DNA of 64,000 nt from Halogranum rubrum (GTDB lineage Archaea > Halobacteriota > Halobacteria > Halobacteriales > Haloferacaceae), in assembly GCF_900114455.1 (NCBI RefSeq), contig NZ_FOTC01000010.1, forward strand, positions 1 to 64,000, in the 5' to 3' direction. The position numbers and the translations under genes are program-made. The notes beneath the pieces are model-generated. The model saw only the letters and a program-made list of their open reading frames with translations. It did no database searches and was not told where the DNA came from. Shown here one piece after another: positions 1 to 64,000 of the stretch. Positions within the stretch are counted from its first letter, which is position 1, and every line of letters starts with the position of its first letter.

Positions 1-284
1 ACGAGACTCGAGATTCTCGTCGATATATGCAACGTGTGACGGCCGCTACCCGCTGAATATCGGCGAAACGGGAAATTAGGCGAATAAGGTTACCTATCCT
101 ATATGAATGCAAGTCCAGACGATAAATGAAAATCGAGGGGGAGAACCGCTAAGACTGCTCAATTATCCACGGAAAAGCCCTCATTCGTATTTGCAAACCG
201 CAGTCCTGAACACTCACGATATACCGACGAGGAATAGATACGCGAACTGTCAAACGTGACCGCGTGTCCACTCGACCCGGTCAG

Positions 285-1790
285 TTACTGTGAAGGAGAC
301 GCTCCTTGGTCATCGATCTGCTCGTACATCTCGTCGGGGAAGGGGAGGCTCCCATAGATCGAGTACGGACACTGGTCGCGCCCGATGCAGTACCGCTGCA
401 TATCATCATTCGCACAATTCATCGGGAGGGGGATTTCGCCGCCGATGTCGTTGTCGAGTTCGTACCGAATCTGGTACTCAGTCACCTCGTCGTCGTACCA
501 GGGCCACCGCGAGAACAGGTCTTTCACGTCGCTGATAAATTCCTCCGTACTCGCGTCCCGGTACTGTGGGAGCCACCACGCCATCCGCACCAGATTGAAC
601 AGATCCTTCCGAACGGGTTTCTTCTCCTGCAGGCGCTCGTCCATCGCCGCCATGCAGGGCAACTCGAACAGATCTTCGAGTTCATCGACGTAGAGGGGTT
701 GCGCACCGTCACTGTATTCGGTGAGCGTGTACCGATTCAAGCGCGCGTTCTCAACGGTGACGCTCGCGTGATCGCGATTCCGCGAGAGCACCGTCCCGAG
801 ACTTCGCGGCGAGGAGATGGACTCACAGACCTGTCGCTCCCACGTTCGGTCCGGCTCGTATGCGTCAACCGCTTCGTAGAGGTCGCGTGCAGTCTGCGTC
901 TCTCCGAGTTGGGCGACGTCGTCGTCTGCGTCGGAGACAGCGTTGATGATCGTCAGCAGGTCACGTTTCTGCCGGCTCCAGTTCTCCCACACGCGATGGG
1001 TTTGTCCGGCCTGGAAGAACCGGTCGATACGGTCAGTGATCGCCGATTCGTTCGCGGTGAGCCAGCTTCGTTGGTCTGCGGTCAGCACCTCTTCTTGAAC
1101 TGCGAGCAGCCGGCCAAAGGCGTCCTCTGCGTACTCGCGGTACTTCGCCATAAAATCCGAGACGGGGACGTACAGGTGGTTGTCCGCGATGTGGGCCTGG
1201 ATCTCGCCCTGCTGGTTCTCATCCCCCTCCGAACGAGCGAGGCACTTTCGTGAGGCGGCGACGAGCGGGATTTCGAGGTAATACCCCTCTCCGAACTCGG
1301 GGCGTTCGGTGATGTCCGTACAGACACGCCCCGGATGGACACCGTCCTCGCCGGGATCTTTCGCGTAGAGGGTTTCGGCGATTTCCTGGTGGAGCGACCA
1401 GTCTTCGTACTCGCGAACGAGTGAGGCGATATTGTTGACGTAGAGTTCGCGGAGATCACCGAGGAGCGCGAGATGACGGGGCGGCGTATCCTCGAGTTTC
1501 GGATGGTCCATGATGCAGACCGCCCCGAGAGTCGTGAGGGTGGCTAGCGCTCCCGGATCGTCGACATAGGGGCGCTCCGCCGCCTCCTCCCGTGTGCTCG
1601 GCGCGAACGCATCGATAGTGAACCGCTCGATATCTGCGAGCATCTTCTTGGTCTGCTGCTCGCCATCGACCGTCCAGCGCTGATACCCACGCTCGAACAG
1701 CTGCGTGAGCTGTAACTCTCCTTTGTCTCGGGGGAGGGCCGCGACTCGATACGCCGTGTACTCGTCGTCTGTGGGCGTGTCTCGGCTCAT
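285..1790 (-). CDS. Primase large subunit-like protein (PriL-related)
   Basis: Predicted 501-residue partner of the primase catalytic subunit encoded just upstream. The C-terminal third carries the layout of the archaeal/eukaryotic PriL iron-sulphur domain: a Leu-Pro-Cys-Met segment near residue 380 followed by a basic helix (KPVRKDLFNLVRMAWW), then three cysteines in the last 45 residues (MNCAND, RYCIGRDQC). Four cysteines with this spacing ligate a 4Fe-4S cluster in known PriL proteins. The N-terminal half is helical and not recognisable by eye. The start overlaps the stop of the PriS-like gene by four bases (ATGA), so the two are co-transcribed and probably act as a heterodimer that primes plasmid or transferred-strand DNA synthesis. 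It is the last gene of the long minus-strand transfer operon. PriL assignment is by motif spacing only. Confidence 0.7.
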   Translation of the reverse strand: MSRDTPTDDEYTAYRVAALPRDKGELQLTQLFERGYQRWTVDGEQQTKKMLADIERFTIDAFAPSTREEAAERPYVDDPGALATLTTLGAVCIMDHPKLEDTPPRHLALLGDLRELYVNNIASLVREYEDWSLHQEIAETLYAKDPGEDGVHPGRVCTDITERPEFGEGYYLEIPLVAASRKCLARSEGDENQQGEIQAHIADNHLYVPVSDFMAKYREYAEDAFGRLLAVQEEVLTADQRSWLTANESAITDRIDRFFQAGQTHRVWENWSRQKRDLLTIINAVSDADDDVAQLGETQTARDLYEAVDAYEPDRTWERQVCESISSPRSLGTVLSRNRDHASVTVENARLNRYTLTEYSDGAQPLYVDELEDLFELPCMAAMDERLQEKKPVRKDLFNLVRMAWWLPQYRDASTEEFISDVKDLFSRWPWYDDEVTEYQIRYELDNDIGGEIPLPMNCANDDMQRYCIGRDQCPYSIYGSLPFPDEMYEQIDDQGASPSQ

Positions 1791-2680
1791 GATTCGAGGA
1801 AGTTGGGCGTCGCTTCGGTTCGGAAGTCGAATCCCGGATCGTCGATGGGCTGGACGACACGCGAGACGTCGGCGTGTATCGAGTACGGCAGCCGCATCAC
1901 CCGACGCCGGTCGGCCGTAACGACTGGATCGATAGGAATCTCGTACTCGTCGAGGAGCAGATCGTTGATGACTTCGCGACTTTGCTCGTCGTAGTGGTGT
2001 TCGAGATCCGTATCGAGCAAGTAGACGTGACAGCCCTGCCCCGAGTAGACGACCATCGTCTCGTCGGCTGCAAAGTCGTCCTCGAAGATGTCCCGGACGG
2101 CAAATCCGTACTCAAGAGCCTGCTCGATATCCTCGAACGCGTAGGGATATCCCTCAGGTGGGCTGTCAAGGACACCTGTGGCACGAAGTTGCTCAGTCCC
2201 GACATCGTCGGCTCTCCCATTGGTTGATTCATTGGAAGCGCGCTGTGCGGCGATGTCCTTCGCGTCGATATCGACCGCGAGGACCCATGGTTGCTCCCAG
2301 TGCTCGAGCGCGTAGTAGACTGCATCAGGGCGTGGTTCTGGTCGTTCTAATAGATCCGGATCTGCGAGCGCGTAGTTGCTCCCTTGAGCGGGGTCGTAGC
2401 GTGCGGGGTACTGGATGAATTCGACGAGGTCCTCCACCGAGCCGAACTGCTGGATGGCTCGTTCGCCGGAGTCGCTGGTCTGCCAGGTATTGCGGCGGAT
2501 GAACGATCGATCGGGAGCGTTCTGCTTCCGGATCGGGTATGCCTCGCGGAAGGCGATGGCGTACTGCTTAGGGCCACTGGCTGTGAGGAATGACGGAAGG
2601 GCGTCGAGGTGGTCCGGAAACGTCTCTGTGTAGTAGGTGTGCAGTTCCTCGCGAGTCGCTTCTCGCCATTTTCCAGTCAC
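1787..2680 (-). CDS. DNA primase small (catalytic) subunit-like protein, PriS family
   Basis: 297 residues. It holds the archaeo-eukaryotic primase signature: a DxD metal-binding pair in VLAVDID (Asp137, Asp139), the SxH element in VYSGQGCHVYLLD (Ser213, His218), and the downstream RRVMRLPYSIHADVS motif near residues 258-273, which matches the conserved R-L-P-x-S-x-H region. It would synthesise RNA or DNA primers together with the PriL-like product. It overlaps the coupling-protein gene upstream and the PriL-like gene downstream by four bases each, so it is translationally coupled inside a conjugation operon. Its position suggests priming of complementary-strand synthesis after transfer, or plasmid replication; this role is inferred. 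It is shorter than a typical chromosomal PriS, consistent with a plasmid or viral-type enzyme. Confidence 0.8.
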   Translation of the reverse strand: MTGKWREATREELHTYYTETFPDHLDALPSFLTASGPKQYAIAFREAYPIRKQNAPDRSFIRRNTWQTSDSGERAIQQFGSVEDLVEFIQYPARYDPAQGSNYALADPDLLERPEPRPDAVYYALEHWEQPWVLAVDIDAKDIAAQRASNESTNGRADDVGTEQLRATGVLDSPPEGYPYAFEDIEQALEYGFAVRDIFEDDFAADETMVVYSGQGCHVYLLDTDLEHHYDEQSREVINDLLLDEYEIPIDPVVTADRRRVMRLPYSIHADVSRVVQPIDDPGFDFRTEATPNFLES

Positions 2681-5600
2681 GGCTCTTGGTCGACCTCCGT
2701 TTTCAGGCTCCGGAACGTGTGGAGAGCGTCCATTCCCTGCAGGCCGTGGTCGTTGATCGCTGCGCGAAGCGAACTAATCGTCCGGGTTTGCGTGGACGTC
2801 AACGAGATATCGACTGTGTCAGTGTCTGTGAGCGACTCGATGATCTCCAGAATGAGGTCCTTGTCTTCACACGCCCAGACAGCAGCCGCGTCGACGCTCG
2901 CTAGTTTCTCGTAATCCGAGAGCAGCGCGTCGGGATTGTTGCTCGGGGTTTCGACTTCCCCTACCCAGATGAGGTCGTCGTCGGTGTCGAACCCAGCAAC
3001 GTCAAACACGATATCCTCCGTATGCTGATGGTAGACGGCCGTGCGAGCAACGTCTTCCTGCTGGGTGAGCCATGCTTCGAGGAACACAACGGCAGCCTTG
3101 TGTGGCGTTTTCTCACCGAGATCGCCGATACCTGGGCTGGCGTCAAGCGACCGATCGAGGAACCGTCGCCCGGCGGGGAGGACTGTGTAGTACGTCTGCC
3201 AGAACGAGCGGTGTTCTTCGATGAACTCCTTCTCTTTGAGCGTCTCGAGGTCGAGATTGGAGAATGGCTCTTTGAGCACGGTCATGCTCTCCAGCAGCGA
3301 ATACTCCTCGACCTGGTGGTTCATCGCATCCAGTACGAGACCGAGGAAGGCGGCCTCGTCACGCGTGATGCCTTCCTCGCGGAGCGTCTCATCCGGAATG
3401 CTCGTCGTCGCGTCCTTGAAACGGGTCGAGTGTGACGCATCGGGATTCTGACTCACCTCTGAATCTTGTTGGTGCTCTGACCCACCGTTGGGAGCAGCGG
3501 CGACGGACTCCTCAGAAGCGTCATCAAGCGATGCGAAGTCCTGGATAGTTACCTCAATCCCGTACGATTCGGCGTGCTCGGTGATGGTCCCGAGTCGAGT
3601 GAAGAGTTCACTGGATGTCGAAGCGGTGGAACGAGCGCGTTTGGCGGCCACGAACACGTCGTCTTTAGACGCGAATTGACAGCACGCACTGGCCTTCCGC
3701 TCCTCGGACGCAGTATATTCGGACCTACAGATGTCGCAGACGTAGCACTCGGTGTCCGTGTCGTAACTCACGTGCTCGGGCAGCGAATTCCCACTTGTCG
3801 TCTCCGCCGAATCCTCTGTGTCCTCGTTGCTGTCCGTAGTTTGGATTCCTGAAGCCTCGCTGCGCTCCTCACGGTGTTCTGACGCTGCTTGTCCCGCAGC
3901 CGAGAGTTGTTGGCTTCCCTCGGCTTCCTGTTGCTCGTCTGCAGTAGCGCCGAACATGGGCGCACTCCCGATATCTCGTTCGTCACTCGATGAGGTGCCG
4001 GTGTCGTCGGCTGTGCTCGCTGCCTCGTCTTTCGCAGAGACGCCTGTGTCGTCGCTCTCGCCATTCGCACCGAAGAATGGTGCATCCGATGGGCTACCGC
4101 CGTCGGCGGCTCCAGCGCCCGCTGTGCTCGCGCTCGACGATGCCGCCTCCGCGTCAGCGTCATCGCCCACCTCGTCAAGCGTCTCCCGAACCTCTTCGCG
4201 GGCAAATTGATTCGTCCGGCCCGGCAAACTGCACTCGTCCTGCGTTCGTCGCATCACCCGGGGAATCTGCTGTTCCTCGAAGAGATGCCGGTCGTCACCC
4301 GACAGTGGTGCATCGCTCTCGGGGTGGCCGTCGGGGATCGGTAGCGATGCAAGTGAGAACGGCGCCGGACCCGTCTGTCCGAACTGTGGACTCGGTAACT
4401 GGGCGATCCACTCACCGGCTGGCAGGCGACTCACGCGATTGCGGAACTCGGTCGTGCTGAGATTCTCGTGGGCCATCGACTCAGCGAGCTTCGCGTCCGT
4501 CGCGATATTCCCGATGAGCTTCGTCTTGACGTTGTTCAGAATCTCCGTGTACGCCCGGTCCGACGTGCTGTACTGCGCGACCTGTTCGGGGTACTGCAGG
4601 ATCAGACCGAGACTCACACCGAAGGCTCGGCCCTGAGGGATGAACTGCTCGTAGACCAGCGAGGACGTCGCGACAGCTGCCGCCTCCTCGATGATCATAT
4701 TCACAATCGAATCGTCGGCGTCGCTCTCGCTCTGACGAGCCCCACCGTTCAGCGACCGCCCACCGCCACGACGGCCCTGGACGGCGTCCCAGAGATTGCT
4801 CAGCAGAATCATCGTCAGGGCGTGCTGAGATTCAGCCCGGAACTCACCAAGGTCGAACAGGATGACGGCGTCATCGTTGACGAACTCGCGGAAGTCGAAG
4901 GCGTTCCCGACGTACTCCTCGGCCTCGTCGTCCCACTCGGGGACGTGAGTGAACATCTGGTAGAGGTGCTCGTGCTCGACGATCTTGTCGAGGCGATTCG
5001 CTGCGGCCCCCATCGTCTGCTGGAACTGGTGGTCGTCGACCTGGCACTTCTGCACCAGCGACTGTTCGATATGCGAGTTCGCCTCGCAGAGTTCGGGAAG
5101 CGTCCGGTCACGACTCATCCGGAACACAGCCTGAATCAGGTCCTCGAGGCTGAACGCGTCCTGGCCGTACTCCCGGTCGAACAGCGCCTTGATGAGGAAG
5201 GTGAGAATCTCGTTGGCGACATACGCCTGTTCGTGACGCTCCTCGCCGAGAATGAGCCGCATGATCTCGTGGAAGTGCTCGACCTTGTCTTGAACGGCAT
5301 CCTGGCGGGAACGCCCCATCGCGAGTGCGGGGCGAATATCGAAAAACGAGACCGCCGGGAGTGTCTCCGGCGCGTTGAAATAGTAGACGTCGTTCAGGTT
5401 TCCGTTCTTGGCGTAGTGGGCGTGGAGATAGTTCTCGGCCATTCCATCGCCCTTCCCTTCCAGCAAGACGGTCGGGCCGTCGACGTGCTCGTGGAGTGAG
5501 AGCATCTCGGTCTGCACGGCTGTTGATTTCCCACTCCCTGTCGACGCTGCCCGAATGTAGCTCGTCGTCAGGAGGTCCGGCGGGATACGAATCGGTTGGT

Positions 5601-6888
5601 CCAATGGTTCGTTCCGGTTCCGGAGGGGCTTCCCTACCGTCATGCCCGTTCCGGCGAACTCCTCGAGGAGATCGGGATCCGGGAGCGGTAGTGGCTGGCG
5701 GAGTCGCTCTTTCCCGCGAGCGCCACGTGAGCCCTCGGTGGTTAGTGTCTGTGCGCTCGGCACCGCCACGAAGTTCGCCAATTCATCCGCGTTCAGAATG
5801 AGCTGGGGCCGGCGCTTTCCCATCGAGGACTGGTTGAACGAACGGTTGACCAATCGGTTCAGTTCTTTCTTGGCGGGGTCTCGAATGTTGGTCAGGCTCT
5901 TCGTAACGCGGCTACCGTCGAGATGGTAGAAGTACCCATCCAGGTGATTGAACGCGTTCGCCAGCGTCTCGATATTGTTCGCCGCCTGTGCTTTGACTGC
6001 CTCATCAGGCTCGTTCGAGAGGACGGCGACCGTCCGGACGTTCACGAGAAACGTCTGTGAGGGGCCTTTCTGGTCGATGAGTGCCTGCCGTGACGCAACC
6101 TCCCCGCTGGCCGCACTCGACGTCTGCCGGGTACTCTCGCCGACGTGAGGCGGATCACGACCACGTCGCCGATCTCGGATACGCTCTTGGTCGGCGCCGT
6201 AGACCATGTCGGCAAGGCTAGTCCGCGCGGACTGGAGAGCACCATCGTGTTTCGTCTCGATCTGCTTTTTCCGGCCTTCAGCGAGCTTCTGCCAGCTACT
6301 GTACCGTGTGAACAACACTTGCAACGCGGTGGGAGCTGTGGCCTCTGTGAGTCGTTCAACGGCCGTCGCGAGTGGCGCTCGTGCTGGGTTTCCCGAACTG
6401 GTACCTTCCTCTTGGACCTGCGAGTACTGCTTGATCGGCGTCATCCAGTCGCGGCTCCGCTCACCGACGCCGCTCCAGCGAGCAGCGAATGGCGTGCGCT
6501 CAGATAGTGAAACCTCCTGCTCCTCTGTGTCGGAGTCCTCTGCCAGGAGTTGGGACTCCTCCTCGTCCGTGTCTGGACGACAGAGTTCTGCGGGGAGGTC
6601 GACCGTCTCCTCGTAAATCTCGTAGCTTGCTGGGTACGCAGTCTGCAGTTCGGATTCGACCGTCGGCAGCATCTCCTCATCGTCGACACCGAGATAGAAC
6701 CGTACCGGCGCGTCTTCGCCTTGCGTGAGTGCGAGGAACTCGAATGTGGGCGGACTCTTCCGTGGGTCGTATTTGACCTTCCAGCCGGTGCGGAGCTTCC
6801 GCAACCCAGCGAGTCGGGATACAATATCGGCTGAGTCGACGCGTTCCCGCGCTGGCTCAATGCGGACGTAGCGACGAGTCTCAGTCAT
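2677..6888 (-). CDS. VirD4/TraD-like coupling ATPase with long C-terminal extension
   Basis: 1403-residue P-loop ATPase, probably the coupling protein that passes DNA to the secretion channel. The Walker A is AASTGSGKSTA (about residues 447-457), followed by a VLLEGKGDG strand; a Walker B-like stretch (VNMIIEEAAAVA) lies near residue 755. The first 440 residues form a helical domain without obvious membrane spans. After about residue 900 comes a low-complexity acidic, Ser/Ala-rich linker, then a four-cysteine zinc-finger-like motif (CYVCDICRSEY...ACC). Next is a winged-helix-like segment (FLGLVLDAMNHQVEEYSLLE). The final domain has AGFDTDDDLIWVGEVET, reminiscent of a PD-(D/E)xK core. It overlaps VirB4 by eight bases and PriS by four. 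Family membership is inferred from the ATPase core and the neighbouring VirB4; the C-terminal nuclease idea is speculative. Confidence 0.7.
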   Translation of the reverse strand: MTETRRYVRIEPARERVDSADIVSRLAGLRKLRTGWKVKYDPRKSPPTFEFLALTQGEDAPVRFYLGVDDEEMLPTVESELQTAYPASYEIYEETVDLPAELCRPDTDEEESQLLAEDSDTEEQEVSLSERTPFAARWSGVGERSRDWMTPIKQYSQVQEEGTSSGNPARAPLATAVERLTEATAPTALQVLFTRYSSWQKLAEGRKKQIETKHDGALQSARTSLADMVYGADQERIRDRRRGRDPPHVGESTRQTSSAASGEVASRQALIDQKGPSQTFLVNVRTVAVLSNEPDEAVKAQAANNIETLANAFNHLDGYFYHLDGSRVTKSLTNIRDPAKKELNRLVNRSFNQSSMGKRRPQLILNADELANFVAVPSAQTLTTEGSRGARGKERLRQPLPLPDPDLLEEFAGTGMTVGKPLRNRNEPLDQPIRIPPDLLTTSYIRAASTGSGKSTAVQTEMLSLHEHVDGPTVLLEGKGDGMAENYLHAHYAKNGNLNDVYYFNAPETLPAVSFFDIRPALAMGRSRQDAVQDKVEHFHEIMRLILGEERHEQAYVANEILTFLIKALFDREYGQDAFSLEDLIQAVFRMSRDRTLPELCEANSHIEQSLVQKCQVDDHQFQQTMGAAANRLDKIVEHEHLYQMFTHVPEWDDEAEEYVGNAFDFREFVNDDAVILFDLGEFRAESQHALTMILLSNLWDAVQGRRGGGRSLNGGARQSESDADDSIVNMIIEEAAAVATSSLVYEQFIPQGRAFGVSLGLILQYPEQVAQYSTSDRAYTEILNNVKTKLIGNIATDAKLAESMAHENLSTTEFRNRVSRLPAGEWIAQLPSPQFGQTGPAPFSLASLPIPDGHPESDAPLSGDDRHLFEEQQIPRVMRRTQDECSLPGRTNQFAREEVRETLDEVGDDADAEAASSSASTAGAGAADGGSPSDAPFFGANGESDDTGVSAKDEAASTADDTGTSSSDERDIGSAPMFGATADEQQEAEGSQQLSAAGQAASEHREERSEASGIQTTDSNEDTEDSAETTSGNSLPEHVSYDTDTECYVCDICRSEYTASEERKASACCQFASKDDVFVAAKRARSTASTSSELFTRLGTITEHAESYGIEVTIQDFASLDDASEESVAAAPNGGSEHQQDSEVSQNPDASHSTRFKDATTSIPDETLREEGITRDEAAFLGLVLDAMNHQVEEYSLLESMTVLKEPFSNLDLETLKEKEFIEEHRSFWQTYYTVLPAGRRFLDRSLDASPGIGDLGEKTPHKAAVVFLEAWLTQQEDVARTAVYHQHTEDIVFDVAGFDTDDDLIWVGEVETPSNNPDALLSDYEKLASVDAAAVWACEDKDLILEIIESLTDTDTVDISLTSTQTRTISSLRAAINDHGLQGMDALHTFRSLKTEVDQEP

Positions 6889-9118
6889 CGGCCTCTTGCG
6901 GTGCTGTCGAGACCCCGGCCTCAGCGAGCAGCGAGTCCGGGATGTCGTAGTCGTCGACGCGACCCTCCTGGGCGAGATACTCGACGTCGCCGGCGTCGAT
7001 GTACCGCTGGTCGACGAGATACTCCCACGGATCCAGATCGTCGTCGAGGACGTGAATCTCGTAGTCGTTCACGTGGAGAGCGAGCGACTTCGTCCAGTCG
7101 TTGACGGCGAGTAGGCACTCCGAGTAACCGCCGTCCTCGCCGGTCTGCGCGGTCGCGATGAAGTTCTGCTCGGAGGGTGTGAGGCCGTGGAAGTCGATCA
7201 TGGCGTCGCTGACCGACTCGTGGTGGAAGATCTGTTTGATGTCACAGAGGTTGTAGACGTTCCGCGCTTTCTCGACGGCCTCCTCGGACTTCTTGTCGGA
7301 CTTCGCGATGAACTCGTCGACCGTCTGTGAGATGAGCGTGATTGCCGTGTTGAAGTGGCGGCTGTGGCGGATGAACAGGTCGATCATGTCCGTCGTTGCT
7401 GCCCGCCGTAACAGGTAGTGGGCCTCGTCGATGGTGACCTGCGTCCGTCGGTCACTGCTCTGGGCGCGCTGGTAGATCCAGTCGAACATGACGTGCATGA
7501 ACAGCGGCGCCTGCCCGGTATCGGCAAACATCGACATGTCGATGACGACCAGCCGATTGTCGAGTTCGACGTTGGTTCGCCCGTTCAGATTGTCGTTTTC
7601 GCCGCCGTGCTGGAACGCTTCGAGACCGAGGAGGAGCTGGTAGGCGTACTTCTCGTCGGCCTCTTTGAATCGCATCTCCAGTTGTTCAATCTCCGGCCGA
7701 ACGCGCTCCTCGTTTGCATCCTCGTGCAGTTCGATGAACTCCGACGGTTGGTCACCGTCCGTGAGCGCGTGGAGGATGTCGAGGACATCCTGCATCGTCG
7801 GGCTCGTATTCTCGTGCGTCGCCGGGTCGGGGGTAATTCCGTACTTGAGGTATGCCAGCCGAACAGCCCGACGGAGAATTCCCTCCTGTTCCTTGCTCAG
7901 CGACTGGTCGGCGACGGCCGAGAAGTGCGTGCGGAACAGCTCCATCACCGAGCGGAACTTCTTCTTGAACGGGTCGTCGGCGACGTCGTCGATGCCACGG
8001 CGAATCTCGAGCGGATTCACCGTGTTCTGCCCGCCGAAGCGGATGACCTGCCCGCCGAGGTCGTTCGCGAAGTCGACGAAATCCCCGAGTGGATCGAGGA
8101 CGAGCATCTCGATTTCGGGGTCCATCATCAGCCGATGGTACATCTCGTGCTTCTCGGCGAACGTCTTCCCAGACCCCATCTTTCCGGCAATCGCCTTCGA
8201 GTACGATGAGAGCCGGTAGCGGTCAAGCAGAACGGGCGTGTTTGTCCCGTCGAACCCATAGAAGACGCCTTCAGGGTCCGCAACCGCGGGCTCGATGAAT
8301 GGGAACATCGTTCCCACCGCGGTCTCCTGCATGAGTTGGGTAGCCTTGATCGGGTCATCACCCAGCGGCGCGAGTGCGTCCTGAGATTCGATTTGGCGTT
8401 TGTCGAGGGTGACCGCTTTGGCATTCGCAGCGCCAAGCGTTTCGACGACGCGTTCGGTGGCGTCGTCGAGTTCTTGCTCGGTGTCGGCGATGATCTCGAT
8501 GTAGATCGCGAAGTCGAAAAGCTTCGTCTCACCGAGGATGATGTCCCAGATGAGGTCTTTGACCATGTCGCGGTCGGCCTCAGCCTCGTGGGTGTCGGTC
8601 TGGTTCTTCTCGTGTTTCTTGTGAAGACGGGCTCGCAACTGCGTGAGACGTTTCTGGAGTTTCCGGAGAACCGATCCCGTGTCGCGAGGCTCGATGTGCT
8701 GGGTAACGCGGACGTGGTCGTTCGTCGTGTACAGGTTCTCAAGCCACCCGAGGGGAACGCGTTCGGGATAGCCGTGGATGGTGAGGGTGCGGACGAACTG
8801 GTCGTTGCGAACCATATATCCCGACTCGAAGAGGTTCGAGACTTCCTGGAGCTGGCGCGGAGCAATCACATCCCGGTCGGCAAGCGTCTGCTCGGTCTCG
8901 TCCTGCACGATGCCGAGTCGGAGTTCTCCCTCGTCGACGTCCTCGACCTCAAGCAGGTACTCGGCTTGTTCGCGGATGTTCTCCTTCGTGAGGTCGTCCC
9001 CATTCGCTTCGAGGATCTCCGCAGCGCGGTCGAATGTCTCGTCGTCAATGTCGTCGATGCTTGGCTCACTACTCCCCACGGGAAGCCACGAGCGAAGGCG
9101 GTCGAAACGCCCCGCCAT
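6881..9118 (-). CDS. virB4: VirB4-family type IV secretion ATPase
   Basis: 745 residues. The architecture is that of VirB4/TraC: an N-terminal domain of about 300 residues ending in the AVADPEGVFYGFDG segment that precedes the ATPase core, Walker A in AGKMGSGKTF (residues 311-320), a VLDPLGDF strand soon after, Walker B in QVTIDEAHYLL, and a C-terminal arginine-rich region (IRHSRHFNTAITLISQT). It would power assembly or substrate transport of the conjugation apparatus at the cytoplasmic face of the membrane. The start codon overlaps the stop of the preceding gene by one base, and its own end overlaps the coupling-protein gene, so the order partner, VirB4, coupling ATPase is tightly coupled. 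This is the most secure marker that the operon is a type IV secretion system. Confidence 0.88.
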   Translation of the reverse strand: MAGRFDRLRSWLPVGSSEPSIDDIDDETFDRAAEILEANGDDLTKENIREQAEYLLEVEDVDEGELRLGIVQDETEQTLADRDVIAPRQLQEVSNLFESGYMVRNDQFVRTLTIHGYPERVPLGWLENLYTTNDHVRVTQHIEPRDTGSVLRKLQKRLTQLRARLHKKHEKNQTDTHEAEADRDMVKDLIWDIILGETKLFDFAIYIEIIADTEQELDDATERVVETLGAANAKAVTLDKRQIESQDALAPLGDDPIKATQLMQETAVGTMFPFIEPAVADPEGVFYGFDGTNTPVLLDRYRLSSYSKAIAGKMGSGKTFAEKHEMYHRLMMDPEIEMLVLDPLGDFVDFANDLGGQVIRFGGQNTVNPLEIRRGIDDVADDPFKKKFRSVMELFRTHFSAVADQSLSKEQEGILRRAVRLAYLKYGITPDPATHENTSPTMQDVLDILHALTDGDQPSEFIELHEDANEERVRPEIEQLEMRFKEADEKYAYQLLLGLEAFQHGGENDNLNGRTNVELDNRLVVIDMSMFADTGQAPLFMHVMFDWIYQRAQSSDRRTQVTIDEAHYLLRRAATTDMIDLFIRHSRHFNTAITLISQTVDEFIAKSDKKSEEAVEKARNVYNLCDIKQIFHHESVSDAMIDFHGLTPSEQNFIATAQTGEDGGYSECLLAVNDWTKSLALHVNDYEIHVLDDDLDPWEYLVDQRYIDAGDVEYLAQEGRVDDYDIPDSLLAEAGVSTAPQEADD

Positions 9119-10167
9119 TAGTGCTCACCCTCCGTTTTCGTCGCGTGAGAGAACTTCTCGAACTTCGGGTCGACGTGGTTGTAGTAGTGATAGAGGATCT
9201 CCATCGTCTCTTGGCGGTCGGTGACACGTTCGATGGACACGTCTGTCCGGCCGAGTTTGTTCGTGATTCGGCGCTGTCGCTGCCGGACTTCGCGGATACA
9301 GAGTTCGGTTCGAGCCCCCTCATGGGAGTCGCCCAGTGGTGTTCGATCGACGATCCCCGAAAAGACCGTCCCGATGACCGGAAGCGTTCCTAGCTGGCTC
9401 AACACACTCCCCGAATCGAGGTCCTTGTGGACCTGGTCAGCATCGACGCGCGTGACGATGTAGAAATCGCGCTGTTTGAGGTCCTCGTCTTCGATGTTCG
9501 TGTTGGCCCACTGGATGTAGAATTTGCGTCCGTACTGGAGGATGGGCGTCTGGCCGCGTGAGGCCATGCTCGCGCCGGCTGTATAGAAACGTTCGAGGTG
9601 GCCGGTCAGGTCGAAGGTCTTCGGGTAGCAGGGGACCGCGACGCTGGACTCGAGCGACATCAGGAACGACATATACGCACTCATCGTGTCGCGTTTCGCC
9701 TGGTCGCTGAGCGAGAGCCAGTTCTGGGGGTGGACTTTCAGCAGTCCGATGTAGCTGTTCTCGTCGACAGCGATGCCGTCGTCACGAACGTAGTCAAAGC
9801 CGAGTTTCTCCTGCGTGGTCGTAGACTCGCCGAGTCGATTCTCGAGGTCAAAGTGGTCGCGAGCCCGAGCCCGTTCGCGAGCGGTCGGGAGATCCTCGTC
9901 GATGTCGTCGAGGAAGTTATCGAGTGCGCGGAGGACTTCGAGGTCGGACTCGGGGGCTCCGTTTTGAGTCGCCGAGGTCGGCTGGGTACCGTTCTGTGAC
10001 TCGGAACTCAGCGGCGAAGTGGAATCATCCGCCGATACACTCGTCGTCGATTGTCCGGTTGAACTATCGGGTGCAGCGTTCCCGTTCGTTGTCTCGTCTA
10101 CTTCGTGTTCCCCGTCGCTGTCGGCGGTTGTTCCGTCGTTGGTCTCGTCGGAGGAGGCAGAGCCCAT
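9118..10167 (-). CDS. Conjugation-operon protein, possibly TraC N-terminal-domain-like
   Basis: 349 residues. The first 90 or so are a Ser/Thr/Asp/Asn-rich, probably disordered tail; residues from about 125 to 280 look globular (YIGLLKVHPQNWLSLSD, YGRKFYIQWANTN, RDFYIVTRVDADQ). The globular part resembles the N-terminal domain seen fused or adjacent to VirB4/TraC ATPases in many archaeal and Gram-positive transfer systems. I cannot name the family with certainty. No transmembrane segment is evident. It is sandwiched between the VirB3/PrgI-like gene (six-base gap) and virB4 (one-base overlap), so it most likely supplies or augments the membrane-facing domain of VirB4. Confidence 0.6.
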   Translation of the reverse strand: MGSASSDETNDGTTADSDGEHEVDETTNGNAAPDSSTGQSTTSVSADDSTSPLSSESQNGTQPTSATQNGAPESDLEVLRALDNFLDDIDEDLPTARERARARDHFDLENRLGESTTTQEKLGFDYVRDDGIAVDENSYIGLLKVHPQNWLSLSDQAKRDTMSAYMSFLMSLESSVAVPCYPKTFDLTGHLERFYTAGASMASRGQTPILQYGRKFYIQWANTNIEDEDLKQRDFYIVTRVDADQVHKDLDSGSVLSQLGTLPVIGTVFSGIVDRTPLGDSHEGARTELCIREVRQRQRRITNKLGRTDVSIERVTDRQETMEILYHYYNHVDPKFEKFSHATKTEGEH

Positions 10168-10173
10168 TCGCGG

Positions 10174-10560
10174 TCACCTCGATTCGGTCTCCTGTTCGGC
10201 TTCGATCGTTTCGACGTCGAGTCCATCCTGCCGGACGCCGACGACGTCCTGGATGACAGGCGTCTCTGCCTCGGGTCGAGTGCGGCGATTGTAGTACGAG
10301 TTCGATGAGAGATAGTAGTCTGCTGCGGCCCGGGCGTAGCTGATCGGTCGCTGGCCAGCGGGCGCAACGAGGAGGATGAGGATGCCGAGGGTGAGACCAA
10401 TGCCGCCAGCAATCAGGAAGAGCGTGCCGGTGAACCCGAGGCTCTGGGCGATGCCGAGGGCGAGGAATGGGATGATGAGGACCTCGCCGACTTCGCGGGC
10501 AGTGAGACCAAATACCAACTTCGTGTTGATGATCCGGCCTGCGATGGGGAAGGTCTCCAT
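10174..10560 (-). CDS. VirB3/PrgI-like membrane protein of the transfer apparatus
   Basis: 128 residues. The N-terminus is short and polar (METFPIAGRIINTKLVFGLTAREVGE), followed by two closely spaced hydrophobic helices (VLIIPFLALGIAQSLGF and LFLIAGGIGLTLGILILLVA) and a soluble acidic tail. This size and two-helix layout match VirB3/PrgI/TcpE-type inner-membrane partners of VirB4. Its place two genes upstream of virB4 agrees with that. An AT-rich stretch of 75 bases lies upstream, with a possible TATA-like element about 30 bases before the start, so this gene may also begin a secondary transcript. The family call rests on topology and context rather than on specific residues. Confidence 0.62.
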   Translation of the reverse strand: METFPIAGRIINTKLVFGLTAREVGEVLIIPFLALGIAQSLGFTGTLFLIAGGIGLTLGILILLVAPAGQRPISYARAAADYYLSSNSYYNRRTRPEAETPVIQDVVGVRQDGLDVETIEAEQETESR

Positions 10561-10635
10561 GTAATTATTTCCTTACAAAGATAGGTAGTTAATAGTTTTC
10601 CCGGGGTATCGGTTTTCCATTGTATTCGTGATTTG

Positions 10636-12030
10636 TTAGGTATTTGTGTCCGTAGAGGGGTCCGGGAACGATTCGTGAAGATCATCGAGCGTGATCGCTT
10701 CTGCATCACGCTCGGCAGCATGCATTGCGGCGTCGTCGACGATCCCCACAATGTCCGCACTACTGAGCCCCTCAGAGCGGTCGGCTAGCTCTTGGTAGTC
10801 GTCCTCGTCGAGGGCGGTCGGAAGCTCGCGGAGTCGGACGCGGAAGATCGCCTCACGAGCGTCGTGGTCAGGGAGGCCGATTTCGTACTGCTGATCAAAC
10901 CGCCCGCGGCGTGTGGCGGCCTCGTCGAGGAGGTCAGCTCGGTTCGTCGCTGCAATCACGAGGAAATTCGGCTCTTCATCGTCCAAGTGCGCGAGGAACT
11001 CGTTGACGACCTGGGCGTGCTCACGATGGAGGTCGTTTCCGCGACCAGCGAGCAGCGCATCAATTTCGTCGATGAAGATGACACACCGATCGAACTGCTG
11101 GGCTTCGTCGAACAGTCGGTTGACCTGCTCGGTCGACTCGTTGATCCACCGGGATTTGATATCCCCTGCGGACAGCTCGAGGTATGGATGGCCGAGTTCA
11201 CCGGCGATTGCTCGGGCGAATAGAGTCTTCCCGGTTCCGGGTGGGCCGTACAGGAGGATCCCATTCGGTGGTGAGACGTTGAATCGCTCGTAGGCTTCGT
11301 CGATTCGAGTAAGTGGTCGGAGTACCGATCGTTCGATCTTCGTTTTCAGCGACTCCATCCCACCAATATCTGTAAATCGCGTCTCTGGTGCTGTGTTCCA
11401 GTTGTGGGTGAAATCTGCATCCTCTCTCGAGAATTTTTCTTTATCGAGAGTCGGCTGATTGGTGGTTTCAGATGAATCCTTCACGGAACTTGAGCCAGCG
11501 CGTTGTTTCTCTTGTTTAACAGAGGAACTGGTGCCATCAGTAGCTATAGCTCCGAGATTGGCATATAGCATCATTGGAACATATGCGATCCAAGTGAGGC
11601 CCATCACCCACGCATCGTTGAACGGAACAGACGCTCGAAGTGGGCGTAGCTTCTCTGCAAGGATAGGCCAGCTCTGTCCCCAGAGAGGGAGAAACCAGAC
11701 GAGGGTCAGGAGAACCGCTCCGATAATAATTCCGAAGGTCCATCCACTATCAATTCCCTCGTGATCTTCGCCGAATACTTTGTCAATAACCGTGAATACT
11801 GAAATGGCGATTACCAGTGGGGCGAGGGGTACAGCAACTACGCTGAGAAGCGCGGGAATGAGCATACCAAGGTGAGATGCTAATTCACCACCCACTAGGA
11901 GTACCCCAATTGGAACAAGTAGGTAACAAGCTGAGGATGCCGCCGTAGAGACAGCCAGAATAATTCCGGCTCGAAACATGCCTCTACCTCGTTGGGTAGT
12001 AGTGGACGTAGTGCGTTCTTTACCGTCCAT
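10636..12030 (-). CDS. Membrane-anchored AAA+ ATPase (FtsH/Cdc48-like)
   Basis: 464 residues. The first 165 contain about four hydrophobic helices (for example AGIILAVSTAASSACYLL, LIPALLSVVAVPLAPLV, FGIIIGAVLLTLVWFLPLWG). A Ser/Lys-rich linker leads to one AAA+ module with Walker A YGPPGTGKTL (261-270), Walker B VIFIDEIDALL, a sensor-1 Asn in VIAATNRADLL and an arginine finger in ATRRGRFDQQ. No C-terminal HExxH zinc protease domain follows, so this is not a complete FtsH protease; it is an unfoldase or remodelling ATPase at the membrane. A TATA-like AATATATTGG about 30 bases upstream supports the ATG at 12030. Lying inside the secretion operon, it may assemble or disassemble the channel. That role is inferred; it is not a standard type IV secretion component. 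Confidence 0.72.
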   Translation of the reverse strand: MDGKERTTSTTTQRGRGMFRAGIILAVSTAASSACYLLVPIGVLLVGGELASHLGMLIPALLSVVAVPLAPLVIAISVFTVIDKVFGEDHEGIDSGWTFGIIIGAVLLTLVWFLPLWGQSWPILAEKLRPLRASVPFNDAWVMGLTWIAYVPMMLYANLGAIATDGTSSSVKQEKQRAGSSSVKDSSETTNQPTLDKEKFSREDADFTHNWNTAPETRFTDIGGMESLKTKIERSVLRPLTRIDEAYERFNVSPPNGILLYGPPGTGKTLFARAIAGELGHPYLELSAGDIKSRWINESTEQVNRLFDEAQQFDRCVIFIDEIDALLAGRGNDLHREHAQVVNEFLAHLDDEEPNFLVIAATNRADLLDEAATRRGRFDQQYEIGLPDHDAREAIFRVRLRELPTALDEDDYQELADRSEGLSSADIVGIVDDAAMHAAERDAEAITLDDLHESFPDPSTDTNT

Positions 12031-12083
12031 AGTTGCCCCAGATTAAGGTATCCTCCAATATATGCATCTGGCCGAGCGGACAT

Positions 12084-13556
12084 TCATTTGGATCGACCTC
12101 TGCTCTCTGACTCGTCTGCGTAGTCACTCAGATCCCGTTGTTTCGGACTAGTTTCTTGGCTCGTATCCACAACGGGGTTCTCCCGATAGCGTTCTAAACC
12201 CGCCTCAGCCCAATCAACGGGCGATTGGTGAAGGTTCCGTGTCGCATAGTCTGTGCCGGACTTGGCGTCCTTAACCGCACGCTTTCCACCTTTCTTGAAA
12301 GCTTGACCTCCCTTCTTTGCGTCGTCAACCCGCTTTTCTGAAAGGAGAGTCGTAGCTGCGCTTCCAACAGCTCCCTTCGTTCGTGTCGCAGCTGACCCAG
12401 CTTTGTTAACAGCAGCACCACCCTTCCCGCCAGTTGCCCACCTGTCAACGCCAGATGCTCCATGCCTTGCCTGTTCTATCAGGGCTGTGCGCGTCGATTT
12501 TTCGCCAGACTGAGTTGACGACGAACTCTGAGAACTCGATTTGCTCTTCGCACCTTGACGACCCGAGATCCGCCGCGGCGACAGCCCGGCCATCGCTGCT
12601 GATTTGATGCCGACGAGTGCGGGTGCGACGAGTCCGATCAGCCAGAAGAGGTACGCCTCGAGGACTTCCCCGAAGCCAGGGTCACCAGCTTGCTGAGCCT
12701 GTGCTGCTGTTGCTCCCTGCCCGGCCATGTCCGCGTACGCACCGGCAGCCGCGGCGCCCGTCTGTAAGAGACCGGCCATCACGATTCCGGCGAGGAGCAT
12801 ATACGCCGTCGCCCGGAGGGCGGTTTTCGCAATCTCCGAGGTGTAACGGAGCGGCCCGAAGTCCAGAAACAGCATCGCCCCGAGGACGGGCAGGAGGATG
12901 AACGTCGCATTGAACAGGAACTCCCGCAGGACAAAGACCCCGAGCGCCAGCAGGATACCTGCCACGGACACCATACTCAGGATGAGCGCGCCGATGATCA
13001 CTCCAGCGCCCGACGCCGCAGCTCCGTCTAGACTGGATTTCAGAACTTCAGGTCCGAATGCGGCGCCGTAGTTGGCGGTGAAGATGTGGCGAATGATCGC
13101 GTTCGTCAGCAGCAGTCCGAAGTGCATGATCTGACGGGCGACGGCGACAAAGATGATCACCTTCAGCGCTTTCCAGACCAGCATGAAGTTCGTCACCTCG
13201 CGCTGGTCGGCGAACGGTTTCGTTGCGACCCCCGCCATGAACATGATCACGAGCAGCTGCGGGAAGATATCGAGATTGTGCTGGAAGGCCGCTTGCATGG
13301 TGGGGTCGGAGTAGGGGCTGTCGAAGATGATGAACGTCCGCATCCCGTTGGCGATGAGCTCGCCGATGAAGCCGAGAATCCCGGTGAGGATGTAGGTGAA
13401 GAAGTTCGCGATCCAGTCGGTGAAGACGGCGGCGAGCGGAACCAGCGTGGCGTCAGTCGGCAGCGTCGCGATGCCGTGCTGGACGGACGCCAGTGTATCG
13501 GGACCGATGCTGTCGTGGACGACGTCGAACGGGATGTGAAATCTCGATCCAGTCAT
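12084..13556 (-). CDS. Polytopic membrane protein, VirB6/TrbL-like
   Basis: 490 residues with six or more hydrophobic helices between residues 40 and 320 (such as WIANFFTYILTGILGFIGEL, LLVIMFMAGVATKPF, LALGVFVLREFLFNATFILL and FWLIGLVAPALVGIKSAAMA). A soluble tail of about 160 residues follows, rich in Lys, Ser, Gly and Ala (AKSKSSSQSSSSTQSGEK), ending in an acidic segment. A multi-spanning core with a long cytoplasmic tail fits the VirB6/TrbL class that forms the inner-membrane channel, and the neighbours support this. Sequence motifs for the family are weak, so the call is by topology and operon position. Codon choice in the tail looks less GC-biased than in the membrane part. Confidence 0.62.
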   Translation of the reverse strand: MTGSRFHIPFDVVHDSIGPDTLASVQHGIATLPTDATLVPLAAVFTDWIANFFTYILTGILGFIGELIANGMRTFIIFDSPYSDPTMQAAFQHNLDIFPQLLVIMFMAGVATKPFADQREVTNFMLVWKALKVIIFVAVARQIMHFGLLLTNAIIRHIFTANYGAAFGPEVLKSSLDGAAASGAGVIIGALILSMVSVAGILLALGVFVLREFLFNATFILLPVLGAMLFLDFGPLRYTSEIAKTALRATAYMLLAGIVMAGLLQTGAAAAGAYADMAGQGATAAQAQQAGDPGFGEVLEAYLFWLIGLVAPALVGIKSAAMAGLSPRRISGRQGAKSKSSSQSSSSTQSGEKSTRTALIEQARHGASGVDRWATGGKGGAAVNKAGSAATRTKGAVGSAATTLLSEKRVDDAKKGGQAFKKGGKRAVKDAKSGTDYATRNLHQSPVDWAEAGLERYRENPVVDTSQETSPKQRDLSDYADESESRGRSK

Positions 13557-13633
13557 CGTTTGTTCTGAGTTTGGTGGTGTGCGTTTGGTGCGTGAGCTTC
13601 AGAGTGGAAACCCAAGTAAGTGCATCACGAGTA

Positions 13634-15466
13634 CTAGCCTGTTCCCCTCCGCATGTACGCGAACGGTGCGAAGAAGACGAGAAACGCCGCCACCGAGACG
13701 AGCGCACCTGCGAGGCTGGTCAGGAGTTGGTAGATGTTGAATGGCTCCGGCTGGAACGCGACTCGCGTCTGTGCGGGCCCGTAGTAGACGTTCTCGGAGA
13801 CGTTGGTCGCGCCCGTGAACGAGGCAGTGACGTAGAGATCACGCCGCTCGACGACGACTGCGCCGTCGACGTTCGTCATCACTCGTCCTTGGGCAGCCCC
13901 GCTGAGCCAGAGGGTTCGACCCGCTAGTGGTTGGCCAGTACTCGAGTCGGTGAGTTGGATCCGGGCGTGCGTCTCGTTGAGTGTCGTCGCGGAGAGACTC
14001 GCGTTCTGCTCGCGAACGGTCTGTGTGGTCAGCGGAATCGAGTCGTTGTGGATGTCGCGAACCTCCGTAATCGGCTGGTCAACGTTCGTAATGACGATCG
14101 TCGTGTAGCCACGAGGCGGCGCCGAAGAGAGATTCACACGCCGGTCGAGCGGGGCCGCGCTGCCAGACATATTGAAGCCGTTCAATCTCGTGATCTCTGG
14201 AGCAGCGGTGACACTCGTGTTCTGCGTCCAGCGGAGCGTGGGCTGCCGACTGCGAGCGGTGAGCCGCAGTTCGAGGACGTTCGGGAATGGGACGGTACGC
14301 TGCCGTCCGTCTGTGACCGCAAGTTGCTGTGCGAGCGTCTGGTTGAGTCGAGTCGTGTTACTTGGTGAGAGGGTGGTGTTCGACGTCGTGAGAAGCCGTC
14401 GACCCCGTGTCGCATTCGTGTACCGGCGCTGGGAATAGACGCCCCAGACGTTCTGAACGCGCCCAGCCGACCCCTTGAACCGAGCATAGCTCCAGAGTCG
14501 GCGGTCAGACAGCGTCTGTGGCCCTTCGAACCGGAGGATGATTCGGTCGATCCCGTCCTCGGAGCGGACGATCGTTTGTGTGACGCTGAGGTCCTGATTC
14601 GTGGTGACGACCACAGGAGCGCTGTCCTGGACCGTGTGTGAGAGGGTGAGCGTCTCATCGGCAGTCGTATTCGACAGCTGCCAGCCACCGCCGTCGCGGA
14701 CGTAGGTCTTCGTCGTGACAGCGACGGTTGAGTTGATTGTCGCGCGGACCTGCATCGTCGTCGGCTCGGTTGCGCTCGCCCCGTCGTACTCAAGTTGGCG
14801 AGGCGGTGCTGAATCACTCTCCCAGGTCTGATTCCCGATTCGGACGCTTCGGTCGACCTGCTGCTCGAGGAGATCGTACGAGAGACAGGTCTTGGTGTCG
14901 CCGGCAACGGTACACGTCTGATTTGGAAGGAGCGTCGAGTAATCGAGTTGCGTCAAAACCGTGCCATTCCGAGGAATCAGCAGTCGGCCACTTGCGTTTT
15001 CAGATCGATTGCCCTCGCTGGCTCCCATGCCAGTACGCACTCCCTCGTTTGTCCCGAGGATCGTGATATGGGCGTCTTTGACGACGGTTCCGTTCGAGCG
15101 CTGCGAGTCGGGGAGCCAGAGACTCGTCGAATCGTTGCGCTGAATCGAGTTCAGCTGGGCGAGCCGATACTCACGAAGCGTCTGTTGGTTCGGCCCGACG
15201 CGATACGGTGGTTGAGTCGTTGCGTAGGAGAAATCGCGCATCCGACTGATGTTCGCCACAGAGACGTTCTCCGCACGGACGACATCGTCGAGAGTGGAGA
15301 GCACGAACGGCGGAAGCGTCCCGGCGTTTGGATCGCGGTCGTCGGAGATGAACGCACGCGTCCCGTTGTTCGGCGCGGTGCCAGTCGGTGCTGTGACCGC
15401 ACTCACGACGGGGAGCGCGAGGAGGGCAACAACCACCAGCCCCGTGAGGGGGAGACTGTCCGTCAT
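13634..15466 (-). CDS. Secreted, membrane-anchored surface protein of the transfer operon
   Basis: 610 residues. A Sec signal peptide is clear: the hydrophobic core LTGLVVVALLALPVVSAVTA with likely cleavage after VSA near residue 23-25. The C-terminus has one transmembrane helix (LAGALVSVAAFLVFFAPFAY) followed by a short basic tail, so most of the protein faces outside. The ectodomain is Thr/Asn/Ser-rich with many N-glycosylation sequons (NVS, NRS, NQT, NTT) and beta-rich repeats. A segment near residue 500-570 (TDSSTGQPLAGRTLWLSG) looks like an Ig/carboxypeptidase-regulatory-like fold. It may stabilise mating pairs or form the extracellular part of the channel. I do not recognise a named family. 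Confidence 0.6.
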   Translation of the reverse strand: MTDSLPLTGLVVVALLALPVVSAVTAPTGTAPNNGTRAFISDDRDPNAGTLPPFVLSTLDDVVRAENVSVANISRMRDFSYATTQPPYRVGPNQQTLREYRLAQLNSIQRNDSTSLWLPDSQRSNGTVVKDAHITILGTNEGVRTGMGASEGNRSENASGRLLIPRNGTVLTQLDYSTLLPNQTCTVAGDTKTCLSYDLLEQQVDRSVRIGNQTWESDSAPPRQLEYDGASATEPTTMQVRATINSTVAVTTKTYVRDGGGWQLSNTTADETLTLSHTVQDSAPVVVTTNQDLSVTQTIVRSEDGIDRIILRFEGPQTLSDRRLWSYARFKGSAGRVQNVWGVYSQRRYTNATRGRRLLTTSNTTLSPSNTTRLNQTLAQQLAVTDGRQRTVPFPNVLELRLTARSRQPTLRWTQNTSVTAAPEITRLNGFNMSGSAAPLDRRVNLSSAPPRGYTTIVITNVDQPITEVRDIHNDSIPLTTQTVREQNASLSATTLNETHARIQLTDSSTGQPLAGRTLWLSGAAQGRVMTNVDGAVVVERRDLYVTASFTGATNVSENVYYGPAQTRVAFQPEPFNIYQLLTSLAGALVSVAAFLVFFAPFAYMRRGTG

Positions 15467-15528
15467 AGGTCAGAGTGATGGGGGTGGAGAGAGCGGTAGC
15501 CCGCTCTCGCCTCACCCGAGGACACTGC

Positions 15529-15864
15529 TCAGGGTAGGACTGGGACGATCATTCCCGGGGCGAGGTTCTCGAAGAGGCCGACGAACACGTTGTAGCTGAC
15601 CGAGAGGACGATCATCCCGGCGCCGCCCCACATGCCGCGCCAGCCCCATTGGGCGCGGTCGGCACTGCGTCTGGAGACGAACCACACGGCAGCGCCGACG
15701 AGGAAGACGATCACGCCGATCTGACCGAGGGTTGTGGCGACGAACTCCTCGATCTGCGTGAGTGAGCTGCTTATTTCGCTTTGTTGGGCGGCAGCGACGC
15801 CTGTACTTGCGGTGAACGCGAACAGGACGACCAGGGATCGTGCGACACCGTGACGATGGCGCAT
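15529..15864 (-). CDS. VirB2/TrbC-like pilin candidate
   Basis: 111 residues with a classical signal peptide (SLVVLFAFTASTGVAAAQQ, cleavage probably after AAA near residue 27). Two hydrophobic helices follow (LGQIGVIVFLVGAAVWFVS and MWGGAGMIVLSVSYNVFVGLF), separated by a short basic loop (RRSADRAQWGWRG). Signal peptide, two helices and a basic cytoplasmic loop are the hallmarks of VirB2/TrbC-type pilins. It is the first gene of the minus-strand transfer operon, with a TTTTTAG promoter element 25-31 bases upstream. Function as the conjugative pilus subunit is inferred from topology and position. Confidence 0.6.
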   Translation of the reverse strand: MRHRHGVARSLVVLFAFTASTGVAAAQQSEISSSLTQIEEFVATTLGQIGVIVFLVGAAVWFVSRRSADRAQWGWRGMWGGAGMIVLSVSYNVFVGLFENLAPGMIVPVLP

Positions 15865-16292
15865 GGTTAGTTCATTATAGTGACGGCACTAAAAACCTTA
15901 GATAAGACTATTGATGCATTTATCTTAGACGACAGATAGCGCTTCTAACACACAAAAATAGCAAGTAGACTGCGTTCAGGCGGGAGTTTCGAGACGATTC
16001 AGTACCATCTCGCCATTGGTATTCAGACGGTCGGATTACAAGGAGACCGACCCGTTGGAATCAAAATCCGGCTCATTGCCGCTAAAAGGCCTATTTTCGC
16101 TAGTCTGCCCGGATTCACTGGGAAGCGCAGACGCATCGGCTTTAGATCGAGATAGAAGTGGTATAAGCATAGCTAGTCGGCTGAAAAACTCCGGTGAATC
16201 GCCTGGCTTCTGCTAGATAAGATATGACAACTATCGAGTCCAGTCTTAATTGAAGCACAGAATTTTAAGCATCGGTGCTAGGATGGGTGAAT
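15865..16292. promoter_or_regulatory. Divergent promoter region between transfer operon and PadR-like gene
   Basis: No credible gene. On the minus strand a TTTTTAG element (complement at 15889-15895) sits 25-31 bases before the pilin start. On the plus strand TTTTAAG (16263-16269) sits about 25-30 bases before the regulator ATG at 16293, leaving almost no leader. An imperfect inverted repeat with arms CTTAGATAA and TTATCTTAG (15897-15905, 15920-15928, one mismatch) lies directly upstream of the pilin promoter and is a plausible operator. The rest of the region shows no strong pattern. Confidence 0.5.
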
Positions 16293-16673
16293 ATGGCTGA
16301 TTCAGATCCACCGGATGAGGAGGGGGCAAGCGACCAGGACCCCCCGCCGGCCGGTTCGATTGATTTTTCGACGTATAATATCCCGACCGACCTCACCGCC
16401 TTTCAGACCTATCTCCTCTGTCTCATCTATCGATTTGAGACAGTGGAAGGAGTGACCCTCCAGAATGCGCTCGAAGATCTCTACCCGGAGGACATCAATC
16501 ATGGGCGGTTGTACCCGAGTCTCGACCGGATGGTCGAATCAGGGTTAATCAGTAAACAGACGAAGGAAAGCGACAAGCGTCGGAAGGAGTACTCCCTCAC
16601 TGGCCGAGGTGAATGGGTTGCAGAGGAGTATCTCCGGTTCGTACGGGAGATGATTGCTTCTCATGGTGAATGA
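16293..16673 (+). CDS. PadR-family winged-helix transcriptional regulator
   Basis: 126 residues from the ATG at 16293. An in-frame GTG at 16275 also exists, but the TTTTAAG box at 16263 fits a leaderless ATG better. After an acidic N-terminus comes a PadR-type winged helix: TAFQTYLLCLIYRFETVEGVTLQNAL (helices 1-2), the recognition segment NHGRLYPSLDRMVESGLI with the typical G-R-x-Y-P-x-L-D motif, then the wing KRRKEYSLTGRGEWV. PadR proteins usually bind operators near their own promoter. Transcribed divergently from the whole transfer operon, it is the obvious candidate regulator of conjugation genes and perhaps of itself. The effector is unknown. Confidence 0.85.
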   Translation: MADSDPPDEEGASDQDPPPAGSIDFSTYNIPTDLTAFQTYLLCLIYRFETVEGVTLQNALEDLYPEDINHGRLYPSLDRMVESGLISKQTKESDKRRKEYSLTGRGEWVAEEYLRFVREMIASHGE

Positions 16674-16999
16674 GCAACCGGTGAATCAAATTTGTTTGCC
16701 GACGCGATAGTCAAGTCATGATTTTCGAGTGACCGGGGCTTCACAGGAATCTCTCCTGCACCTTCTTAACCAACAGATTGCGAGAGAGACCTGTGTTGTT
16801 GGTTAATCTCCGACCGTTGGAGCAGTATTTCTCGTTACGTTCGTGGATATAATCACAACCGCCCCAAGAAGTCCCGGTCTTCGACATCTCCAGACTACAT
16901 GCATCCAGATCTGGTGGTGGAAATGCGAAGCCACATCCGGATCCTGATAGCGCGAACGCCGAGTTGATTTAAGCACGTGTCACCAACACCTCTGCACAG
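16674..16999. other. Intergenic region with spaced inverted repeat and Fic-like gene promoter
   Basis: No gene is evident in this 326-base stretch. It holds the first copy of the recurrent TTAACCAACA/TGTTGGTTAA element (16766-16806, listed separately). A TTTAAG box at 16968-16973 lies 27 bases before the ATG at 17000. The sequence between them shows nothing I can interpret. Confidence 0.5.
16766..16806. repeat. Spaced inverted repeat, copy 1 of 5
   Basis: Arms TTAACCAACA (16766-16775) and TGTTGGTTAA (16797-16806) are perfect 10-base complements separated by 21 bases. The same element recurs at 48543, 60785, 62289 and 62666, always between genes, with unrelated spacer sequences. Conserved arms with non-conserved spacers of nearly constant length suggest a protein-binding site rather than a duplicated mobile sequence. 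Confidence 0.75.
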
Positions 17000-17887
17000 A
17001 TGGCTCGTGTCGTCTACTATCACCATCCCCAAGCCGAGAACTTCTCGCTGAAGTATAGCTCGGCCTCTCAATCCGAGATTCTTTCCCGTCGTGAAGGTTC
17101 AGACGGCGCGACCAAGCTCATCGGTTATCCGTTTGATACCCCCGTCTACGTCCTCTATGAGAGCGGCACGGAAATCAAAGACGCAAACGAGATTGACTTC
17201 GACCAGAAGTGGCTCAGCGACCGAATTGCCGAGCTCCCCCGTGAGGGGCAGGTCGTCGCGTTTCGATTAGTGGAATTGCTCGAAGCGGCTGTAGACGTGA
17301 GAGAAGAAGAGGAGTTCCGCCTTTACAAGGAGTTTGAACCACAGAAGATTCGGCAGGCACTCGACCACGTCTCGTGGGGAGCACCACTCCCACGGGTCGC
17401 TGGCGAGGTGATGTCGAACCTTATTCTCCGGCATTCGCTGCCGAATGCGAATCATCGAACGGGGATTGCGATGCTGCAGTTCTGTATCGAGAGTGTGAAT
17501 CCAAACTTCGAGATGCCTCGCACTCACCTCGATGATGAAACCTGGCAGGAGTGGGTTGATCCCTATATCGTCGACTCGAAGCGCCTCATCACGGTTCGAC
17601 GGAACAACATTCGGTTCAAGCAACTGCAAGAGCTTTGCGTCGATTGCGTGGAGCGAAAAGACGGGATTCAAATCCAGTTAGACGAGTTCGAGCTGGATAT
17701 GCACTGGCGTGACGCACTGTCGACGTACGCCACTCGGCACGAAGACCACTGTACGGAGTTTGCTCGCGCAGTCTTGGAGCGCGCAGAGCGAGACGATCTC
17801 CTCAAGAAAACGGGGCCGACAAAGCAGGAGTTCATCGACTATCTGGAGTCTGGGCTCGTCGAACGGGATTTCAAAGACCTGTTTTGA
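17000..17887 (+). CDS. Fic/Doc-like protein, candidate toxin
   Basis: 295 residues. A Fic-like core is suggested by LRHSLPNANHRTGIAML near residues 148-164. Aligned with the canonical H-P-F-x-D-G-N-x-R-T signature it keeps His, Asn, Arg, Thr and Gly, but the acidic residue is replaced (P-N-A-N), so catalytic competence is uncertain. Fic/Doc enzymes transfer AMP or phosphate to proteins; Doc phosphorylates elongation factor Tu. The N-terminal 90 residues and C-terminal 100 residues are unfamiliar. A TTTAAG box 27 bases upstream supports the ATG as a leaderless start. A 34-codon ORF with its own promoter runs convergently, its stop directly abutting this stop; it could be the antidote or be unrelated. 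The Fic call rests on one motif. Confidence 0.55.
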   Translation: MARVVYYHHPQAENFSLKYSSASQSEILSRREGSDGATKLIGYPFDTPVYVLYESGTEIKDANEIDFDQKWLSDRIAELPREGQVVAFRLVELLEAAVDVREEEEFRLYKEFEPQKIRQALDHVSWGAPLPRVAGEVMSNLILRHSLPNANHRTGIAMLQFCIESVNPNFEMPRTHLDDETWQEWVDPYIVDSKRLITVRRNNIRFKQLQELCVDCVERKDGIQIQLDEFELDMHWRDALSTYATRHEDHCTEFARAVLERAERDDLLKKTGPTKQEFIDYLESGLVERDFKDLF

Positions 17888-17992
17888 TCAGTCGCGAAGC
17901 TCTGCGACCGACTGACCGACCTCTCGGACGTGGGCACTTCGCTCAAGGTCAAGTTCCTCAGCGAGGTAATCAACCGTCTCTTCGAGGCTCAT
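17888..17992 (-). CDS. Tiny 34-residue ORF convergent to Fic-like gene
   Basis: Reads MSLEETVDYLAEELDLERSA and continues for 14 more residues to a stop that abuts the Fic-like stop codon. Support for a real gene: a perfect TTTATA box (complement at 18017-18022) 25-30 bases upstream of the ATG, strongly acidic helical composition, and coding-like codon use. It has no recognised domain. It could be an antitoxin fragment, a complete microprotein, or the remnant of a longer gene. Confidence 0.45.
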   Translation of the reverse strand: MSLEETVDYLAEELDLERSAHVREVGQSVAELRD

Positions 17993-18081
17993 ACGCGAAG
18001 GAAGCGCTCCGATCAGTATAAACCTAGTGCTGTATCATGACTACGGAGGAGATGACCAGACTGTCTAATGTCTGGATGGAG

Positions 18082-18975
18082 CTACCACTGCGAGAATCCG
18101 ATCGCCTCAACTGGGAACCCGTCGGCCTGTTTTGCGACATGGGTTGGTAGCTGGTAGACTCCGCCCTCCACTCGTTCCATCGGTGCTTCGAGCGCACCCT
18201 CTGAGAGCGATCGTTCGCTCCACTCGGTATGGGAAACTGCGACCTCAAATCCGGCGACTTGTGGTGGAACTGCGGGCAACGCTTCAGCGTTCTCCGGGTA
18301 GTCCTCAAGAAGTGGTGCGTATCGGAACGGAAGACGAAGCAGATGACTACGGGTTGTTTTCCCGGAGTAGAAACATCGATTCGGATCCGCAACGAGTACG
18401 TCCTCGACGCGTTCCTCATCAGTCGGATAGTCGATGCCGTAGTGGTCGGGGTCGTCGCCCGATTGTGCCTGCATTACCCGCTCGATTGCTTGTCCGAGAC
18501 TCATCGGATCAGTCGCGTGGGAGAGCCAGCAGGCTGCTGCAATAGCGTCGTCGGCGTCGGTCGTGAGAGTGTACGTGGAGATCTCCGGGGAGCTGATTGG
18601 CGCGTAGTACGCACGCACTGCAAATAGACAGGGGTCGTAGACGCGTCCACCTGCCTCATTCGCTTCGGCGGCGACGTCGTCGCTGTGTAGACGCGACTCG
18701 AAGTCAGCTTCGAGTCCCTGGATACGTCGTCGACGGCCGACTACTTCGTACTCGACCGGGTCGATATGGATCTCGGTGTTCTCGGCTGCAGTGAACCGTG
18801 CTTCGACGCCGGACGTGTCCTCCGACCCGTACGTCCCGCGTTCAAAGGATTCCTCTGCCCAGCCGTCTGCGAGCCGTATCTGGTAGTCGTCAGTAATCAT
18901 CGGGGCCTCGGGTTCCGTCGGCGCAGGACCGACCTCCAAATCGCTCTCGTCCATCTCGAAATCGTGTTCGTCCAT
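18082..18975 (-). CDS. Uncharacterised acidic haloarchaeal protein
   Basis: 297 residues from the ATG at 18975. A TTTAAG element (complement at 19000-19005) lies about 25-30 bases upstream, so this start is preferred over the upstream in-frame codon at 18996. The protein is acidic and Pro/Glu-rich at its N-terminus, has no signal peptide or transmembrane helix, and contains one Cys-Phe pair in PNRCFYSGKTTRSHLLRLPF; that glycine-rich piece does not form a Walker A. I do not recognise a family. It stands alone between the Fic-like gene and a CoiA-like nuclease gene, each with its own promoter, in an accessory region. Confidence 0.6.
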   Translation of the reverse strand: MDEHDFEMDESDLEVGPAPTEPEAPMITDDYQIRLADGWAEESFERGTYGSEDTSGVEARFTAAENTEIHIDPVEYEVVGRRRRIQGLEADFESRLHSDDVAAEANEAGGRVYDPCLFAVRAYYAPISSPEISTYTLTTDADDAIAAACWLSHATDPMSLGQAIERVMQAQSGDDPDHYGIDYPTDEERVEDVLVADPNRCFYSGKTTRSHLLRLPFRYAPLLEDYPENAEALPAVPPQVAGFEVAVSHTEWSERSLSEGALEAPMERVEGGVYQLPTHVAKQADGFPVEAIGFSQW

Positions 18976-19052
18976 ATTACTGACTCTTAACCCCACCTAC
19001 TTAAACAAAAGTCGCTCTCGAAGAGCACCCAGTCTCCGATCTGTAGTGCATC

Positions 19053-20159
19053 TCAGCCGAGTAGATTCGCGAGTTCGTGGAGACTCTCCTGCAGGTTGTG
19101 CTCGTGTTCGGTCGAAACCGTGATGAACTCCTTCGAATCACTGTGCTGCTTGAATTTCCCCAGCGACAGCGCCAGATCCCCACTCGGCGTCCCGACGAGC
19201 TTCAACAGCACGGACGTATTCTGGAGACCGCTCTCAAGCCAGACCTTCTTAACGTCCTGCCATCCACGAGGCGTGACCTCGGCCGACTCGACCTCGTACG
19301 CCAAGCTATGGACTTTCCCACGGTTTCGTCCATGATTTGTCTGAACCGGTGCGAGAACACGCTCTGTTCCGCGCACCTGCTTCCCCAACTGGAGCATTGT
19401 ACGACCGTCCGGCGTCTCGACAAGCTTGACCCATTTCTGGAACGGGTCATACGATGCACTCAACCACCAGAATCCCAGATCATTCCAGTCTGACTTCCCA
19501 CCATGCTCGAACTTCCCGTACTCCCATGAGCGACGGAGAAGACCACTAATCTCAGCGAGATACTCTGCCGGGAAGACAACCTCAACCGAGGGATTCGCCG
19601 GCTTGGGTTGCCGTAGCCAGTAAATGATGCCATGATACCCGTCTGAAAAGTCGTGCTGGACGCTATTTGGCCAGACTGTGAGAATACCGGAGAGATCGAC
19701 GTCAAAGCCAGAGAAGTCGTTCTGGTCAAGCCACAGGATGCTGTACTCCTGGGCGAGATATTCCTCGGTGACCGCCTCAATATCCTTGTCTTCGTGACGG
19801 TGCTGAACCTCAACGCCGATTCCCCGCCCCTCGGGAAACTGAGGGGCCGAGAACTCAACGAGGATATCTGCTCGGCGATCTCCGAGCGGTTGCTCTAACC
19901 CGATTGTCGCGTCTGGATACTCCGTTGTGAGCTTCGAGTACGCAATCGACTTCATCCGCAGATGTGGCGGTGATTCGCCTCCACAGTCCGTCTCTTCCTC
20001 CGTGGCGTGGTAGAAATGCCGCGCCACGAACGACCCTGACCGGTGATGGGATCGGCGAATTTTCAACGCATCGCCGCATTTCGGACATTCAAGCGCGTCT
20101 TCTCGCTGAACCTGATTTGGGATCACCTCCTCCCCACGATGTAGCGCCAGAAACGGCAT
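19053..20159 (-). CDS. CoiA-like nuclease-domain protein, paralogue 1
   Basis: 368 residues. The N-terminus has a CoiA-type zinc module: CPKCGDALKIRRSH, then ARHFYHATEEETDCGG and a helix HLRMKSIAYSKLTTEYP. It leads into a PD-(D/E)xK-like core, with the Asp in RRADILVEF near residue 95 and E-V-Q in GIGVEVQHRHEDKDIEAVT near residue 115. CoiA-family proteins assist DNA uptake or recombination in bacteria; haloarchaeal versions are uncharacterised. The remaining 230 residues are beta-rich and family-specific. A paralogue with the same layout and the same N-terminal MPFxAL start lies at 41220-42395. Both are on the minus strand and between them bracket the BREX locus. A defence or DNA-processing role is inferred. 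Confidence 0.65.
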   Translation of the reverse strand: MPFLALHRGEEVIPNQVQREDALECPKCGDALKIRRSHHRSGSFVARHFYHATEEETDCGGESPPHLRMKSIAYSKLTTEYPDATIGLEQPLGDRRADILVEFSAPQFPEGRGIGVEVQHRHEDKDIEAVTEEYLAQEYSILWLDQNDFSGFDVDLSGILTVWPNSVQHDFSDGYHGIIYWLRQPKPANPSVEVVFPAEYLAEISGLLRRSWEYGKFEHGGKSDWNDLGFWWLSASYDPFQKWVKLVETPDGRTMLQLGKQVRGTERVLAPVQTNHGRNRGKVHSLAYEVESAEVTPRGWQDVKKVWLESGLQNTSVLLKLVGTPSGDLALSLGKFKQHSDSKEFITVSTEHEHNLQESLHELANLLG

Positions 20160-20279
20160 TGACTATCTCTTGAATAGTGAGTGAAAGTGCAGAATAATAT
20201 CCTTTCTCTGTGCAGGGCGTGTGAATTCTCCGAGCAACACGCACCTATTTATCCACTAGTTTGTCAGGTAATACTGAGA

Positions 20280-21185
20280 ATGACGCTCATTTCGCTGCTC
20301 AAATTTGCGGACACGCAACGGCCCCCTTACTTCAAACCGGGAACCGACCTCGAGCTGTTCGATGGCGACGAGGAGGAGTGGAATGCCCTCTTCACGACAT
20401 CGTATTCGCTCTCGACACTCATTGACGCGCTCGAACACGGAACGATAGAGACAGGGCACGTCCGATTTGCTGATTCGACCGCCCGCGACTACCTCCACCA
20501 TCTTACAGAGACGGGGATTGACGATCGGCTCCATCACGAGAACCTCATGAACCGCGAGCGGCTCGTCGCCTTTGCCGATGCGGACTACACCACAGTAGAG
20601 GACTTTCTCGGAACAGCAGACCCGATGGATATCGCCAAAGAGACCGGTGTTGACAGCGATGTCGTCTCCAGTATCGCGACGAACCATCTCGATGGGTTCT
20701 CGACCGGCAGCTCGTTCGGAAACACGGGGCCGCTTGCAGATCTCACTCCCGGCGATTCATTCGCAGGATGGGAACTTGTGGAGTCATCGTCGAACCGCAT
20801 CCGGTGGGTCTCTGCAGGACGATTCAACCTCACGGTTAGCCCTGCACCAGACGGAAGTACGACGGTCTCGTGTAACGCCCCAGACGCCGGCCGAACCGCT
20901 TGGTATCGAAAGGGCTACTCAATCGAGGCTGGGCCAGAAGATGAACTCACACCAGAGGATGCGCTCACACAGGCTCACGATTGGTTAGAGAACCACCAGC
21001 TGGAATACGAGGACGATCTCGCGCAACTACCTCACATCGGTGCAGCGACTAAGGATTATCTCGCTCTTGAATACGGAATCACGTCCAAAGAAGACCTCCG
21101 AACTTTTGCGGAGATACAGCCTGATGAGTTCGACGAAATCTTTGGCTCCCCAGGGTCAGAGCTCCAAACTGCATTAGAGGACTGA
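20280..21185 (+). CDS. Unknown protein with C-terminal helix-hairpin-helix-like region
   Basis: 301 residues from the ATG at 20280. TATTTAT (20246-20252) lies 28-34 bases upstream, making this a leaderless start and excluding the 33-codon upstream extension. The C-terminal 45 residues (LAQLPHIGAATKDYLALEYG, then ITSKEDLRTFAEI) have the shape of a helix-hairpin-helix DNA-binding motif. The middle part (FAGWELVESSSNRIRW, GRFNLTVSPAPDG) looks like a small beta domain. I know no named family. It runs convergently towards the BREX helicase gene and divergently from CoiA-like paralogue 1. It may be a BREX accessory or a separate defence gene; context alone suggests this. Confidence 0.55.
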   Translation: MTLISLLKFADTQRPPYFKPGTDLELFDGDEEEWNALFTTSYSLSTLIDALEHGTIETGHVRFADSTARDYLHHLTETGIDDRLHHENLMNRERLVAFADADYTTVEDFLGTADPMDIAKETGVDSDVVSSIATNHLDGFSTGSSFGNTGPLADLTPGDSFAGWELVESSSNRIRWVSAGRFNLTVSPAPDGSTTVSCNAPDAGRTAWYRKGYSIEAGPEDELTPEDALTQAHDWLENHQLEYEDDLAQLPHIGAATKDYLALEYGITSKEDLRTFAEIQPDEFDEIFGSPGSELQTALED

Positions 21186-21191
21186 AATCTG

Positions 21192-21305
21192 TTATCCGAA
21201 CAGGCTAGTCCAGAACGCTTCTCGTGCTGATGGCATTTCTTCACGAGCATATTCATGATACACCGCACCGCCGTCCTCCGGGAGAGTGTCGGGGATCGAA
21301 GCCAC
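21192..21305 (-). CDS. Possible small ORF or displaced tail downstream of BREX helicase
   Basis: A 37-codon open frame from a GTG (21305), ending EEMPSAREAFWTSLFG and starting just past the helicase stop codon. The frame is open back to within the last codons of the helicase in a different phase. The amino-acid composition (acidic, Pro-Glu-Asp-Gly rich) looks like coding sequence. There is no ATG or recognised domain. It may be a translationally coupled microprotein or a former helicase C-terminus displaced by a frameshift. Confidence 0.25.
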   Translation of the reverse strand: MASIPDTLPEDGGAVYHEYAREEMPSAREAFWTSLFG

Positions 21306-21322
21306 TGAACCGTCATTCTCAC

Positions 21323-24232
21323 CTATACGGGAAGAGTCAGACAGTAGGCCTCAATATCAGGCGCCAGAGAGATGACCTGTTCTCGCTTCCGTAGCTCCGT
21401 CTTCCTAGATGCGATTCGGGTTTCCAGCTGCTCAAGACGTTGTTTTTGGTTCCGAATCGCGATACGCATATCCGACCCCGTAGTCGCTTTTTGTTCGTAC
21501 GAATCGATGAACGACTGAATTCGATCTCGCTCTGCTTGCTCGTATGCCTCCAGGTCAGACAGTTCCTGCTGGACATCCTGCTGGCGGGTTTCGAGAAGGT
21601 CCTCACGGATGTCGGCGACCATACTACTGATGTACCTTTCAGCGGCGTCTTCGAGTTCATCACGTTGCTTGAGCAGGCGAGAGACCGTACTCTCATCTGG
21701 ACGAGCGTGAATCGTCTCTGCATCAAGGACGCGCTGGCCGAGGGAACGCTGGGCGTCGAGTCCAGCGAGGTCGACGTAGACGGGGATGAGTTGCTCACGA
21801 ATCGTCTTGCCGGTCGCATCTTCGAAGGCGACTTTGTAGACGAATGTGATGCCGGGTTGATCGACGAACGGCAGGAGCTTCATTCCGGTCTTCCCCGCGT
21901 GCTGTTCCTGCTGGAGAACCAGATCACGGAGGGCCTGTAGAACATCCGCGTCCGGAGAGAGGTACTCGATTCCGTCGTGATCGATGGCGAAATCGCGGCT
22001 AAAGGTGAACGGACCCAGCGTCTCAGGCTGTCCACTGTCAGTCACTTCAGGTGGGACTTCTGCCTCGTACAGCTGGTTTCCGCGTTTCTCGACAGAGCCC
22101 TCAAACGCCTCGATAGCTCGGGTGAAGAACTCGCGGATCTCCTGTTCACTCCCGAAGACGTCCTCTGAGTCGTCGACGATCGACTGAATCTCTTGTCGAC
22201 TCTGGGCGTCGAACGTACTGCAGTCGATGAGACTCCGTTCGTACCACTCGAGGAGTGTCTGTTCACGCTCTTCCATCAACTCCTCAAGTTCCTCTTTCGT
22301 GGCCGAGGCTGGTTTCTGGTTCTGGACGGATTTCATCAGGAGGGAGTCGATGTTGACGTCGTCCAGCATCCCGAGGACGTCCGCCGTCGCGCCGACTTTC
22401 GATCGAATCTCCTCGACCTTGTCCTGGAGGAGCTCGAAGATCTCGGATTCCCGCGTGCCATCGAACTGGAAGTTCCAGACCTTGACCTCCTTATCCTGGC
22501 CGTAGCGATGGATCCGACCGATACGTTGTTCGAGGCGGTTGGGATTCCACGGGAGTTCGTAGTTGACCATGATATGGCAGCTGTGCTGGAGGTCGATCCC
22601 CTCACTGGCCGCATCGGTCGCCATCAGTAGTCGCGACGTCCCGTAGTTGAACTCGTCTTCGATCTGGGCTCGGTCGTCTTTGCTCACATCCCCGTGGATG
22701 GTCAGAATCTCGTCTGCCCACGGTTCGTCGGCGAAGAGATCGAGGAGATAGTCCAGTGTGTCGCGATACTCGGTGAACAGAATGAGCTTCTCGTCCGGGT
22801 GTTCCTCGAAGAGCTGTTCGATGTAGCGTTTGACCTTCCGGGCCTTGGTGTCGACTGGGAGGTCCTCAGCCATGGCGACGAGTTCCTGCAGGGTGTCGAT
22901 CTCTTTCTGAAGTGCTTCGTCACCCTGGGCGACCGTCAGGCGTTCGAGTTCCTGTTCCGCCTGTTCGCGGTCAGAGTCCTCCAAGTCCTCACCTTCGAGA
23001 TAGGCCGTCGCATCGGTCGAGAGACTCCGCTCGTCGGGTTCGAGCAGCCCGTGAAGTCGACGCCGGAGCGTCTCTCGAATGGCTCCCACACTGCTCACGA
23101 GCCGCTTTTGCATGAGGGCCATCGCGAAGCCGACAGCGGGCTCGTTCAGTTGGTCAGATCGGTTGTAGACCTCGCGGACGTACTCAGTTACGCGCTCGTA
23201 CAGTTGCTCCTCTGCGGGGGACATCGAGACGGTTGCCGTCTGTACATCTCGTTCGGGGAAGATGCGCTCGCCGTTGTCGTCGTAGATGGTCTCCTTCCCA
23301 CGCCGAATCATGACGCGGTTCACCGTCTCCCGAGTGAGATCCTGGTCCTCAGCGACGAGGAACGGGTCGATATAGCTGACCAGCGACCGGAACGCCTCCC
23401 CCTTGCCGTCGTGCGGCGTCGCGCTGAGCAACAGCAGGGACTCACAGTGATTGGCGACGCGTTCGGCCATGAGGGAGGTTTTGCTGGGGGACTCGCCCCG
23501 CTTGCTGGCCTTGTGAGCTTCGTCGATAACGGCGACATCCCAGAAGGCGTTCTCGATCTCGGACTGGAACTCGTCTTGACGGAGGAACGCCATGCTGGTG
23601 ACCAAACGGAGTCCTTCCTGATCCCAGATGTTCGCCTCCTCACCAAGGCGTCGGCGTTCGGCGTCGACCCATTGGCGATCTGCCACGGTGAGGTCGATAT
23701 CGAAGAACCGCTCCATATCCCGGATCCACTTCTTCTGGAGGTGTGCAGGAACGAGGAAGAGGACGCTGTTGGCTCGATTTCTGGCTTCGAGTTCTTTGAG
23801 GATGAGGCCCGCCTCGATGGTCTTCCCGAGACCGACGTCGTCGGCGATGAGCGCTCGCTGGCGGAGTTTCTGCATCACCTGATTCACACAGGCGAGCTGG
23901 TAGGGTTCGAGGCGGACGAGCGAGTTCGAGATGCTCAGGAGCTGCCCCTGCTCGTGGGCCATCTTGAGCTGGAGGGCCTCGGTTCGGAGGTCGAACCACT
24001 CCGAGGAGACTGCTTCGTGTCGGGGGTGGAGCTCTGCCACCCGGTTTTCGAGAGTATCGAGTGCATCGCTGCTTGGTTCAACAGAGACGTGGTCGAGACA
24101 GACCGTCTTCGCACCACCGCCCTTGACGTAGACTCGGAGGTACGGGAGGTTCCCGACCTCGTACGTACGGATGACTTCTGCTGGATCGCCGTTGAGTCTG
24201 ATGCGGTCACCTGGTTCGAATTCTCTATTCAT
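21323..24232 (-). CDS. brxHII: SNF2/HepA-type helicase of the BREX locus (BrxHII-like)
   Basis: 969 residues. Superfamily 2 helicase motifs are complete: Walker A ADDVGLGKTIEAG (about 130-142), DEAH box (237-240), SAT motif in LLLSATPHDG, and a C-terminal helicase domain with ATDAASEGIDLQ and NPNRLEQRIGRIHRYGQ, the SNF2-type motif V-VI pair. A long coiled-coil-rich tail follows (QQELSDLEAYEQAERDRIQ). Helicases of this type occur in BREX types 3 and 5, where they take the place of BrxL, and also as DrmD in DISARM. The neighbouring PglX, PglZ, BrxA, BrxB and BrxC decide for BREX. The start sits eight bases from the end of the upstream unknown gene. It is probably needed for phage exclusion or for remodelling at BREX sites. 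Confidence 0.82.
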   Translation of the reverse strand: MNREFEPGDRIRLNGDPAEVIRTYEVGNLPYLRVYVKGGGAKTVCLDHVSVEPSSDALDTLENRVAELHPRHEAVSSEWFDLRTEALQLKMAHEQGQLLSISNSLVRLEPYQLACVNQVMQKLRQRALIADDVGLGKTIEAGLILKELEARNRANSVLFLVPAHLQKKWIRDMERFFDIDLTVADRQWVDAERRRLGEEANIWDQEGLRLVTSMAFLRQDEFQSEIENAFWDVAVIDEAHKASKRGESPSKTSLMAERVANHCESLLLLSATPHDGKGEAFRSLVSYIDPFLVAEDQDLTRETVNRVMIRRGKETIYDDNGERIFPERDVQTATVSMSPAEEQLYERVTEYVREVYNRSDQLNEPAVGFAMALMQKRLVSSVGAIRETLRRRLHGLLEPDERSLSTDATAYLEGEDLEDSDREQAEQELERLTVAQGDEALQKEIDTLQELVAMAEDLPVDTKARKVKRYIEQLFEEHPDEKLILFTEYRDTLDYLLDLFADEPWADEILTIHGDVSKDDRAQIEDEFNYGTSRLLMATDAASEGIDLQHSCHIMVNYELPWNPNRLEQRIGRIHRYGQDKEVKVWNFQFDGTRESEIFELLQDKVEEIRSKVGATADVLGMLDDVNIDSLLMKSVQNQKPASATKEELEELMEEREQTLLEWYERSLIDCSTFDAQSRQEIQSIVDDSEDVFGSEQEIREFFTRAIEAFEGSVEKRGNQLYEAEVPPEVTDSGQPETLGPFTFSRDFAIDHDGIEYLSPDADVLQALRDLVLQQEQHAGKTGMKLLPFVDQPGITFVYKVAFEDATGKTIREQLIPVYVDLAGLDAQRSLGQRVLDAETIHARPDESTVSRLLKQRDELEDAAERYISSMVADIREDLLETRQQDVQQELSDLEAYEQAERDRIQSFIDSYEQKATTGSDMRIAIRNQKQRLEQLETRIASRKTELRKREQVISLAPDIEAYCLTLPV

Positions 24233-24745
24233 CTATCGAGTTCGAACGTAGTCCATTAGTTCTTCCCGCGTTTCTGTTCCAACGCGTGCAACACCCCGAC
24301 GTTGGTAAACCAGAACGGGATGCTGACTCTCCAGCGATTCAAGATCTACTGAATTCAAAGCACTACGGGAGGTTCCAAGACACCATATCGAATCAGTCTT
24401 TGAATGACGAAGTATCTCGTTCCAGTTTGGAGTTACAATCTGCTTGAATCTATCAGTAGTAAGAAGAACAACAATAACGTCCAGGTTACCGACCTGAGAA
24501 AGAAGAGACTCCTCAAAGCTCTCAGTAGACCTTTCATAGTCGACTGGTCGCTTTATGTTCACTGAGTCTGATCCCTTAACATATCCATACTTATCAGATA
24601 TGATATGAATCTCAGTTTTGCAATAGTCTGAGAGATCGTCTGCGAGTGTACTCACAGGTAAAAAAGAACCCTCAAAGTAGTCCGAATATGACTCCATAGA
24701 CTCACTCGTCGTCGTCGAGCCTTCCGTAAATATGCCAGCTCTCAT
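24233..24745 (-). CDS. Unknown BREX-locus protein between helicase and PglX
   Basis: 170 residues from the ATG at 24745. A TTTAAA box at 24774-24779 lies 29-34 bases upstream, so this internal ATG is a better start than the upstream TTG at 24826, which would place the box inside the gene. The protein begins MRAGIFTEGSTTTSESMESY and contains an alternating beta/alpha stretch (VGNLDVIVVLLTTDRFKQIV, then TDSIWCLGTSRSALNS) that looks like a Rossmann-type or nuclease-like fold. No catalytic motif is certain. Its base composition is AT-rich like PglX and unlike the helicase that follows. It could be a locus-specific regulator or effector; I cannot assign it. Confidence 0.55.
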   Translation of the reverse strand: MRAGIFTEGSTTTSESMESYSDYFEGSFLPVSTLADDLSDYCKTEIHIISDKYGYVKGSDSVNIKRPVDYERSTESFEESLLSQVGNLDVIVVLLTTDRFKQIVTPNWNEILRHSKTDSIWCLGTSRSALNSVDLESLESQHPVLVYQRRGVARVGTETREELMDYVRTR

Positions 24746-24839
24746 TTCCCTAGTGTATTGTCGTAGTGCATTCTTTAAACGTTCCCTAGGTATTACTCTC
24801 AAACTCGTGAGAGAGGGAATTAGCAATGATTATATTGAC

Positions 24840-27800
24840 CTACAGAACTTTGTCTTCAACCACTTCAGGAACTATTTTCTGTTCCGCAAGAGGCCGTATA
24901 TTAATCACAACACCATGGTTTTTAACGGGGGAGTATCCCGATGACAGCACTTCTTCGAGGGCTCGTTCTTGCCATTCCGATGGTAGGGCCTTCGAAAGCT
25001 CGTTACATCTCACCATGATTTCTTCACCCAATTCGACGTCATTGTCAGTCTCAGCAGCAAGTTCAGCTAAGAGACGAGCCTCTCCTTCGAGTCCTTTGCG
25101 AGGTTCGCCAGCATCAAGGAAGCTTTCCCCCTTGCTGAAATAGTAGTTCATAAAGAATATACCATTGCTTCCGTAGTGAGTAGAGCCAACTAGATCGTTG
25201 AAGTACGGGAAGAGATCGTAGAGATGAGCCTCTGCAGTTTCATCACTCTGTTGACTATAAGCTTTGCACGCTGTTTCTAATTCTTTAAGGGCATCAAGCC
25301 ATTCGTCTCGATTCTCGTTTACTCGTTCAAGGAATGTTGGACTGAAATGGTCTTCTACGTCTTCCCGGTCCATTTCTTTAACGAGTTTATCGAGCGTCTC
25401 AAGGCGTTCAGTGGTTCGTTTTCGAAACTCAACAACTTGTGGTTTTAACTCATCTGCTAACAATGCAACATCCTCATCCCGTTCGGGACTGTGGGGCGAC
25501 CCCAGTTCAAGTGCAGCTTCCTGAAACTCGCTAATTTGTGCAAGAGCACTCTCGTACCGCTCATAATCTTCCGCAGCCTCTGCTTGTTCGGTGGTCGTTA
25601 AATTGTTGTCAGTCCTTCGTTGATCAGCGACGTTCCTTCGATCTCGGTATTCAGCTTTAAGCGGTTCAAGATACCTCGATTCAATCCTATCAAATACACC
25701 CGAGTCAAGCTGATGATAGTCAATTAGACAAGCAAACCCTTCGACTGACGGGTCTGAGACGAGCCGTTTAGTCGTAAGTCGCCATAGGATTGGACGGTTG
25801 CTGAATTTTTTGAGGTGATATTCGAAGAGATTGGTTTTCAGCCAGGATTTCACATTTGGGTATGCCCCCTCATCTGGCTGTCTTTCACCCAATACTTGAT
25901 CAACCTCTGCAAGCCTGTCTTCTGCCTTCTCTCCAAATATTTGTACAAATTCATCCTCAACACGAGAGATAAGCGGGGTTTCGAGACTATCTTCCGTACT
26001 CAAAGGAACAATCCCGTCATCGTCCTCGCGAACGATTTTAAGAACAATATGCAGCAATAGATCTTTTATTAGTTCCTCGAAGTTGTCTCCAGGCTCCGTT
26101 ATTGCTTCAGGATCAAAGTCAGAAGATTCTCTGGGATCTTCGTTTGTTCTAAGGGCAATCTCTCTGAGAATCTCCTCTCTGCGGTTCTTATTTATACCGA
26201 AATGATTGAATAGGAGGTCATCGATCTGATTCGCCTTTTGATGTATCTCTTTCTCAATTTTCGATTCGAATTTAGCCGCAGAAACACCCAATTCTGGAAT
26301 AGATGGGCTATTACTACTCACCGTAGGTTGACTAATCGTGATTTCCTCCTTCAGCGCTCGATGTGGGTGGTCTTCGGCATATAGCGGTTCCTCATGACCC
26401 AAGAGATTGAGTAAGAGTGGGCCGGTGTAATATGGGGAAATGAAATCATTTTCACGAAGGGTCAGCAGTAGACCGAGAATTTCTCTGGCGAGGTCACCAA
26501 GACGATCAACTTGCTCAAGTTCCGTATCCCACGGAATCTTTGAGACTTCCCCCACCTGCCAATGGCGTCCCGTGGTGAGTGTGAGCATTAGATAAGTGGC
26601 GAGATTACTATTTGAGTATGCCAATGCCTCCCAGATTGCTCTATCCGGCAAAAACGCTTGGCCAGCGGTCCCAAATATCGAAGATTCGTGAAGATAACCG
26701 AATCTTTTCCCACCTTCCTTTATATTAGTGTATGTTAATGCATTACTGAAATAATATTCCTCACTTCGCGGATATGATCCATCATATCTCTTGACGTCTT
26801 TTCCATTCTCACCCCACCATACATTTCGAGTGACTCGGGGAAGGATCCAAGCATCGCTGCCCCCTTTTGCAAATGGGACCCACCCATCCCCCGATGTTTC
26901 CCAAAATTGTCGAAGATATCGAGCATTATTCGCGGTCGCTAACCCTTGTTTGACCGCTCCTAGACTCTTCTGGTCTGTTCTTGCGTTACTAGCATCGAAG
27001 GACGTATCCAGTTTGTATATCGAGCGGATTTCTTTCGGAACCCAGTATGATAATGGAGCCCCTGGCACCATAGAGAACTCATTGATGTCACGACGGTATC
27101 TACGTTGAATCTCAGAATCTCCGTTAGATTGTGAGAATGCTGATTCGGTGAATTTCGATTCTTTTTCCCCTTTTTTCACATCATGAAGTCGGTAGAAATC
27201 AGCCGTGGCATCTTGAGCTTGTTTCGTTCTGACAACAGTACCAGCAGTCCGTACCGTAGCTTTATCCAGCACACCAATCCCGTATTCCGCGAGGAAATCA
27301 AAGGAACCACGATCGCCAATAAAGTCCTCCCGGAAATCTTCGAATGTCCGTTTGAACATGAATGTCCGGGGGACAATCATTCCGATTCGTCCATTGTCCC
27401 TCACTATATTTTCACATACCTCAAAAAAGTTGATGTAGAACTCGGGTTTGTATTTATAATGGTCTTCAACATAGTTATGGACTTCATCTGGCATCCGATT
27501 CCCAGAACCATAAGGAGGATTCATAAGTGCGACATCATAATCTTGGGATAGAATTACCAGAGTTCGGAGGAAACTTTTCAAATCGCGTGCAATAAATGAA
27601 TCACCGCTCCGGCGATTTGCTACCTTAGAATGGAGATTTTCCAGAAACGTGGTGAGACTCCCGGGACCATCGATTGACTCCTGAATTGTTGGCTGCTCTT
27701 TGGTAGTGAACTCTTCCTTCAATGTGCCCCTTACATCAAGTAAGGAACCTAGCCCATGCACCTCCTCAAAGGCATCAAGGATTTCTTCTAAAGCCGCTCG

Positions 27801-29069
27801 GACATCCGGTCGATCACCAGCAATTTCATCAAAGACTTCCGGTGCTGACTCAATATTTGCAATATTAGCATCGGCGCAGACGATCCCAACACTAGGCATA
27901 TGGAACTCATCAATTCCTTCCGCTTCTGCACGGCTACGAGCTTTGAGATATAAATTAAACGTAGCAAGTTGACAGGCGCGTAGATCCAAATCAACACCAT
28001 AGAGATTGTGTTTGAGTATTTTCTCTGGGATGGATTTTTTGTCTAGGTTGGGATATTCTTCACGCCAGATTCGCTCAAGAACATCAAAAGCATATAGAAG
28101 GAAGTGCCCACTACCACAAGCTGGATCAATAACTCGGATATCCTCAGGGGATTTAATTTCTGGTGTAGACTCTGGTTCTTCAGTTGGTACCAGATAAGTA
28201 CTGAAATCTGCAAGAGATGGTGATTCCGAGGTTGACGGGTCACGTGATTTTCTCTCTTCAGGAGTAAGGGATTCTTGTCTTTCAATTGTAGATATTAAGT
28301 CACCTCTAGATTCTAGATACATCTTGGAGAGACTATTGTCAGTCAGCATCCTCACCACCCAGTGGGGAGTGTAAAATTGGTTAGCCGCAGGCACGTCTTC
28401 TGGGTCCAGACCTTGATAGTCTCCTTTTCGGCGCAGTTCTTCTAGCTTAGATGAATTATAATATTCATAAATCCAACCAAGAACATCGTCAGCACGCCAG
28501 ACTTCTTCGGGTACCTTATCGAGCTTCCGACAAAGTTCCTCGAATATATCTACATCAGGTTCAATGATACTGTAGGGAGAATCTGCATCAAACAAGATCT
28601 CAATTTCGTTCGCAAGGTTGTCGCACACCTTATTGTAAGCTTCAATTTTTGCCTCATCAGGACTAAGGTATTTCTCATTCTCAAGTTTCTCCGCAGCAGG
28701 AGTAGTTCCGGAAGCTCCAAATTGAGTCACTGGTCGATCGATGAATCCTCGCACTTCCATACATCGAATAGCAGTAAGCCGATTGATTATCGTATATCCG
28801 ACCCCCATCACATACCGCTCAAACTTCTCCTCCCACGTACCATCATCGTCCTCTCGCTCCACGGCCTTTTCGAGATCTCTTCGCTTAGTCTTGACTTCTC
28901 CAGAGAGCTCATCACCCCCATCGGCACTATTTAGCTCGTACGCGTGCTCAAGTTGATATTGGATGTCTGATTCGACGATTTCACGCAATTCAGTAACAAC
29001 TTTCTCTAGATGCTCGCGTTCTGGTTTATCTAGTTGAGCCTTCGTCAAAGGAGTAGATTGATTCGACAT
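24840..29069 (-). CDS. pglX: BREX adenine-specific DNA methyltransferase PglX
   Basis: 1409 residues, within the usual PglX size range. S-adenosylmethionine motif I is VIDPACGSGHFLLYA (about 313-327) and catalytic motif IV is DVALMNPPYGSGNR (NPPY at 516-519), diagnostic for N6-adenine methylation. A helical N-terminal domain of about 300 residues contains the EDVPAANQFYTPHWVV segment typical of PglX, and a long C-terminal region probably recognises the target sequence. In BREX systems PglX marks host DNA at a short non-palindromic site. The gene is clearly more AT-rich in third codon positions than the flanking helicase and the brxA-pglZ operon, which suggests a separate or recent acquisition. 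It is transcribed divergently from the brxA operon. Confidence 0.9.
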   Translation of the reverse strand: MSNQSTPLTKAQLDKPEREHLEKVVTELREIVESDIQYQLEHAYELNSADGGDELSGEVKTKRRDLEKAVEREDDDGTWEEKFERYVMGVGYTIINRLTAIRCMEVRGFIDRPVTQFGASGTTPAAEKLENEKYLSPDEAKIEAYNKVCDNLANEIEILFDADSPYSIIEPDVDIFEELCRKLDKVPEEVWRADDVLGWIYEYYNSSKLEELRRKGDYQGLDPEDVPAANQFYTPHWVVRMLTDNSLSKMYLESRGDLISTIERQESLTPEERKSRDPSTSESPSLADFSTYLVPTEEPESTPEIKSPEDIRVIDPACGSGHFLLYAFDVLERIWREEYPNLDKKSIPEKILKHNLYGVDLDLRACQLATFNLYLKARSRAEAEGIDEFHMPSVGIVCADANIANIESAPEVFDEIAGDRPDVRAALEEILDAFEEVHGLGSLLDVRGTLKEEFTTKEQPTIQESIDGPGSLTTFLENLHSKVANRRSGDSFIARDLKSFLRTLVILSQDYDVALMNPPYGSGNRMPDEVHNYVEDHYKYKPEFYINFFEVCENIVRDNGRIGMIVPRTFMFKRTFEDFREDFIGDRGSFDFLAEYGIGVLDKATVRTAGTVVRTKQAQDATADFYRLHDVKKGEKESKFTESAFSQSNGDSEIQRRYRRDINEFSMVPGAPLSYWVPKEIRSIYKLDTSFDASNARTDQKSLGAVKQGLATANNARYLRQFWETSGDGWVPFAKGGSDAWILPRVTRNVWWGENGKDVKRYDGSYPRSEEYYFSNALTYTNIKEGGKRFGYLHESSIFGTAGQAFLPDRAIWEALAYSNSNLATYLMLTLTTGRHWQVGEVSKIPWDTELEQVDRLGDLAREILGLLLTLRENDFISPYYTGPLLLNLLGHEEPLYAEDHPHRALKEEITISQPTVSSNSPSIPELGVSAAKFESKIEKEIHQKANQIDDLLFNHFGINKNRREEILREIALRTNEDPRESSDFDPEAITEPGDNFEELIKDLLLHIVLKIVREDDDGIVPLSTEDSLETPLISRVEDEFVQIFGEKAEDRLAEVDQVLGERQPDEGAYPNVKSWLKTNLFEYHLKKFSNRPILWRLTTKRLVSDPSVEGFACLIDYHQLDSGVFDRIESRYLEPLKAEYRDRRNVADQRRTDNNLTTTEQAEAAEDYERYESALAQISEFQEAALELGSPHSPERDEDVALLADELKPQVVEFRKRTTERLETLDKLVKEMDREDVEDHFSPTFLERVNENRDEWLDALKELETACKAYSQQSDETAEAHLYDLFPYFNDLVGSTHYGSNGIFFMNYYFSKGESFLDAGEPRKGLEGEARLLAELAAETDNDVELGEEIMVRCNELSKALPSEWQERALEEVLSSGYSPVKNHGVVINIRPLAEQKIVPEVVEDKVL

Positions 29070-29203
29070 GATATCCGTTGCTCTAGTTCCTACCTCAAAA
29101 TGAACCTACATCAAACTTCCCACCTGCTACATCATCTCCCGATTTGGCCCTATTGTCTCCCGAAGTCAGTCTCATGAGCAACTGAAAGCTAATTATAGAA
29201 AAT

Positions 29204-29818
29204 TTAAACCAATAATTCATCCTGTAGTTTTTCGAATTCATCGTGGGCAACCTGCTCTGTATTTATTCCTGTGAATACTACCTTTCGGGAAGAAAAGATT
29301 AAAATCGTGCAACTACTTCCATCAGGCCGGTAAACTAAACCCGGGAATTGCTCTGGCTCGTATTCTGTTTTTTCCATCCCGAGAAGAATACAAACATTAT
29401 TCAAATCAAGCGGTCCTTCAGTATCAAGTTCTGCTGTAAAAACGATGTTTTGTATACTAAGTGGTTTCAAAACTTCAGAATCGGTAGGGAACCGATCAGA
29501 AAGGATTCCCAGACTGCGAAGAGAATTAAATAGATGGTGTTTCGCTGTCTCTAAATCATCGTACGAATTTGCGCCCGTGAATATATAAACACCAGTTCGA
29601 GTGAGAATCCCTCTGGTATTAGATTCAGAAAATCGGATCAGTAATCGATCTCCGTTCTTTTTACTATGTTCTACTTCCGACACCATACTAAGAGCCCGTA
29701 GATCTTTAGACAATGTTGCTAATTCAAGCTCTAAGTCAAATTTCCCAGATGCAACGATGTTTGCAATCGAAAGCATGGTAGTGTATTCGTTGTAGCAGAG
29801 TAGTTGCGTGTCCCTCAT
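29204..29818 (-). CDS. Divergent TATA-binding protein (TBP) paralogue in the BREX locus
   Basis: 204 residues built as two TBP repeats. Repeat 1 (about 16-105) begins LSIANIVASGKFDLELELA and ends in RTGVYIFTGANSYDDLETA. Repeat 2 (about 118-200) has LSIQNIVFTAELD, LDLNNVCILLGMEKTEYEPE, QFPGLVYR, LIFSSRKVVFTG and the EKLQDEL helix, a near-canonical TBP half. Repeat 1 lacks the EQFPGL(V/I)Y element that places DNA-bending phenylalanines, so it is degenerate. Haloarchaea carry several TBPs; this one is unusually divergent and sits between pglX and brxA, in AT-rich DNA. It may direct or modulate transcription of the BREX genes or of an infecting phage. The internal Met at 29776 is an alternative start. 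Confidence 0.8.
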   Translation of the reverse strand: MRDTQLLCYNEYTTMLSIANIVASGKFDLELELATLSKDLRALSMVSEVEHSKKNGDRLLIRFSESNTRGILTRTGVYIFTGANSYDDLETAKHHLFNSLRSLGILSDRFPTDSEVLKPLSIQNIVFTAELDTEGPLDLNNVCILLGMEKTEYEPEQFPGLVYRPDGSSCTILIFSSRKVVFTGINTEQVAHDEFEKLQDELLV

Positions 29819-30177
29819 ATACTACTCGGTGGGAGAGGCTTGATACCTCAGCCACATCTTGGATTCACTAATTCCGAGATCCATGACCGACCCAAAGCCA
29901 GGGAATGAACTCCAGATACTCCGAAGTGCCTCCATTAGGTTTATCAGTGTTGTGCGCAACACGTTAATTGACGCTTCGCTTTGGAGGGCCGAAGCGTCAG
30001 CGGGGACCAATTCAGGGCGGCACTACGGCTGGAAATTCCAGCCGTGGTCCTTTCCTATTACGCAGATTAGGGTTTCGGAATATCGGGGATAGATTGACCA
30101 ATTTCATATAGTTCCCCGCAATGACTCCCAAATCTCCCACAAGAACTTCTAAGTAGATACCACAGTCTCGTCATAGT
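29819..30177. other. Divergent BREX intergenic region with strong hairpins
   Basis: About 360 bases between the TBP-like gene and brxA. A 62-codon frame on the minus strand (29822-30010, TTG start) spans the hairpins and is not convincing. Three inverted repeats lie within 100 bases (listed separately). A weak CTTCTAAG element at 30146-30153 lies 25-32 bases before the brxA start. The clustered hairpins could be the end of a decayed insertion sequence, a structured RNA or a set of operators. Confidence 0.45.
29947..30045. repeat. Cluster of three hairpin-forming inverted repeats
   Basis: Repeat A: GTGTTG/CAACAC (29947-29952, 29957-29962) with a four-base loop. Repeat B: TGACGCTTCG/CGAAGCGTCA (29969-29978, 29990-29999), perfect 10-base arms with an 11-base loop. 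Repeat C: ACGGCTGGAA/TTCCAGCCGT (30025-30034, 30036-30045), perfect arms around a single A. Strong adjacent stems of this kind occur at the ends of IS200/IS605-type elements and their guide RNAs; no transposase or TnpB remnant is visible here. Confidence 0.6.
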
Positions 30178-31017
30178 ATGGCTACAGGTCGAAACGGGGA
30201 ATTAGATTCATGGCTTCCATCTCTCGTTGGGAAGTTCCCCGAATCGAAAATCACGATGGCTTTGACTCGGTGTGGTCTCCAGACCGAGAGAACGCACGAG
30301 ATCTCCTCTCTCTACGCGGACGAGCTCGATTGGACTTCGGTGAAAGAGATATGGTACGACGAACGCGTGGCGAATCGGAGTAGTCGAAATAGTTCGAAAT
30401 CCCTGCTCATCGCAATTCGAGCACGTCTCCAATCAGCCGGAGACGGACTCCCATCAGTCCCGCAACTCCCAGCGATTCTGGATCAGTGTCGAAACGAACG
30501 CGACCAAGCACAGGTCCTCTTCCTCTATCTCATCAACCACGATGGACTGGCCCGTTATGTCGTTCACGAGTATCTCCGCCGACTGATGAAGCAAGGACCT
30601 TCTATGCTTGACTTTGAGATGGACACCGTTCTTAGCATACTCGACGAGTTCCGTGACAAAGCTGGTGAACCACTAGACTACTCTGAGTCGACCCAAAAGC
30701 GATGGGTACAGGGATTCCGGTCTGCACTCCGGGATATCGGTGTCCTCGAAGGGAAAACCGAGACATCAGGTCAACCGCCGAAGGTTGGCGATGTACCTCT
30801 CCAGGTCGCGGCCTACTACTCCTGGGCACAGAACGGCGACGAATGGCTCACGAAGCCGATTGGCTGGCTCTATCTGTTCCAGTCCGAAGAGTACTGGGAA
30901 CCGCAGAGCAAGCGGCTGGCCGGATATGAGGGTTGGACGCACCACGAAGCTCGGAGTCGCGTCTGGTTCGAACCCGTCGACGACTTCTACACGAATCTCG
31001 CGGAGGGGTCGGCATGA
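30178..31017 (+). CDS. brxA: BREX protein BrxA
   Basis: 279 residues. The region VLFLYLINHDGLARYVVHEYLRRL (about 116-139) and the following helical stretch with STQKRWVQGFRSALRDIGVL match the DUF1819/BrxA family, a small helical protein shown to bind DNA in bacterial BREX. It is somewhat longer than bacterial BrxA (about 200 residues) because of a C-terminal extension rich in Trp and Tyr. It is the first gene of the plus-strand BREX operon, and its stop overlaps the brxC start (ATGA at 31014-31017). It is required for exclusion in studied systems; here the function is by family and context. Confidence 0.78.
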   Translation: MATGRNGELDSWLPSLVGKFPESKITMALTRCGLQTERTHEISSLYADELDWTSVKEIWYDERVANRSSRNSSKSLLIAIRARLQSAGDGLPSVPQLPAILDQCRNERDQAQVLFLYLINHDGLARYVVHEYLRRLMKQGPSMLDFEMDTVLSILDEFRDKAGEPLDYSESTQKRWVQGFRSALRDIGVLEGKTETSGQPPKVGDVPLQVAAYYSWAQNGDEWLTKPIGWLYLFQSEEYWEPQSKRLAGYEGWTHHEARSRVWFEPVDDFYTNLAEGSA

Positions 31018-34000
31018 CTTCCATGAAGGACCTGTTCGAGAAGCAGGACGCGACCTTCGAGGAATCAATTCGCATCGACCGGAAGTTCGAGGAGGACGAA
31101 GACAGAGCCGCTCATCGCGACCAGCTCTACCGCCACTACCTCGACACCTACCACATCACAAAAGCTTCAGAAAACTATCTCAAGGACTTCTTCACTCGAA
31201 TCCACGGCCACGACGAAGAGATGCGGAAGGGAGCCAATCACTGGCTCTACGGGTACTACGGGAGCGGGAAGAGTCACCTGCTGACTGTCCTCAACCTCCT
31301 CACAGCCTCTGCAGATCTCGAAGAGGAGGACAGAGAGGAGGTCTGGAATCGGCTGGATTCGGATGGTTCCTACACCGAACTCTTCGAGACGTGGTCCTCG
31401 ATGCTCGACGAGTACCGTCTCGTCCCCCTCCCGATCAACCTCCTGAAGTACCAGAGCGTCCGGGAGCAGAGCTTCAGTGAGATCATCCTCCAAGCAGTCT
31501 ATCAGGCACGAGGCCTCTCGAACCGACTTGACGTTGCATTCTTCGAGGAGTGGTACCAGAATCAGGGAACGTGGGGCCAGCGCGATGACCTCACGAAAGA
31601 GATCCTCCAAGCCGAAGACGTTCCCAACGCGGATCAGTATTCGTGGGACGACGTCCAACAGTACCGAATCCTTTCTGACCTCGTCCTGGAGGAACTCGTC
31701 GAACGAGAGACGGGCACCGCAGATGGGTTGGCAGACATCCAACGGCAGGATATCGGGCAGCGGATGGCTGTCGAAGCCGTCGAGGCGTATCGACAAGAAC
31801 TCGAAGCGAAGTCGGAGAAACCAGTCAAGATCGTCCTCCTCGTCGACGAGGTGACGCTGTTCATTGGTGGAAACTACCAGCGTCTCTCGGAACTCAACGC
31901 ACTCGCGGAGAGTATCGATACGATCGGCGATGGAGACATCCAGATGGTCGCGACGGCGCAGTCCGAAATCGAGGACGTCCGACCGGGACTTGCCGCGAAG
32001 CAACTCGACTTCGGGATTCTCAAGGATCGGTTCCCACACCAGTACCACCTGCCAAGTCATCACGTCGGGGAAATCGTCCAGCGTCGCCTTCTCGAGAAAA
32101 CCGAAAAGGGCGTAGACTGGGTTGAGTCAGAAGCACTAACGGCGCGGGTGCATCCGACCTCCACGTTCGTCTACTCAGAGGTTGGACAGAACACAGAGCC
32201 GCCTCTCAATCGAGTAGACGAAGACAAGTTCGTAAAGTTCTATCCGCTCCTACCTTATCAGCCGGCGCTCTTCCTAGAGATTCTCTCGAATCTTCGGAAC
32301 GAGTTGGCCGACTCGACGAAGTCGATCTTCTCAGGAACAGCGAGAGCAATTCTCGCCATCGTCGCCGGACTCCGGGACCGCTGGATGCGCGACGAGAAGA
32401 AAGACGAGCTGTCCCTCATCAGTCTCGTCGACTTCTATGACCTGATTCAATACGAACTCGAGGACATCATCCCCAACGAGATCGAAGTTCTAGAAGAGAT
32501 TGAAGACGACGAGGACACGACTGAATTCGACCTCAAGGTCGCAAAAGCAGTCTTGCTCCTCTCGTACGTGCCCGATTCAGTCCCACAGAACGACGCCAAC
32601 ATCGCGGTTGCGGTGATGGACGACCTCAACGGCCAGCCGCGGACGACTGTCCGAAACCAAGTCCAGAATTCACTGGAGAACCTCGACAAGTACATCAGAC
32701 CAAACACGGCCGAGGACGGGCCTCTACTCCGAATCACGGATCGAGAGGAACGAGAGATCATCGAAGAGGCACGCAAAAACCGCGAGAACCCAGATTGGGA
32801 CGAGATTATCGCCGCTCTCGACAACGAACTTTGGGCAGACATCCGTCCTCGCCTGAACCTGCCAACGTCGGTTCCCTACGGCGGGGACGGCGACAACTAC
32901 CCCATCTCGTACAGCTTCTCCATCGATGGGCAATCACTAGATGGGGCTGACGAGCACGAGAGTGCGCTCGAAGCATCCGTTGTTATCCGAGGAGTGCGAC
33001 CTGATATCGACTCCAAGAAAATCAACGAGGGAACCATCTACTGGTCGGTCAAGCAGGATGGACTGGATGATCTCCGAAGCCAGCTCATCGAATGGTGGTC
33101 GTTCCACAAAGCCACGGCCGAGACGGAGACGCCTGATACGATAGCCCGAGACGTCGACGATGCAGCAGAGAGGGTAAAGAGTAAACTCGCGAGCGCACTC
33201 AAGGATGGCTCGTTCAAGGTCGAATCTCAGGAACCACGTGGACTAGAGTCTGCGGTCAAAGAGTGCATCAACCGTGCTTATCCCTCGTTCTTCCACCCCG
33301 TCATGCTTGAGGTGGACCAGAGCTACCTGACAGAGCTTAAGCGGCTCAGCGACGACGAGGAGTATCCAGAGTGGGCACAGAAAATCGATGTCCCGAGACC
33401 AGATGCGGAGGTGTCTACGATGGGGACGATTGCGAAAGAGGTTCGAGGCGCTGTCGGTCGAACGCTAGTCGCCCATGACAACGAGATGGGGCTGCCAGCG
33501 CTCTTCGAGAAAATCACGGAGGAGACGCCGTTCTATGGAGAAGTTAAACCCGCAGTAACGGCGGTCCTCTGGGGGCTGTGTCGAGCCGGAGAGTTCCGTC
33601 CCGTAGCAGAAGACGGAGAAGCTCTTGCTGCGGATGAATTGCTAACGCTCTCACAGCAGATGGAAATCAAGTTGCGCACGGCACCGTCGTCCACGTCGCT
33701 CAAAGAGCAGTTCATCGATGCTGGAATCATCGAACCGATTCAGACGGTCGACGAGGGAATTGTTGCCCTCGAAGAACTGAACGAGTCGATAAAGAGACGA
33801 GCACGAACGCTAACAGAGACGACAGAAGTCAGTACAGAGACTGAACTGGAGAACGATGCGCTCATCTCTCTGGTAGCGGCGTTCAGTAATACCCTCTCCG
33901 AACTGGCGGATGCTGCAGAATCTCGCGCCGAAGCAATCACTGCAGACGATACGGATTGGGAGGACGTAATCGACCAGGTGGCGAGTGACGAAGAATGGAT

Positions 34001-34715
34001 ATCTGCAGTGGAAGAGCGATGGGAATCCAGAGAACCTTACCTGTTACAACTCGACGGTCTGCTACGGTTCAGCGAACTGGAGATTGAATGGCTTAGCCAA
34101 TCGTTCTACGACGCACTGAACCAACTAACCCAACAACTCAACGAAGAATCTGGTCGGGAGTGGTGGACACAGGAAGGATGGCAGTCCTTTGATCAGTCAC
34201 TGGACGCTCGGTTGACTGCTATCGCGGCACTTGAAGAGGATTGGTCAGCTCAGGTAGCGGAGACCGACGCGAAATCACTAGCGACAGACCTCGAGGGGCA
34301 TCAATGGCTGATTCCGCCGTTACAGCTTCCAGAGCATAGCGTTCATGATGGATTTCAGTCCGGATATCTCCGCCCACTACGGCACTTCAGGGATACCCAT
34401 GATGATATCCAAGCCTGCGTTAGTGCGCTAACGAACCGAGAGCCTGGAACCCATGATGAGCGCGCGTTGAAACGAGCACTCGGGACGGTATCCTCGACGA
34501 CGGATTGGGACAGCCTTACTGAAGACCGAGTTGACACATATCGAGAAAAGCACGAGACAGTAGAACAGCTAGTCGGTGGAACTCGACCCGACGAAATTGA
34601 AGGGGTAGGAGTGCTGTTCGGCGATGAGTCTGCACTCAAGGGACAATTTGAGCGTATCGTGAAGTCGAGGAAGCCGACGATCGAGCAGGTCGATGGAGGT
34701 GTGGTTATCAAATGA
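31014..34715 (+). CDS. brxC: BREX P-loop ATPase BrxC/PglY, first copy
   Basis: 1233 residues from the ATG at 31014, which overlaps the brxA stop by four bases. An upstream in-frame start at 30933 would overlap brxA by 85 bases and is rejected. The N-terminus (MTSMKDLFEKQDATFEESIR) is typical of BrxC, followed by Walker A in LYGYYGSGKSHLL (78-90) and a Walker B in KIVLLVDEVTLFIGGNYQ near residue 280. The long C-terminal half is helical with predicted coiled coils. BrxC/PglY is the large AAA-like ATPase present in all BREX types. It is followed by brxB with a four-base overlap. A second homologue lies two genes downstream. Confidence 0.86.
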   Translation: MTSMKDLFEKQDATFEESIRIDRKFEEDEDRAAHRDQLYRHYLDTYHITKASENYLKDFFTRIHGHDEEMRKGANHWLYGYYGSGKSHLLTVLNLLTASADLEEEDREEVWNRLDSDGSYTELFETWSSMLDEYRLVPLPINLLKYQSVREQSFSEIILQAVYQARGLSNRLDVAFFEEWYQNQGTWGQRDDLTKEILQAEDVPNADQYSWDDVQQYRILSDLVLEELVERETGTADGLADIQRQDIGQRMAVEAVEAYRQELEAKSEKPVKIVLLVDEVTLFIGGNYQRLSELNALAESIDTIGDGDIQMVATAQSEIEDVRPGLAAKQLDFGILKDRFPHQYHLPSHHVGEIVQRRLLEKTEKGVDWVESEALTARVHPTSTFVYSEVGQNTEPPLNRVDEDKFVKFYPLLPYQPALFLEILSNLRNELADSTKSIFSGTARAILAIVAGLRDRWMRDEKKDELSLISLVDFYDLIQYELEDIIPNEIEVLEEIEDDEDTTEFDLKVAKAVLLLSYVPDSVPQNDANIAVAVMDDLNGQPRTTVRNQVQNSLENLDKYIRPNTAEDGPLLRITDREEREIIEEARKNRENPDWDEIIAALDNELWADIRPRLNLPTSVPYGGDGDNYPISYSFSIDGQSLDGADEHESALEASVVIRGVRPDIDSKKINEGTIYWSVKQDGLDDLRSQLIEWWSFHKATAETETPDTIARDVDDAAERVKSKLASALKDGSFKVESQEPRGLESAVKECINRAYPSFFHPVMLEVDQSYLTELKRLSDDEEYPEWAQKIDVPRPDAEVSTMGTIAKEVRGAVGRTLVAHDNEMGLPALFEKITEETPFYGEVKPAVTAVLWGLCRAGEFRPVAEDGEALAADELLTLSQQMEIKLRTAPSSTSLKEQFIDAGIIEPIQTVDEGIVALEELNESIKRRARTLTETTEVSTETELENDALISLVAAFSNTLSELADAAESRAEAITADDTDWEDVIDQVASDEEWISAVEERWESREPYLLQLDGLLRFSELEIEWLSQSFYDALNQLTQQLNEESGREWWTQEGWQSFDQSLDARLTAIAALEEDWSAQVAETDAKSLATDLEGHQWLIPPLQLPEHSVHDGFQSGYLRPLRHFRDTHDDIQACVSALTNREPGTHDERALKRALGTVSSTTDWDSLTEDRVDTYREKHETVEQLVGGTRPDEIEGVGVLFGDESALKGQFERIVKSRKPTIEQVDGGVVIK

Positions 34716-35338
34716 CGTCGACGCGAAACCCGCTCAAGAGATTCACCAAAGAGTTGGTCGACTTCGCAAGTGGCGAACGACGGGGAATTCGAAATCCCTT
34801 CGTCATGGTTCCGGTCGAACCATCCGTTGAACATCGCGTGACCGAACGGTTGATTCGATGGGCGGATCCCGAGACACCAGATACACTGACAAACTGGGTT
34901 GACGTCGAGGATCAGGCCGGCAACGAACTCAAAGTCGAGTGTGTTCGGCTAGACCATCTGATGCCTGAAACGCACGTTTTCGAGACCACCCTCGACCTCG
35001 GGCCGCTTGAGCGAACCACCACCAAAGCAGTGACGGAGACGCTCGAAACGAGTCTTGCTGACGAACTCATCGGGAAACTCGTCGATGAACAACTCAAAGG
35101 TGAGAATGCGCAGCAACATATCCTCCTGCTGCTGAACCTCGGAAGCCTCTATCCGTTCACCCGCGCCTCAGAGCTGCTCGATGAGATGGATCGCCGAAAC
35201 GTGAATTCCACAATCGGAATCCCGTTCCCTGGTCGGATCAGAGGAGGGAAATTGAGCTTCTTCAACGAGGACGCACGCCACTACTACCCAGCCCACCGAA
35301 TTGACGAGAAAATCACTGAGGTGTATCTCGATGACTGA
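34712..35338 (+). CDS. brxB: BREX protein BrxB (DUF1788)
   Basis: 208 residues. The conserved BrxB features are the segment HILLLLNLGSLYPFTRASEL (about 133-152) and, near the C-terminus, IPFPGRIRGGKLSFFNEDAR followed by HYYPAHRI, corresponding to the DUF1788 block P-G-x-x-x-L-x-F...Y-x-A. The molecular role of BrxB is not established; it is essential in type 1 BREX. Start and stop overlap brxC (four bases) and the second brxC-like gene (eight bases), so the operon is translationally coupled throughout. Confidence 0.82.
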   Translation: MTSTRNPLKRFTKELVDFASGERRGIRNPFVMVPVEPSVEHRVTERLIRWADPETPDTLTNWVDVEDQAGNELKVECVRLDHLMPETHVFETTLDLGPLERTTTKAVTETLETSLADELIGKLVDEQLKGENAQQHILLLLNLGSLYPFTRASELLDEMDRRNVNSTIGIPFPGRIRGGKLSFFNEDARHYYPAHRIDEKITEVYLDD

Positions 35339-38300
35339 TACAACACTTGAATCACTGTTTGCTCGCTCGCCGACGCGAGAACTCGAGGAAGTACAGAAAG
35401 TCAACGAAGTCGGCCAAGCCGAACGCGACATCGACGAGTTCTACGAGACTGATAGCGCTCGAAAGGTCCTCACAGAACTTGGAGAGATTGTCAACAGCAC
35501 AGGATCACAGCCTCGATTCCGGTACGTCCATGCCACCTTCGGATCTGGGAAAACACACCTCCTGAAGCTAATCGGAATCGCGACTGGCGAGATCGAGGGA
35601 CTCGGAACCGTAGCCCCGAAGCTTTCGAGTCAATTCTCCGGGTTCAAGGAATTCAGAGACCGACTCAATTCGTCCCACATTGACCACCTTGTTCCTCTGT
35701 TTATGAACCTCCTCGACCGGGACAAGGTTCGTGACTCAACGCTCTCGCTCCTGATCTACGAGGAGCTGGGGAATCAGCTCAACTACCCGACTGACCCGCT
35801 CTGGTTACTCGAGTGGATATGGACCTTAGAAATCGAGCACGGGCTCTGGGAAGCCGTACGCTCAGTAGAGCACAACGGTATGTCGCTGCAGGAAGCTGCA
35901 CAAGACAAGGCTGCGCTTCGTCCCTGGCTCTATGAAGCTCTTCCCGAGATGGACGAGACTGATGGCACGCCCTACGCAACGGAAGAGGGCGTCAAGGAAT
36001 CGATCCAGCAAGCCACGGGCCAAATCAGTACTGAAGCGTTCACGCCCGATGAACTCGTAGAACGACTGGACCGAACGAAGCGCTACTTACAGGAATCGGG
36101 CGAGACGTACGAGTTCCTCATTGGACTCGACGAAGTCGCCATCTACGTTGGTGACCAGCAACACCGCTATCGAGAGTTCTTAGAAACAGTCGATACGCTC
36201 ATCGCCGACATCAATCCCCCAATTCTGGGGACAGGACAGTGGTCGCTGCGGGACATGCAGCAGGACTTCATGGGAGAGGTCGATCCTGAAGCGTGGTACA
36301 CGAACGAAATTCCGCTCCGTGGTGCTGACACCGAGATCATCGTCAGAAAGCGGTGGCTCAGAAAGTCAGATTCCGGTACTGAAACGGTGCACGACCTGCT
36401 CGACCGAACTCCGGATTTCGAGCCAGAACTTGCCGACGCATCCGAGTACACCGACGTTGGAGACCCCCTAGAGGCGTACCCCTTCCGTGAACACGACCTC
36501 TGGTTGCTCCGCGAGGTCATGCAGAGCCTCAAGAAAGAAGACTTGGAAGTGGACAGGGAGTATGTTCAGGGACGCGCACTGCTGATTCTCGTCCGTTCTC
36601 TCTTCACGAGCTTCGATTGGGCCCAGAAGGAACCGGGAGCGGTCGTTGCGTGGGATGAAATCTATGACCTAATTGAGCGTGAAACGACGGACATTCCGGG
36701 GTGGGCAAAGGACCAAATCCAGAAAGTCGAGAACACGACCAACGAGATGGGAGTGAGCGTCGCGAAGGTCCTCTATCTCCTTGGTCAAGTCGACGCCGTC
36801 CCGACAACGAAGAAGAACATCACGCGACTTCTGGTTGGTTCAGTAGATACTGACATCGATCAGCTCGAAAGCGATGTCGAGGAAGCCCTCGAAGCGCTGA
36901 TGGAGGACAACTTCGTCCGAACTGACGAGAGTGTCCAACCGCAGACGTACCGAATTCTGTCGAAGGAGATCGTCGAATTCTGGGATCAGGTCCATCGAGA
37001 GGCCGCAGGACTCCCCAAACACCAAGTTCGTTACAATATCGAGGATCTTCTTAGAGAGGCGGACCGTGGTCGGTTGACCGCCGATGATTCGCTCCGCACG
37101 CGGAACATCGACGGGATCTCCGACGCCCCGTACACGTTCCGCTACACCGTATTAGATCAAGTCGACGCATCACCGGAACCTCGTTTCGATGGTGTGGTTG
37201 CCAGAGTACTCGCAGCAGACTCGGATACAATAGAAGAATCGCGAACGACATGGCAGGAAGCAAACGCTGGTGAACAAGGAGTTGAAGACGTCCTTGTCGT
37301 TATTGAGCTTTCGGAGGGGCTTCGCGAAAGTATTCGGCATCTGATTGCGTTGGATTCGTTATTGGAACCAGGGGCGAGCGCAGAGCTCCGGATCGAGCAA
37401 CAACAAGAGGAGGAGACTGTCGAAGACGAGATCGAGGAGCTCCTCTATGGTGCGAAGCTCTATACGCCAGACCATAACACGACGCGAGGGACCTATCTAA
37501 GCAACATCGATAGTGTGCTCGCTGATGCGGTCAGGGATAAGTTCAAGAACAGGAAGACGCTCGATACGCGGCTGCAGGAAGTCGACGACGCTCGCACCCT
37601 CTTCGAGTTCTTCAATGGGAACGGTACGTGGCCGTTCTCAGCCGACGATGCAGAAAGGCTCGGAGTAAAGACAGTTCCGAGAGAGATTAGCGATGGGTGG
37701 GCTGAAGAGTTCCTCAACGATTACGCTGGAGAGGAATTAGTGAGCGGAGAGACTGTCCTCGAAGAAATCGCGGGTCGGCGTGGGAAATATCTTGGTACGC
37801 CACGCGAAGCACTTGCCGCGCTTCTGATCACGCTCGCCGCGGCAAACAAAATCGAAATCAGACGCGATGGTGTCCGCATTGAGGACCCTGGTGAGATCGG
37901 TCGTTCAATGATACGCCTTTCCGATATCCGTGACATCGATATTGGATTCGATCCGGTGGACATTGAGGGTAGTAGCAATCTAAAAGCGGTCTATCAATCA
38001 CTCCGAGGATTCGCACCGCAAGGGAATGATCCAACCGCTTGGCTCTCCAATCTAGCATCCTGGGCAGAAAAGAATAGTTCGGACATTCGGAATACCTGTG
38101 CTCGTGTGGATCTCGAATTCGACGAGGAAATCACGCTGGATGCACTTCGTGACGCGTTAGAACCAGGGATGGCTGGTGGCGAGCTTGACGATGCAGTATT
38201 GACTGAATCACCAGTACCAACGCAGGCAGAGTGGTTCCACAAAGCAGAACCATTATTCGAGGGCGATGAGCCGCTCTGGGACGAGTTCACAAGTTCACTC

Positions 38301-39023
38301 GAGACGATGCGGTCACTGTACCCTGATGCTGCGATCACCTACAAGATGGAGGACGCCGTCGATGGGTCACGCATCCCGTCCAAGGAGAGCCTCGCTACAC
38401 TCCAGGCAAAGGCTCATGACTTCCGCGCGTCACAGATTAGTGAACTCCATCATCTTCTCACGGGAACCACACCTGAAGCAGATTCGATCTCTGACCTCTG
38501 TTCAGCGGTCGAGCAAGTATTCCTGGATCACGATGTAATCGTGGATATCGATGCTGCCACCGAGACGATTTCAGGAGTGACTTTCGAGTCGCTCAGAGAA
38601 CTCGAGGAGATTGCGGCATCCGCGGAAGACATCTCCGAATCAGATATCGCATCGGGGAACGCAGTCAGCGAAGCTGGCCAGCTTGAGAAAGCACGAGGAC
38701 TACTCGAGGACCAACCAGACGGGTCACTCTACGACCAGCTCGAATCTCGGTACGAGAAACTCAAGGCAGAACACTCGGATGCGTTCATTACGAAGCAGGT
38801 GAAGCGTGCGCTAAGCGGGCCAGACCTCGTCACACCGTCTCGATCAGAAGCGCTGGTAAAACAGGCCGATGCAAAGCTCCAGTCAAAAGACGATGACGAG
38901 GACGACGAAGACGATGATGATCAAGAGGACGATGGACCATCAGTCGACGAGCTCTGGGCAGAGGTAACAGAACCAGGTGACGGAACTATCGTGGTTATCG
39001 ATACAGAGGAGAGAGACCGATGA
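35331..39023 (+). CDS. BREX P-loop ATPase BrxC/PglY, second copy
   Basis: 1230 residues from the ATG at 35331, inside the end of brxB. The Walker A motif YVHATFGSGKTHLLKL (65-80) and the Walker B-like EFLIGLDEVAIYVGDQQHRY near residue 270 parallel the first BrxC, but the two proteins are otherwise very different, so this is an old divergence rather than a recent duplication. The C-terminus ends in a strongly acidic run (DDDEDDEDDDDQEDDG). Two BrxC/PglY genes in one locus, together with a BrxHII helicase, is the arrangement reported for type 5 BREX, known from haloarchaea. The two ATPases may form a hetero-oligomer or serve separate steps. The stop overlaps pglZ by four bases. Confidence 0.82.
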   Translation: MTDTTLESLFARSPTRELEEVQKVNEVGQAERDIDEFYETDSARKVLTELGEIVNSTGSQPRFRYVHATFGSGKTHLLKLIGIATGEIEGLGTVAPKLSSQFSGFKEFRDRLNSSHIDHLVPLFMNLLDRDKVRDSTLSLLIYEELGNQLNYPTDPLWLLEWIWTLEIEHGLWEAVRSVEHNGMSLQEAAQDKAALRPWLYEALPEMDETDGTPYATEEGVKESIQQATGQISTEAFTPDELVERLDRTKRYLQESGETYEFLIGLDEVAIYVGDQQHRYREFLETVDTLIADINPPILGTGQWSLRDMQQDFMGEVDPEAWYTNEIPLRGADTEIIVRKRWLRKSDSGTETVHDLLDRTPDFEPELADASEYTDVGDPLEAYPFREHDLWLLREVMQSLKKEDLEVDREYVQGRALLILVRSLFTSFDWAQKEPGAVVAWDEIYDLIERETTDIPGWAKDQIQKVENTTNEMGVSVAKVLYLLGQVDAVPTTKKNITRLLVGSVDTDIDQLESDVEEALEALMEDNFVRTDESVQPQTYRILSKEIVEFWDQVHREAAGLPKHQVRYNIEDLLREADRGRLTADDSLRTRNIDGISDAPYTFRYTVLDQVDASPEPRFDGVVARVLAADSDTIEESRTTWQEANAGEQGVEDVLVVIELSEGLRESIRHLIALDSLLEPGASAELRIEQQQEEETVEDEIEELLYGAKLYTPDHNTTRGTYLSNIDSVLADAVRDKFKNRKTLDTRLQEVDDARTLFEFFNGNGTWPFSADDAERLGVKTVPREISDGWAEEFLNDYAGEELVSGETVLEEIAGRRGKYLGTPREALAALLITLAAANKIEIRRDGVRIEDPGEIGRSMIRLSDIRDIDIGFDPVDIEGSSNLKAVYQSLRGFAPQGNDPTAWLSNLASWAEKNSSDIRNTCARVDLEFDEEITLDALRDALEPGMAGGELDDAVLTESPVPTQAEWFHKAEPLFEGDEPLWDEFTSSLETMRSLYPDAAITYKMEDAVDGSRIPSKESLATLQAKAHDFRASQISELHHLLTGTTPEADSISDLCSAVEQVFLDHDVIVDIDAATETISGVTFESLRELEEIAASAEDISESDIASGNAVSEAGQLEKARGLLEDQPDGSLYDQLESRYEKLKAEHSDAFITKQVKRALSGPDLVTPSRSEALVKQADAKLQSKDDDEDDEDDDDQEDDGPSVDELWAEVTEPGDGTIVVIDTEERDR

Positions 39024-41173
39024 AGTCGCAACCGACTACGACACTCGAAAGTCAAGCGAAAGCCCATCTCGAGGATGAATTCCCTGATGAACACGCAACG
39101 GCTGTTCGGGTCGTCTGGTGGGACGAGGGCGGGCACCTCCGGGAGGTTGTCCGTGCTGCTGCCGATCAGATTGGAGTAGGATTCTCGGAGGCAGAACGGT
39201 TCCCTCTCGAACTGAGGAGAACCGCAGCAAAAGAGCCGGAATCACCCCACGTCTGGTACATCCCGGAAGCGAAAACAGTCGAAGATTCAGAGGAGGGGCT
39301 GATTGAGCGGGACTGGTTCAGAGACATTCGTGAAACTGGCGGTGAAATCGAACTCACGATCGAACAGCTGACTGCCGAGCTGTATGAGGTGAATCCCTGG
39401 GACATCTACGATGTTGAACGAGGAACGGAGTCCGATCGCGAAACTGCAGCGAATGTAATCAAGAATCAGTTTGCGAGCGGTGGAATCCCACGCTACGGAG
39501 ATCTAATCGGTGAGATCATCACCAAGGGAGAGGGCCAGATTTTAGAGCACCTCCTCGAGGGAGGATGGCCAGAAATCGACAAGGATGACGAGACGATCGC
39601 CCGGGTACAAAAATCACTGAAAGACAGGCACGTCGCTCCTGCAGACAGTGCTGAGACACCGGAAGAGATCGAGGACGTCGTCTGGAAGTGGGCCGTTGCC
39701 CGTTGGCTCGTCGCCGAAGGAATAGACGTCGACGCATTCCCCGAGGGATATGGAAACGTGGGTAGCACTCTCGGCGACATCAACCCGCTAAAACGAATTG
39801 TCGATACCCGACAGAGCACGCGGTTGGCAAAACGCTATCTAAGCGAGAGCTACTGGGAAGGCGTAATCGGAGCGTACGACGATGCTTGGGAACTCGCAGC
39901 GTGTCCAGTTGATGGGGCGCTTGACGCAGCACTGTGGGATGCGTGGCTCGAATCACTAGAAGAGGAGGAGTACACGAAATGTATCGAAAGAGCGAACGAG
40001 CGCCAACGAGCCCTTGAGGTGTATCCGGACGATATTCCGTGGACGACGCTCTGGAAACAGGCCGAACAAGTGGCCAAGTTGAAATCGCGGTTTACAGCTT
40101 GGGAAGAACGTCCCAAATCGTTCGACCCCTTCGACCAGTATTCCGCACAGGATGATGGGACCTGGAAGATCGACTACGGTGTACTGGAACTCGAGATAAC
40201 TGGCGAACCCGAACAAGATAGGCTGCTCAACTCTCATCCGGCGACGGGAACACTCCCCGAGCTTCGCTCCGAGCTCTTAGAGACGCGGTATCTAAACTAT
40301 CTCGAGGAGATGAGTAAGGCCGTAATCAGTTCGTTCAGTACTGGATCTCCTTTGGCGGGGAAAGACGCTGCCTACGAGTGGTGGACTGACAACGAGAATG
40401 AGCTCGCAACAGGGGAGACAGTCGCCCTGTTCCTAATCGATGCGTTGCGGTTAGACCTCGCTCGGGAGCTGGCTAACCGTCTTCGAGAAGACTATTCGAT
40501 CACCGAAGATACCAGGGTTAGCACGCTTCCGTCGGAAACCAAGTTCGGAATGGCTGCACTCACGCCGGGACGAGCTCACAGGTTCCGTATCAAACTCCGG
40601 AACGGGAAGCTATCTGTCGAACGGGGTGGCCAGCGCCTCGACAACAAAGGGAATCGAGTGAAAGTCCTCGAGCGAGAGGGATGGGACGTACCGGAGGACA
40701 GCGATTCGGGGTGGCAGCGTAACCAAGTCGCCTACTACGACAAAGACATCGACGACATTGGGGAAAACGAACTCGACAACCCAGAGAGCCACTTCACCGA
40801 TTACATCGACGAACTCTATGATCTGATCACTGAGGAACTTGAGAACGGGAACAGGGATCGAATTTACGTCGTGACGGATCACGGGTTTGTCCTGTTACCG
40901 AAAGGGACTACGATGGAATCGATTTCCAGTTACAACGGCGATGGTGAAGTGAAATATCGACGAATCGCTGGAGACGACATTGAAGACGCAGGGACAGGCG
41001 TCCGAGTCACGGGTCAGACACCCGGGACAGAATATCTGAATACGTCAGTTCGATTGCTCGCCAAACCTCGGCAGTACAACAGCAAAAGCGGGCTAACCGA
41101 CGCCAGATATTACCACGGTGGGATCCTTCCACAGGAATGTATGCTGAACTTCCTCCGGGTAGAAAAAGAATAG
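39020..41173 (+). CDS. pglZ: BREX alkaline-phosphatase-like protein PglZ
   Basis: 717 residues. The PglZ core of the alkaline-phosphatase superfamily is visible: TVALFLIDALRLDLARELAN (about 471-490) with the metal-binding Asp of the D-x-x-R-x-D element, then VSTLPSETKFGMAALTPG with the S/T-x-P nucleophile-region motif, and near residue 620 RIYVVTDHGFVLLP with the D-H-G metal ligands. PglZ is a hallmark BREX protein of uncertain enzymatic role and interacts with PglX in bacterial systems. This closes the five-gene operon brxA-brxC-brxB-brxC2-pglZ. It ends 46 bases before the convergent CoiA-like gene. Confidence 0.88.
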   Translation: MKSQPTTTLESQAKAHLEDEFPDEHATAVRVVWWDEGGHLREVVRAAADQIGVGFSEAERFPLELRRTAAKEPESPHVWYIPEAKTVEDSEEGLIERDWFRDIRETGGEIELTIEQLTAELYEVNPWDIYDVERGTESDRETAANVIKNQFASGGIPRYGDLIGEIITKGEGQILEHLLEGGWPEIDKDDETIARVQKSLKDRHVAPADSAETPEEIEDVVWKWAVARWLVAEGIDVDAFPEGYGNVGSTLGDINPLKRIVDTRQSTRLAKRYLSESYWEGVIGAYDDAWELAACPVDGALDAALWDAWLESLEEEEYTKCIERANERQRALEVYPDDIPWTTLWKQAEQVAKLKSRFTAWEERPKSFDPFDQYSAQDDGTWKIDYGVLELEITGEPEQDRLLNSHPATGTLPELRSELLETRYLNYLEEMSKAVISSFSTGSPLAGKDAAYEWWTDNENELATGETVALFLIDALRLDLARELANRLREDYSITEDTRVSTLPSETKFGMAALTPGRAHRFRIKLRNGKLSVERGGQRLDNKGNRVKVLEREGWDVPEDSDSGWQRNQVAYYDKDIDDIGENELDNPESHFTDYIDELYDLITEELENGNRDRIYVVTDHGFVLLPKGTTMESISSYNGDGEVKYRRIAGDDIEDAGTGVRVTGQTPGTEYLNTSVRLLAKPRQYNSKSGLTDARYYHGGILPQECMLNFLRVEKE

Positions 41174-41219
41174 CGTACTATTGGAGGTTTGGCGATTCAG
41201 ATAGCAGACGTTGAGTGAA

Positions 41220-42395
41220 TCACGGATTCGTCTCGCCACAATCCGGACAATACTCGAACCACGCTCCTTCCTTGTGACTTCTGTGTTGGCAGCGTTCTGG
41301 TTTCTCTTCGAGTGTCACGAGATTCAGGTCTGGATCCGGCGGTCCACCGAAGAAGATGTCCGTCCGCTCGTCTGCGTAGCCTCGAAGGTTCGTGAGGAGG
41401 CGAACCGGGCAGTGCTGACATTCCCGAAGCTCGATCTTCGGTTGATCATCGAAATTCGTCCAAACCGCCTCCGTTGATTCCCACTCGTGGAACCCTTTCG
41501 GACCGCGGCATCGATCGATTTCAGGCCGGTCAGCAAGTGCCTTCTCCAAGACTGCATCATGATAGCGCTGGGTCAGTGGCTCCTCGAAATCGGAGGTGTA
41601 CTCGACGACCAGCGTATTCTGGAGCACGCGTAATGGTAGGTCTGGAGTCGTAATCGACTCCGGATTGTACACGTACTCGCCGGCGTTCTCATCGTATTGA
41701 CGGCGAAGGGTGCAGGGACGGCTGGTACAGATTTCGTAGTCTTCCTCGCAGGTGAGGACGTACCCAGGGACAGTTCCCCAGGTGTGCTCGCCGGAATACT
41801 GGTAGCTCTCACACTCGATGAATCGCCTCGCCGAGTAGTCGCGAACGCTGTATCCGGGGGCGTCCTTCGAAGCGAAGGCGTCGTTAACGATTGAGTAGTC
41901 GAGCTGCTCAGTTCCGAAGTCTTGGGAGGAGAGCCACGCGACGGAGTACCCGGCGGTCAGGTAGTCGTGGGTCGTCGTTCGGATATCCTTCTCGTGGTGT
42001 CTGTGCTGAACTTCGATGATGACGCCGTTACCGAAGAAAGCGTTCGGCGTTTTGAACTCTAAGAGTGCGTCGGCCCGTCGAGTACTGTGTTCACTCCCGC
42101 TGTCGGAGACGTCGAGTGTCACCTCCGGCGCACACTGTGCGGCCTGGTCGCCGAACTGTTCGGTAAGCGCTGCGACTGCGAGGGCGACACAGCGAGCATG
42201 GGTGTCTGACTCTCCTGTCGCGGCGATCGAGCAAGATGTCCGAGCGTCTGTACTGGGATGGTAGAAGTGGCGAGCACGTCCGTCGCCGTCGCGTGGATAC
42301 ATTACGTCCCGGCATTCCGGACACTCGACGGCCTCCTGATCCGGGATCATTGCCGGTACGACGACGGTACCGTTCTGCAGCGCACGGAAGGGCAC
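41220..42395 (-). CDS. CoiA-like nuclease-domain protein, paralogue 2
   Basis: 391 residues from the GTG at 42395, chosen because the resulting start (MPFRALQNGTVVVPAMI) aligns with the paralogue at 19053-20159 (MPFLALHRGEEVIPNQV). A longer GTG start at 42410 is possible. The layout is shared: CPECRDVMYPRDGDGRARHF zinc module, a helix, then ADALLEFKTPNAFFGNGVII and EVQHRHHEKDIRTT supplying the D and E-x-Q of a PD-(D/E)xK-like site. Unlike paralogue 1 it adds a C-terminal four-cysteine zinc ribbon: CQHCPVRLL, and CQHRSHKEGAWFEYCPDCGE at the end. It lies between pglZ and the CBASS operon. Likely a DNA-acting accessory or defence nuclease; the function is inferred. Confidence 0.65.
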   Translation of the reverse strand: MPFRALQNGTVVVPAMIPDQEAVECPECRDVMYPRDGDGRARHFYHPSTDARTSCSIAATGESDTHARCVALAVAALTEQFGDQAAQCAPEVTLDVSDSGSEHSTRRADALLEFKTPNAFFGNGVIIEVQHRHHEKDIRTTTHDYLTAGYSVAWLSSQDFGTEQLDYSIVNDAFASKDAPGYSVRDYSARRFIECESYQYSGEHTWGTVPGYVLTCEEDYEICTSRPCTLRRQYDENAGEYVYNPESITTPDLPLRVLQNTLVVEYTSDFEEPLTQRYHDAVLEKALADRPEIDRCRGPKGFHEWESTEAVWTNFDDQPKIELRECQHCPVRLLTNLRGYADERTDIFFGGPPDPDLNLVTLEEKPERCQHRSHKEGAWFEYCPDCGETNP

Positions 42396-42715
42396 GTTGT
42401 TGAAAGTCACTCAAAGGATGGATTTGAGTGTATCGCTGATTGACAAGTGAGTGTCTGAGTGGGGATCGAGAATGAGTCTAATTTGGAGAAAGGCGGTCTT
42501 CAGGCCGCACTACGTGAATTCACAGCGGTATTCGATTTCTCAGCCGTCGGGATGGAAGGTGATTCTGGAAGTTTCCGGAAACAGGCGGGTGCAGAGACGG
42601 AAACCGCTCGACTGCGTACGGTCGTCACGACTCTCAGAAGACACACTAGCTACTTTCCGGAAAGGACCCGGTCATGCTTATAAGTCTTGACGAGAAATCA
42701 GTCTGTCACTACCGC
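42396..42715. promoter_or_regulatory. Divergent regulatory region of CoiA-like and Orc1-CBASS genes
   Basis: 320 bases without a convincing gene. It holds an inverted repeat CACTCAAA/TTTGAGTG (42408-42415, 42423-42430) just upstream of the CoiA-like start, a GTTTCCGGAAAC palindrome (42571-42582) followed by AGGCGGGT, a second palindrome CTTTCCGGAAAG (42653-42664), and a TTATAA box (42678-42683). A 74-codon frame at 42459 is possible but lacks support. Confidence 0.6.
42653..42683 (+). promoter_or_regulatory. Promoter and candidate operator of the Orc1-CBASS operon
   Basis: The TTATAA box at 42678-42683 lies 33-38 bases before the ATG at 42716, giving a short leader. It overlaps the open frame from the ATG at 42674, which shows that codon cannot be the start used. 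The 12-base palindrome CTTTCCGGAAAG ends 13 bases before the box, where TFB contacts the BRE, so a bound protein could block or aid initiation. Confidence 0.6.
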
Positions 42716-43744
42716 ATGATTCGCGATGCTCGCGTCCTTCGTGCCGGGTTTGTTCCCAGAGAAGTCGAGCATCGCGACCAGGAGGTCAACCACCTCTCCA
42801 GCGTTCTCGAACCGATCACGAACGAGGAGCCTGCCGACACTGCGATCGTCACCGGCCCCAGCGGAGCCGGGAAAACCTGCATCTCCCAGTTTGTCACCGA
42901 ACGCCTCCGTGAAGAGGTGCTCGACGTCGAAGCCACCTACGTCAACTGCTGGCGCAACTACACTAGATTCCGCACTCTCTACCAGATTCTCGATGGGCTC
43001 GGAGAAACCATCGACATTCATCGCCAGTCGACACCCCACGACGAACTGGTCGACCGGCTCCAGCAGTACGACGGTCCCCGGAGAGTCGTCATCCTCGACG
43101 AGGCCGACCAACTCGAGGATGCCAGCGTCATCTACGACTTGCACAGTCTCCCTCAGTTTGCGATCATCTGTATCGCCAATCAGGAACAAGAGCTGTTCAG
43201 CCGCGTCGACGATCGCCTTGTGAGTCGGCTCCGCTCCAGCGAGCACGTCCGAATGGACAGCTACCACGACGAGCAACTGTACGACATCCTGCAGGCTCGT
43301 GCAAAGTGGGGCCTCGACCAAGACGTCATCGCCGACGATCAGCTTTACCGGATTGCAGACGCGGCCGCTGGTGATGCCCGTCTCGCCATCGGGATTCTCC
43401 GCTCGGCGGCCAGTAAGGCTGACCGCGAGAACAGTGAGAGAATCACCGACGACATTCTCCTCGATGCTGCAACCGATGCTCGGGCCCAGATCAAGCAGAA
43501 GAGCCTCGATTCGCTCACGCCCCACCAGCGGATTGTCTACGACATCGTTCGCGAACACGGTCCGCTTGGGCCAAGCGACATCCACGACCGCTACACTGAG
43601 GAAGTCGATGACCCCCGGACGAAACGGACCGTCCGGACGTATCTCTCGAAGATGGCGCAGTACAATCTCCTCAAGGCGGAGGGCACGAGTCGAGATAGAG
43701 AATACTCGATCGTAACGACCTCAGTTGCTTCAGCAACCGCTTAA
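42716..43744 (+). CDS. Orc1/Cdc6-like AAA+ ATPase leading the CBASS operon
   Basis: 342 residues. The start MIRDARVLRAGFVPREVEHR matches the usual beginning of haloarchaeal Orc1/Cdc6 (basic, then VPREVEHRDQEV). Walker A is VTGPSGAGKTCIS, Walker B VVILDEADQLED, sensor-1 ICIANQEQE and sensor-2 GDARLAIGILRSAA. A C-terminal winged helix follows (LTPHQRIVYDIVREHGPLGP...RTVRTYLSKMAQYNLL). It is a complete initiator-type protein but shorter than chromosomal ones. The CD-NTase start follows 25 bases after its stop with no promoter between, so it is probably the first gene of the CBASS transcript. It may act as a DNA-binding regulator or sensor for CBASS, or as a second replication initiator using the TTTCCGGAAA sites upstream. 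Confidence 0.8.
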   Translation: MIRDARVLRAGFVPREVEHRDQEVNHLSSVLEPITNEEPADTAIVTGPSGAGKTCISQFVTERLREEVLDVEATYVNCWRNYTRFRTLYQILDGLGETIDIHRQSTPHDELVDRLQQYDGPRRVVILDEADQLEDASVIYDLHSLPQFAIICIANQEQELFSRVDDRLVSRLRSSEHVRMDSYHDEQLYDILQARAKWGLDQDVIADDQLYRIADAAAGDARLAIGILRSAASKADRENSERITDDILLDAATDARAQIKQKSLDSLTPHQRIVYDIVREHGPLGPSDIHDRYTEEVDDPRTKRTVRTYLSKMAQYNLLKAEGTSRDREYSIVTTSVASATA

Positions 43745-43769
43745 AAGATCACAGAACATCAACAACATC

Positions 43770-44894
43770 ATGACCACACTCCCCACACTGTTCGAGACGT
43801 TCCTGTCAGACATCCGGCCGCAGGAGAATCACAAAGACGCCTACAAGGAGGGCCACGAAACTCTCCGCGATCGCTTGCAGAATGACGACGACATCGACGA
43901 GTTCTACGTTGCAGATTTCCTCCAAGGGAGCTATCGTCGGTGGACGGCCCTCAGACCCCAGGAAGACGAGAAATCCGACGTTGACGTCGTCTTCGTCTCA
44001 GACCTCAACAGCGACATCGATGCCGACGCAGCGCTGGAAAAATGTGAACCGTTCCTGAAGGAGCACTATGAGGGACAGTGGGAACCAAATGCGCACTCCT
44101 ACAAGATCGAGGAAGAAGAGGTTGAAATCGATCTCGTCTTGACAGCCGCACCCAGCGAGGCAACACGCGAAGTCGTGAAATCTCTGGGTTCACTGGACGT
44201 AGGAACAGCACTGAGTCCGGACGACCTTTCGACGGTTGCAGAGGCCCTCAATATCTCGGCAGATGGCGACGACGAGTGGAAGGACGAACCGCTCAAGATC
44301 CCACATCGAGATGAGAACGAGTGGGAGAATACCCATCCCCTCGCGACTATCGCCTTCACTGTAAATAAGAACGATATCACGGATGGTCACTACGTGAACG
44401 TCGTCAAGGCCATCAAATGGTGGCGGCGAACGAAGACTCCCGACGTTGAGGGACCGACGAGCTATCCCCTCGAACACATCGTTGGCCATTGCTGTCCTGA
44501 TGATATCGACAGCGTCGCCGAGGGCGTGACGAGAACGCTCGAAGCAATCACACGGCAGTTCAAGACCGAAGCACTGACTGAGGAAACCCCTACCCTGCCT
44601 GCTCACGGTCTCCCAAAGACTCCAGAGAATAACGCCCTCAAGCAAATCGACGGGGGAGATTTCGCGGCGTTCTACGATGAGGTAGAGGATGCCGCTGAGC
44701 TAGCGCGAACGGCACTGAATGAGGAGGACAAAGAAACGTCGAGAGAATACTGGTTTCAGCTCTTCGGTGAGAAATTCCCTCCATTCGGGAGTGACGACGA
44801 TTCTGACGATGGAGGGGAGAAAGCGATGTCATTGGGGTCGTCGTCGCAAGTAGACGACCCATCGGACCACCAGTTCGCCGAGACGGACAATTGA
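43770..44894 (+). CDS. CBASS cyclic-oligonucleotide synthase (CD-NTase)
   Basis: 374 residues from the ATG at 43770; the in-frame codon at 43725 lies inside the previous gene. The nucleotidyltransferase signature is intact: GSYRRWTA (Gly53-Ser54) followed by KSDVDVVFV with catalytic Asp70 and Asp72, and the third carboxylate Asp121 in VEIDLVLTA. A helical domain follows (YVNVVKAIKWWRR). On phage infection CD-NTases make cyclic di- or trinucleotides that switch on the effector. The C-terminus ends in an acidic Ser/Asp-rich tail, FAETDN, rather than the terminal glycine known to be conjugated in some type II systems. The E2-E1-JAB gene starts eight bases downstream. The nucleotide product cannot be told from sequence alone. 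Confidence 0.88.
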   Translation: MTTLPTLFETFLSDIRPQENHKDAYKEGHETLRDRLQNDDDIDEFYVADFLQGSYRRWTALRPQEDEKSDVDVVFVSDLNSDIDADAALEKCEPFLKEHYEGQWEPNAHSYKIEEEEVEIDLVLTAAPSEATREVVKSLGSLDVGTALSPDDLSTVAEALNISADGDDEWKDEPLKIPHRDENEWENTHPLATIAFTVNKNDITDGHYVNVVKAIKWWRRTKTPDVEGPTSYPLEHIVGHCCPDDIDSVAEGVTRTLEAITRQFKTEALTEETPTLPAHGLPKTPENNALKQIDGGDFAAFYDEVEDAAELARTALNEEDKETSREYWFQLFGEKFPPFGSDDDSDDGGEKAMSLGSSSQVDDPSDHQFAETDN

Positions 44895-44902
44895 CTCGAT
44901 AA

Positions 44903-47239
44903 ATGCCTCCCCGCGAAATTACAGAAGCAGTCGCAGCCATTGCCGAACAGGACGGTGTCACCGTCCTCAATGACCCATATCGACACGATAGCAACGAACG
45001 GTGGGTTGTTAAGATCCGGCTTTGTCCAGACGACTTAGAACCCCATCCGGAGGTGCCACGCGAGACGGAGTGGTATCTCCATCTGCGGGATACGTACCCC
45101 GCTGGCTCAATTGGGATCTATCCTGCGGATCAAGAAGAGAACACCATTACCGCCACATTCCCCCACCAGAAGCTGAACGTTGCTGGAAGTGACGATACCC
45201 CGTGGCGAAGAGGAGATATCTGCGTTGCTCGGTATGGACACACTCTCAGTCAAACGGGAGCCACCGGCGAACCCAGCACAGGTCGTGATCGCCTCTGCTG
45301 GCACATGGACCGAGCATTGCGGTGGTTGAGTAATGCTGCCCAAGGGGAACTTCGGAAACCGGATGAACCGTTTGAAATCCCGGCGTTCGATACGAGTTCG
45401 GACTCGGCTCCGACCATCGCGTTCAACGAGACGCAGGAGGCGTTCTCAGACTGGAAGCAGAGGTATGGACAGTGGGGTACGGTCAATCTCTGCTCGTTGC
45501 CGACCGCCGAAGAGACATACGCGACTGGAACGTTCAACGACTGCGACGATGGAGTCGTCTATCAGCCACAATGGGGAGGATACATCGATGCGAATCCTGA
45601 TGACTCTATTTCCGGGGCGTGGGCACTGTTAGAAGAGGTGCCGATTGAACCACCGTGGCAGGCTCCGGAAACGTGGGAAGATTTAGACGTGTTTTTCGAT
45701 GGCACCGAGACCGACCCGTACGAACTACGGGCAAATATCAAGCCCGTGTTAGACGATGAACCGGTCAAGATCCTTCTAATCGGGTTCCCCATCCCAGCAA
45801 CGGTCGACGGCGATCCTGAGATTATTTATTGGCAACCAATCGAGATACAGGGGTTCAAAGATCCGAATGACCTCTCCGGCGGATTTCGAGATACTGGAAA
45901 GGGACCAGAGATAGCTGAACGGCGGGAAGCGAGAGAGGAACAGATTCGGTGGCTGGACTCGGACAACTGGTCGCATGAGCAGCTCACCCGACGCGGACAT
46001 ATGACGGAGTGGTTTCTGGATCGCAGTATCGTGCTCATCGGGGCGGGAGCGCTCGGCAGTGCAGTTGCTGAAAATCTAGTTCGAGCCGGCTGTCAGCAGC
46101 TTACCATCGTCGACAACGACAAGTATGAGATCGGCAACGTAGCTCGCCACACGCTAACAATTGATGACGTGGGGCGAAACAAGGCGTCAGCAATAGCAGA
46201 CCGGCTCCAGTCAGTTGCGCCGTACGCGCAGGTCATCGATGTAGATAGCGCCTTTCCACCGAGCGGGGAGTTTCCAGAGCCAGTTAAAGACGCAGAGGTA
46301 GTGATTGACTGTACTGCTTCACGGGGAGTTCGGCGCGCTCTCGATGAGATTCGATGGGATCACCCGGTCGTGTTTTGCTCCGCTGCCATGGGACGGCGAG
46401 CAAATCGGTTGTTCTGCTTCACTGCCTACTCACATACCTTCCCGTACAGCGATTATAACGAAGCGTTCGATCCATGGCGGTTGCAAGAACAGATCGAATG
46501 GGACGAAGACGAGGATGCGATTCCCGAGCGAGTTGGCTGCTGGCACCCAGCATCGGTTATCCGAACTGACCGGGTGATGACCTGGGCTGGAACAGTGACA
46601 CGGCTCCTCGATCAGGCGACGACATTGAGTCTGCGCGAGAATAACCTCACCGTGCTCGAGACCGGTGGTGACGACGAGTTGCCGACGATTTCGCGGGCAG
46701 CACAACCCTTCCAAGACGGAATAATATGGCAGGCGCCAGAATCGCCAATCACCGTACAGATTCCGTCCACCTGTCTCGAATCGATGTACGATCGCTGCCG
46801 AAAAGAGCATCCCTGTGAGACGGGCGGTATTCTCGCTGGAACCGACCGGATCGATGGACCAGCACTGGTAGTCAATGCTCGAGACCCACCGCGGGACTCC
46901 ATTCAAGAACCAACGCGATTCCTCCGGGGAACCGACAAAGTCGAGGAATGGCTCAAAGACGCCAGGGAGAGCATCGGCATCGAATATCTCGGCGAATGGC
47001 ACTTCCATCCCGACGCCCCGCCCGAGATCAGTAGAGAAGATCGCAAAGCAATGAATGAGATTGCTACCGACGACGGCTACGACTGCCCTCATCCCCTCCT
47101 TTTCATCGTTGGTCAGGACGAGGATAGCCAGTTCACGATCAACGCCTATCTCTTCCACGATAGTAAGGAATACGAACAATTAGAACAGATTGACAACCCA
47201 GATGCTGCTACAACTCTCGATGTCGGTGATGACAGATGA
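44903..47239 (+). CDS. CBASS E2-E1-JAB fusion (Cap2 and Cap3 in one protein)
   Basis: 778 residues combining three ubiquitin-system domains. E2-like domain, about 1-150: the UBC pattern with His88 in FPHQKLN and catalytic-type Cys107 in GDICVAR. E1/ThiF domain, about 360-600: nucleotide-binding IGAGALGSAVAE (Gly380, Gly382, Gly385), Asp404 in IVDND, Asn426-Lys427, and likely adenylate/thioester Cys546 in VGCWHPA. JAB/JAMM protease domain, about 615-760: Glu639 in CETGGILAG, then His700-x-His702 in GEWHFHPD, Ser710 and Asp713. In type II CBASS, Cap2 (E1-E2) attaches the CD-NTase to targets and primes it, and Cap3 (JAB) removes it; they are usually separate proteins. All three active sites look intact. 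The start of the TIR-SAVED gene overlaps its stop (ATGA). Confidence 0.88.
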   Translation: MPPREITEAVAAIAEQDGVTVLNDPYRHDSNERWVVKIRLCPDDLEPHPEVPRETEWYLHLRDTYPAGSIGIYPADQEENTITATFPHQKLNVAGSDDTPWRRGDICVARYGHTLSQTGATGEPSTGRDRLCWHMDRALRWLSNAAQGELRKPDEPFEIPAFDTSSDSAPTIAFNETQEAFSDWKQRYGQWGTVNLCSLPTAEETYATGTFNDCDDGVVYQPQWGGYIDANPDDSISGAWALLEEVPIEPPWQAPETWEDLDVFFDGTETDPYELRANIKPVLDDEPVKILLIGFPIPATVDGDPEIIYWQPIEIQGFKDPNDLSGGFRDTGKGPEIAERREAREEQIRWLDSDNWSHEQLTRRGHMTEWFLDRSIVLIGAGALGSAVAENLVRAGCQQLTIVDNDKYEIGNVARHTLTIDDVGRNKASAIADRLQSVAPYAQVIDVDSAFPPSGEFPEPVKDAEVVIDCTASRGVRRALDEIRWDHPVVFCSAAMGRRANRLFCFTAYSHTFPYSDYNEAFDPWRLQEQIEWDEDEDAIPERVGCWHPASVIRTDRVMTWAGTVTRLLDQATTLSLRENNLTVLETGGDDELPTISRAAQPFQDGIIWQAPESPITVQIPSTCLESMYDRCRKEHPCETGGILAGTDRIDGPALVVNARDPPRDSIQEPTRFLRGTDKVEEWLKDARESIGIEYLGEWHFHPDAPPEISREDRKAMNEIATDDGYDCPHPLLFIVGQDEDSQFTINAYLFHDSKEYEQLEQIDNPDAATTLDVGDDR

Positions 47240-48483
47240 CTGACCCAACTGGGCGTGTATTTCTCAGCTATAAGCACGAACAGACGGACGTCGCCAACTT
47301 CCTGCAATCAGAACTGGAGCGACACGGTGTCCCGATTTGGCGGGATATCTTCGATTTGAAGCCGGAGCCACTCAGAGATGAGATCATCGAACAGTTGGAG
47401 AACCCGAGAACGGCCAGTGGCATCGCGCTCGTCAGTGAAGAAGTGTCTGACTCTGACATCATCCTCAACGACGAGCTACCAGGGTTCAAAAATCGATGGG
47501 ACTCCGATGACGACTTTTTCGTGGTCGTCGTGCCGTGTCCCGACATCAAAGTTAGTGAAGCCAAATCAATTCTCAATGAAGCCCCGATTCTACACGACTT
47601 CTCTGCCTGGAAGATGGTCCCCCTTGAAGCGACCACTTCTGACGAAGCTGCAGATATCGTCGATTCAGTATTATCAGAGCGTATAGAGCGTATTGATGGA
47701 TATCTACCAGAAGGTGAGCCTATCGAGTGTTCACTCGACACCTACGAATCACCAGCTCATGATATCGATCCCGCGATTGCTATCGACTGGTCCAGTTCCT
47801 TCGAACAAGGACTGCCTTCAGAAGAGGAGTGGAATCAACGTCTGATCCCGGCGTTATCTACGGTCACCGACTGCCTCAGCCAGAAAGCGTCAGGCCGCCG
47901 CCTCCGGTTCCGCGGTCGAACGCATCTTCCGGCTGCATTCGCAGCCGGGTACTGTCTCCCGACCACACGCCGTATCCCAGCATCGTGGGTGCAACCCAGA
48001 GGTACTGACGGAGGTACAGAATGGACGCTTGAAATCGATGGAGAGGATAGTGGAGTGGAAGGCGCTCTTCAACGACGTCCGAACCACGGGTCCGAGCTAG
48101 CTGTTCTCGTCAATGTTGCCGCCGATGTACAGCCCGAGATAGATCAGATGCACGATCAGCTTCCGGATTTCAACGGAGTTCTCAAATTGACACCCGAGGA
48201 TGGCCCCGGTATAGAATTAACCCCAGCAGAGGCAGTTCATGCTGCCGATGTGTTCCGTACCGAGGTTCGGAACGCAATCAAACAGCTGCCAAAAACATCG
48301 ACCATACATCTCTTCATGGCGGGTCCCATGGGGCTTGCCTTTCTATTCGGCCAACAATCGAATACACTCCGGCCGATCCAGACCTACCTCTTCAACAAAG
48401 ACGATGGGCAATACTATCCTGCTGGTCGTTTACAGACCCAGCCACTCTCAAACGACTCAGATACACCATCTGAAGAGCAGTAG
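47236..48483 (+). CDS. CBASS effector, TIR-SAVED fusion
   Basis: 415 residues. The N-terminal TIR domain (about 6-150) opens with RVFLSYKHEQTDVANFLQSE, has VPIWRDIFDLKPE as its second block, and carries a likely catalytic Glu80 in SDSDIILNDEL. TIR domains of this kind degrade NAD+. The C-terminal SAVED domain (about 190-405) shows HLPAAFAAGYCLP and the family-typical FMAGPMGLAFLFGQQSNTL plus IQTYLFN near the end; SAVED binds cyclic nucleotides and drives filament assembly in characterised TIR-SAVED effectors. Together they predict abortive NAD+ depletion on infection. It is the last gene of the operon. A short T run (48506-48510) lies 23 bases after the stop. Confidence 0.87.
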   Translation: MTDPTGRVFLSYKHEQTDVANFLQSELERHGVPIWRDIFDLKPEPLRDEIIEQLENPRTASGIALVSEEVSDSDIILNDELPGFKNRWDSDDDFFVVVVPCPDIKVSEAKSILNEAPILHDFSAWKMVPLEATTSDEAADIVDSVLSERIERIDGYLPEGEPIECSLDTYESPAHDIDPAIAIDWSSSFEQGLPSEEEWNQRLIPALSTVTDCLSQKASGRRLRFRGRTHLPAAFAAGYCLPTTRRIPASWVQPRGTDGGTEWTLEIDGEDSGVEGALQRRPNHGSELAVLVNVAADVQPEIDQMHDQLPDFNGVLKLTPEDGPGIELTPAEAVHAADVFRTEVRNAIKQLPKTSTIHLFMAGPMGLAFLFGQQSNTLRPIQTYLFNKDDGQYYPAGRLQTQPLSNDSDTPSEEQ

Positions 48484-48505
48484 CAACCTCGGCTGTACTC
48501 CTCGC

Positions 48506-48510
48506 TTTTT
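48506..48510 (+). terminator. T-run, possible terminator of the CBASS operon
   Basis: Five consecutive T residues 23 bases after the stop codon of the TIR-SAVED gene, in intergenic DNA before the next promoter. Archaeal RNA polymerase terminates at short T runs without a hairpin, so this is plausible but weak. Confidence 0.3.
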
Positions 48511-48542
48511 GACTGTATAGCGGTGAAAATCCCCCATCGGAC

Positions 48543-48583
48543 TTAACCAACATTCCTCCATTTCGTCCGCAGTTGTTGGTTAA
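48543..48583. repeat. Spaced inverted repeat, copy 2 of 5
   Basis: TTAACCAACA (48543-48552) and TGTTGGTTAA (48574-48583), perfect arms, 21-base spacer, between the CBASS effector and the RadA-like/PolB2-like operon. The same arms and spacing as at 16766 and 62289, with an unrelated spacer. Confidence 0.75.
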
Positions 48584-48715
48584 TAGTTTTGAGGTAGGAA
48601 TGATTCAGGAACCCTTCCTGGAAACGTCGCACTGGAACTCAAAACACGGTGACAGAACCGCCGTACTCACCCTATTAGTTCCGTTTCCTGAAACGCGGAA
48701 GCGACACGCCGCGGC

Positions 48716-48721
48716 TTATCG
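48716..48721 (+). promoter_or_regulatory. Promoter box of the RadA-like/PolB2-like operon
   Basis: TTATCG at 48716-48721, 24-29 bases before the ATG at 48745, fits a leaderless haloarchaeal promoter. Upstream, TTCCTGGAAAC (48615-48625) and TTTCCTGAAAC (48684-48694) resemble the TTTCCGGAAAC palindromes at the Orc1-CBASS promoter. Confidence 0.4.
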
Positions 48722-48744
48722 GCCCGGTCGGCATCTAGTTGAGT

Positions 48745-49713
48745 ATGTTCGAAGACTCCACGTCGACGTCGAGCACGTCGTCGAAGCAGCTAGCGGTGAG
48801 TCCACCATCACGGGGGGCAGATCGGAATCAGAATCTCGTCGACAAAGCCGATCCGGGGGGCGAAAACATCCTGTTTCCCTCGCTCGACGACGGCATCACG
48901 CTTCTAGATATCAAGGGTGGTCGTGGGGTCCCGATACTCCAGTCCATCGTCCTCGATCATTTGCTCATGCACGACGGGCCCGCCTTCTGGGTCGATGCTT
49001 ACGGGCACGCTACAACGACTGCGCTCGCGCGGATATCGCCTAGCCAACGGCTGCTCGACCGTATCCACGTTGCGCGGGGCTTCACTGCCTATCAGCATTT
49101 TGGAGCGGTCTGCGATCTCCCAAGGGCGGTAAATCAGCACGTCCAACAGACCACGGCAACAGAGGCCAGCGCGACGAATTCCCAGTCATCTGGACGCGAC
49201 GACGAGACAGCTCAGTACACCCCTTCACTCATGGTCGCCCCAGTCGTCGACGCGCAATACCGTGCCGACGACACGCTTGGGGAAACCCATGCAGCGACAC
49301 TCCAAGCGCGTACGCTCGCACGGCTCGCGACCTACGCCGAAGGTTACGACATCCCGGTTCTCGTTACCCGAACCAAGCCCGATGGGTTCACGGCATCTGT
49401 CGCCACGGCGGCTGAGCACCACTTAGAGTGCGAGCAAACGCGGATGGGGCCACGGTTCGTCGGTGACGAGTTCGAAACGCTCGTCTATCCCGTCGACAGC
49501 GGCGCCTACTACCAGACGACGTTTGCCTACTGGCGGCAGCTGCTCGGTGCTCGTGCGAAACAGGTCGGACTGGAACCGGCCGCGCCCCCGACCCCGACAG
49601 ATGCCACCGACGGCATCGGACTGGGCGTGACGGCCGACGGATCGACCGCATCGCTCACCGCAAACCCACTCCTCGATGCGTGGACTGGCACTGTCGGTGC
49701 TGGAGGCCAATAG
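48745..49713 (+). CDS. RadA/RecA-like protein lacking a Walker A motif
   Basis: 322 residues from the ATG at 48745, preferred over the TTG two codons earlier. RecA-family traits remain: AFWVDAYGHATTTALARISPS then LLDRIHVARGFTAYQHFGAV (matching the RadA segment after the DTE motif), and ARLATYAEGYDIPVLVTRTK (matching the strand after Walker B). Where Walker A should be there is DIKGGRGVPILQSIV with no GKT/S lysine, and the Walker B Asp is not obvious, so ATP hydrolysis is unlikely. It resembles inactivated RadA paralogues found next to archaeal polB2 and recalls bacterial ImuA. The stop is two bases from the next start, so the three genes form one operon. Confidence 0.65.
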   Translation: MFEDSTSTSSTSSKQLAVSPPSRGADRNQNLVDKADPGGENILFPSLDDGITLLDIKGGRGVPILQSIVLDHLLMHDGPAFWVDAYGHATTTALARISPSQRLLDRIHVARGFTAYQHFGAVCDLPRAVNQHVQQTTATEASATNSQSSGRDDETAQYTPSLMVAPVVDAQYRADDTLGETHAATLQARTLARLATYAEGYDIPVLVTRTKPDGFTASVATAAEHHLECEQTRMGPRFVGDEFETLVYPVDSGAYYQTTFAYWRQLLGARAKQVGLEPAAPPTPTDATDGIGLGVTADGSTASLTANPLLDAWTGTVGAGGQ

Positions 49714-49715
49714 CG

Positions 49716-50021
49716 ATGGGGCGGACCAATCCGACGTACCGGGACGCACTACGAGCCATCGAGGACCGGTGGGCGGACTTCCGTCGTGCGCTTCGTCGTC
49801 GCGACCAACCACGGTTCGATCAGTTGTTCACCTACGCTCGCGAGCACGCCGATGCAAGTGGGCTATTGAATCACCAGAACCCGTTCCTGCCGGCGCTCCT
49901 CAGCATCGATCTCGAACAGGAAGCACGACTCGAAAGCCTCGAAGATCGCCTCAAGAATCTCGAGGAAGCACGCGAAGCCGAATACGACCCGGAGGCCGAC
50001 CCGCGCGATGGAAACGAGTAG
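49716..50021 (+). CDS. Small helical protein of the PolB2-like operon
   Basis: 101 residues from the ATG at 49716; longer frames would begin inside the RadA-like gene. It is almost wholly helical and charged (YRDALRAIEDRWADFRRALR, then ARLESLEDRLKNLEEAREAE), with a predicted coiled coil near the C-terminus. No catalytic motif or zinc ligand. Small proteins in this position between an inactivated RadA and PolB2 may bridge the two. Function unknown. Confidence 0.65.
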   Translation: MGRTNPTYRDALRAIEDRWADFRRALRRRDQPRFDQLFTYAREHADASGLLNHQNPFLPALLSIDLEQEARLESLEDRLKNLEEAREAEYDPEADPRDGNE

Positions 50022-50023
50022 CC

Positions 50024-52189
50024 ATGCCGTTCACAATCGACTATCTCGATGACGGCCGCATCCTCGAATGGAAGACGGGAGCCGACGGTGCCGTCGTAAC
50101 CGAGTATGACGACTACACACCGCGTTTCTACGTCGCCCCGCGCTCCCCCGACGTAGATATCGACCTCACGAACCTTCGAACGGTCTACGAGCGTCACCCC
50201 GATGTTGTCGCGACCGAGGTCGTCCCCCGGCGGCCCGGCTTCCGTCGCGGCGACGAGGATGTCCTCGCTGTTGACGTCAGCCACATCGACCGAGTCACAT
50301 CGCTTGCTCGGCAGGCACGCCAGTTGTCCGACTACCCGGTTGGGGATCTCGCCTGCTTCAACGTCGACCTCTCACGAGAGTTCAGGTACTGTCTCGAGAA
50401 CAATGTGAACCCGACGCCAGCGAGGGATCTCTCCACACTCCGACTCAGCGTCCCGCTGACGGAGACGAGCGGCGACGAGTACACTGAACTGTCCGTCGCC
50501 GGCGAGACGGTTACAGGCCCGCCAGCGGACATCCTGACGGCAGTACAGGCGGCGCTCGACCAACACGACCCGGATGTCCTCGTGTGCTCGACAAGCCAAA
50601 TCATTCCGACCCTGTACGGGATGGCTGCCAGCGCCGGCGTCGACGACTTCTCGCTGAGCCGGTGGGCCGATGTTGACTACCAGCAGCTTGCGAGCCGATC
50701 GACCTACGCGAGCTACGGACGAGTCGGGCACTCTCCAGCGCGATACAATGTGCCCGGGCGAGCAATTATCGACAAGAGTAACACCTTCTTTTTCGGTGAG
50801 ACCAACATCGACGGCGTCCTCGACCTCGTCTCGCGGTCGCGCAAACCGATTCAGGAGGCAGCCTGGGCATCGATTGGCAACATACTCACCGCCATCCAGA
50901 TCTGCGAAGCCCACAAGCGAGGAGTTCTCGTCCCGTGGAACTCTTGGCGGCACGAGGAGTACAAATCGATGGGAACGCTCCACGACGCCGACCGTGGTGG
51001 GTTCATTTTCGCGCCGGAAGTCGGCCTACACGAGGACGTCCACGAACTCGACTTCTCGTCGTTGTACCCGAACATCATCTGTACGAGGAACGTGTCTCCC
51101 GACGTGATCCGGTGTGAGTGCCATCGCGGCCGCGACGATGTCCCCGACCTCGGCTATTCGATCTGTGACGAACGCGGCTATCTCGTCGACGTCCTCCAGC
51201 CGATCATCGATGCGCGTGACGAGATCAAGGCCGCGATCCGTCGCGAACAAGAACGCGACGACCCTGACGAGGAACGCCTCGAAGAACTTGAAGGGCGGTC
51301 GGGAGCCCTGAAATGGATCCTCGTCGCTTGCTTTGGGTATCAAGGATTCAACAACGCGAAATATGGGAGAATCGAGTGCCATGAGGCAATCAACGCATTC
51401 GCTCGCGAAATTCTGTTGACGGCGAAGCAATGCTTCGAAGCCGGTGGCTGGCGTGTCGTCCACGGCATCGTCGATTCGATTTGGGTGACACCGGATCCGG
51501 GCGTCGACGACAACCAGCGAGAGAATCTCACGGAACTCGCGACCGAAATCACCGAAGCAGTCGACATTCGGCTCGAGTACGAAGCTCACTACGACTGGGT
51601 GGCGTTCGTACCACAACGTGAGAGTGACGTCGGCGCGCTGACGAAGTACTTCGGAAAGGTCGCTGGCGATGACGAGTTCAAAGTCCGTGGCATTGAGGCT
51701 CGACAGCGGTCGACGCCGCCGTTCATCGGGAACGTCCAGCGGGAGTGTCTCGAACGGCTCGACGCAACTCGATCCCCAAGAGCCGTCCTCGGCTGTCTCA
51801 AACGGGCGATCACCAGCCTCGAAGCGGGTGAGGTGCCGGTGGAGCAGCTCGTCGAGCGGAATCGTGTTTCCAAACCACTCGAAGGCTATACACAGAACAC
51901 ACAGAACGTCGCGGCGCTGAAGCGTGCTCGCGACCAGGACCTCGCAGTTCATCCTGGCCAAGATATCAGGTACGTGGTCGTCGACGACAACAAAACTTCG
52001 CGGGAGCGTGTCGCCCTCGCCCACGAAGAGTTCGATACGTACGACTCGTCGTACTACGAAACCCAGCTCGTCCGTGCTGTCGAAAGCATCCTCTCCCCGC
52101 TCGGGTGGGATCGAACAGATATTCGACGGGAGCTCGCTGAGACACGGAAGTTGGATCTGACCGAGTTCACTGCTGTCGATCCCAAGTAA
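50024..52189 (+). CDS. B-family DNA polymerase with altered motifs, PolB2-like
   Basis: 721 residues from the ATG at 50024, two bases after the previous stop. Polymerase motif A is intact (ELDFSSLYPNII, Asp343). Motif B is unusual (ALKWILVACFGYQGFNNAKY), keeping Lys430 and the final Asn-x-x-Tyr-Gly. Motif C reads VVHGIVDSIWV instead of the usual YGDTDS: the second, catalytic Asp484 is kept and the first is Ile482. The expected Exo I D-x-E is absent (ARDLSTLRLSVPL), so proofreading is probably lost. These changes match archaeal PolB2, which has been linked to lesion bypass. The operon with an inactivated RadA resembles the bacterial ImuA-ImuB-DnaE2 mutasome. A translesion role is inferred. Confidence 0.72.
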   Translation: MPFTIDYLDDGRILEWKTGADGAVVTEYDDYTPRFYVAPRSPDVDIDLTNLRTVYERHPDVVATEVVPRRPGFRRGDEDVLAVDVSHIDRVTSLARQARQLSDYPVGDLACFNVDLSREFRYCLENNVNPTPARDLSTLRLSVPLTETSGDEYTELSVAGETVTGPPADILTAVQAALDQHDPDVLVCSTSQIIPTLYGMAASAGVDDFSLSRWADVDYQQLASRSTYASYGRVGHSPARYNVPGRAIIDKSNTFFFGETNIDGVLDLVSRSRKPIQEAAWASIGNILTAIQICEAHKRGVLVPWNSWRHEEYKSMGTLHDADRGGFIFAPEVGLHEDVHELDFSSLYPNIICTRNVSPDVIRCECHRGRDDVPDLGYSICDERGYLVDVLQPIIDARDEIKAAIRREQERDDPDEERLEELEGRSGALKWILVACFGYQGFNNAKYGRIECHEAINAFAREILLTAKQCFEAGGWRVVHGIVDSIWVTPDPGVDDNQRENLTELATEITEAVDIRLEYEAHYDWVAFVPQRESDVGALTKYFGKVAGDDEFKVRGIEARQRSTPPFIGNVQRECLERLDATRSPRAVLGCLKRAITSLEAGEVPVEQLVERNRVSKPLEGYTQNTQNVAALKRARDQDLAVHPGQDIRYVVVDDNKTSRERVALAHEEFDTYDSSYYETQLVRAVESILSPLGWDRTDIRRELAETRKLDLTEFTAVDPK

Positions 52190-52251
52190 TCAGCCGTCGG
52201 AAACAGATCAACCCGCCTCATTTCACAGTTCTCGACAATGCCTCCATGGCA

Positions 52252-52259
52252 TTTATTAA
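52252..52259 (+). promoter_or_regulatory. Promoter box of the giant GHKL gene
   Basis: TTTATTAA at 52252-52259 lies 24-31 bases before the ATG at 52283 and therefore supports that start, giving a leaderless transcript independent of the polymerase operon. Confidence 0.6.
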
Positions 52260-52282
52260 CGATTTACGCATCTGTCGATAGC

Positions 52283-55200
52283 ATGGCAAGTCAGTCGGCG
52301 GTTGTTGACCACCTTTCGGAAGCGGAACTCTTCGAGCGGTGGAGCGATCGTTGGGACCATTTCCTCGATGACTTTTCTGCGGTGTCGACCTCAGGCACGA
52401 TTTCTGAACGCCTCCGAGACAAGGTGAAAAGCGGGAATGCAGAGCGGGCAATCGCCGGCGGTCACGAAGGGCGAGAAATCCTGGAACTCCTCCAGAACGC
52501 CCGTGACGCAATCCCTGGAGACACTGATGGTGGCCGCGTCTACGTTGGAGTGTACGACGAAGGCGTTCTCGTCGCGAACACCGGCCATCCCTTCGATATG
52601 TTCGACCCGGATGTCGAGGACGCCGTCACGATGATTGGCGAATCCTCGAAGGGGAATAGCGACCAGGAAATCGGACACAAGGGGGTTGGGCTGAAGTCAA
52701 TACTCGCTACTGGGGATGCATTCGAGATCTGGACGCGCCACGAGAGTGCTACAAATGAAACGCTTCGCGTTAGGCTTAGTCGGTCGTACGTCACTGCTGC
52801 GTTGCTCTCGTCATTAGGATACGATACATCTGGGTTCGATCTTCGTGGGGCTGTCTCGAACGAAGCGATCCAGTCACTCACCACTGCTTCGAATGCTGAT
52901 CAGCGAACCGAGGAGCTGACCCAAGACGCTCGGGAGGACATCGGCAAGCTCCCGCTATTCGATTTTCCAGTTCCCCTGACGACCGCTTCTGGGGCAGACG
53001 ATCCCGTTGCCGACCGGGCATCGGCGCTCCTCACTGGCGATGTCGACGAATGGTACGGTGAGCCCTTCCGCACGGCTGTTTTCGTTGAGTACGAGGACAC
53101 GGAGTGGCGCGATCTCCTCGAGGCGTTCGATATTCCACTGCCTGAATCGTCCGACAGAGGCAGTGCTGGTCGGGCCGAACGGCTCTGGTCGTATCTCTCG
53201 AAGGAGGCTGACGATGAAGGCGCGACGAGTGAAACGCTGACACCCGAGACGCTCATCCAGTTTGGCGGGATAGAGTCATTGCTGCTCGAACGCGTCGACG
53301 GCACGGAGCAACCAAGCCGGGAGCGGTGGGATGTCGACCGTACCCCTGGGCCACTCGATAGCGAGACAGTGCGCCATGAGACAGTTACAGTGGCTGTCGA
53401 GGGAACGGACGCATCGTTCGCGGACGAGCAGTTTGACCAGTTCGGGTTTGCTGACGCCGACGCACCCACGCAGTTGCTCGTTCCACAGACGAGAACTAAA
53501 CGAGAGCGGCCACAGGAATATCCGCTATACCTCTACTATCCGATTGAGAATACACGGGATGTTTCGCTCCCGTTCTGTCTCCATGGGCACTTCACGGTCG
53601 AGACGAATCGGAAAGATCTCAGTCTCAACAGCCTCGATGAGAACCAGGCAGTCCTCGAACGAGGAGTGGAGCTCGTTGCTCGAGTTGCCGAGGCAGCAGG
53701 CGGGAGCAACTTTGGCGACCGCTATCCGTGGATTCTCCTCCCGTCACCACCGAAGAGCTACCCGGACGACCCGAGTTCACAGGCGAGCTTGCTCACGTGG
53801 TTCCGTGCCGCAGTCTATGAGGAACTCCGTGAGCGGCCGTGCGTTCCCACAGTTAGCGATGAAGACGGGGTATCGACACCTGTTGTACCCGGTGAGTCGC
53901 TTCTCCATTGGGACGGCACCGTGCGCGATGGCTTCCTCGCACTGTTCGATGTGACCGACTCGCTTGATGAATCAGTTTCCGACGCTGTCGTCGACCGTCA
54001 TTTTCCGACGAAGAAAACACTCGAAGGTTGTCGTTCCGTCCCGGCCACATGGGAGGAGAGAATCGAAGCGCTCCTCTGGGTTGACGATGCAGAACAGTTC
54101 TCAACCGAGATTGCCCGCTCATGGGGCGCGATCCTTGGCAGCCACCTCGACCGGCAAATGGTCGGGCAGGATGCGTCACATCTTGTCTGTGACTCCGGTA
54201 CTGCTCGGGCACTATTTGTCGGTACTATCGAGACGATACTCCGCTCTGGCTCGAACGATGATGAGCTGTCAGCAACGCTCGACATGCTCTCCTCGCACCT
54301 GGAGGGCGTATACCTCCTCCCCTGCCGTCGCACGAGCGAGAACGGAGTAGTCGGTGACGTCGCCGAAGAAACACGCTCTGAGAGTGATGCGGCGGATAGT
54401 ACCCTCCTCGTTCCCATCGAGGCACGATCGGGGCCAAATCCGAACGAGCGTGGGACGAGCCGCACACGGTCAGTCATCTGGGACATCAACTCTCCGGAAC
54501 GAGACACCCAACCGCCAGAAGTACCGCGTGAGAAGTCGAGTTTCCGAGTCTACTTCTTGGATCGAGCGGTCGAACAGAACGAACGCGCCCGTCGCGTTCT
54601 GGACCTCGCTGGTCGGCCGTGGGGAGTCCGTGTCTACGATGGCACGCCGAGCTATTTCCGCGAACTCCTGGACACGTTCGCGATGGATGACTCGGCGCGT
54701 GTGAAGGCGCTGGACTTCTACTTCCTCGCGAAGCAGATCAACAAGCTCGGGAGCGAGTCGACGGACCTTCAGACAGACGAAGGTTCGTTTGTTCCGACTG
54801 AATACGTGAAATCCGCGGTTGCGCGGTCAGAAGGTGACCAGCGGCAAAACCTCCGCCGACGCCTGAATCTCCGAAATAATCGCCTCACCCTCCCGCGAGA
54901 GGGAGGCACCCATACCATCCGGGAAACGATACTCGACGATGATTGGCAGCGTATCCTGGCGCTAGCCCACGGAGAGGATGCGACTGAAGACTGGGACACG
55001 TTCGATGGGGATGCAACTGCGACATGGCCAGCGCCGACTGAAGAGGCGTGGGTTCCGATTGCCGGTGCGCTTGAGACTGACGACGCTCACGAGCGAATCG
55101 CGAAAACACTCTCGTTGTTCGGTGTCTCGGTACTTCCCGATATCCGGACGGTATGGATGTATGGGTCCGGGCATCCACGAACTCGAGGCGACGCATCCTG

Positions 55201-58200
55201 GGATCCCGTCGAGTGGTCTGCAGGCGACTTTCTGGCGGGCGACGGCGTCCCGGAGAGTGCTGGCGCACTCCAGCGTTCTCTAGCAGATGCAGGAAACGTC
55301 TATCAACAGTGGATCACGGCGCCGGGAAGACACCCCCAGACGACAGCCGAGCACTCGAACGCATGTAACGTCAAGACGGATGGTGTCCTCAGAGACGTCT
55401 TCCTCGCAACGTGGATCTGGTTCGACGACCTCGACGCAGTTCAGCAGCTCGGCGAAGAGAATCTCCTCGAACTTCTTCACCGGTACGAAGGCCAGTTCAC
55501 CAAGTCGATACTTGAGACGGGATGGACCTGCTCGCATGGTCATCAGCGTGACGGCTACGGATGGTCGAAGTCAGTCCCGACGCTCCTGAACTGGCAGCTT
55601 CGCCAACTGGAAGTCTGGGACGCGACCGTAACAACGAATCCAGAACTCAAAGACCGGTGGGGAGATGACGCTGCACGATTTGCCTACACAGTCGTAAAGA
55701 CTGGGTCGCGTGGGGCTAGAGCCTCGCGACTCTTCCCGCACATCGATCCGGATGACCTCGATCTCTCTGAAGAACTGCTCCGAAAGCTGGGAGTGAAACC
55801 AGTCGGTTCGTTCGATGCTACTGAAGCTGCGTGGCACCTGCACCGGCTCCTCGAGGTCCTCGCCGTCGACGGCCCAAACGAGGAACCGGTCGCTCTCGAT
55901 ATCCCTGACGACCGGGATAATGATTGGAACGCGGCTTACACGGCGCTCCTAGAACCGATTCTGCGCCAGCTACCTGCAGAGGACCCAGAAGCAGAAGACG
56001 TCGACTTGCCGTTCCTGACTCACCTCCCGATTAAGCGTAGCGGTGAGTGGCAAGTCGCGTCGCTAGAGTGGCTGGCAGAGAACGCCGACAAGGGTCGCTA
56101 CTACGAGGACCAGTCACCGAAGCCGTGGGAACGCCGTGCCGTCGAACAGGGCGGACACTGGCTCCTAGCCAGAACTGCGTCAGGGCCGTTTACCCGGCTC
56201 ACCAACGCTCTCGGGATTGCGCGAGTCGACGCGTCGAAGCCAATCTTCGAAGCGGACGAGTTGACATTCACGGACGAGTCGGTCGTCGAATTCCGTTCGG
56301 CACTCCGTGATCGGATGGTGCTCCTCGTTGCATCACTCGAGCAGCGGAGTGAGGATCGAATCCGCGAATTTGCAGATGATTTAGACGCCGCAATCGCAGA
56401 GCTGCGAGTGGCTGAACAGTTCCCCGAAGTAATCGAAGACGACCTCGACGCCCCGAAATCGGGCCTCTATGCACCTCGGAGCGGTGAGGAAGCCTTCGTG
56501 TTCAATTCAGCAGCCTTCGACGACGGACTCACCCTCGACGGGCTCGCGAACGCTGTCTCGCTGCTTGCCGAACAACCGACGACAATTGCGACGTTCCGAG
56601 AGGCACTCGACGGTGATCTCTCACCAGCAGAGCTCACGAAGCGATGGCAGCGGCGAACCTTCCCCGTCGATGACGTCGCACGGATACTAGGTACGAGACG
56701 ACGTCGAGACCTTCGGCAACGGCTTGACGCTATTGTCACCTTGGTCGAGCACTTCGACGGCACGGTTGCTCCGACCGTCGACGAAGTCGTTGAAGCAATC
56801 GAGCGCGAGGAGGACATCGCTGTCAAAGACTTCAAGCGGGCCTTGTGCGGCCTTGAAGTCACTACTCTAGATGGGACATCGCCCCAGGGAGCGTTCGTTC
56901 GCGACGTTCGGGAAAGTCTTCCTCACGATCTTAGATTCGTTCTCGATCGGCTCTTTGGCGAGGATCGGCGACCGTGGCGGGAGATAATCTTGGAGTCCGA
57001 CAGCGGCCGCGAATCGGATGTGATTGAGTGGCTGGCGAAGAACGCGAGAGCGCTCGACGCGACAGCGTGTTTCCCACAGTCAGTTCCGTCCGCCTACGTC
57101 CGTGTGCTCGCTGTGATGAACGTCTGGGACCGTACGGAGACGACGGAACTCAACGACATCGATGTGTGGCGGTCGCGGCTTCGCACCTTATCGACGGAGT
57201 CAAACGTTCAGTGGGTTGACCGACTCCCCGACCGATTACAGAATGAGGACGCAGACGGCGAGCTGTTATTCTACTATTCCCCCGAAGATCGGTTCCGGTC
57301 GCAGGTCGTCACTCCCTTCCTCGAGGGACTTTCCGGAGCTATCGCGAGCGAAACAGCGAATCTGGAGACAATGCTGCGACGGTATATCCTTGAGGGAGAG
57401 CTACCGGAAGATGAAGCGACGGTCTCCGCTGCCGACCACCAAGACGGCGCACTTGCTGACCTCCAGTCTGCGGCCATGAGTGGCCAGCAATTCTCAACCG
57501 AGAGCCTTCTCGATGCAGGGTTCGAGGTGCAAAGCGCTTCGACGCGGACAACTGGCAGTGGCGGTGGTGGCGGGAGTACGCAGTATCGTGGTCGCGGTCA
57601 GCAAGGCGAGGCTGCGACGCTCGTCGCGATACTGGATGATGCTGCACGCTGGCTTGACGACCAGCCCATCGGAATGATTCGGACGGTCCGCTCGACGTTC
57701 CGTGCGTTGCACGACGATCAGCAGAACGGCGATCACAACTGGCATCTCGACCGAGTCTGGGACCAGGAACTACTACCGCTCTTGTCGGGCGGTGGGTTAA
57801 CGCGGGAATCTATCGTCGACTGGCGTGATCACCTTGGAAATGGGCGGCTTCGGGATCATCCGCTGGTCAGACTCTGTAACGTCACGCTTGAACAGGGCCC
57901 CGGGTTCGACGTAATCGACCCGTTCGGTCCATTATCGGGTCCACGACGAGAATTCGATCTCGGCCAGTTCGTTCCTGTCGAGGTGAAGGCGGTCGGCGGC
58001 CGTTCCCCACCATTCCACTTCCGACTAACGACCAACGAATACCGTCGCTGCAAGGCATTTCTCCGAGGAGATCGGTCGTACGTGATTCGGCTCGTCCACG
58101 TCCCTGAGCCAGGGACACCCAACTGGGCGTCAGAGACGCGTTTCGTTTCTGAGATAGTACTCGAAGATGAGTCAGACGCTGAATCCCTAGTTCGTGGAAA

Positions 58201-58255
58201 TCCCTTCGAGGAAGTCGTTAAAGGCGGCTACATGAATATGAGCGTAGACCAGTGA
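52283..58255 (+). CDS. Giant sacsin-like GHKL ATPase with C-terminal DUF3883 domain
   Basis: 1990 residues from the ATG at 52283; a start at 52238 would put the promoter box inside the gene. The N-terminus has the HSP90/sacsin ATP pocket: ILELLQNARDAIPGD (Asn72), GHPFD (101-105) and GHKGVGLKS (131-139). The C-terminus, about residues 1860-1950, has a DUF3883 module, GPGFDVIDPFGP followed by FVPVEVKAVGG and HFRLTTNEYRRC, with D and E-V-K spacing of a restriction-endonuclease-like fold. About 1600 residues between have no known motif apart from a Gly/Ser linker near 1765 (TGSGGGGGSTQYRGRG). Proteins joining GHKL and DUF3883 occur in defence islands and as NO VEIN in plants. An ATP-controlled nuclease acting in antiviral defence is plausible but unproven. 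Confidence 0.72.
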   Translation: MASQSAVVDHLSEAELFERWSDRWDHFLDDFSAVSTSGTISERLRDKVKSGNAERAIAGGHEGREILELLQNARDAIPGDTDGGRVYVGVYDEGVLVANTGHPFDMFDPDVEDAVTMIGESSKGNSDQEIGHKGVGLKSILATGDAFEIWTRHESATNETLRVRLSRSYVTAALLSSLGYDTSGFDLRGAVSNEAIQSLTTASNADQRTEELTQDAREDIGKLPLFDFPVPLTTASGADDPVADRASALLTGDVDEWYGEPFRTAVFVEYEDTEWRDLLEAFDIPLPESSDRGSAGRAERLWSYLSKEADDEGATSETLTPETLIQFGGIESLLLERVDGTEQPSRERWDVDRTPGPLDSETVRHETVTVAVEGTDASFADEQFDQFGFADADAPTQLLVPQTRTKRERPQEYPLYLYYPIENTRDVSLPFCLHGHFTVETNRKDLSLNSLDENQAVLERGVELVARVAEAAGGSNFGDRYPWILLPSPPKSYPDDPSSQASLLTWFRAAVYEELRERPCVPTVSDEDGVSTPVVPGESLLHWDGTVRDGFLALFDVTDSLDESVSDAVVDRHFPTKKTLEGCRSVPATWEERIEALLWVDDAEQFSTEIARSWGAILGSHLDRQMVGQDASHLVCDSGTARALFVGTIETILRSGSNDDELSATLDMLSSHLEGVYLLPCRRTSENGVVGDVAEETRSESDAADSTLLVPIEARSGPNPNERGTSRTRSVIWDINSPERDTQPPEVPREKSSFRVYFLDRAVEQNERARRVLDLAGRPWGVRVYDGTPSYFRELLDTFAMDDSARVKALDFYFLAKQINKLGSESTDLQTDEGSFVPTEYVKSAVARSEGDQRQNLRRRLNLRNNRLTLPREGGTHTIRETILDDDWQRILALAHGEDATEDWDTFDGDATATWPAPTEEAWVPIAGALETDDAHERIAKTLSLFGVSVLPDIRTVWMYGSGHPRTRGDASWDPVEWSAGDFLAGDGVPESAGALQRSLADAGNVYQQWITAPGRHPQTTAEHSNACNVKTDGVLRDVFLATWIWFDDLDAVQQLGEENLLELLHRYEGQFTKSILETGWTCSHGHQRDGYGWSKSVPTLLNWQLRQLEVWDATVTTNPELKDRWGDDAARFAYTVVKTGSRGARASRLFPHIDPDDLDLSEELLRKLGVKPVGSFDATEAAWHLHRLLEVLAVDGPNEEPVALDIPDDRDNDWNAAYTALLEPILRQLPAEDPEAEDVDLPFLTHLPIKRSGEWQVASLEWLAENADKGRYYEDQSPKPWERRAVEQGGHWLLARTASGPFTRLTNALGIARVDASKPIFEADELTFTDESVVEFRSALRDRMVLLVASLEQRSEDRIREFADDLDAAIAELRVAEQFPEVIEDDLDAPKSGLYAPRSGEEAFVFNSAAFDDGLTLDGLANAVSLLAEQPTTIATFREALDGDLSPAELTKRWQRRTFPVDDVARILGTRRRRDLRQRLDAIVTLVEHFDGTVAPTVDEVVEAIEREEDIAVKDFKRALCGLEVTTLDGTSPQGAFVRDVRESLPHDLRFVLDRLFGEDRRPWREIILESDSGRESDVIEWLAKNARALDATACFPQSVPSAYVRVLAVMNVWDRTETTELNDIDVWRSRLRTLSTESNVQWVDRLPDRLQNEDADGELLFYYSPEDRFRSQVVTPFLEGLSGAIASETANLETMLRRYILEGELPEDEATVSAADHQDGALADLQSAAMSGQQFSTESLLDAGFEVQSASTRTTGSGGGGGSTQYRGRGQQGEAATLVAILDDAARWLDDQPIGMIRTVRSTFRALHDDQQNGDHNWHLDRVWDQELLPLLSGGGLTRESIVDWRDHLGNGRLRDHPLVRLCNVTLEQGPGFDVIDPFGPLSGPRREFDLGQFVPVEVKAVGGRSPPFHFRLTTNEYRRCKAFLRGDRSYVIRLVHVPEPGTPNWASETRFVSEIVLEDESDAESLVRGNPFEEVVKGGYMNMSVDQ

Positions 58256-58365
58256 ATCAACTCCGGCAGTAGGCTGGCGGAGCGGCACCACTTGTGCCCC
58301 ATATTTCGAGGACAGTATAGAACAAATGTCGCCTGAGAATACCGTAGATTAGAGCGAGACAGACG

Positions 58366-58483
58366 CCTCTATCGATTTGTTGTGTGAGAAACCACCAAGC
58401 ACCTGGGGCACACCTCTATCGACTTGTTCTCGATGTCGAGTGAGCTAGGTTGTTGCCGCACCCTCGCCCCTATCGATTTGTTC
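58366..58483. repeat. Iterons downstream of orc1 (three copies)
   Basis: Three same-direction copies of a 17-base iteron with consensus CCCCTATCGATTTGTTC: 58366-58382 (two mismatches), 58413-58429 (two mismatches) and 58467-58483 (exact). They lie between the giant GHKL gene and the 3' end of orc1. The same iteron occurs six times on the other side of orc1. Confidence 0.85.
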
Positions 58484-58493
58484 CGAGAAGAAG

Positions 58494-59819
58494 CTACTTA
58501 TTGATCTGAGCCTTCACGACGGTCCGTAGTTCGTCCACGTTGACGTCCTTCAGTCGCGAATCTTCTCGAAGTGTCTCGATGATGGTGTTCGGGTTCTCTC
58601 CAAACGTAAACTCGAGATAACTTCCCGAATGCGGTCCCTGGCTTTTCCGCTCGGTCTCGACCAAGGAATACGTCGTGAGTTCCTTCATCTTGTTCACGTA
58701 CGTCTCCTGGTGATACTGATCTGCATCGAGTGTCCCCGTCAGATATTGATACACGCGATAGCCGAGCGGACTTTTCGCTGCACCAGTCCCGGTTTCCCGA
58801 GCAACCGCAGCAGTCGCAAAGAGACAGAGCTTCTTCTGGGTGCTAATCCCACGAGTCACTTCGAGTACGCGGTTCTTCTCGACTTTGTCTTGGGCTTCTC
58901 GGATGTGCTCTTCGCGAACCTGGTCCGCATTTGCTTTCTCAGCGATCGATCCTGCTGTTCGCATGAGGTCGATCGCCTTCCGTGCGTCCCCGTTCGTTTG
59001 AGCAGCGAACGCGGCAGCTAGCGGAATCACGTCGTTACTGAGTGCGTTTTCGTGGAAAGCATCTTCCCGAGCCCAAAGAATCTCTCGGAGCTGGTTGGCG
59101 TCGTAGTCGCTGAAGTGGACGTCCTCGGGTGTAAACGAGCTGAGTGCTCGACTGCCAACGTTTTCCATCATCTTCGTGTCGTTGGTGATGGCGGTCACCG
59201 AAACCTGGGCAGTGATCTCGTCCGTGCTCCCAGCACGAGATAGCTGGTACAGAAGACGAGAGAAAGCCGGCTCGTCCATATCTCGGCGACCGACGAGCAT
59301 ATCGAGTTCGTCGAGGATGAAGACGACTGTGTCGTAGTGCTCGTTGATTAGACGATAGAGTTCTCGCCATTTCTTCTTGTTCGGGATACCGTGTTCTGGG
59401 ACCTCAACGGTCGCTCCGACGTCGTTCGCGACTTTTCGGGCTAGCTCGTAAACGGCTGAGCCGAGAGTCCCGACGTTCTGGCAGTTCATCTGGATTACGC
59501 CGAATCTGATGTCACGACTTTCACAGAGTTCGAGGATGTTCGAACAGACGGCGTTGATAATGAGCGATTTCCCAGTCCCTGACGGTCCGTAGAGGAAGAG
59601 ATTTGGGGGACGTTCGTTGCTGATCGCGACGCGAAGATGTTGGGTGATGTCAGTAAGCTGGGAGTCGCGACCGACGATACGTTCCTCGTCGACGATCTCG
59701 TTCGGTTCGAGAAGAGATCGGTTCTTGATGAGACTCGCGGCTTCTTCCTGCTCGAGGATGAGATCTTTGATAGAACCCGTGGACTCGGGTGTTTCCTCGG
59801 GACCAGGATCCGTGGGCAT
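58494..59819 (-). CDS. orc1: Orc1/Cdc6 replication initiator of the iteron origin
   Basis: 441 residues from the ATG at 59819. A CTTTTAGT element (complement at 59843-59850) 24-31 bases upstream favours this over the GTG at 59831. AAA+ motifs are complete: Walker A LFLYGPSGTGKSLIINAV, Walker B VVFILDELDMLVGRRD, sensor-1 VTAITNDTKM and sensor-2 GDARKAIDLMRTAG. A winged helix occupies the C-terminus (RVYQYLTGTLDADQYHQETY). It is bracketed by nine iterons and is almost certainly their ligand and the plasmid initiator. It is transcribed away from the main origin region. It differs clearly from the shorter Orc1-like protein of the CBASS operon. Confidence 0.88.
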   Translation of the reverse strand: MPTDPGPEETPESTGSIKDLILEQEEAASLIKNRSLLEPNEIVDEERIVGRDSQLTDITQHLRVAISNERPPNLFLYGPSGTGKSLIINAVCSNILELCESRDIRFGVIQMNCQNVGTLGSAVYELARKVANDVGATVEVPEHGIPNKKKWRELYRLINEHYDTVVFILDELDMLVGRRDMDEPAFSRLLYQLSRAGSTDEITAQVSVTAITNDTKMMENVGSRALSSFTPEDVHFSDYDANQLREILWAREDAFHENALSNDVIPLAAAFAAQTNGDARKAIDLMRTAGSIAEKANADQVREEHIREAQDKVEKNRVLEVTRGISTQKKLCLFATAAVARETGTGAAKSPLGYRVYQYLTGTLDADQYHQETYVNKMKELTTYSLVETERKSQGPHSGSYLEFTFGENPNTIIETLREDSRLKDVNVDELRTVVKAQINK

Positions 59820-59995
59820 ACCCCACCTCACTCTATCAGGATACTAAAAGATTCCCCTGTCGATTTCTTTTCTACCGCTATGAGGCTCATCAGTGTAGAA
59901 TCAAAGAGTTATAGCGTTCTGCTCGCAGACCTCCGACGATTTGTTAGAGAGGCTTTCTTTGGACGACATCACGAGAAATGAACAACACCCTCTCA

Positions 59996-60317
59996 CCCCT
60001 ATCGATTTGTTCTACCCACAAAGGAGGGGTAGGGGTCACTCGATGCCGATCACGCTGTCACCACCCCTAAGCCGAATTTTCGTTGGATGAGCTGTTGTCC
60101 TCTCTATCTATTCTTCTTTCTTCTAGTTCTAGTACTAGACTAGCTAGAGTAGACACACCCCTATCGATTTGTTCTAATCGATTGGAGTCGTTCGATTTGG
60201 CTTCGTTTCTTGACTTAAACAGGTTCCTGTAACGTGGGTGTAGTCAGCCTCGACATCTCCAATACAAGTCCTTAGACTTGCTTCTGAGCTCAACCAGTCT
60301 CCCCTATCGATTTGTTC
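59996..60317 (+). repeat. Iterons upstream of orc1, forward-oriented triplet
   Basis: Three exact copies of CCCCTATCGATTTGTTC at 59996-60012, 60158-60174 and 60301-60317, all reading on the plus strand and usually preceded by CA or CT. They face three inverted copies at 60454-60667. Confidence 0.9.
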
Positions 60318-60453
60318 TACTTCGTCCTCGTCTCCCGAAATAGTCGAAAAACAATCTTATAAAAGCGTAGAATATAGGAGAGAACTCCTGATCACCGTAT
60401 TTCTCATTACTTCCACCGGTGTCAAACAGCTCCGGTGGTGCTCTTTCCCGGGA

Positions 60454-60667
60454 GAACAAATCGATAGGGGTGAGAGGGTGGTTCCAAAGTCAGTACCGTA
60501 ATATGCAGAATCCGTTCCCCAGCGAGGCCTTCCGCGTTCATAATTCTATCCTGGAATTCAGGAACTTCTCTCCTCAACGATCGAACTGCCCATAGCTACG
60601 CCCCTGAACAAATCGATAGGGGTGACTCTGTGTACGTACGTGGTCTCGGTGAACAAGTCGATAGGGG
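60454..60667 (-). repeat. Iterons upstream of orc1, inverted triplet
   Basis: Inverted copies at 60454-60470 and 60606-60622 (exact, GAACAAATCGATAGGGG on the plus strand) and 60651-60667 (one mismatch, GAACAAGTCG...). They mirror the forward triplet. Confidence 0.9.
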
Positions 60668-60784
60668 TGAGCCTCCGCTTCCTGGCGATTAGAATGCAAT
60701 CCATCGGATTCTACGTCACTGCAGGGTCGATGCGTACAGTCCATGTGTCACCGATTGCAAGACGATTTGAGTCTCTCTCGCTAG

Positions 60785-60826
60785 TTAACCAACGCGAAGA
60801 TGTCTTCCGGCAGACTTGTTGGTTAA
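60785..60826. repeat. Spaced inverted repeat, copy 3 of 5
   Basis: TTAACCAACG (60785-60794) and TGTTGGTTAA (60817-60826), spacer 22 bases; the innermost base of the left arm differs from the consensus. It lies between the origin and the 3' end of the partition-like operon. Confidence 0.72.
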
Positions 60827-60835
60827 GGGCGTCGG

Positions 60836-61150
60836 TCACATCTCCCGATCGATTTCGAGCTTCCGCATAGCTCGTTCGAATACGTCCGGGTGACGATGGG
60901 CGAGATTCTCGAGATGATTACGAATGGACTGGGCCGGATTGACGTCGACATCATCCGTGTCCTGGAGTTCACGCCAGAACTGATGCATTTCTTCGCTTAC
61001 GGAGACGCCTATTGTATGGTCCTTCACGCCAGTATTGAGTGCGTCGTAGTAAGGTTCTGTATCGAAGTCCGACGAACCTTGCTGGTCCACTCGGTCTTTT
61101 TCCTCCGCTGCGTCATCCATCGCTTCGCCGAATGGATTGTCGTTGCTCAT
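60836..61150 (-). CDS. Small acidic protein of the partition-like operon
   Basis: 104 residues. The C-terminal half (IGVSVSEEMHQFWRELQDTD, then NPAQSIRNHLENLAHRHPDV) resembles a ribbon-helix-helix or similar small DNA-binding fold; the N-terminal 45 residues are acidic and probably disordered. It is the second gene of an operon with a P-loop ATPase, 24 bases downstream of it and close to the origin, which fits a plasmid partition adaptor or autorepressor. A shared AT-rich operator-like motif overlaps its promoter. The family is not certain. Confidence 0.6.
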   Translation of the reverse strand: MSNDNPFGEAMDDAAEEKDRVDQQGSSDFDTEPYYDALNTGVKDHTIGVSVSEEMHQFWRELQDTDDVDVNPAQSIRNHLENLAHRHPDVFERAMRKLEIDREM

Positions 61151-61160
61151 ACGCTCTTGT

Positions 61161-61176
61161 TCTTAAGCTTAATATT
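61161..61176 (-). promoter_or_regulatory. Operator-like motif, copy before the small partition-like gene
   Basis: On the minus strand this reads AATATTAAGCTTAAGA, ending 11 bases before the ATG at 61150 and overlapping the end of the ATPase gene. A copy with one mismatch (AATATTAATCTTAAGA) lies at 62143-62158 upstream of the ATPase gene. Confidence 0.5.
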
Positions 61177-62104
61177 AAAGATATTCGTCTAACGTCTCGT
61201 CCGTGATTTGGACGTCTTGTTCGGCTGCGAATTGCTGCGCACCAGCCCGGAATGCATGATAGCACTTCTGTCGAGTATTACGCGGAGTCCCATCGCTGAC
61301 TTCGACGACAGTCTCGATGGCACTCGCCGTGTAGGGGTCGGACGGATATCCAGAATCGTACTCTTCCTCACGGGCCCAGGCAAGCCACCTGGCGATGAGT
61401 TCTTCTGTTTCTGCGAACCCGAACCGTTCCAGCGTCCGATCCTTCGCGACGAGTCGCGAACTGAGTGTCTCGCGCAGTTCGTCGATTCGATCACCAGCAC
61501 GCTCTGTTCCGAACAGGAAGAGAATGAAAACTGGTTCACTTTCTCCGAGGTCACCGACACTCTGCAACGCGGCTAGTAGCTGCTCGAAGGTCCGTGTATT
61601 CCGAGCTGCATCCTCGAGTTGGTCGACCTGAATAATACACGCGATATCGAGGGCTTCGAGCTGGTCGGCAACCTCCTCGACGAGCTGTCGAACTTCGTCT
61701 GTGGCGTGAGGGTACGTCTCTGGAATCTCGAGGTCATCGTACTCACTGAGCTCGTCGAGAAGGCGTGTATAGAAGCGACGTGTCGTGATGGACTCCACTT
61801 CGCGTATTCGAGCGACTCGGAACTCCTCGCTCCGAGGGCCATCTGAAAGAGCATCGTACACGAGATCACGGAAGTGAGATTTCCCAGCGCCCCGTTCATC
61901 GATGATCGAGATGTGGCCTGCTCGATTTAGGATGTGGCTCGCGACTTCGTTGAGTAGATCTTGATTCGCACGCACCGCAATCCTCGCGTCAGGAAGTGTT
62001 TCAGCCGTGAACGGAATTCGCTCTGGCTTGATCCCGAGTTGATTCGCATAGGTCTCCTGTGCCTCCTCTGTTTTATCGAGGGCCTCGGTGAATTGGTCGC
62101 TCAT
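61175..62104 (-). CDS. P-loop (Orc1/Cdc6-like AAA+) ATPase of the partition-like operon
   Basis: 309 residues. Walker A is IIDERGAGKSHFRD (67-80), Walker B IACIIQVDQLEDAAR near residue 157, and a sensor-like FILFLFGTERAG near residue 200. The closest overall shape is the AAA+ core of Orc1/Cdc6, but there is no C-terminal winged helix and the N-terminus (ERIPFTAETLPDARIAVRAN) differs from initiators. It is not a ParA/MinD type. It leads a two-gene operon next to the origin, so copy control or segregation is the likely task. A perfect 16-base palindrome lies about 43 bases upstream of its start. Function inferred from position. Confidence 0.65.
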   Translation of the reverse strand: MSDQFTEALDKTEEAQETYANQLGIKPERIPFTAETLPDARIAVRANQDLLNEVASHILNRAGHISIIDERGAGKSHFRDLVYDALSDGPRSEEFRVARIREVESITTRRFYTRLLDELSEYDDLEIPETYPHATDEVRQLVEEVADQLEALDIACIIQVDQLEDAARNTRTFEQLLAALQSVGDLGESEPVFILFLFGTERAGDRIDELRETLSSRLVAKDRTLERFGFAETEELIARWLAWAREEEYDSGYPSDPYTASAIETVVEVSDGTPRNTRQKCYHAFRAGAQQFAAEQDVQITDETLDEYL

Positions 62105-62142
62105 AGTGGCTCCACATACTGAACCGACTTAAATCTAATCTG

Positions 62143-62162
62143 AATATTAATCTTAAGATTAA
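62143..62162. promoter_or_regulatory. Perfect palindrome and operator-like motif upstream of partition-like operon
   Basis: TTAATCTTAAGATTAA (62147-62162) is a perfect 16-base palindrome. It overlaps AATATTAATCTTAAGA (62143-62158), which matches the motif before the second gene of the operon with one mismatch. A protein of the operon probably binds both and regulates it. Confidence 0.5.
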
Positions 62163-62288
62163 CTACGGCCGTTTCAGCTACTCTCAGAATCGAGTCACTA
62201 TCGAAATCTGATTCTCTCGAATACGCGGAAGACATCCATTCTACGGTAAGATATTGATACTGGAATCGGCAGCAACAAGTCCACCTGG

Positions 62289-62329
62289 TTAACCAACAGA
62301 CACGCCAGTATTCTGCACTTGTTGGTTAA
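62289..62329. repeat. Spaced inverted repeat, copy 4 of 5
   Basis: TTAACCAACA (62289-62298) and TGTTGGTTAA (62320-62329), perfect arms, 21-base spacer. It ends three bases before the stop codon of the DUF6788-like gene. Confidence 0.75.
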
Positions 62330-62332
62330 TCT

Positions 62333-62656
62333 CTACTCGCTCGGATTCACTGGCCCCTTGTATTGTGATTTGATTTTGTCACCTTCTCTCCACTGCCAGT
62401 AGTAATACCGATTTCCGTTGATCTCCTTCTCAGTCAGTGTGGCTTTGGTAGGGACGTCTTCAGGCAAATCCTCAGGGCGTTCTTGAGGATCGTCTTCATC
62501 ATCAGCTTCGTTTAACCGCGCCTCTCGCTCTCGATACTCTGCGAGTGCATCAGCATACTTGGCGATAGACCGGAGCGTTTCCGCATTACACTCCTCGAGT
62601 GAGGACGCTACTTCTCCTGGAACCTCGGGTGGGGTCGCTGGTTCTGAGTACGACAT
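62333..62656 (-). CDS. Small DUF6788-like haloarchaeal protein
   Basis: 107 residues. An acidic, helical N-terminal part (LEECNAETLRSIAKYADALAE) is followed by a Pro/Asp/Glu linker and a compact C-terminal segment GNRYYYWQWREGDKIKSQYK-GP, the signature of small haloarchaeal DUF6788 proteins, which resembles an RNA- or DNA-binding beta hairpin. The role is unknown. The gene is bracketed by two copies of the TTAACCAACA/TGTTGGTTAA element, one ten bases upstream of its start and one three bases past its stop, so the whole gene looks like a cassette between identical sites. Confidence 0.7.
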   Translation of the reverse strand: MSYSEPATPPEVPGEVASSLEECNAETLRSIAKYADALAEYREREARLNEADDEDDPQERPEDLPEDVPTKATLTEKEINGNRYYYWQWREGDKIKSQYKGPVNPSE

Positions 62657-62665
62657 GGGGGCACT

Positions 62666-62708
62666 TTAACCAACAGATGGGGCTCGAAGGCTTAATTTTG
62701 TTGGTTAA
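62666..62708. repeat. Spaced inverted repeat, copy 5 of 5
   Basis: TTAACCAACA (62666-62675) and TGTTGGTTAA (62699-62708), perfect arms, 23-base spacer. It lies just upstream of the DUF6788-like start and would cover that gene's promoter. Confidence 0.74.
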
Positions 62709-62844
62709 GCGGGGGACCTTCGATTACGACTGTCCTGCGCTTCCCGACCCACTTCTCCGCATATGAAGGGGATTGATGTCTTAGCCGGCGACTTCTTTCT
62801 CATCGATACCAAGTGATCGCTATCAAGTACACACTTGGCGATAA

Positions 62845-62850
62845 TTATAT
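62845..62850 (+). promoter_or_regulatory. Promoter box of the AddB-like gene
   Basis: TTATAT in an AT-rich stretch, 27-32 bases before the GTG at 62877, supports that GTG as a leaderless start. Confidence 0.55.
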
Positions 62851-62876
62851 GAATTATTGGCTGAGTTGTTGTTGCC

Positions 62877-64000
62877 GTGCCAGTTACGCGGGCGAAACCA
62901 CTTGACTCTCTCTACGACGAAGTCCGAGACTATGACCTCGTCATCGTTCCTGATGCGCCGCTTGCCAGTGGCCTGAACCGACGTCTTGACCGGGCTCATC
63001 TCGGTATATTTGCCATCACGCCGCGTCGACTCGCAGCAGGCCGTCGCGAACGCGCCGAGGATCGGAGTGCCTTTCTCGAACTCGTTACGACCACCGACCT
63101 CGAGTGGAAGCAGGCTGCATACGCGATCGGCAACACGCTCCAATGCTGGGAGCACCAGGGACGCGTCGATGCCGTTCTCGACTACGACGCATACGCCGAC
63201 ACCGCGACGGAGACCACCGTCGAACAGCTCTCAACGCTCGATACGACTTCCCGGCGACTCGGCGAGTACCAAATCGACGACAGCAAAGATGTTGCCGTCG
63301 TCGGCCACGACCAACTCACGACCCTCGAACAATCGATTCTCCCCACGCAGTACGATACGTTCGATCCATTCACCGATGCCGCATTCGACCGACCGCCGTT
63401 CCACATCTTCGATTCAAGTACAGCAATCGTCGACGCTGTGCTCGGCATAGTCTCCGCCGACAATGCGGAGGACGTCGCGGTCGTCTCGGATCGCGGTAGT
63501 GAGTATGCGACGCTGGTCCCGAGCGCGCTCGAGGCCGCCGATATTCCGTTTATCGGTGGCCCCGGGTTCGCTGATGAACAGCACCACCGTGGATTCGTCC
63601 AGTTCCTTCGCGCCGCTACTCGCGGGACAGAGACGCGTGTGAAGACAATTCGTTCAGTCCTCTCCAGCCTCGGGATCGCTGTCGACGTTGAGCACGACGA
63701 TAAGCGGCTACAGGATGTCGACGCCGACAGTCTCACTTGGTTCCAGGAGTTCAGCGCGCTAATCGGCGAGACAACGTTCGCTGGAGCACTTACTGCATAC
63801 GAACGACAGGCCGGGATCAGCCTCGATGCGTTCCGAGATGAACTCGAGGCGCTCGGTATCGCTACCGACTACGTCATCAGACAGGGAATTGATCGGCTCG
63901 AATACTACCTCCAGAGCTACGAAGTCCCCGTCGACCGCGAACACGAAGGGGTTCTCCTGGCCGACGCGAAGTCAGCAGCCTACGTGGACCGCCCCGTCGT
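62877..64000 (+). CDS. AddB-like helicase/nuclease family protein, 5' part
   Basis: Open from the GTG at 62877 to the window end, 374 codons, no stop. It starts MPVTRAKPLDSLYDEVRDYD if the GTG is read as Met. Segments such as DVAVVGHDQLTTLEQSILP, DVAVVSDRGSEYATLVPSAL and IPFIGGPGFADEQHHRGFVQ resemble haloarchaeal proteins annotated as helicase or PD-(D/E)xK nuclease of the AddB type, where a degenerate helicase domain precedes a C-terminal nuclease. The catalytic part would lie beyond the window. Such proteins act with a UvrD-type helicase in double-strand-break processing. The frame, acidic composition and promoter make it a real gene; the family call is moderate. Confidence 0.65.
   Translation, partial: MPVTRAKPLDSLYDEVRDYDLVIVPDAPLASGLNRRLDRAHLGIFAITPRRLAAGRRERAEDRSAFLELVTTTDLEWKQAAYAIGNTLQCWEHQGRVDAVLDYDAYADTATETTVEQLSTLDTTSRRLGEYQIDDSKDVAVVGHDQLTTLEQSILPTQYDTFDPFTDAAFDRPPFHIFDSSTAIVDAVLGIVSADNAEDVAVVSDRGSEYATLVPSALEAADIPFIGGPGFADEQHHRGFVQFLRAATRGTETRVKTIRSVLSSLGIAVDVEHDDKRLQDVDADSLTWFQEFSALIGETTFAGALTAYERQAGISLDAFRDELEALGIATDYVIRQGIDRLEYYLQSYEVPVDREHEGVLLADAKSAAYVDRPV

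Follow-up and report, generated by a model that had tools for sequence, protein, structure and literature searches.

TATA-binding-protein paralogues with an altered first repeat recur beside BREX and restriction-modification genes in haloarchaea

Why should a BREX defence locus carry a gene for a TATA-binding protein (TBP)? The question is raised by the window, by which we mean the whole 64,000-nucleotide stretch of Halogranum rubrum DNA analysed here (contig NZ_FOTC01000010.1, positions 1 to 64,000), where an ORF of 204 amino acids on the minus strand (29204..29818, ATG at 29818) encodes a TBP-like protein; the family alignment makes Met15, at ~29776, the more likely true start. Pfam TBP matches this ORF in two stretches (E=1.4e-27). 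Repeat 2 (29213..29458, minus strand, 68 bits) is canonical, containing EYEPEQFPGLVYR and LIF, with its intercalating Phe pair and the two TFB-contact Glu intact, and repeat 1 (29513..29773, minus strand, 31 bits) has a short insertion and its Phe pair replaced by G and T, so that the four intercalating columns read G, T, F, F when aligned with canonical TBPs. Because repeat 1 lacks both intercalating Phe, the protein is not a canonical general TBP. Pfam and alignment thus agree with the initial annotation, which had described a two-repeat TBP with a near-canonical second repeat and a first repeat without the Phe element, and the structural comparison with archaeal TBP that it proposed points the same way: the AlphaFold2 model, based on 48 aligned relatives, has a pLDDT of 90.7 and forms a full TBP saddle (VIA-align, Z~19) that matches solved TBPs, including Pyrococcus 1ais, with Z values of 18-19 and an rmsd of ~2.1 A over 176 residues. 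Pfam also reported a weak extra match to DUF3378; we take DUF3378 to be the part of RNase HIII that resembles TBP, an example of the fold at work outside transcription. The genome contains three further TBPs, all canonical with four Phe, and ~16 TFB genes; no TFB gene adjoins the TBP in the window, the nearest one lying at 85153-85680 of the same contig.

The flanking genes constitute a complete type 5 BREX set according to PADLOC and Pfam (brxA, brxB, two brxC/pglY, pglX, pglZ and brxHII), and an identical gene set is annotated as 'BREX-5' in Halanaeroarchaeum. On the minus strand there are a BrxHII-like SNF2/helicase gene (21323..24232; Pfam Helicase_C and SNF2-rel_dom), the accessory orf197 (24233..24826) and pglX, coding for the BREX-5 adenine methyltransferase (24840..29069; PADLOC PDLC02518, 1981.7 bits), and on the plus strand brxA (30178..31017; PDLC02456), a first brxC copy (31020..34715, in an ORF that opens at 30933; PDLC02474), brxB (34712..35338; PDLC02467), a second brxC copy (35301..39023; PDLC02473) and pglZ (39020..41173; PDLC02562). 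These matches confirm the position between pglX and brxA that had been claimed for the TBP gene, which lies 134 bp upstream of pglX, reads in the same direction as it and faces away from brxA across ~360 bp. The block of TBP, pglX and orf197 is a low-GC cassette at 24-30 kb, with 42-47% G+C against 54-60% around it. The orf197 product gave no Pfam or PADLOC matches, and tblastn places its gene beside pglX in ~8 other BREX-5 loci. Right next to the BREX locus (42674-48483) we also observed a CBASS-like operon with Cdc6/AAA, SMODS nucleotidyltransferase, E2/ThiF/JAB fusion and TIR-SAVED effector genes.

The protein belongs to a larger class. When 153 TBP ORFs were typed by their four Phe columns, they divided into canonical FFFF proteins and a class with an altered repeat 1 in which repeat 2 is almost always FF, to which we refer as half-TBPs. 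Haloarchaeal TBPs of this kind were described in 2014 as 'TbpC-like', defined as lacking the N-terminal but retaining the C-terminal Phe pair, which also holds for the window TBP, and their role was left open ('nonfunctional or ... very specialized role'), tbpC transcripts of Halobacterium NRC-1 being reported as undetected (Becker et al. 2014, PMC4230888). In our tree, 54 out of 55 half-TBPs, with the window TBP among them, fall in one clan (SH-aLRT 84 for the whole clan and 97 for a 49-row subset), where NRC-1 TbpC is represented by its homologue DL1 'TbpC' and not by the NRC-1 gene itself. With full support, the window TBP groups with three others: a BREX TBP (G268), gp41 of the virus HJTV-2, which is its nearest relative at 52% identity, and a TBP (G297) that adjoins an N4-type methyltransferase and an integrase-like gene. 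A single BREX-specific TBP lineage was rejected (AU p=1.75e-5; five changes), and since the BREX TBPs do not form one clade, recruitment must have happened repeatedly, several independent times. Some loci contain pairs of different half-TBP genes, in part adjacent, beside type I or IIG restriction-modification (RM) genes (L022, L025, L028, L224 and L230). Several viral contigs of 34-166 kb (L203-L209) encode canonical four-Phe TBPs that are not close to the haloarchaeal half-TBPs.

To see how often BREX loci contain such genes, we searched 392 genomes from the order with a BrxC model, detected BREX in 59 of them and scanned up to 18 kb on each side of every brxC with BREX proteins and a TBP profile. 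Half-TBPs were found inside or within 1 kb of BREX genes at 13 of 62 sites, including the window, with 14 TBP ORFs (one a fragment), all of the half-type. With 0.59 TBPs per Mb in these genomes, only 0.73 TBP ORFs would be expected (Poisson P ~8e-14, or 3e-5 if local density were five-fold), and there were none in 1.15 Mb of BREX flanks (binomial P 2e-4). TBP-like genes are joint first among the accessory gene families of BREX loci (12 sites). They occupy several positions, namely pglX/brxA, brxC/pglX, pglX/pglZ, brxHII/pglZ, upstream of brxA and behind pglZ, and many of them are divergent from pglX, brxHII or brxA. Annotated public records give the same picture: the TBP is divergent from pglX in the BREX-5 loci of Halanaeroarchaeum and Halococcus dombrowskii, and in a BrxL-type BREX of Haloarcula halophila it has an Eco57I-type methylase on one side and PglZ on the other. 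The other 49 loci have no TBP within ~18 kb. The expectation that type 5 BREX loci would carry a TBP-like gene at the same place is therefore only partly upheld: recurrence lies far above chance, but positions and TBP clades vary and most BREX-5 loci lack the gene. A gene for a wHTH-like regulator, possibly an alternative regulator, was present in or near six BREX loci (G109_C1 and five other sites), and two half-TBPs, one in a BREX locus (L116:14316-15188, genome G075) and one elsewhere (L022:603-1424), have an extra N-terminal domain of ~80 aa that appears winged-helix-like by eye and for which Pfam gave nothing beyond a weak match to PqqD.

For half-TBPs in general and for canonical haloarchaeal TBPs, we then compared the nearest two genes on either side. 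PADLOC models matched by the 124 genes next to half-TBPs numbered 404, led by MTase_I, MTase_II, IIG and PglX, whereas the 108 genes next to canonical TBPs matched 14, with type I and II methyltransferases and PglX absent and one weak IIG match. In Pfam, half-TBP neighbours included N6_Mtase (13), Eco57I (10), HsdM_N (6) and HSDR_N (4), none of which occurred beside canonical TBPs, and 21 of the half-TBP neighbours form one N6-methyltransferase cluster. A tally made by hand, with the window left out, placed a type I, IIG or II modification gene adjacent to the TBP or at most three genes off in ~29 of 39 distinct half-TBP loci, counting one helicase-only and one DUF1156 case, in a non-random sample, ordered by how closely each half-TBP resembles that of the window; among 35 canonical haloarchaeal TBP loci, essentially none adjoins modification genes. 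The TbpC-type gene on pNRC200 of Halobacterium NRC-1 (VNG_RS11040) follows a methyltransferase and a helicase gene with 4-bp overlaps, an order that recurs in Hrr. lacusprofundi, Halolamina and Natronomonas marina. The frames overlap in pHLAC01 as well, and in other plasmids they are adjacent or almost adjacent. In the viruses HJTV-2 and HRTV-9 the half-TBP lies inside an RM cassette, and clade A, the clade of the window TBP, adjoins methyltransferases as unrelated as PglX and an N4-cytosine enzyme. The half-TBP class is thus a mobile companion of type I, IIG and II RM systems and of BREX in haloarchaea and their viruses. The initial annotation had considered that a TBP found mostly outside defence islands would make the placement accidental; the half-TBP clade lies mostly beside defence modification genes, and the enrichment, the flank comparison and the neighbour comparison together rule out accidental placement. 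No paper joining BREX, haloarchaea and TBP was found in the literature searched, with subscription papers outside its scope, a genome announcement was the single hit that brought together RM, TATA-box binding and haloarchaea, and the novelty of this linkage is provisional.

Residue conservation also separates these proteins from decaying copies. The roles of the columns discussed here (TFIIB-contact Glu, central Asn and Phe) are assigned by homology, by way of human TBP numbering. Among 53 half-TBPs, the Glu pair (E154/E156) is retained in 51 and 52, respectively, near-invariant residues further include both central Asn and the Phe pair of repeat 2, and the second Phe of repeat 1 is Tyr in 41, clade A lacking even the Tyr replacements. 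The scan of genome contigs selected for the repeat-2 motif, and a pattern-free subset of 45 gives the same picture. In usable close pairs the dN/dS of repeat 1 is mostly 0.04-0.17, as in canonical TBPs, so that repeat 1 is maintained and, judged by these ratios, both repeats are under purifying selection. Together with the retained TFB-contact Glu, this argues against a dying gene, and the dN/dS values reject a pseudogene explanation for the class. The residue pattern and the selection on repeat 1 speak for DNA binding that would be altered, not lost, with TFB contact kept.

The core promoters of brxA and pglX are strongly conserved, at a fixed distance to the start codon, across 62 BREX-5 sites with and without TBP (for example CAACATTAAAG, CAATCTTCAAG and TAAAGTGG). 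In the window they comprise a pglX core-promoter element, GGGAAGTTTGATG (29109..29121, minus strand), and a TATA-like brxA element, CTTCTAAGTA (30146..30155, plus strand), both common to TBP-less relatives. No promoter unique to TBP-bearing loci was found among these sites, the brxA and pglX motifs being alike in both groups. Both window promoters are homologous to those of the close BREX relatives G064, G290 and G352, in which pglX and brxA are ~120 bp apart with no TBP between them. The two promoters are thus probably older than the TBP gene, which would have been gained between them together with ~0.4 kb of its upstream DNA; the pglX cassette was apparently swapped together with this gain. 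G064 and G381 instead have a TBP from a different clade (family B) directly behind pglZ, G352 has a fragment of such a TBP there, and no remnant of it was found at that place in the window. Between the TBP gene and brxA there is also a copy of a small-RNA-like element conserved in haloarchaea (29967..30063, plus strand), of ~95 nt with two hairpins and preceded by a TATA-like GTTTATC at ~29939-29945. Its 35-nt core is near-identical in 21 of 25 haloarchaeal genomes, with 1-3 copies in each, it gave no Rfam match, and among the 62 BREX loci it occurs only in the two with clade-A TBPs (the window and G268), adjoining the TBP gene.

From the conservation of residues, the selection on both repeats and the linkage to modification genes we infer a transcriptional controller. 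Our preferred reading, which we hold tentatively and at slightly less than an even chance, is that the half-TBP is a TFB-dependent controller of the adjacent defence system, by analogy with RM controller proteins or BrxR. Repeat 2 would keep binding to the upstream half of the TATA box and the TFB-contact stirrup, and repeat 1 would keep its fold and central Asn, having lost the two Phe responsible for kinking the other half. The half-TBP could then occupy the same brxA and pglX promoters as canonical TBP, where a weaker or differently bent TBP-TFB complex would form and tune the expression of methyltransferase and restriction genes, most likely holding it down and possibly timing it. The divergent orientation of TBP genes relative to pglX, brxHII and brxA is an arrangement as in autoregulators. 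The initial annotation had instead proposed dedicated promoter control, with the half-TBP as specificity factor for a special defence-locus promoter, a role that would suit the divergent positions and a changed repeat 1, with Tyr in place of Phe in most cases, that could shift TATA preference; the brxA and pglX promoters are the same in loci that have no TBP, so that it is not needed as a specificity factor. That proposal is accordingly improbable, and a half-TBP that competes with canonical TBP or modulates its action is the likelier case.

A more serious rival, though we consider it unlikely, is that the half-TBP does not act as a transcription factor but binds or bends DNA as a subunit of the modification or restriction complex. 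It owes its weight to the overlapping operons of pNRC200 and pHLAC01 and the near-adjoining genes of other plasmids, and it could also account for the TBP between pglX and pglZ in BrxL-type BREX and for the weak match to DUF3378, presumably an RNase HIII domain. Indeed, in several RM operons the TBP gene comes last and overlaps its neighbour by 4 bp, which fits a co-produced subunit equally well and counts against a controller, as do the 49 of 62 BREX loci that have no TBP nearby and the report of undetected tbpC transcripts in NRC-1. The almost invariant TFB-contact residues do not favour a subunit, although they may be kept for the structure of the stirrup instead, and neither do the absence of TBP near most BREX loci and the pairing of one TBP clade with unrelated methyltransferases, which a portable regulator fits better than a tailored enzyme subunit. 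An action on viral transcription, which the initial annotation had also raised, is quite unlikely. The half-TBP would here disrupt pre-initiation complexes at virus promoters as a decoy or competitor, or would counter TBPs encoded by viruses. A half-TBP could poison TFB binding and the closest relative of the window TBP is viral, with another in HRTV-9, but both viral genes are within RM cassettes, suggesting that their mobility is tied to RM genes, not to functions in viral transcription, and such a role would not require adjacency to methyltransferases. For the same reason an origin as a viral transcription factor is not favoured. That the half-TBP is a passive hitchhiker or a decaying copy in a variable genomic island would agree with the low-GC cassette, the fragment in G352 and fragmented copies elsewhere; it is very improbable given the strong enrichment, the several independent recruitments, the purifying selection on both repeats and a loss that consistently affects repeat 1 only.

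The recurrent placement beside DNA-methylating defence genes suggests a job for a protein class of previously open role and ties a family of basal transcription factors to antiviral defence. Why haloarchaea keep TBPs unable to kink half of the TATA box has been a puzzle, to which the placement in RM and BREX loci gives a testable answer, and NRC-1 is genetically tractable, with a tbpC that is reportedly easily deleted. TBPs of the xxFF type also provide a sequence marker for finding undescribed haloarchaeal defence loci. More broadly, it is plausible, although we would put it at rather less than even, that archaea have turned a part of their basal transcription machinery into a class of defence components. 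Half-TBPs would then be one-sided TBPs in partnership with TFB, would provide RM systems, BREX and viral RM cassettes with transcriptional control of their own and would have been recruited many times independently.

Several known systems resemble this arrangement. Controller (C) proteins are small HTH regulators linked to the methyltransferase/endonuclease operon of type II RM systems and move with it. Half-TBPs share this linkage to and movement with methyltransferase genes, whereas their fold is that of TBP and their autoregulation only putative; if they are controllers, archaea would solve the 'methyltransferase before restriction activity' problem with a modified TBP and not with an HTH repressor. 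The TbpC-like TBPs show the same loss of the N-terminal and retention of the C-terminal Phe pair, the same restriction to haloarchaea and a probable grouping with NRC-1 TbpC, seen here through its homologue DL1 'TbpC', but a defence or RM context is not noted in the available text of their description (PMC4230888). BrxR, the wHTH-WYL regulator of bacterial BREX (PMC9122589, PMC9122601), is likewise encoded by a small transcription-factor gene in the BREX locus and is found with several defence systems; in contrast, the window protein is a derivative of a basal factor with a predicted regulatory role, and Pfam detected only TBP domains and the weak DUF3378 match in it, with no wHTH-WYL domain. 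The TOTE/TALON conflict systems, which combine TPR/OB (CSD), TBP and effector parts and of which TALON is bacterial and has TPR-CSD and a YprA-like helicase, are likewise prokaryotic defence systems that include a protein with the TBP fold (PMC12458937), but half-TBPs are two-repeat, archaeal and methyltransferase-linked, and neither YprA nor TPR-CSD was seen among the scanned window genes, the genes next to the TBP being those of BREX. Finally, the KSHV TBP mimic ORF24 is a divergent TBP that serves a dedicated promoter set, and its predicted structure has been reported as incompatible with direct TFIIB binding (PMC12529657), whereas half-TBPs keep the TFB-contact residues.
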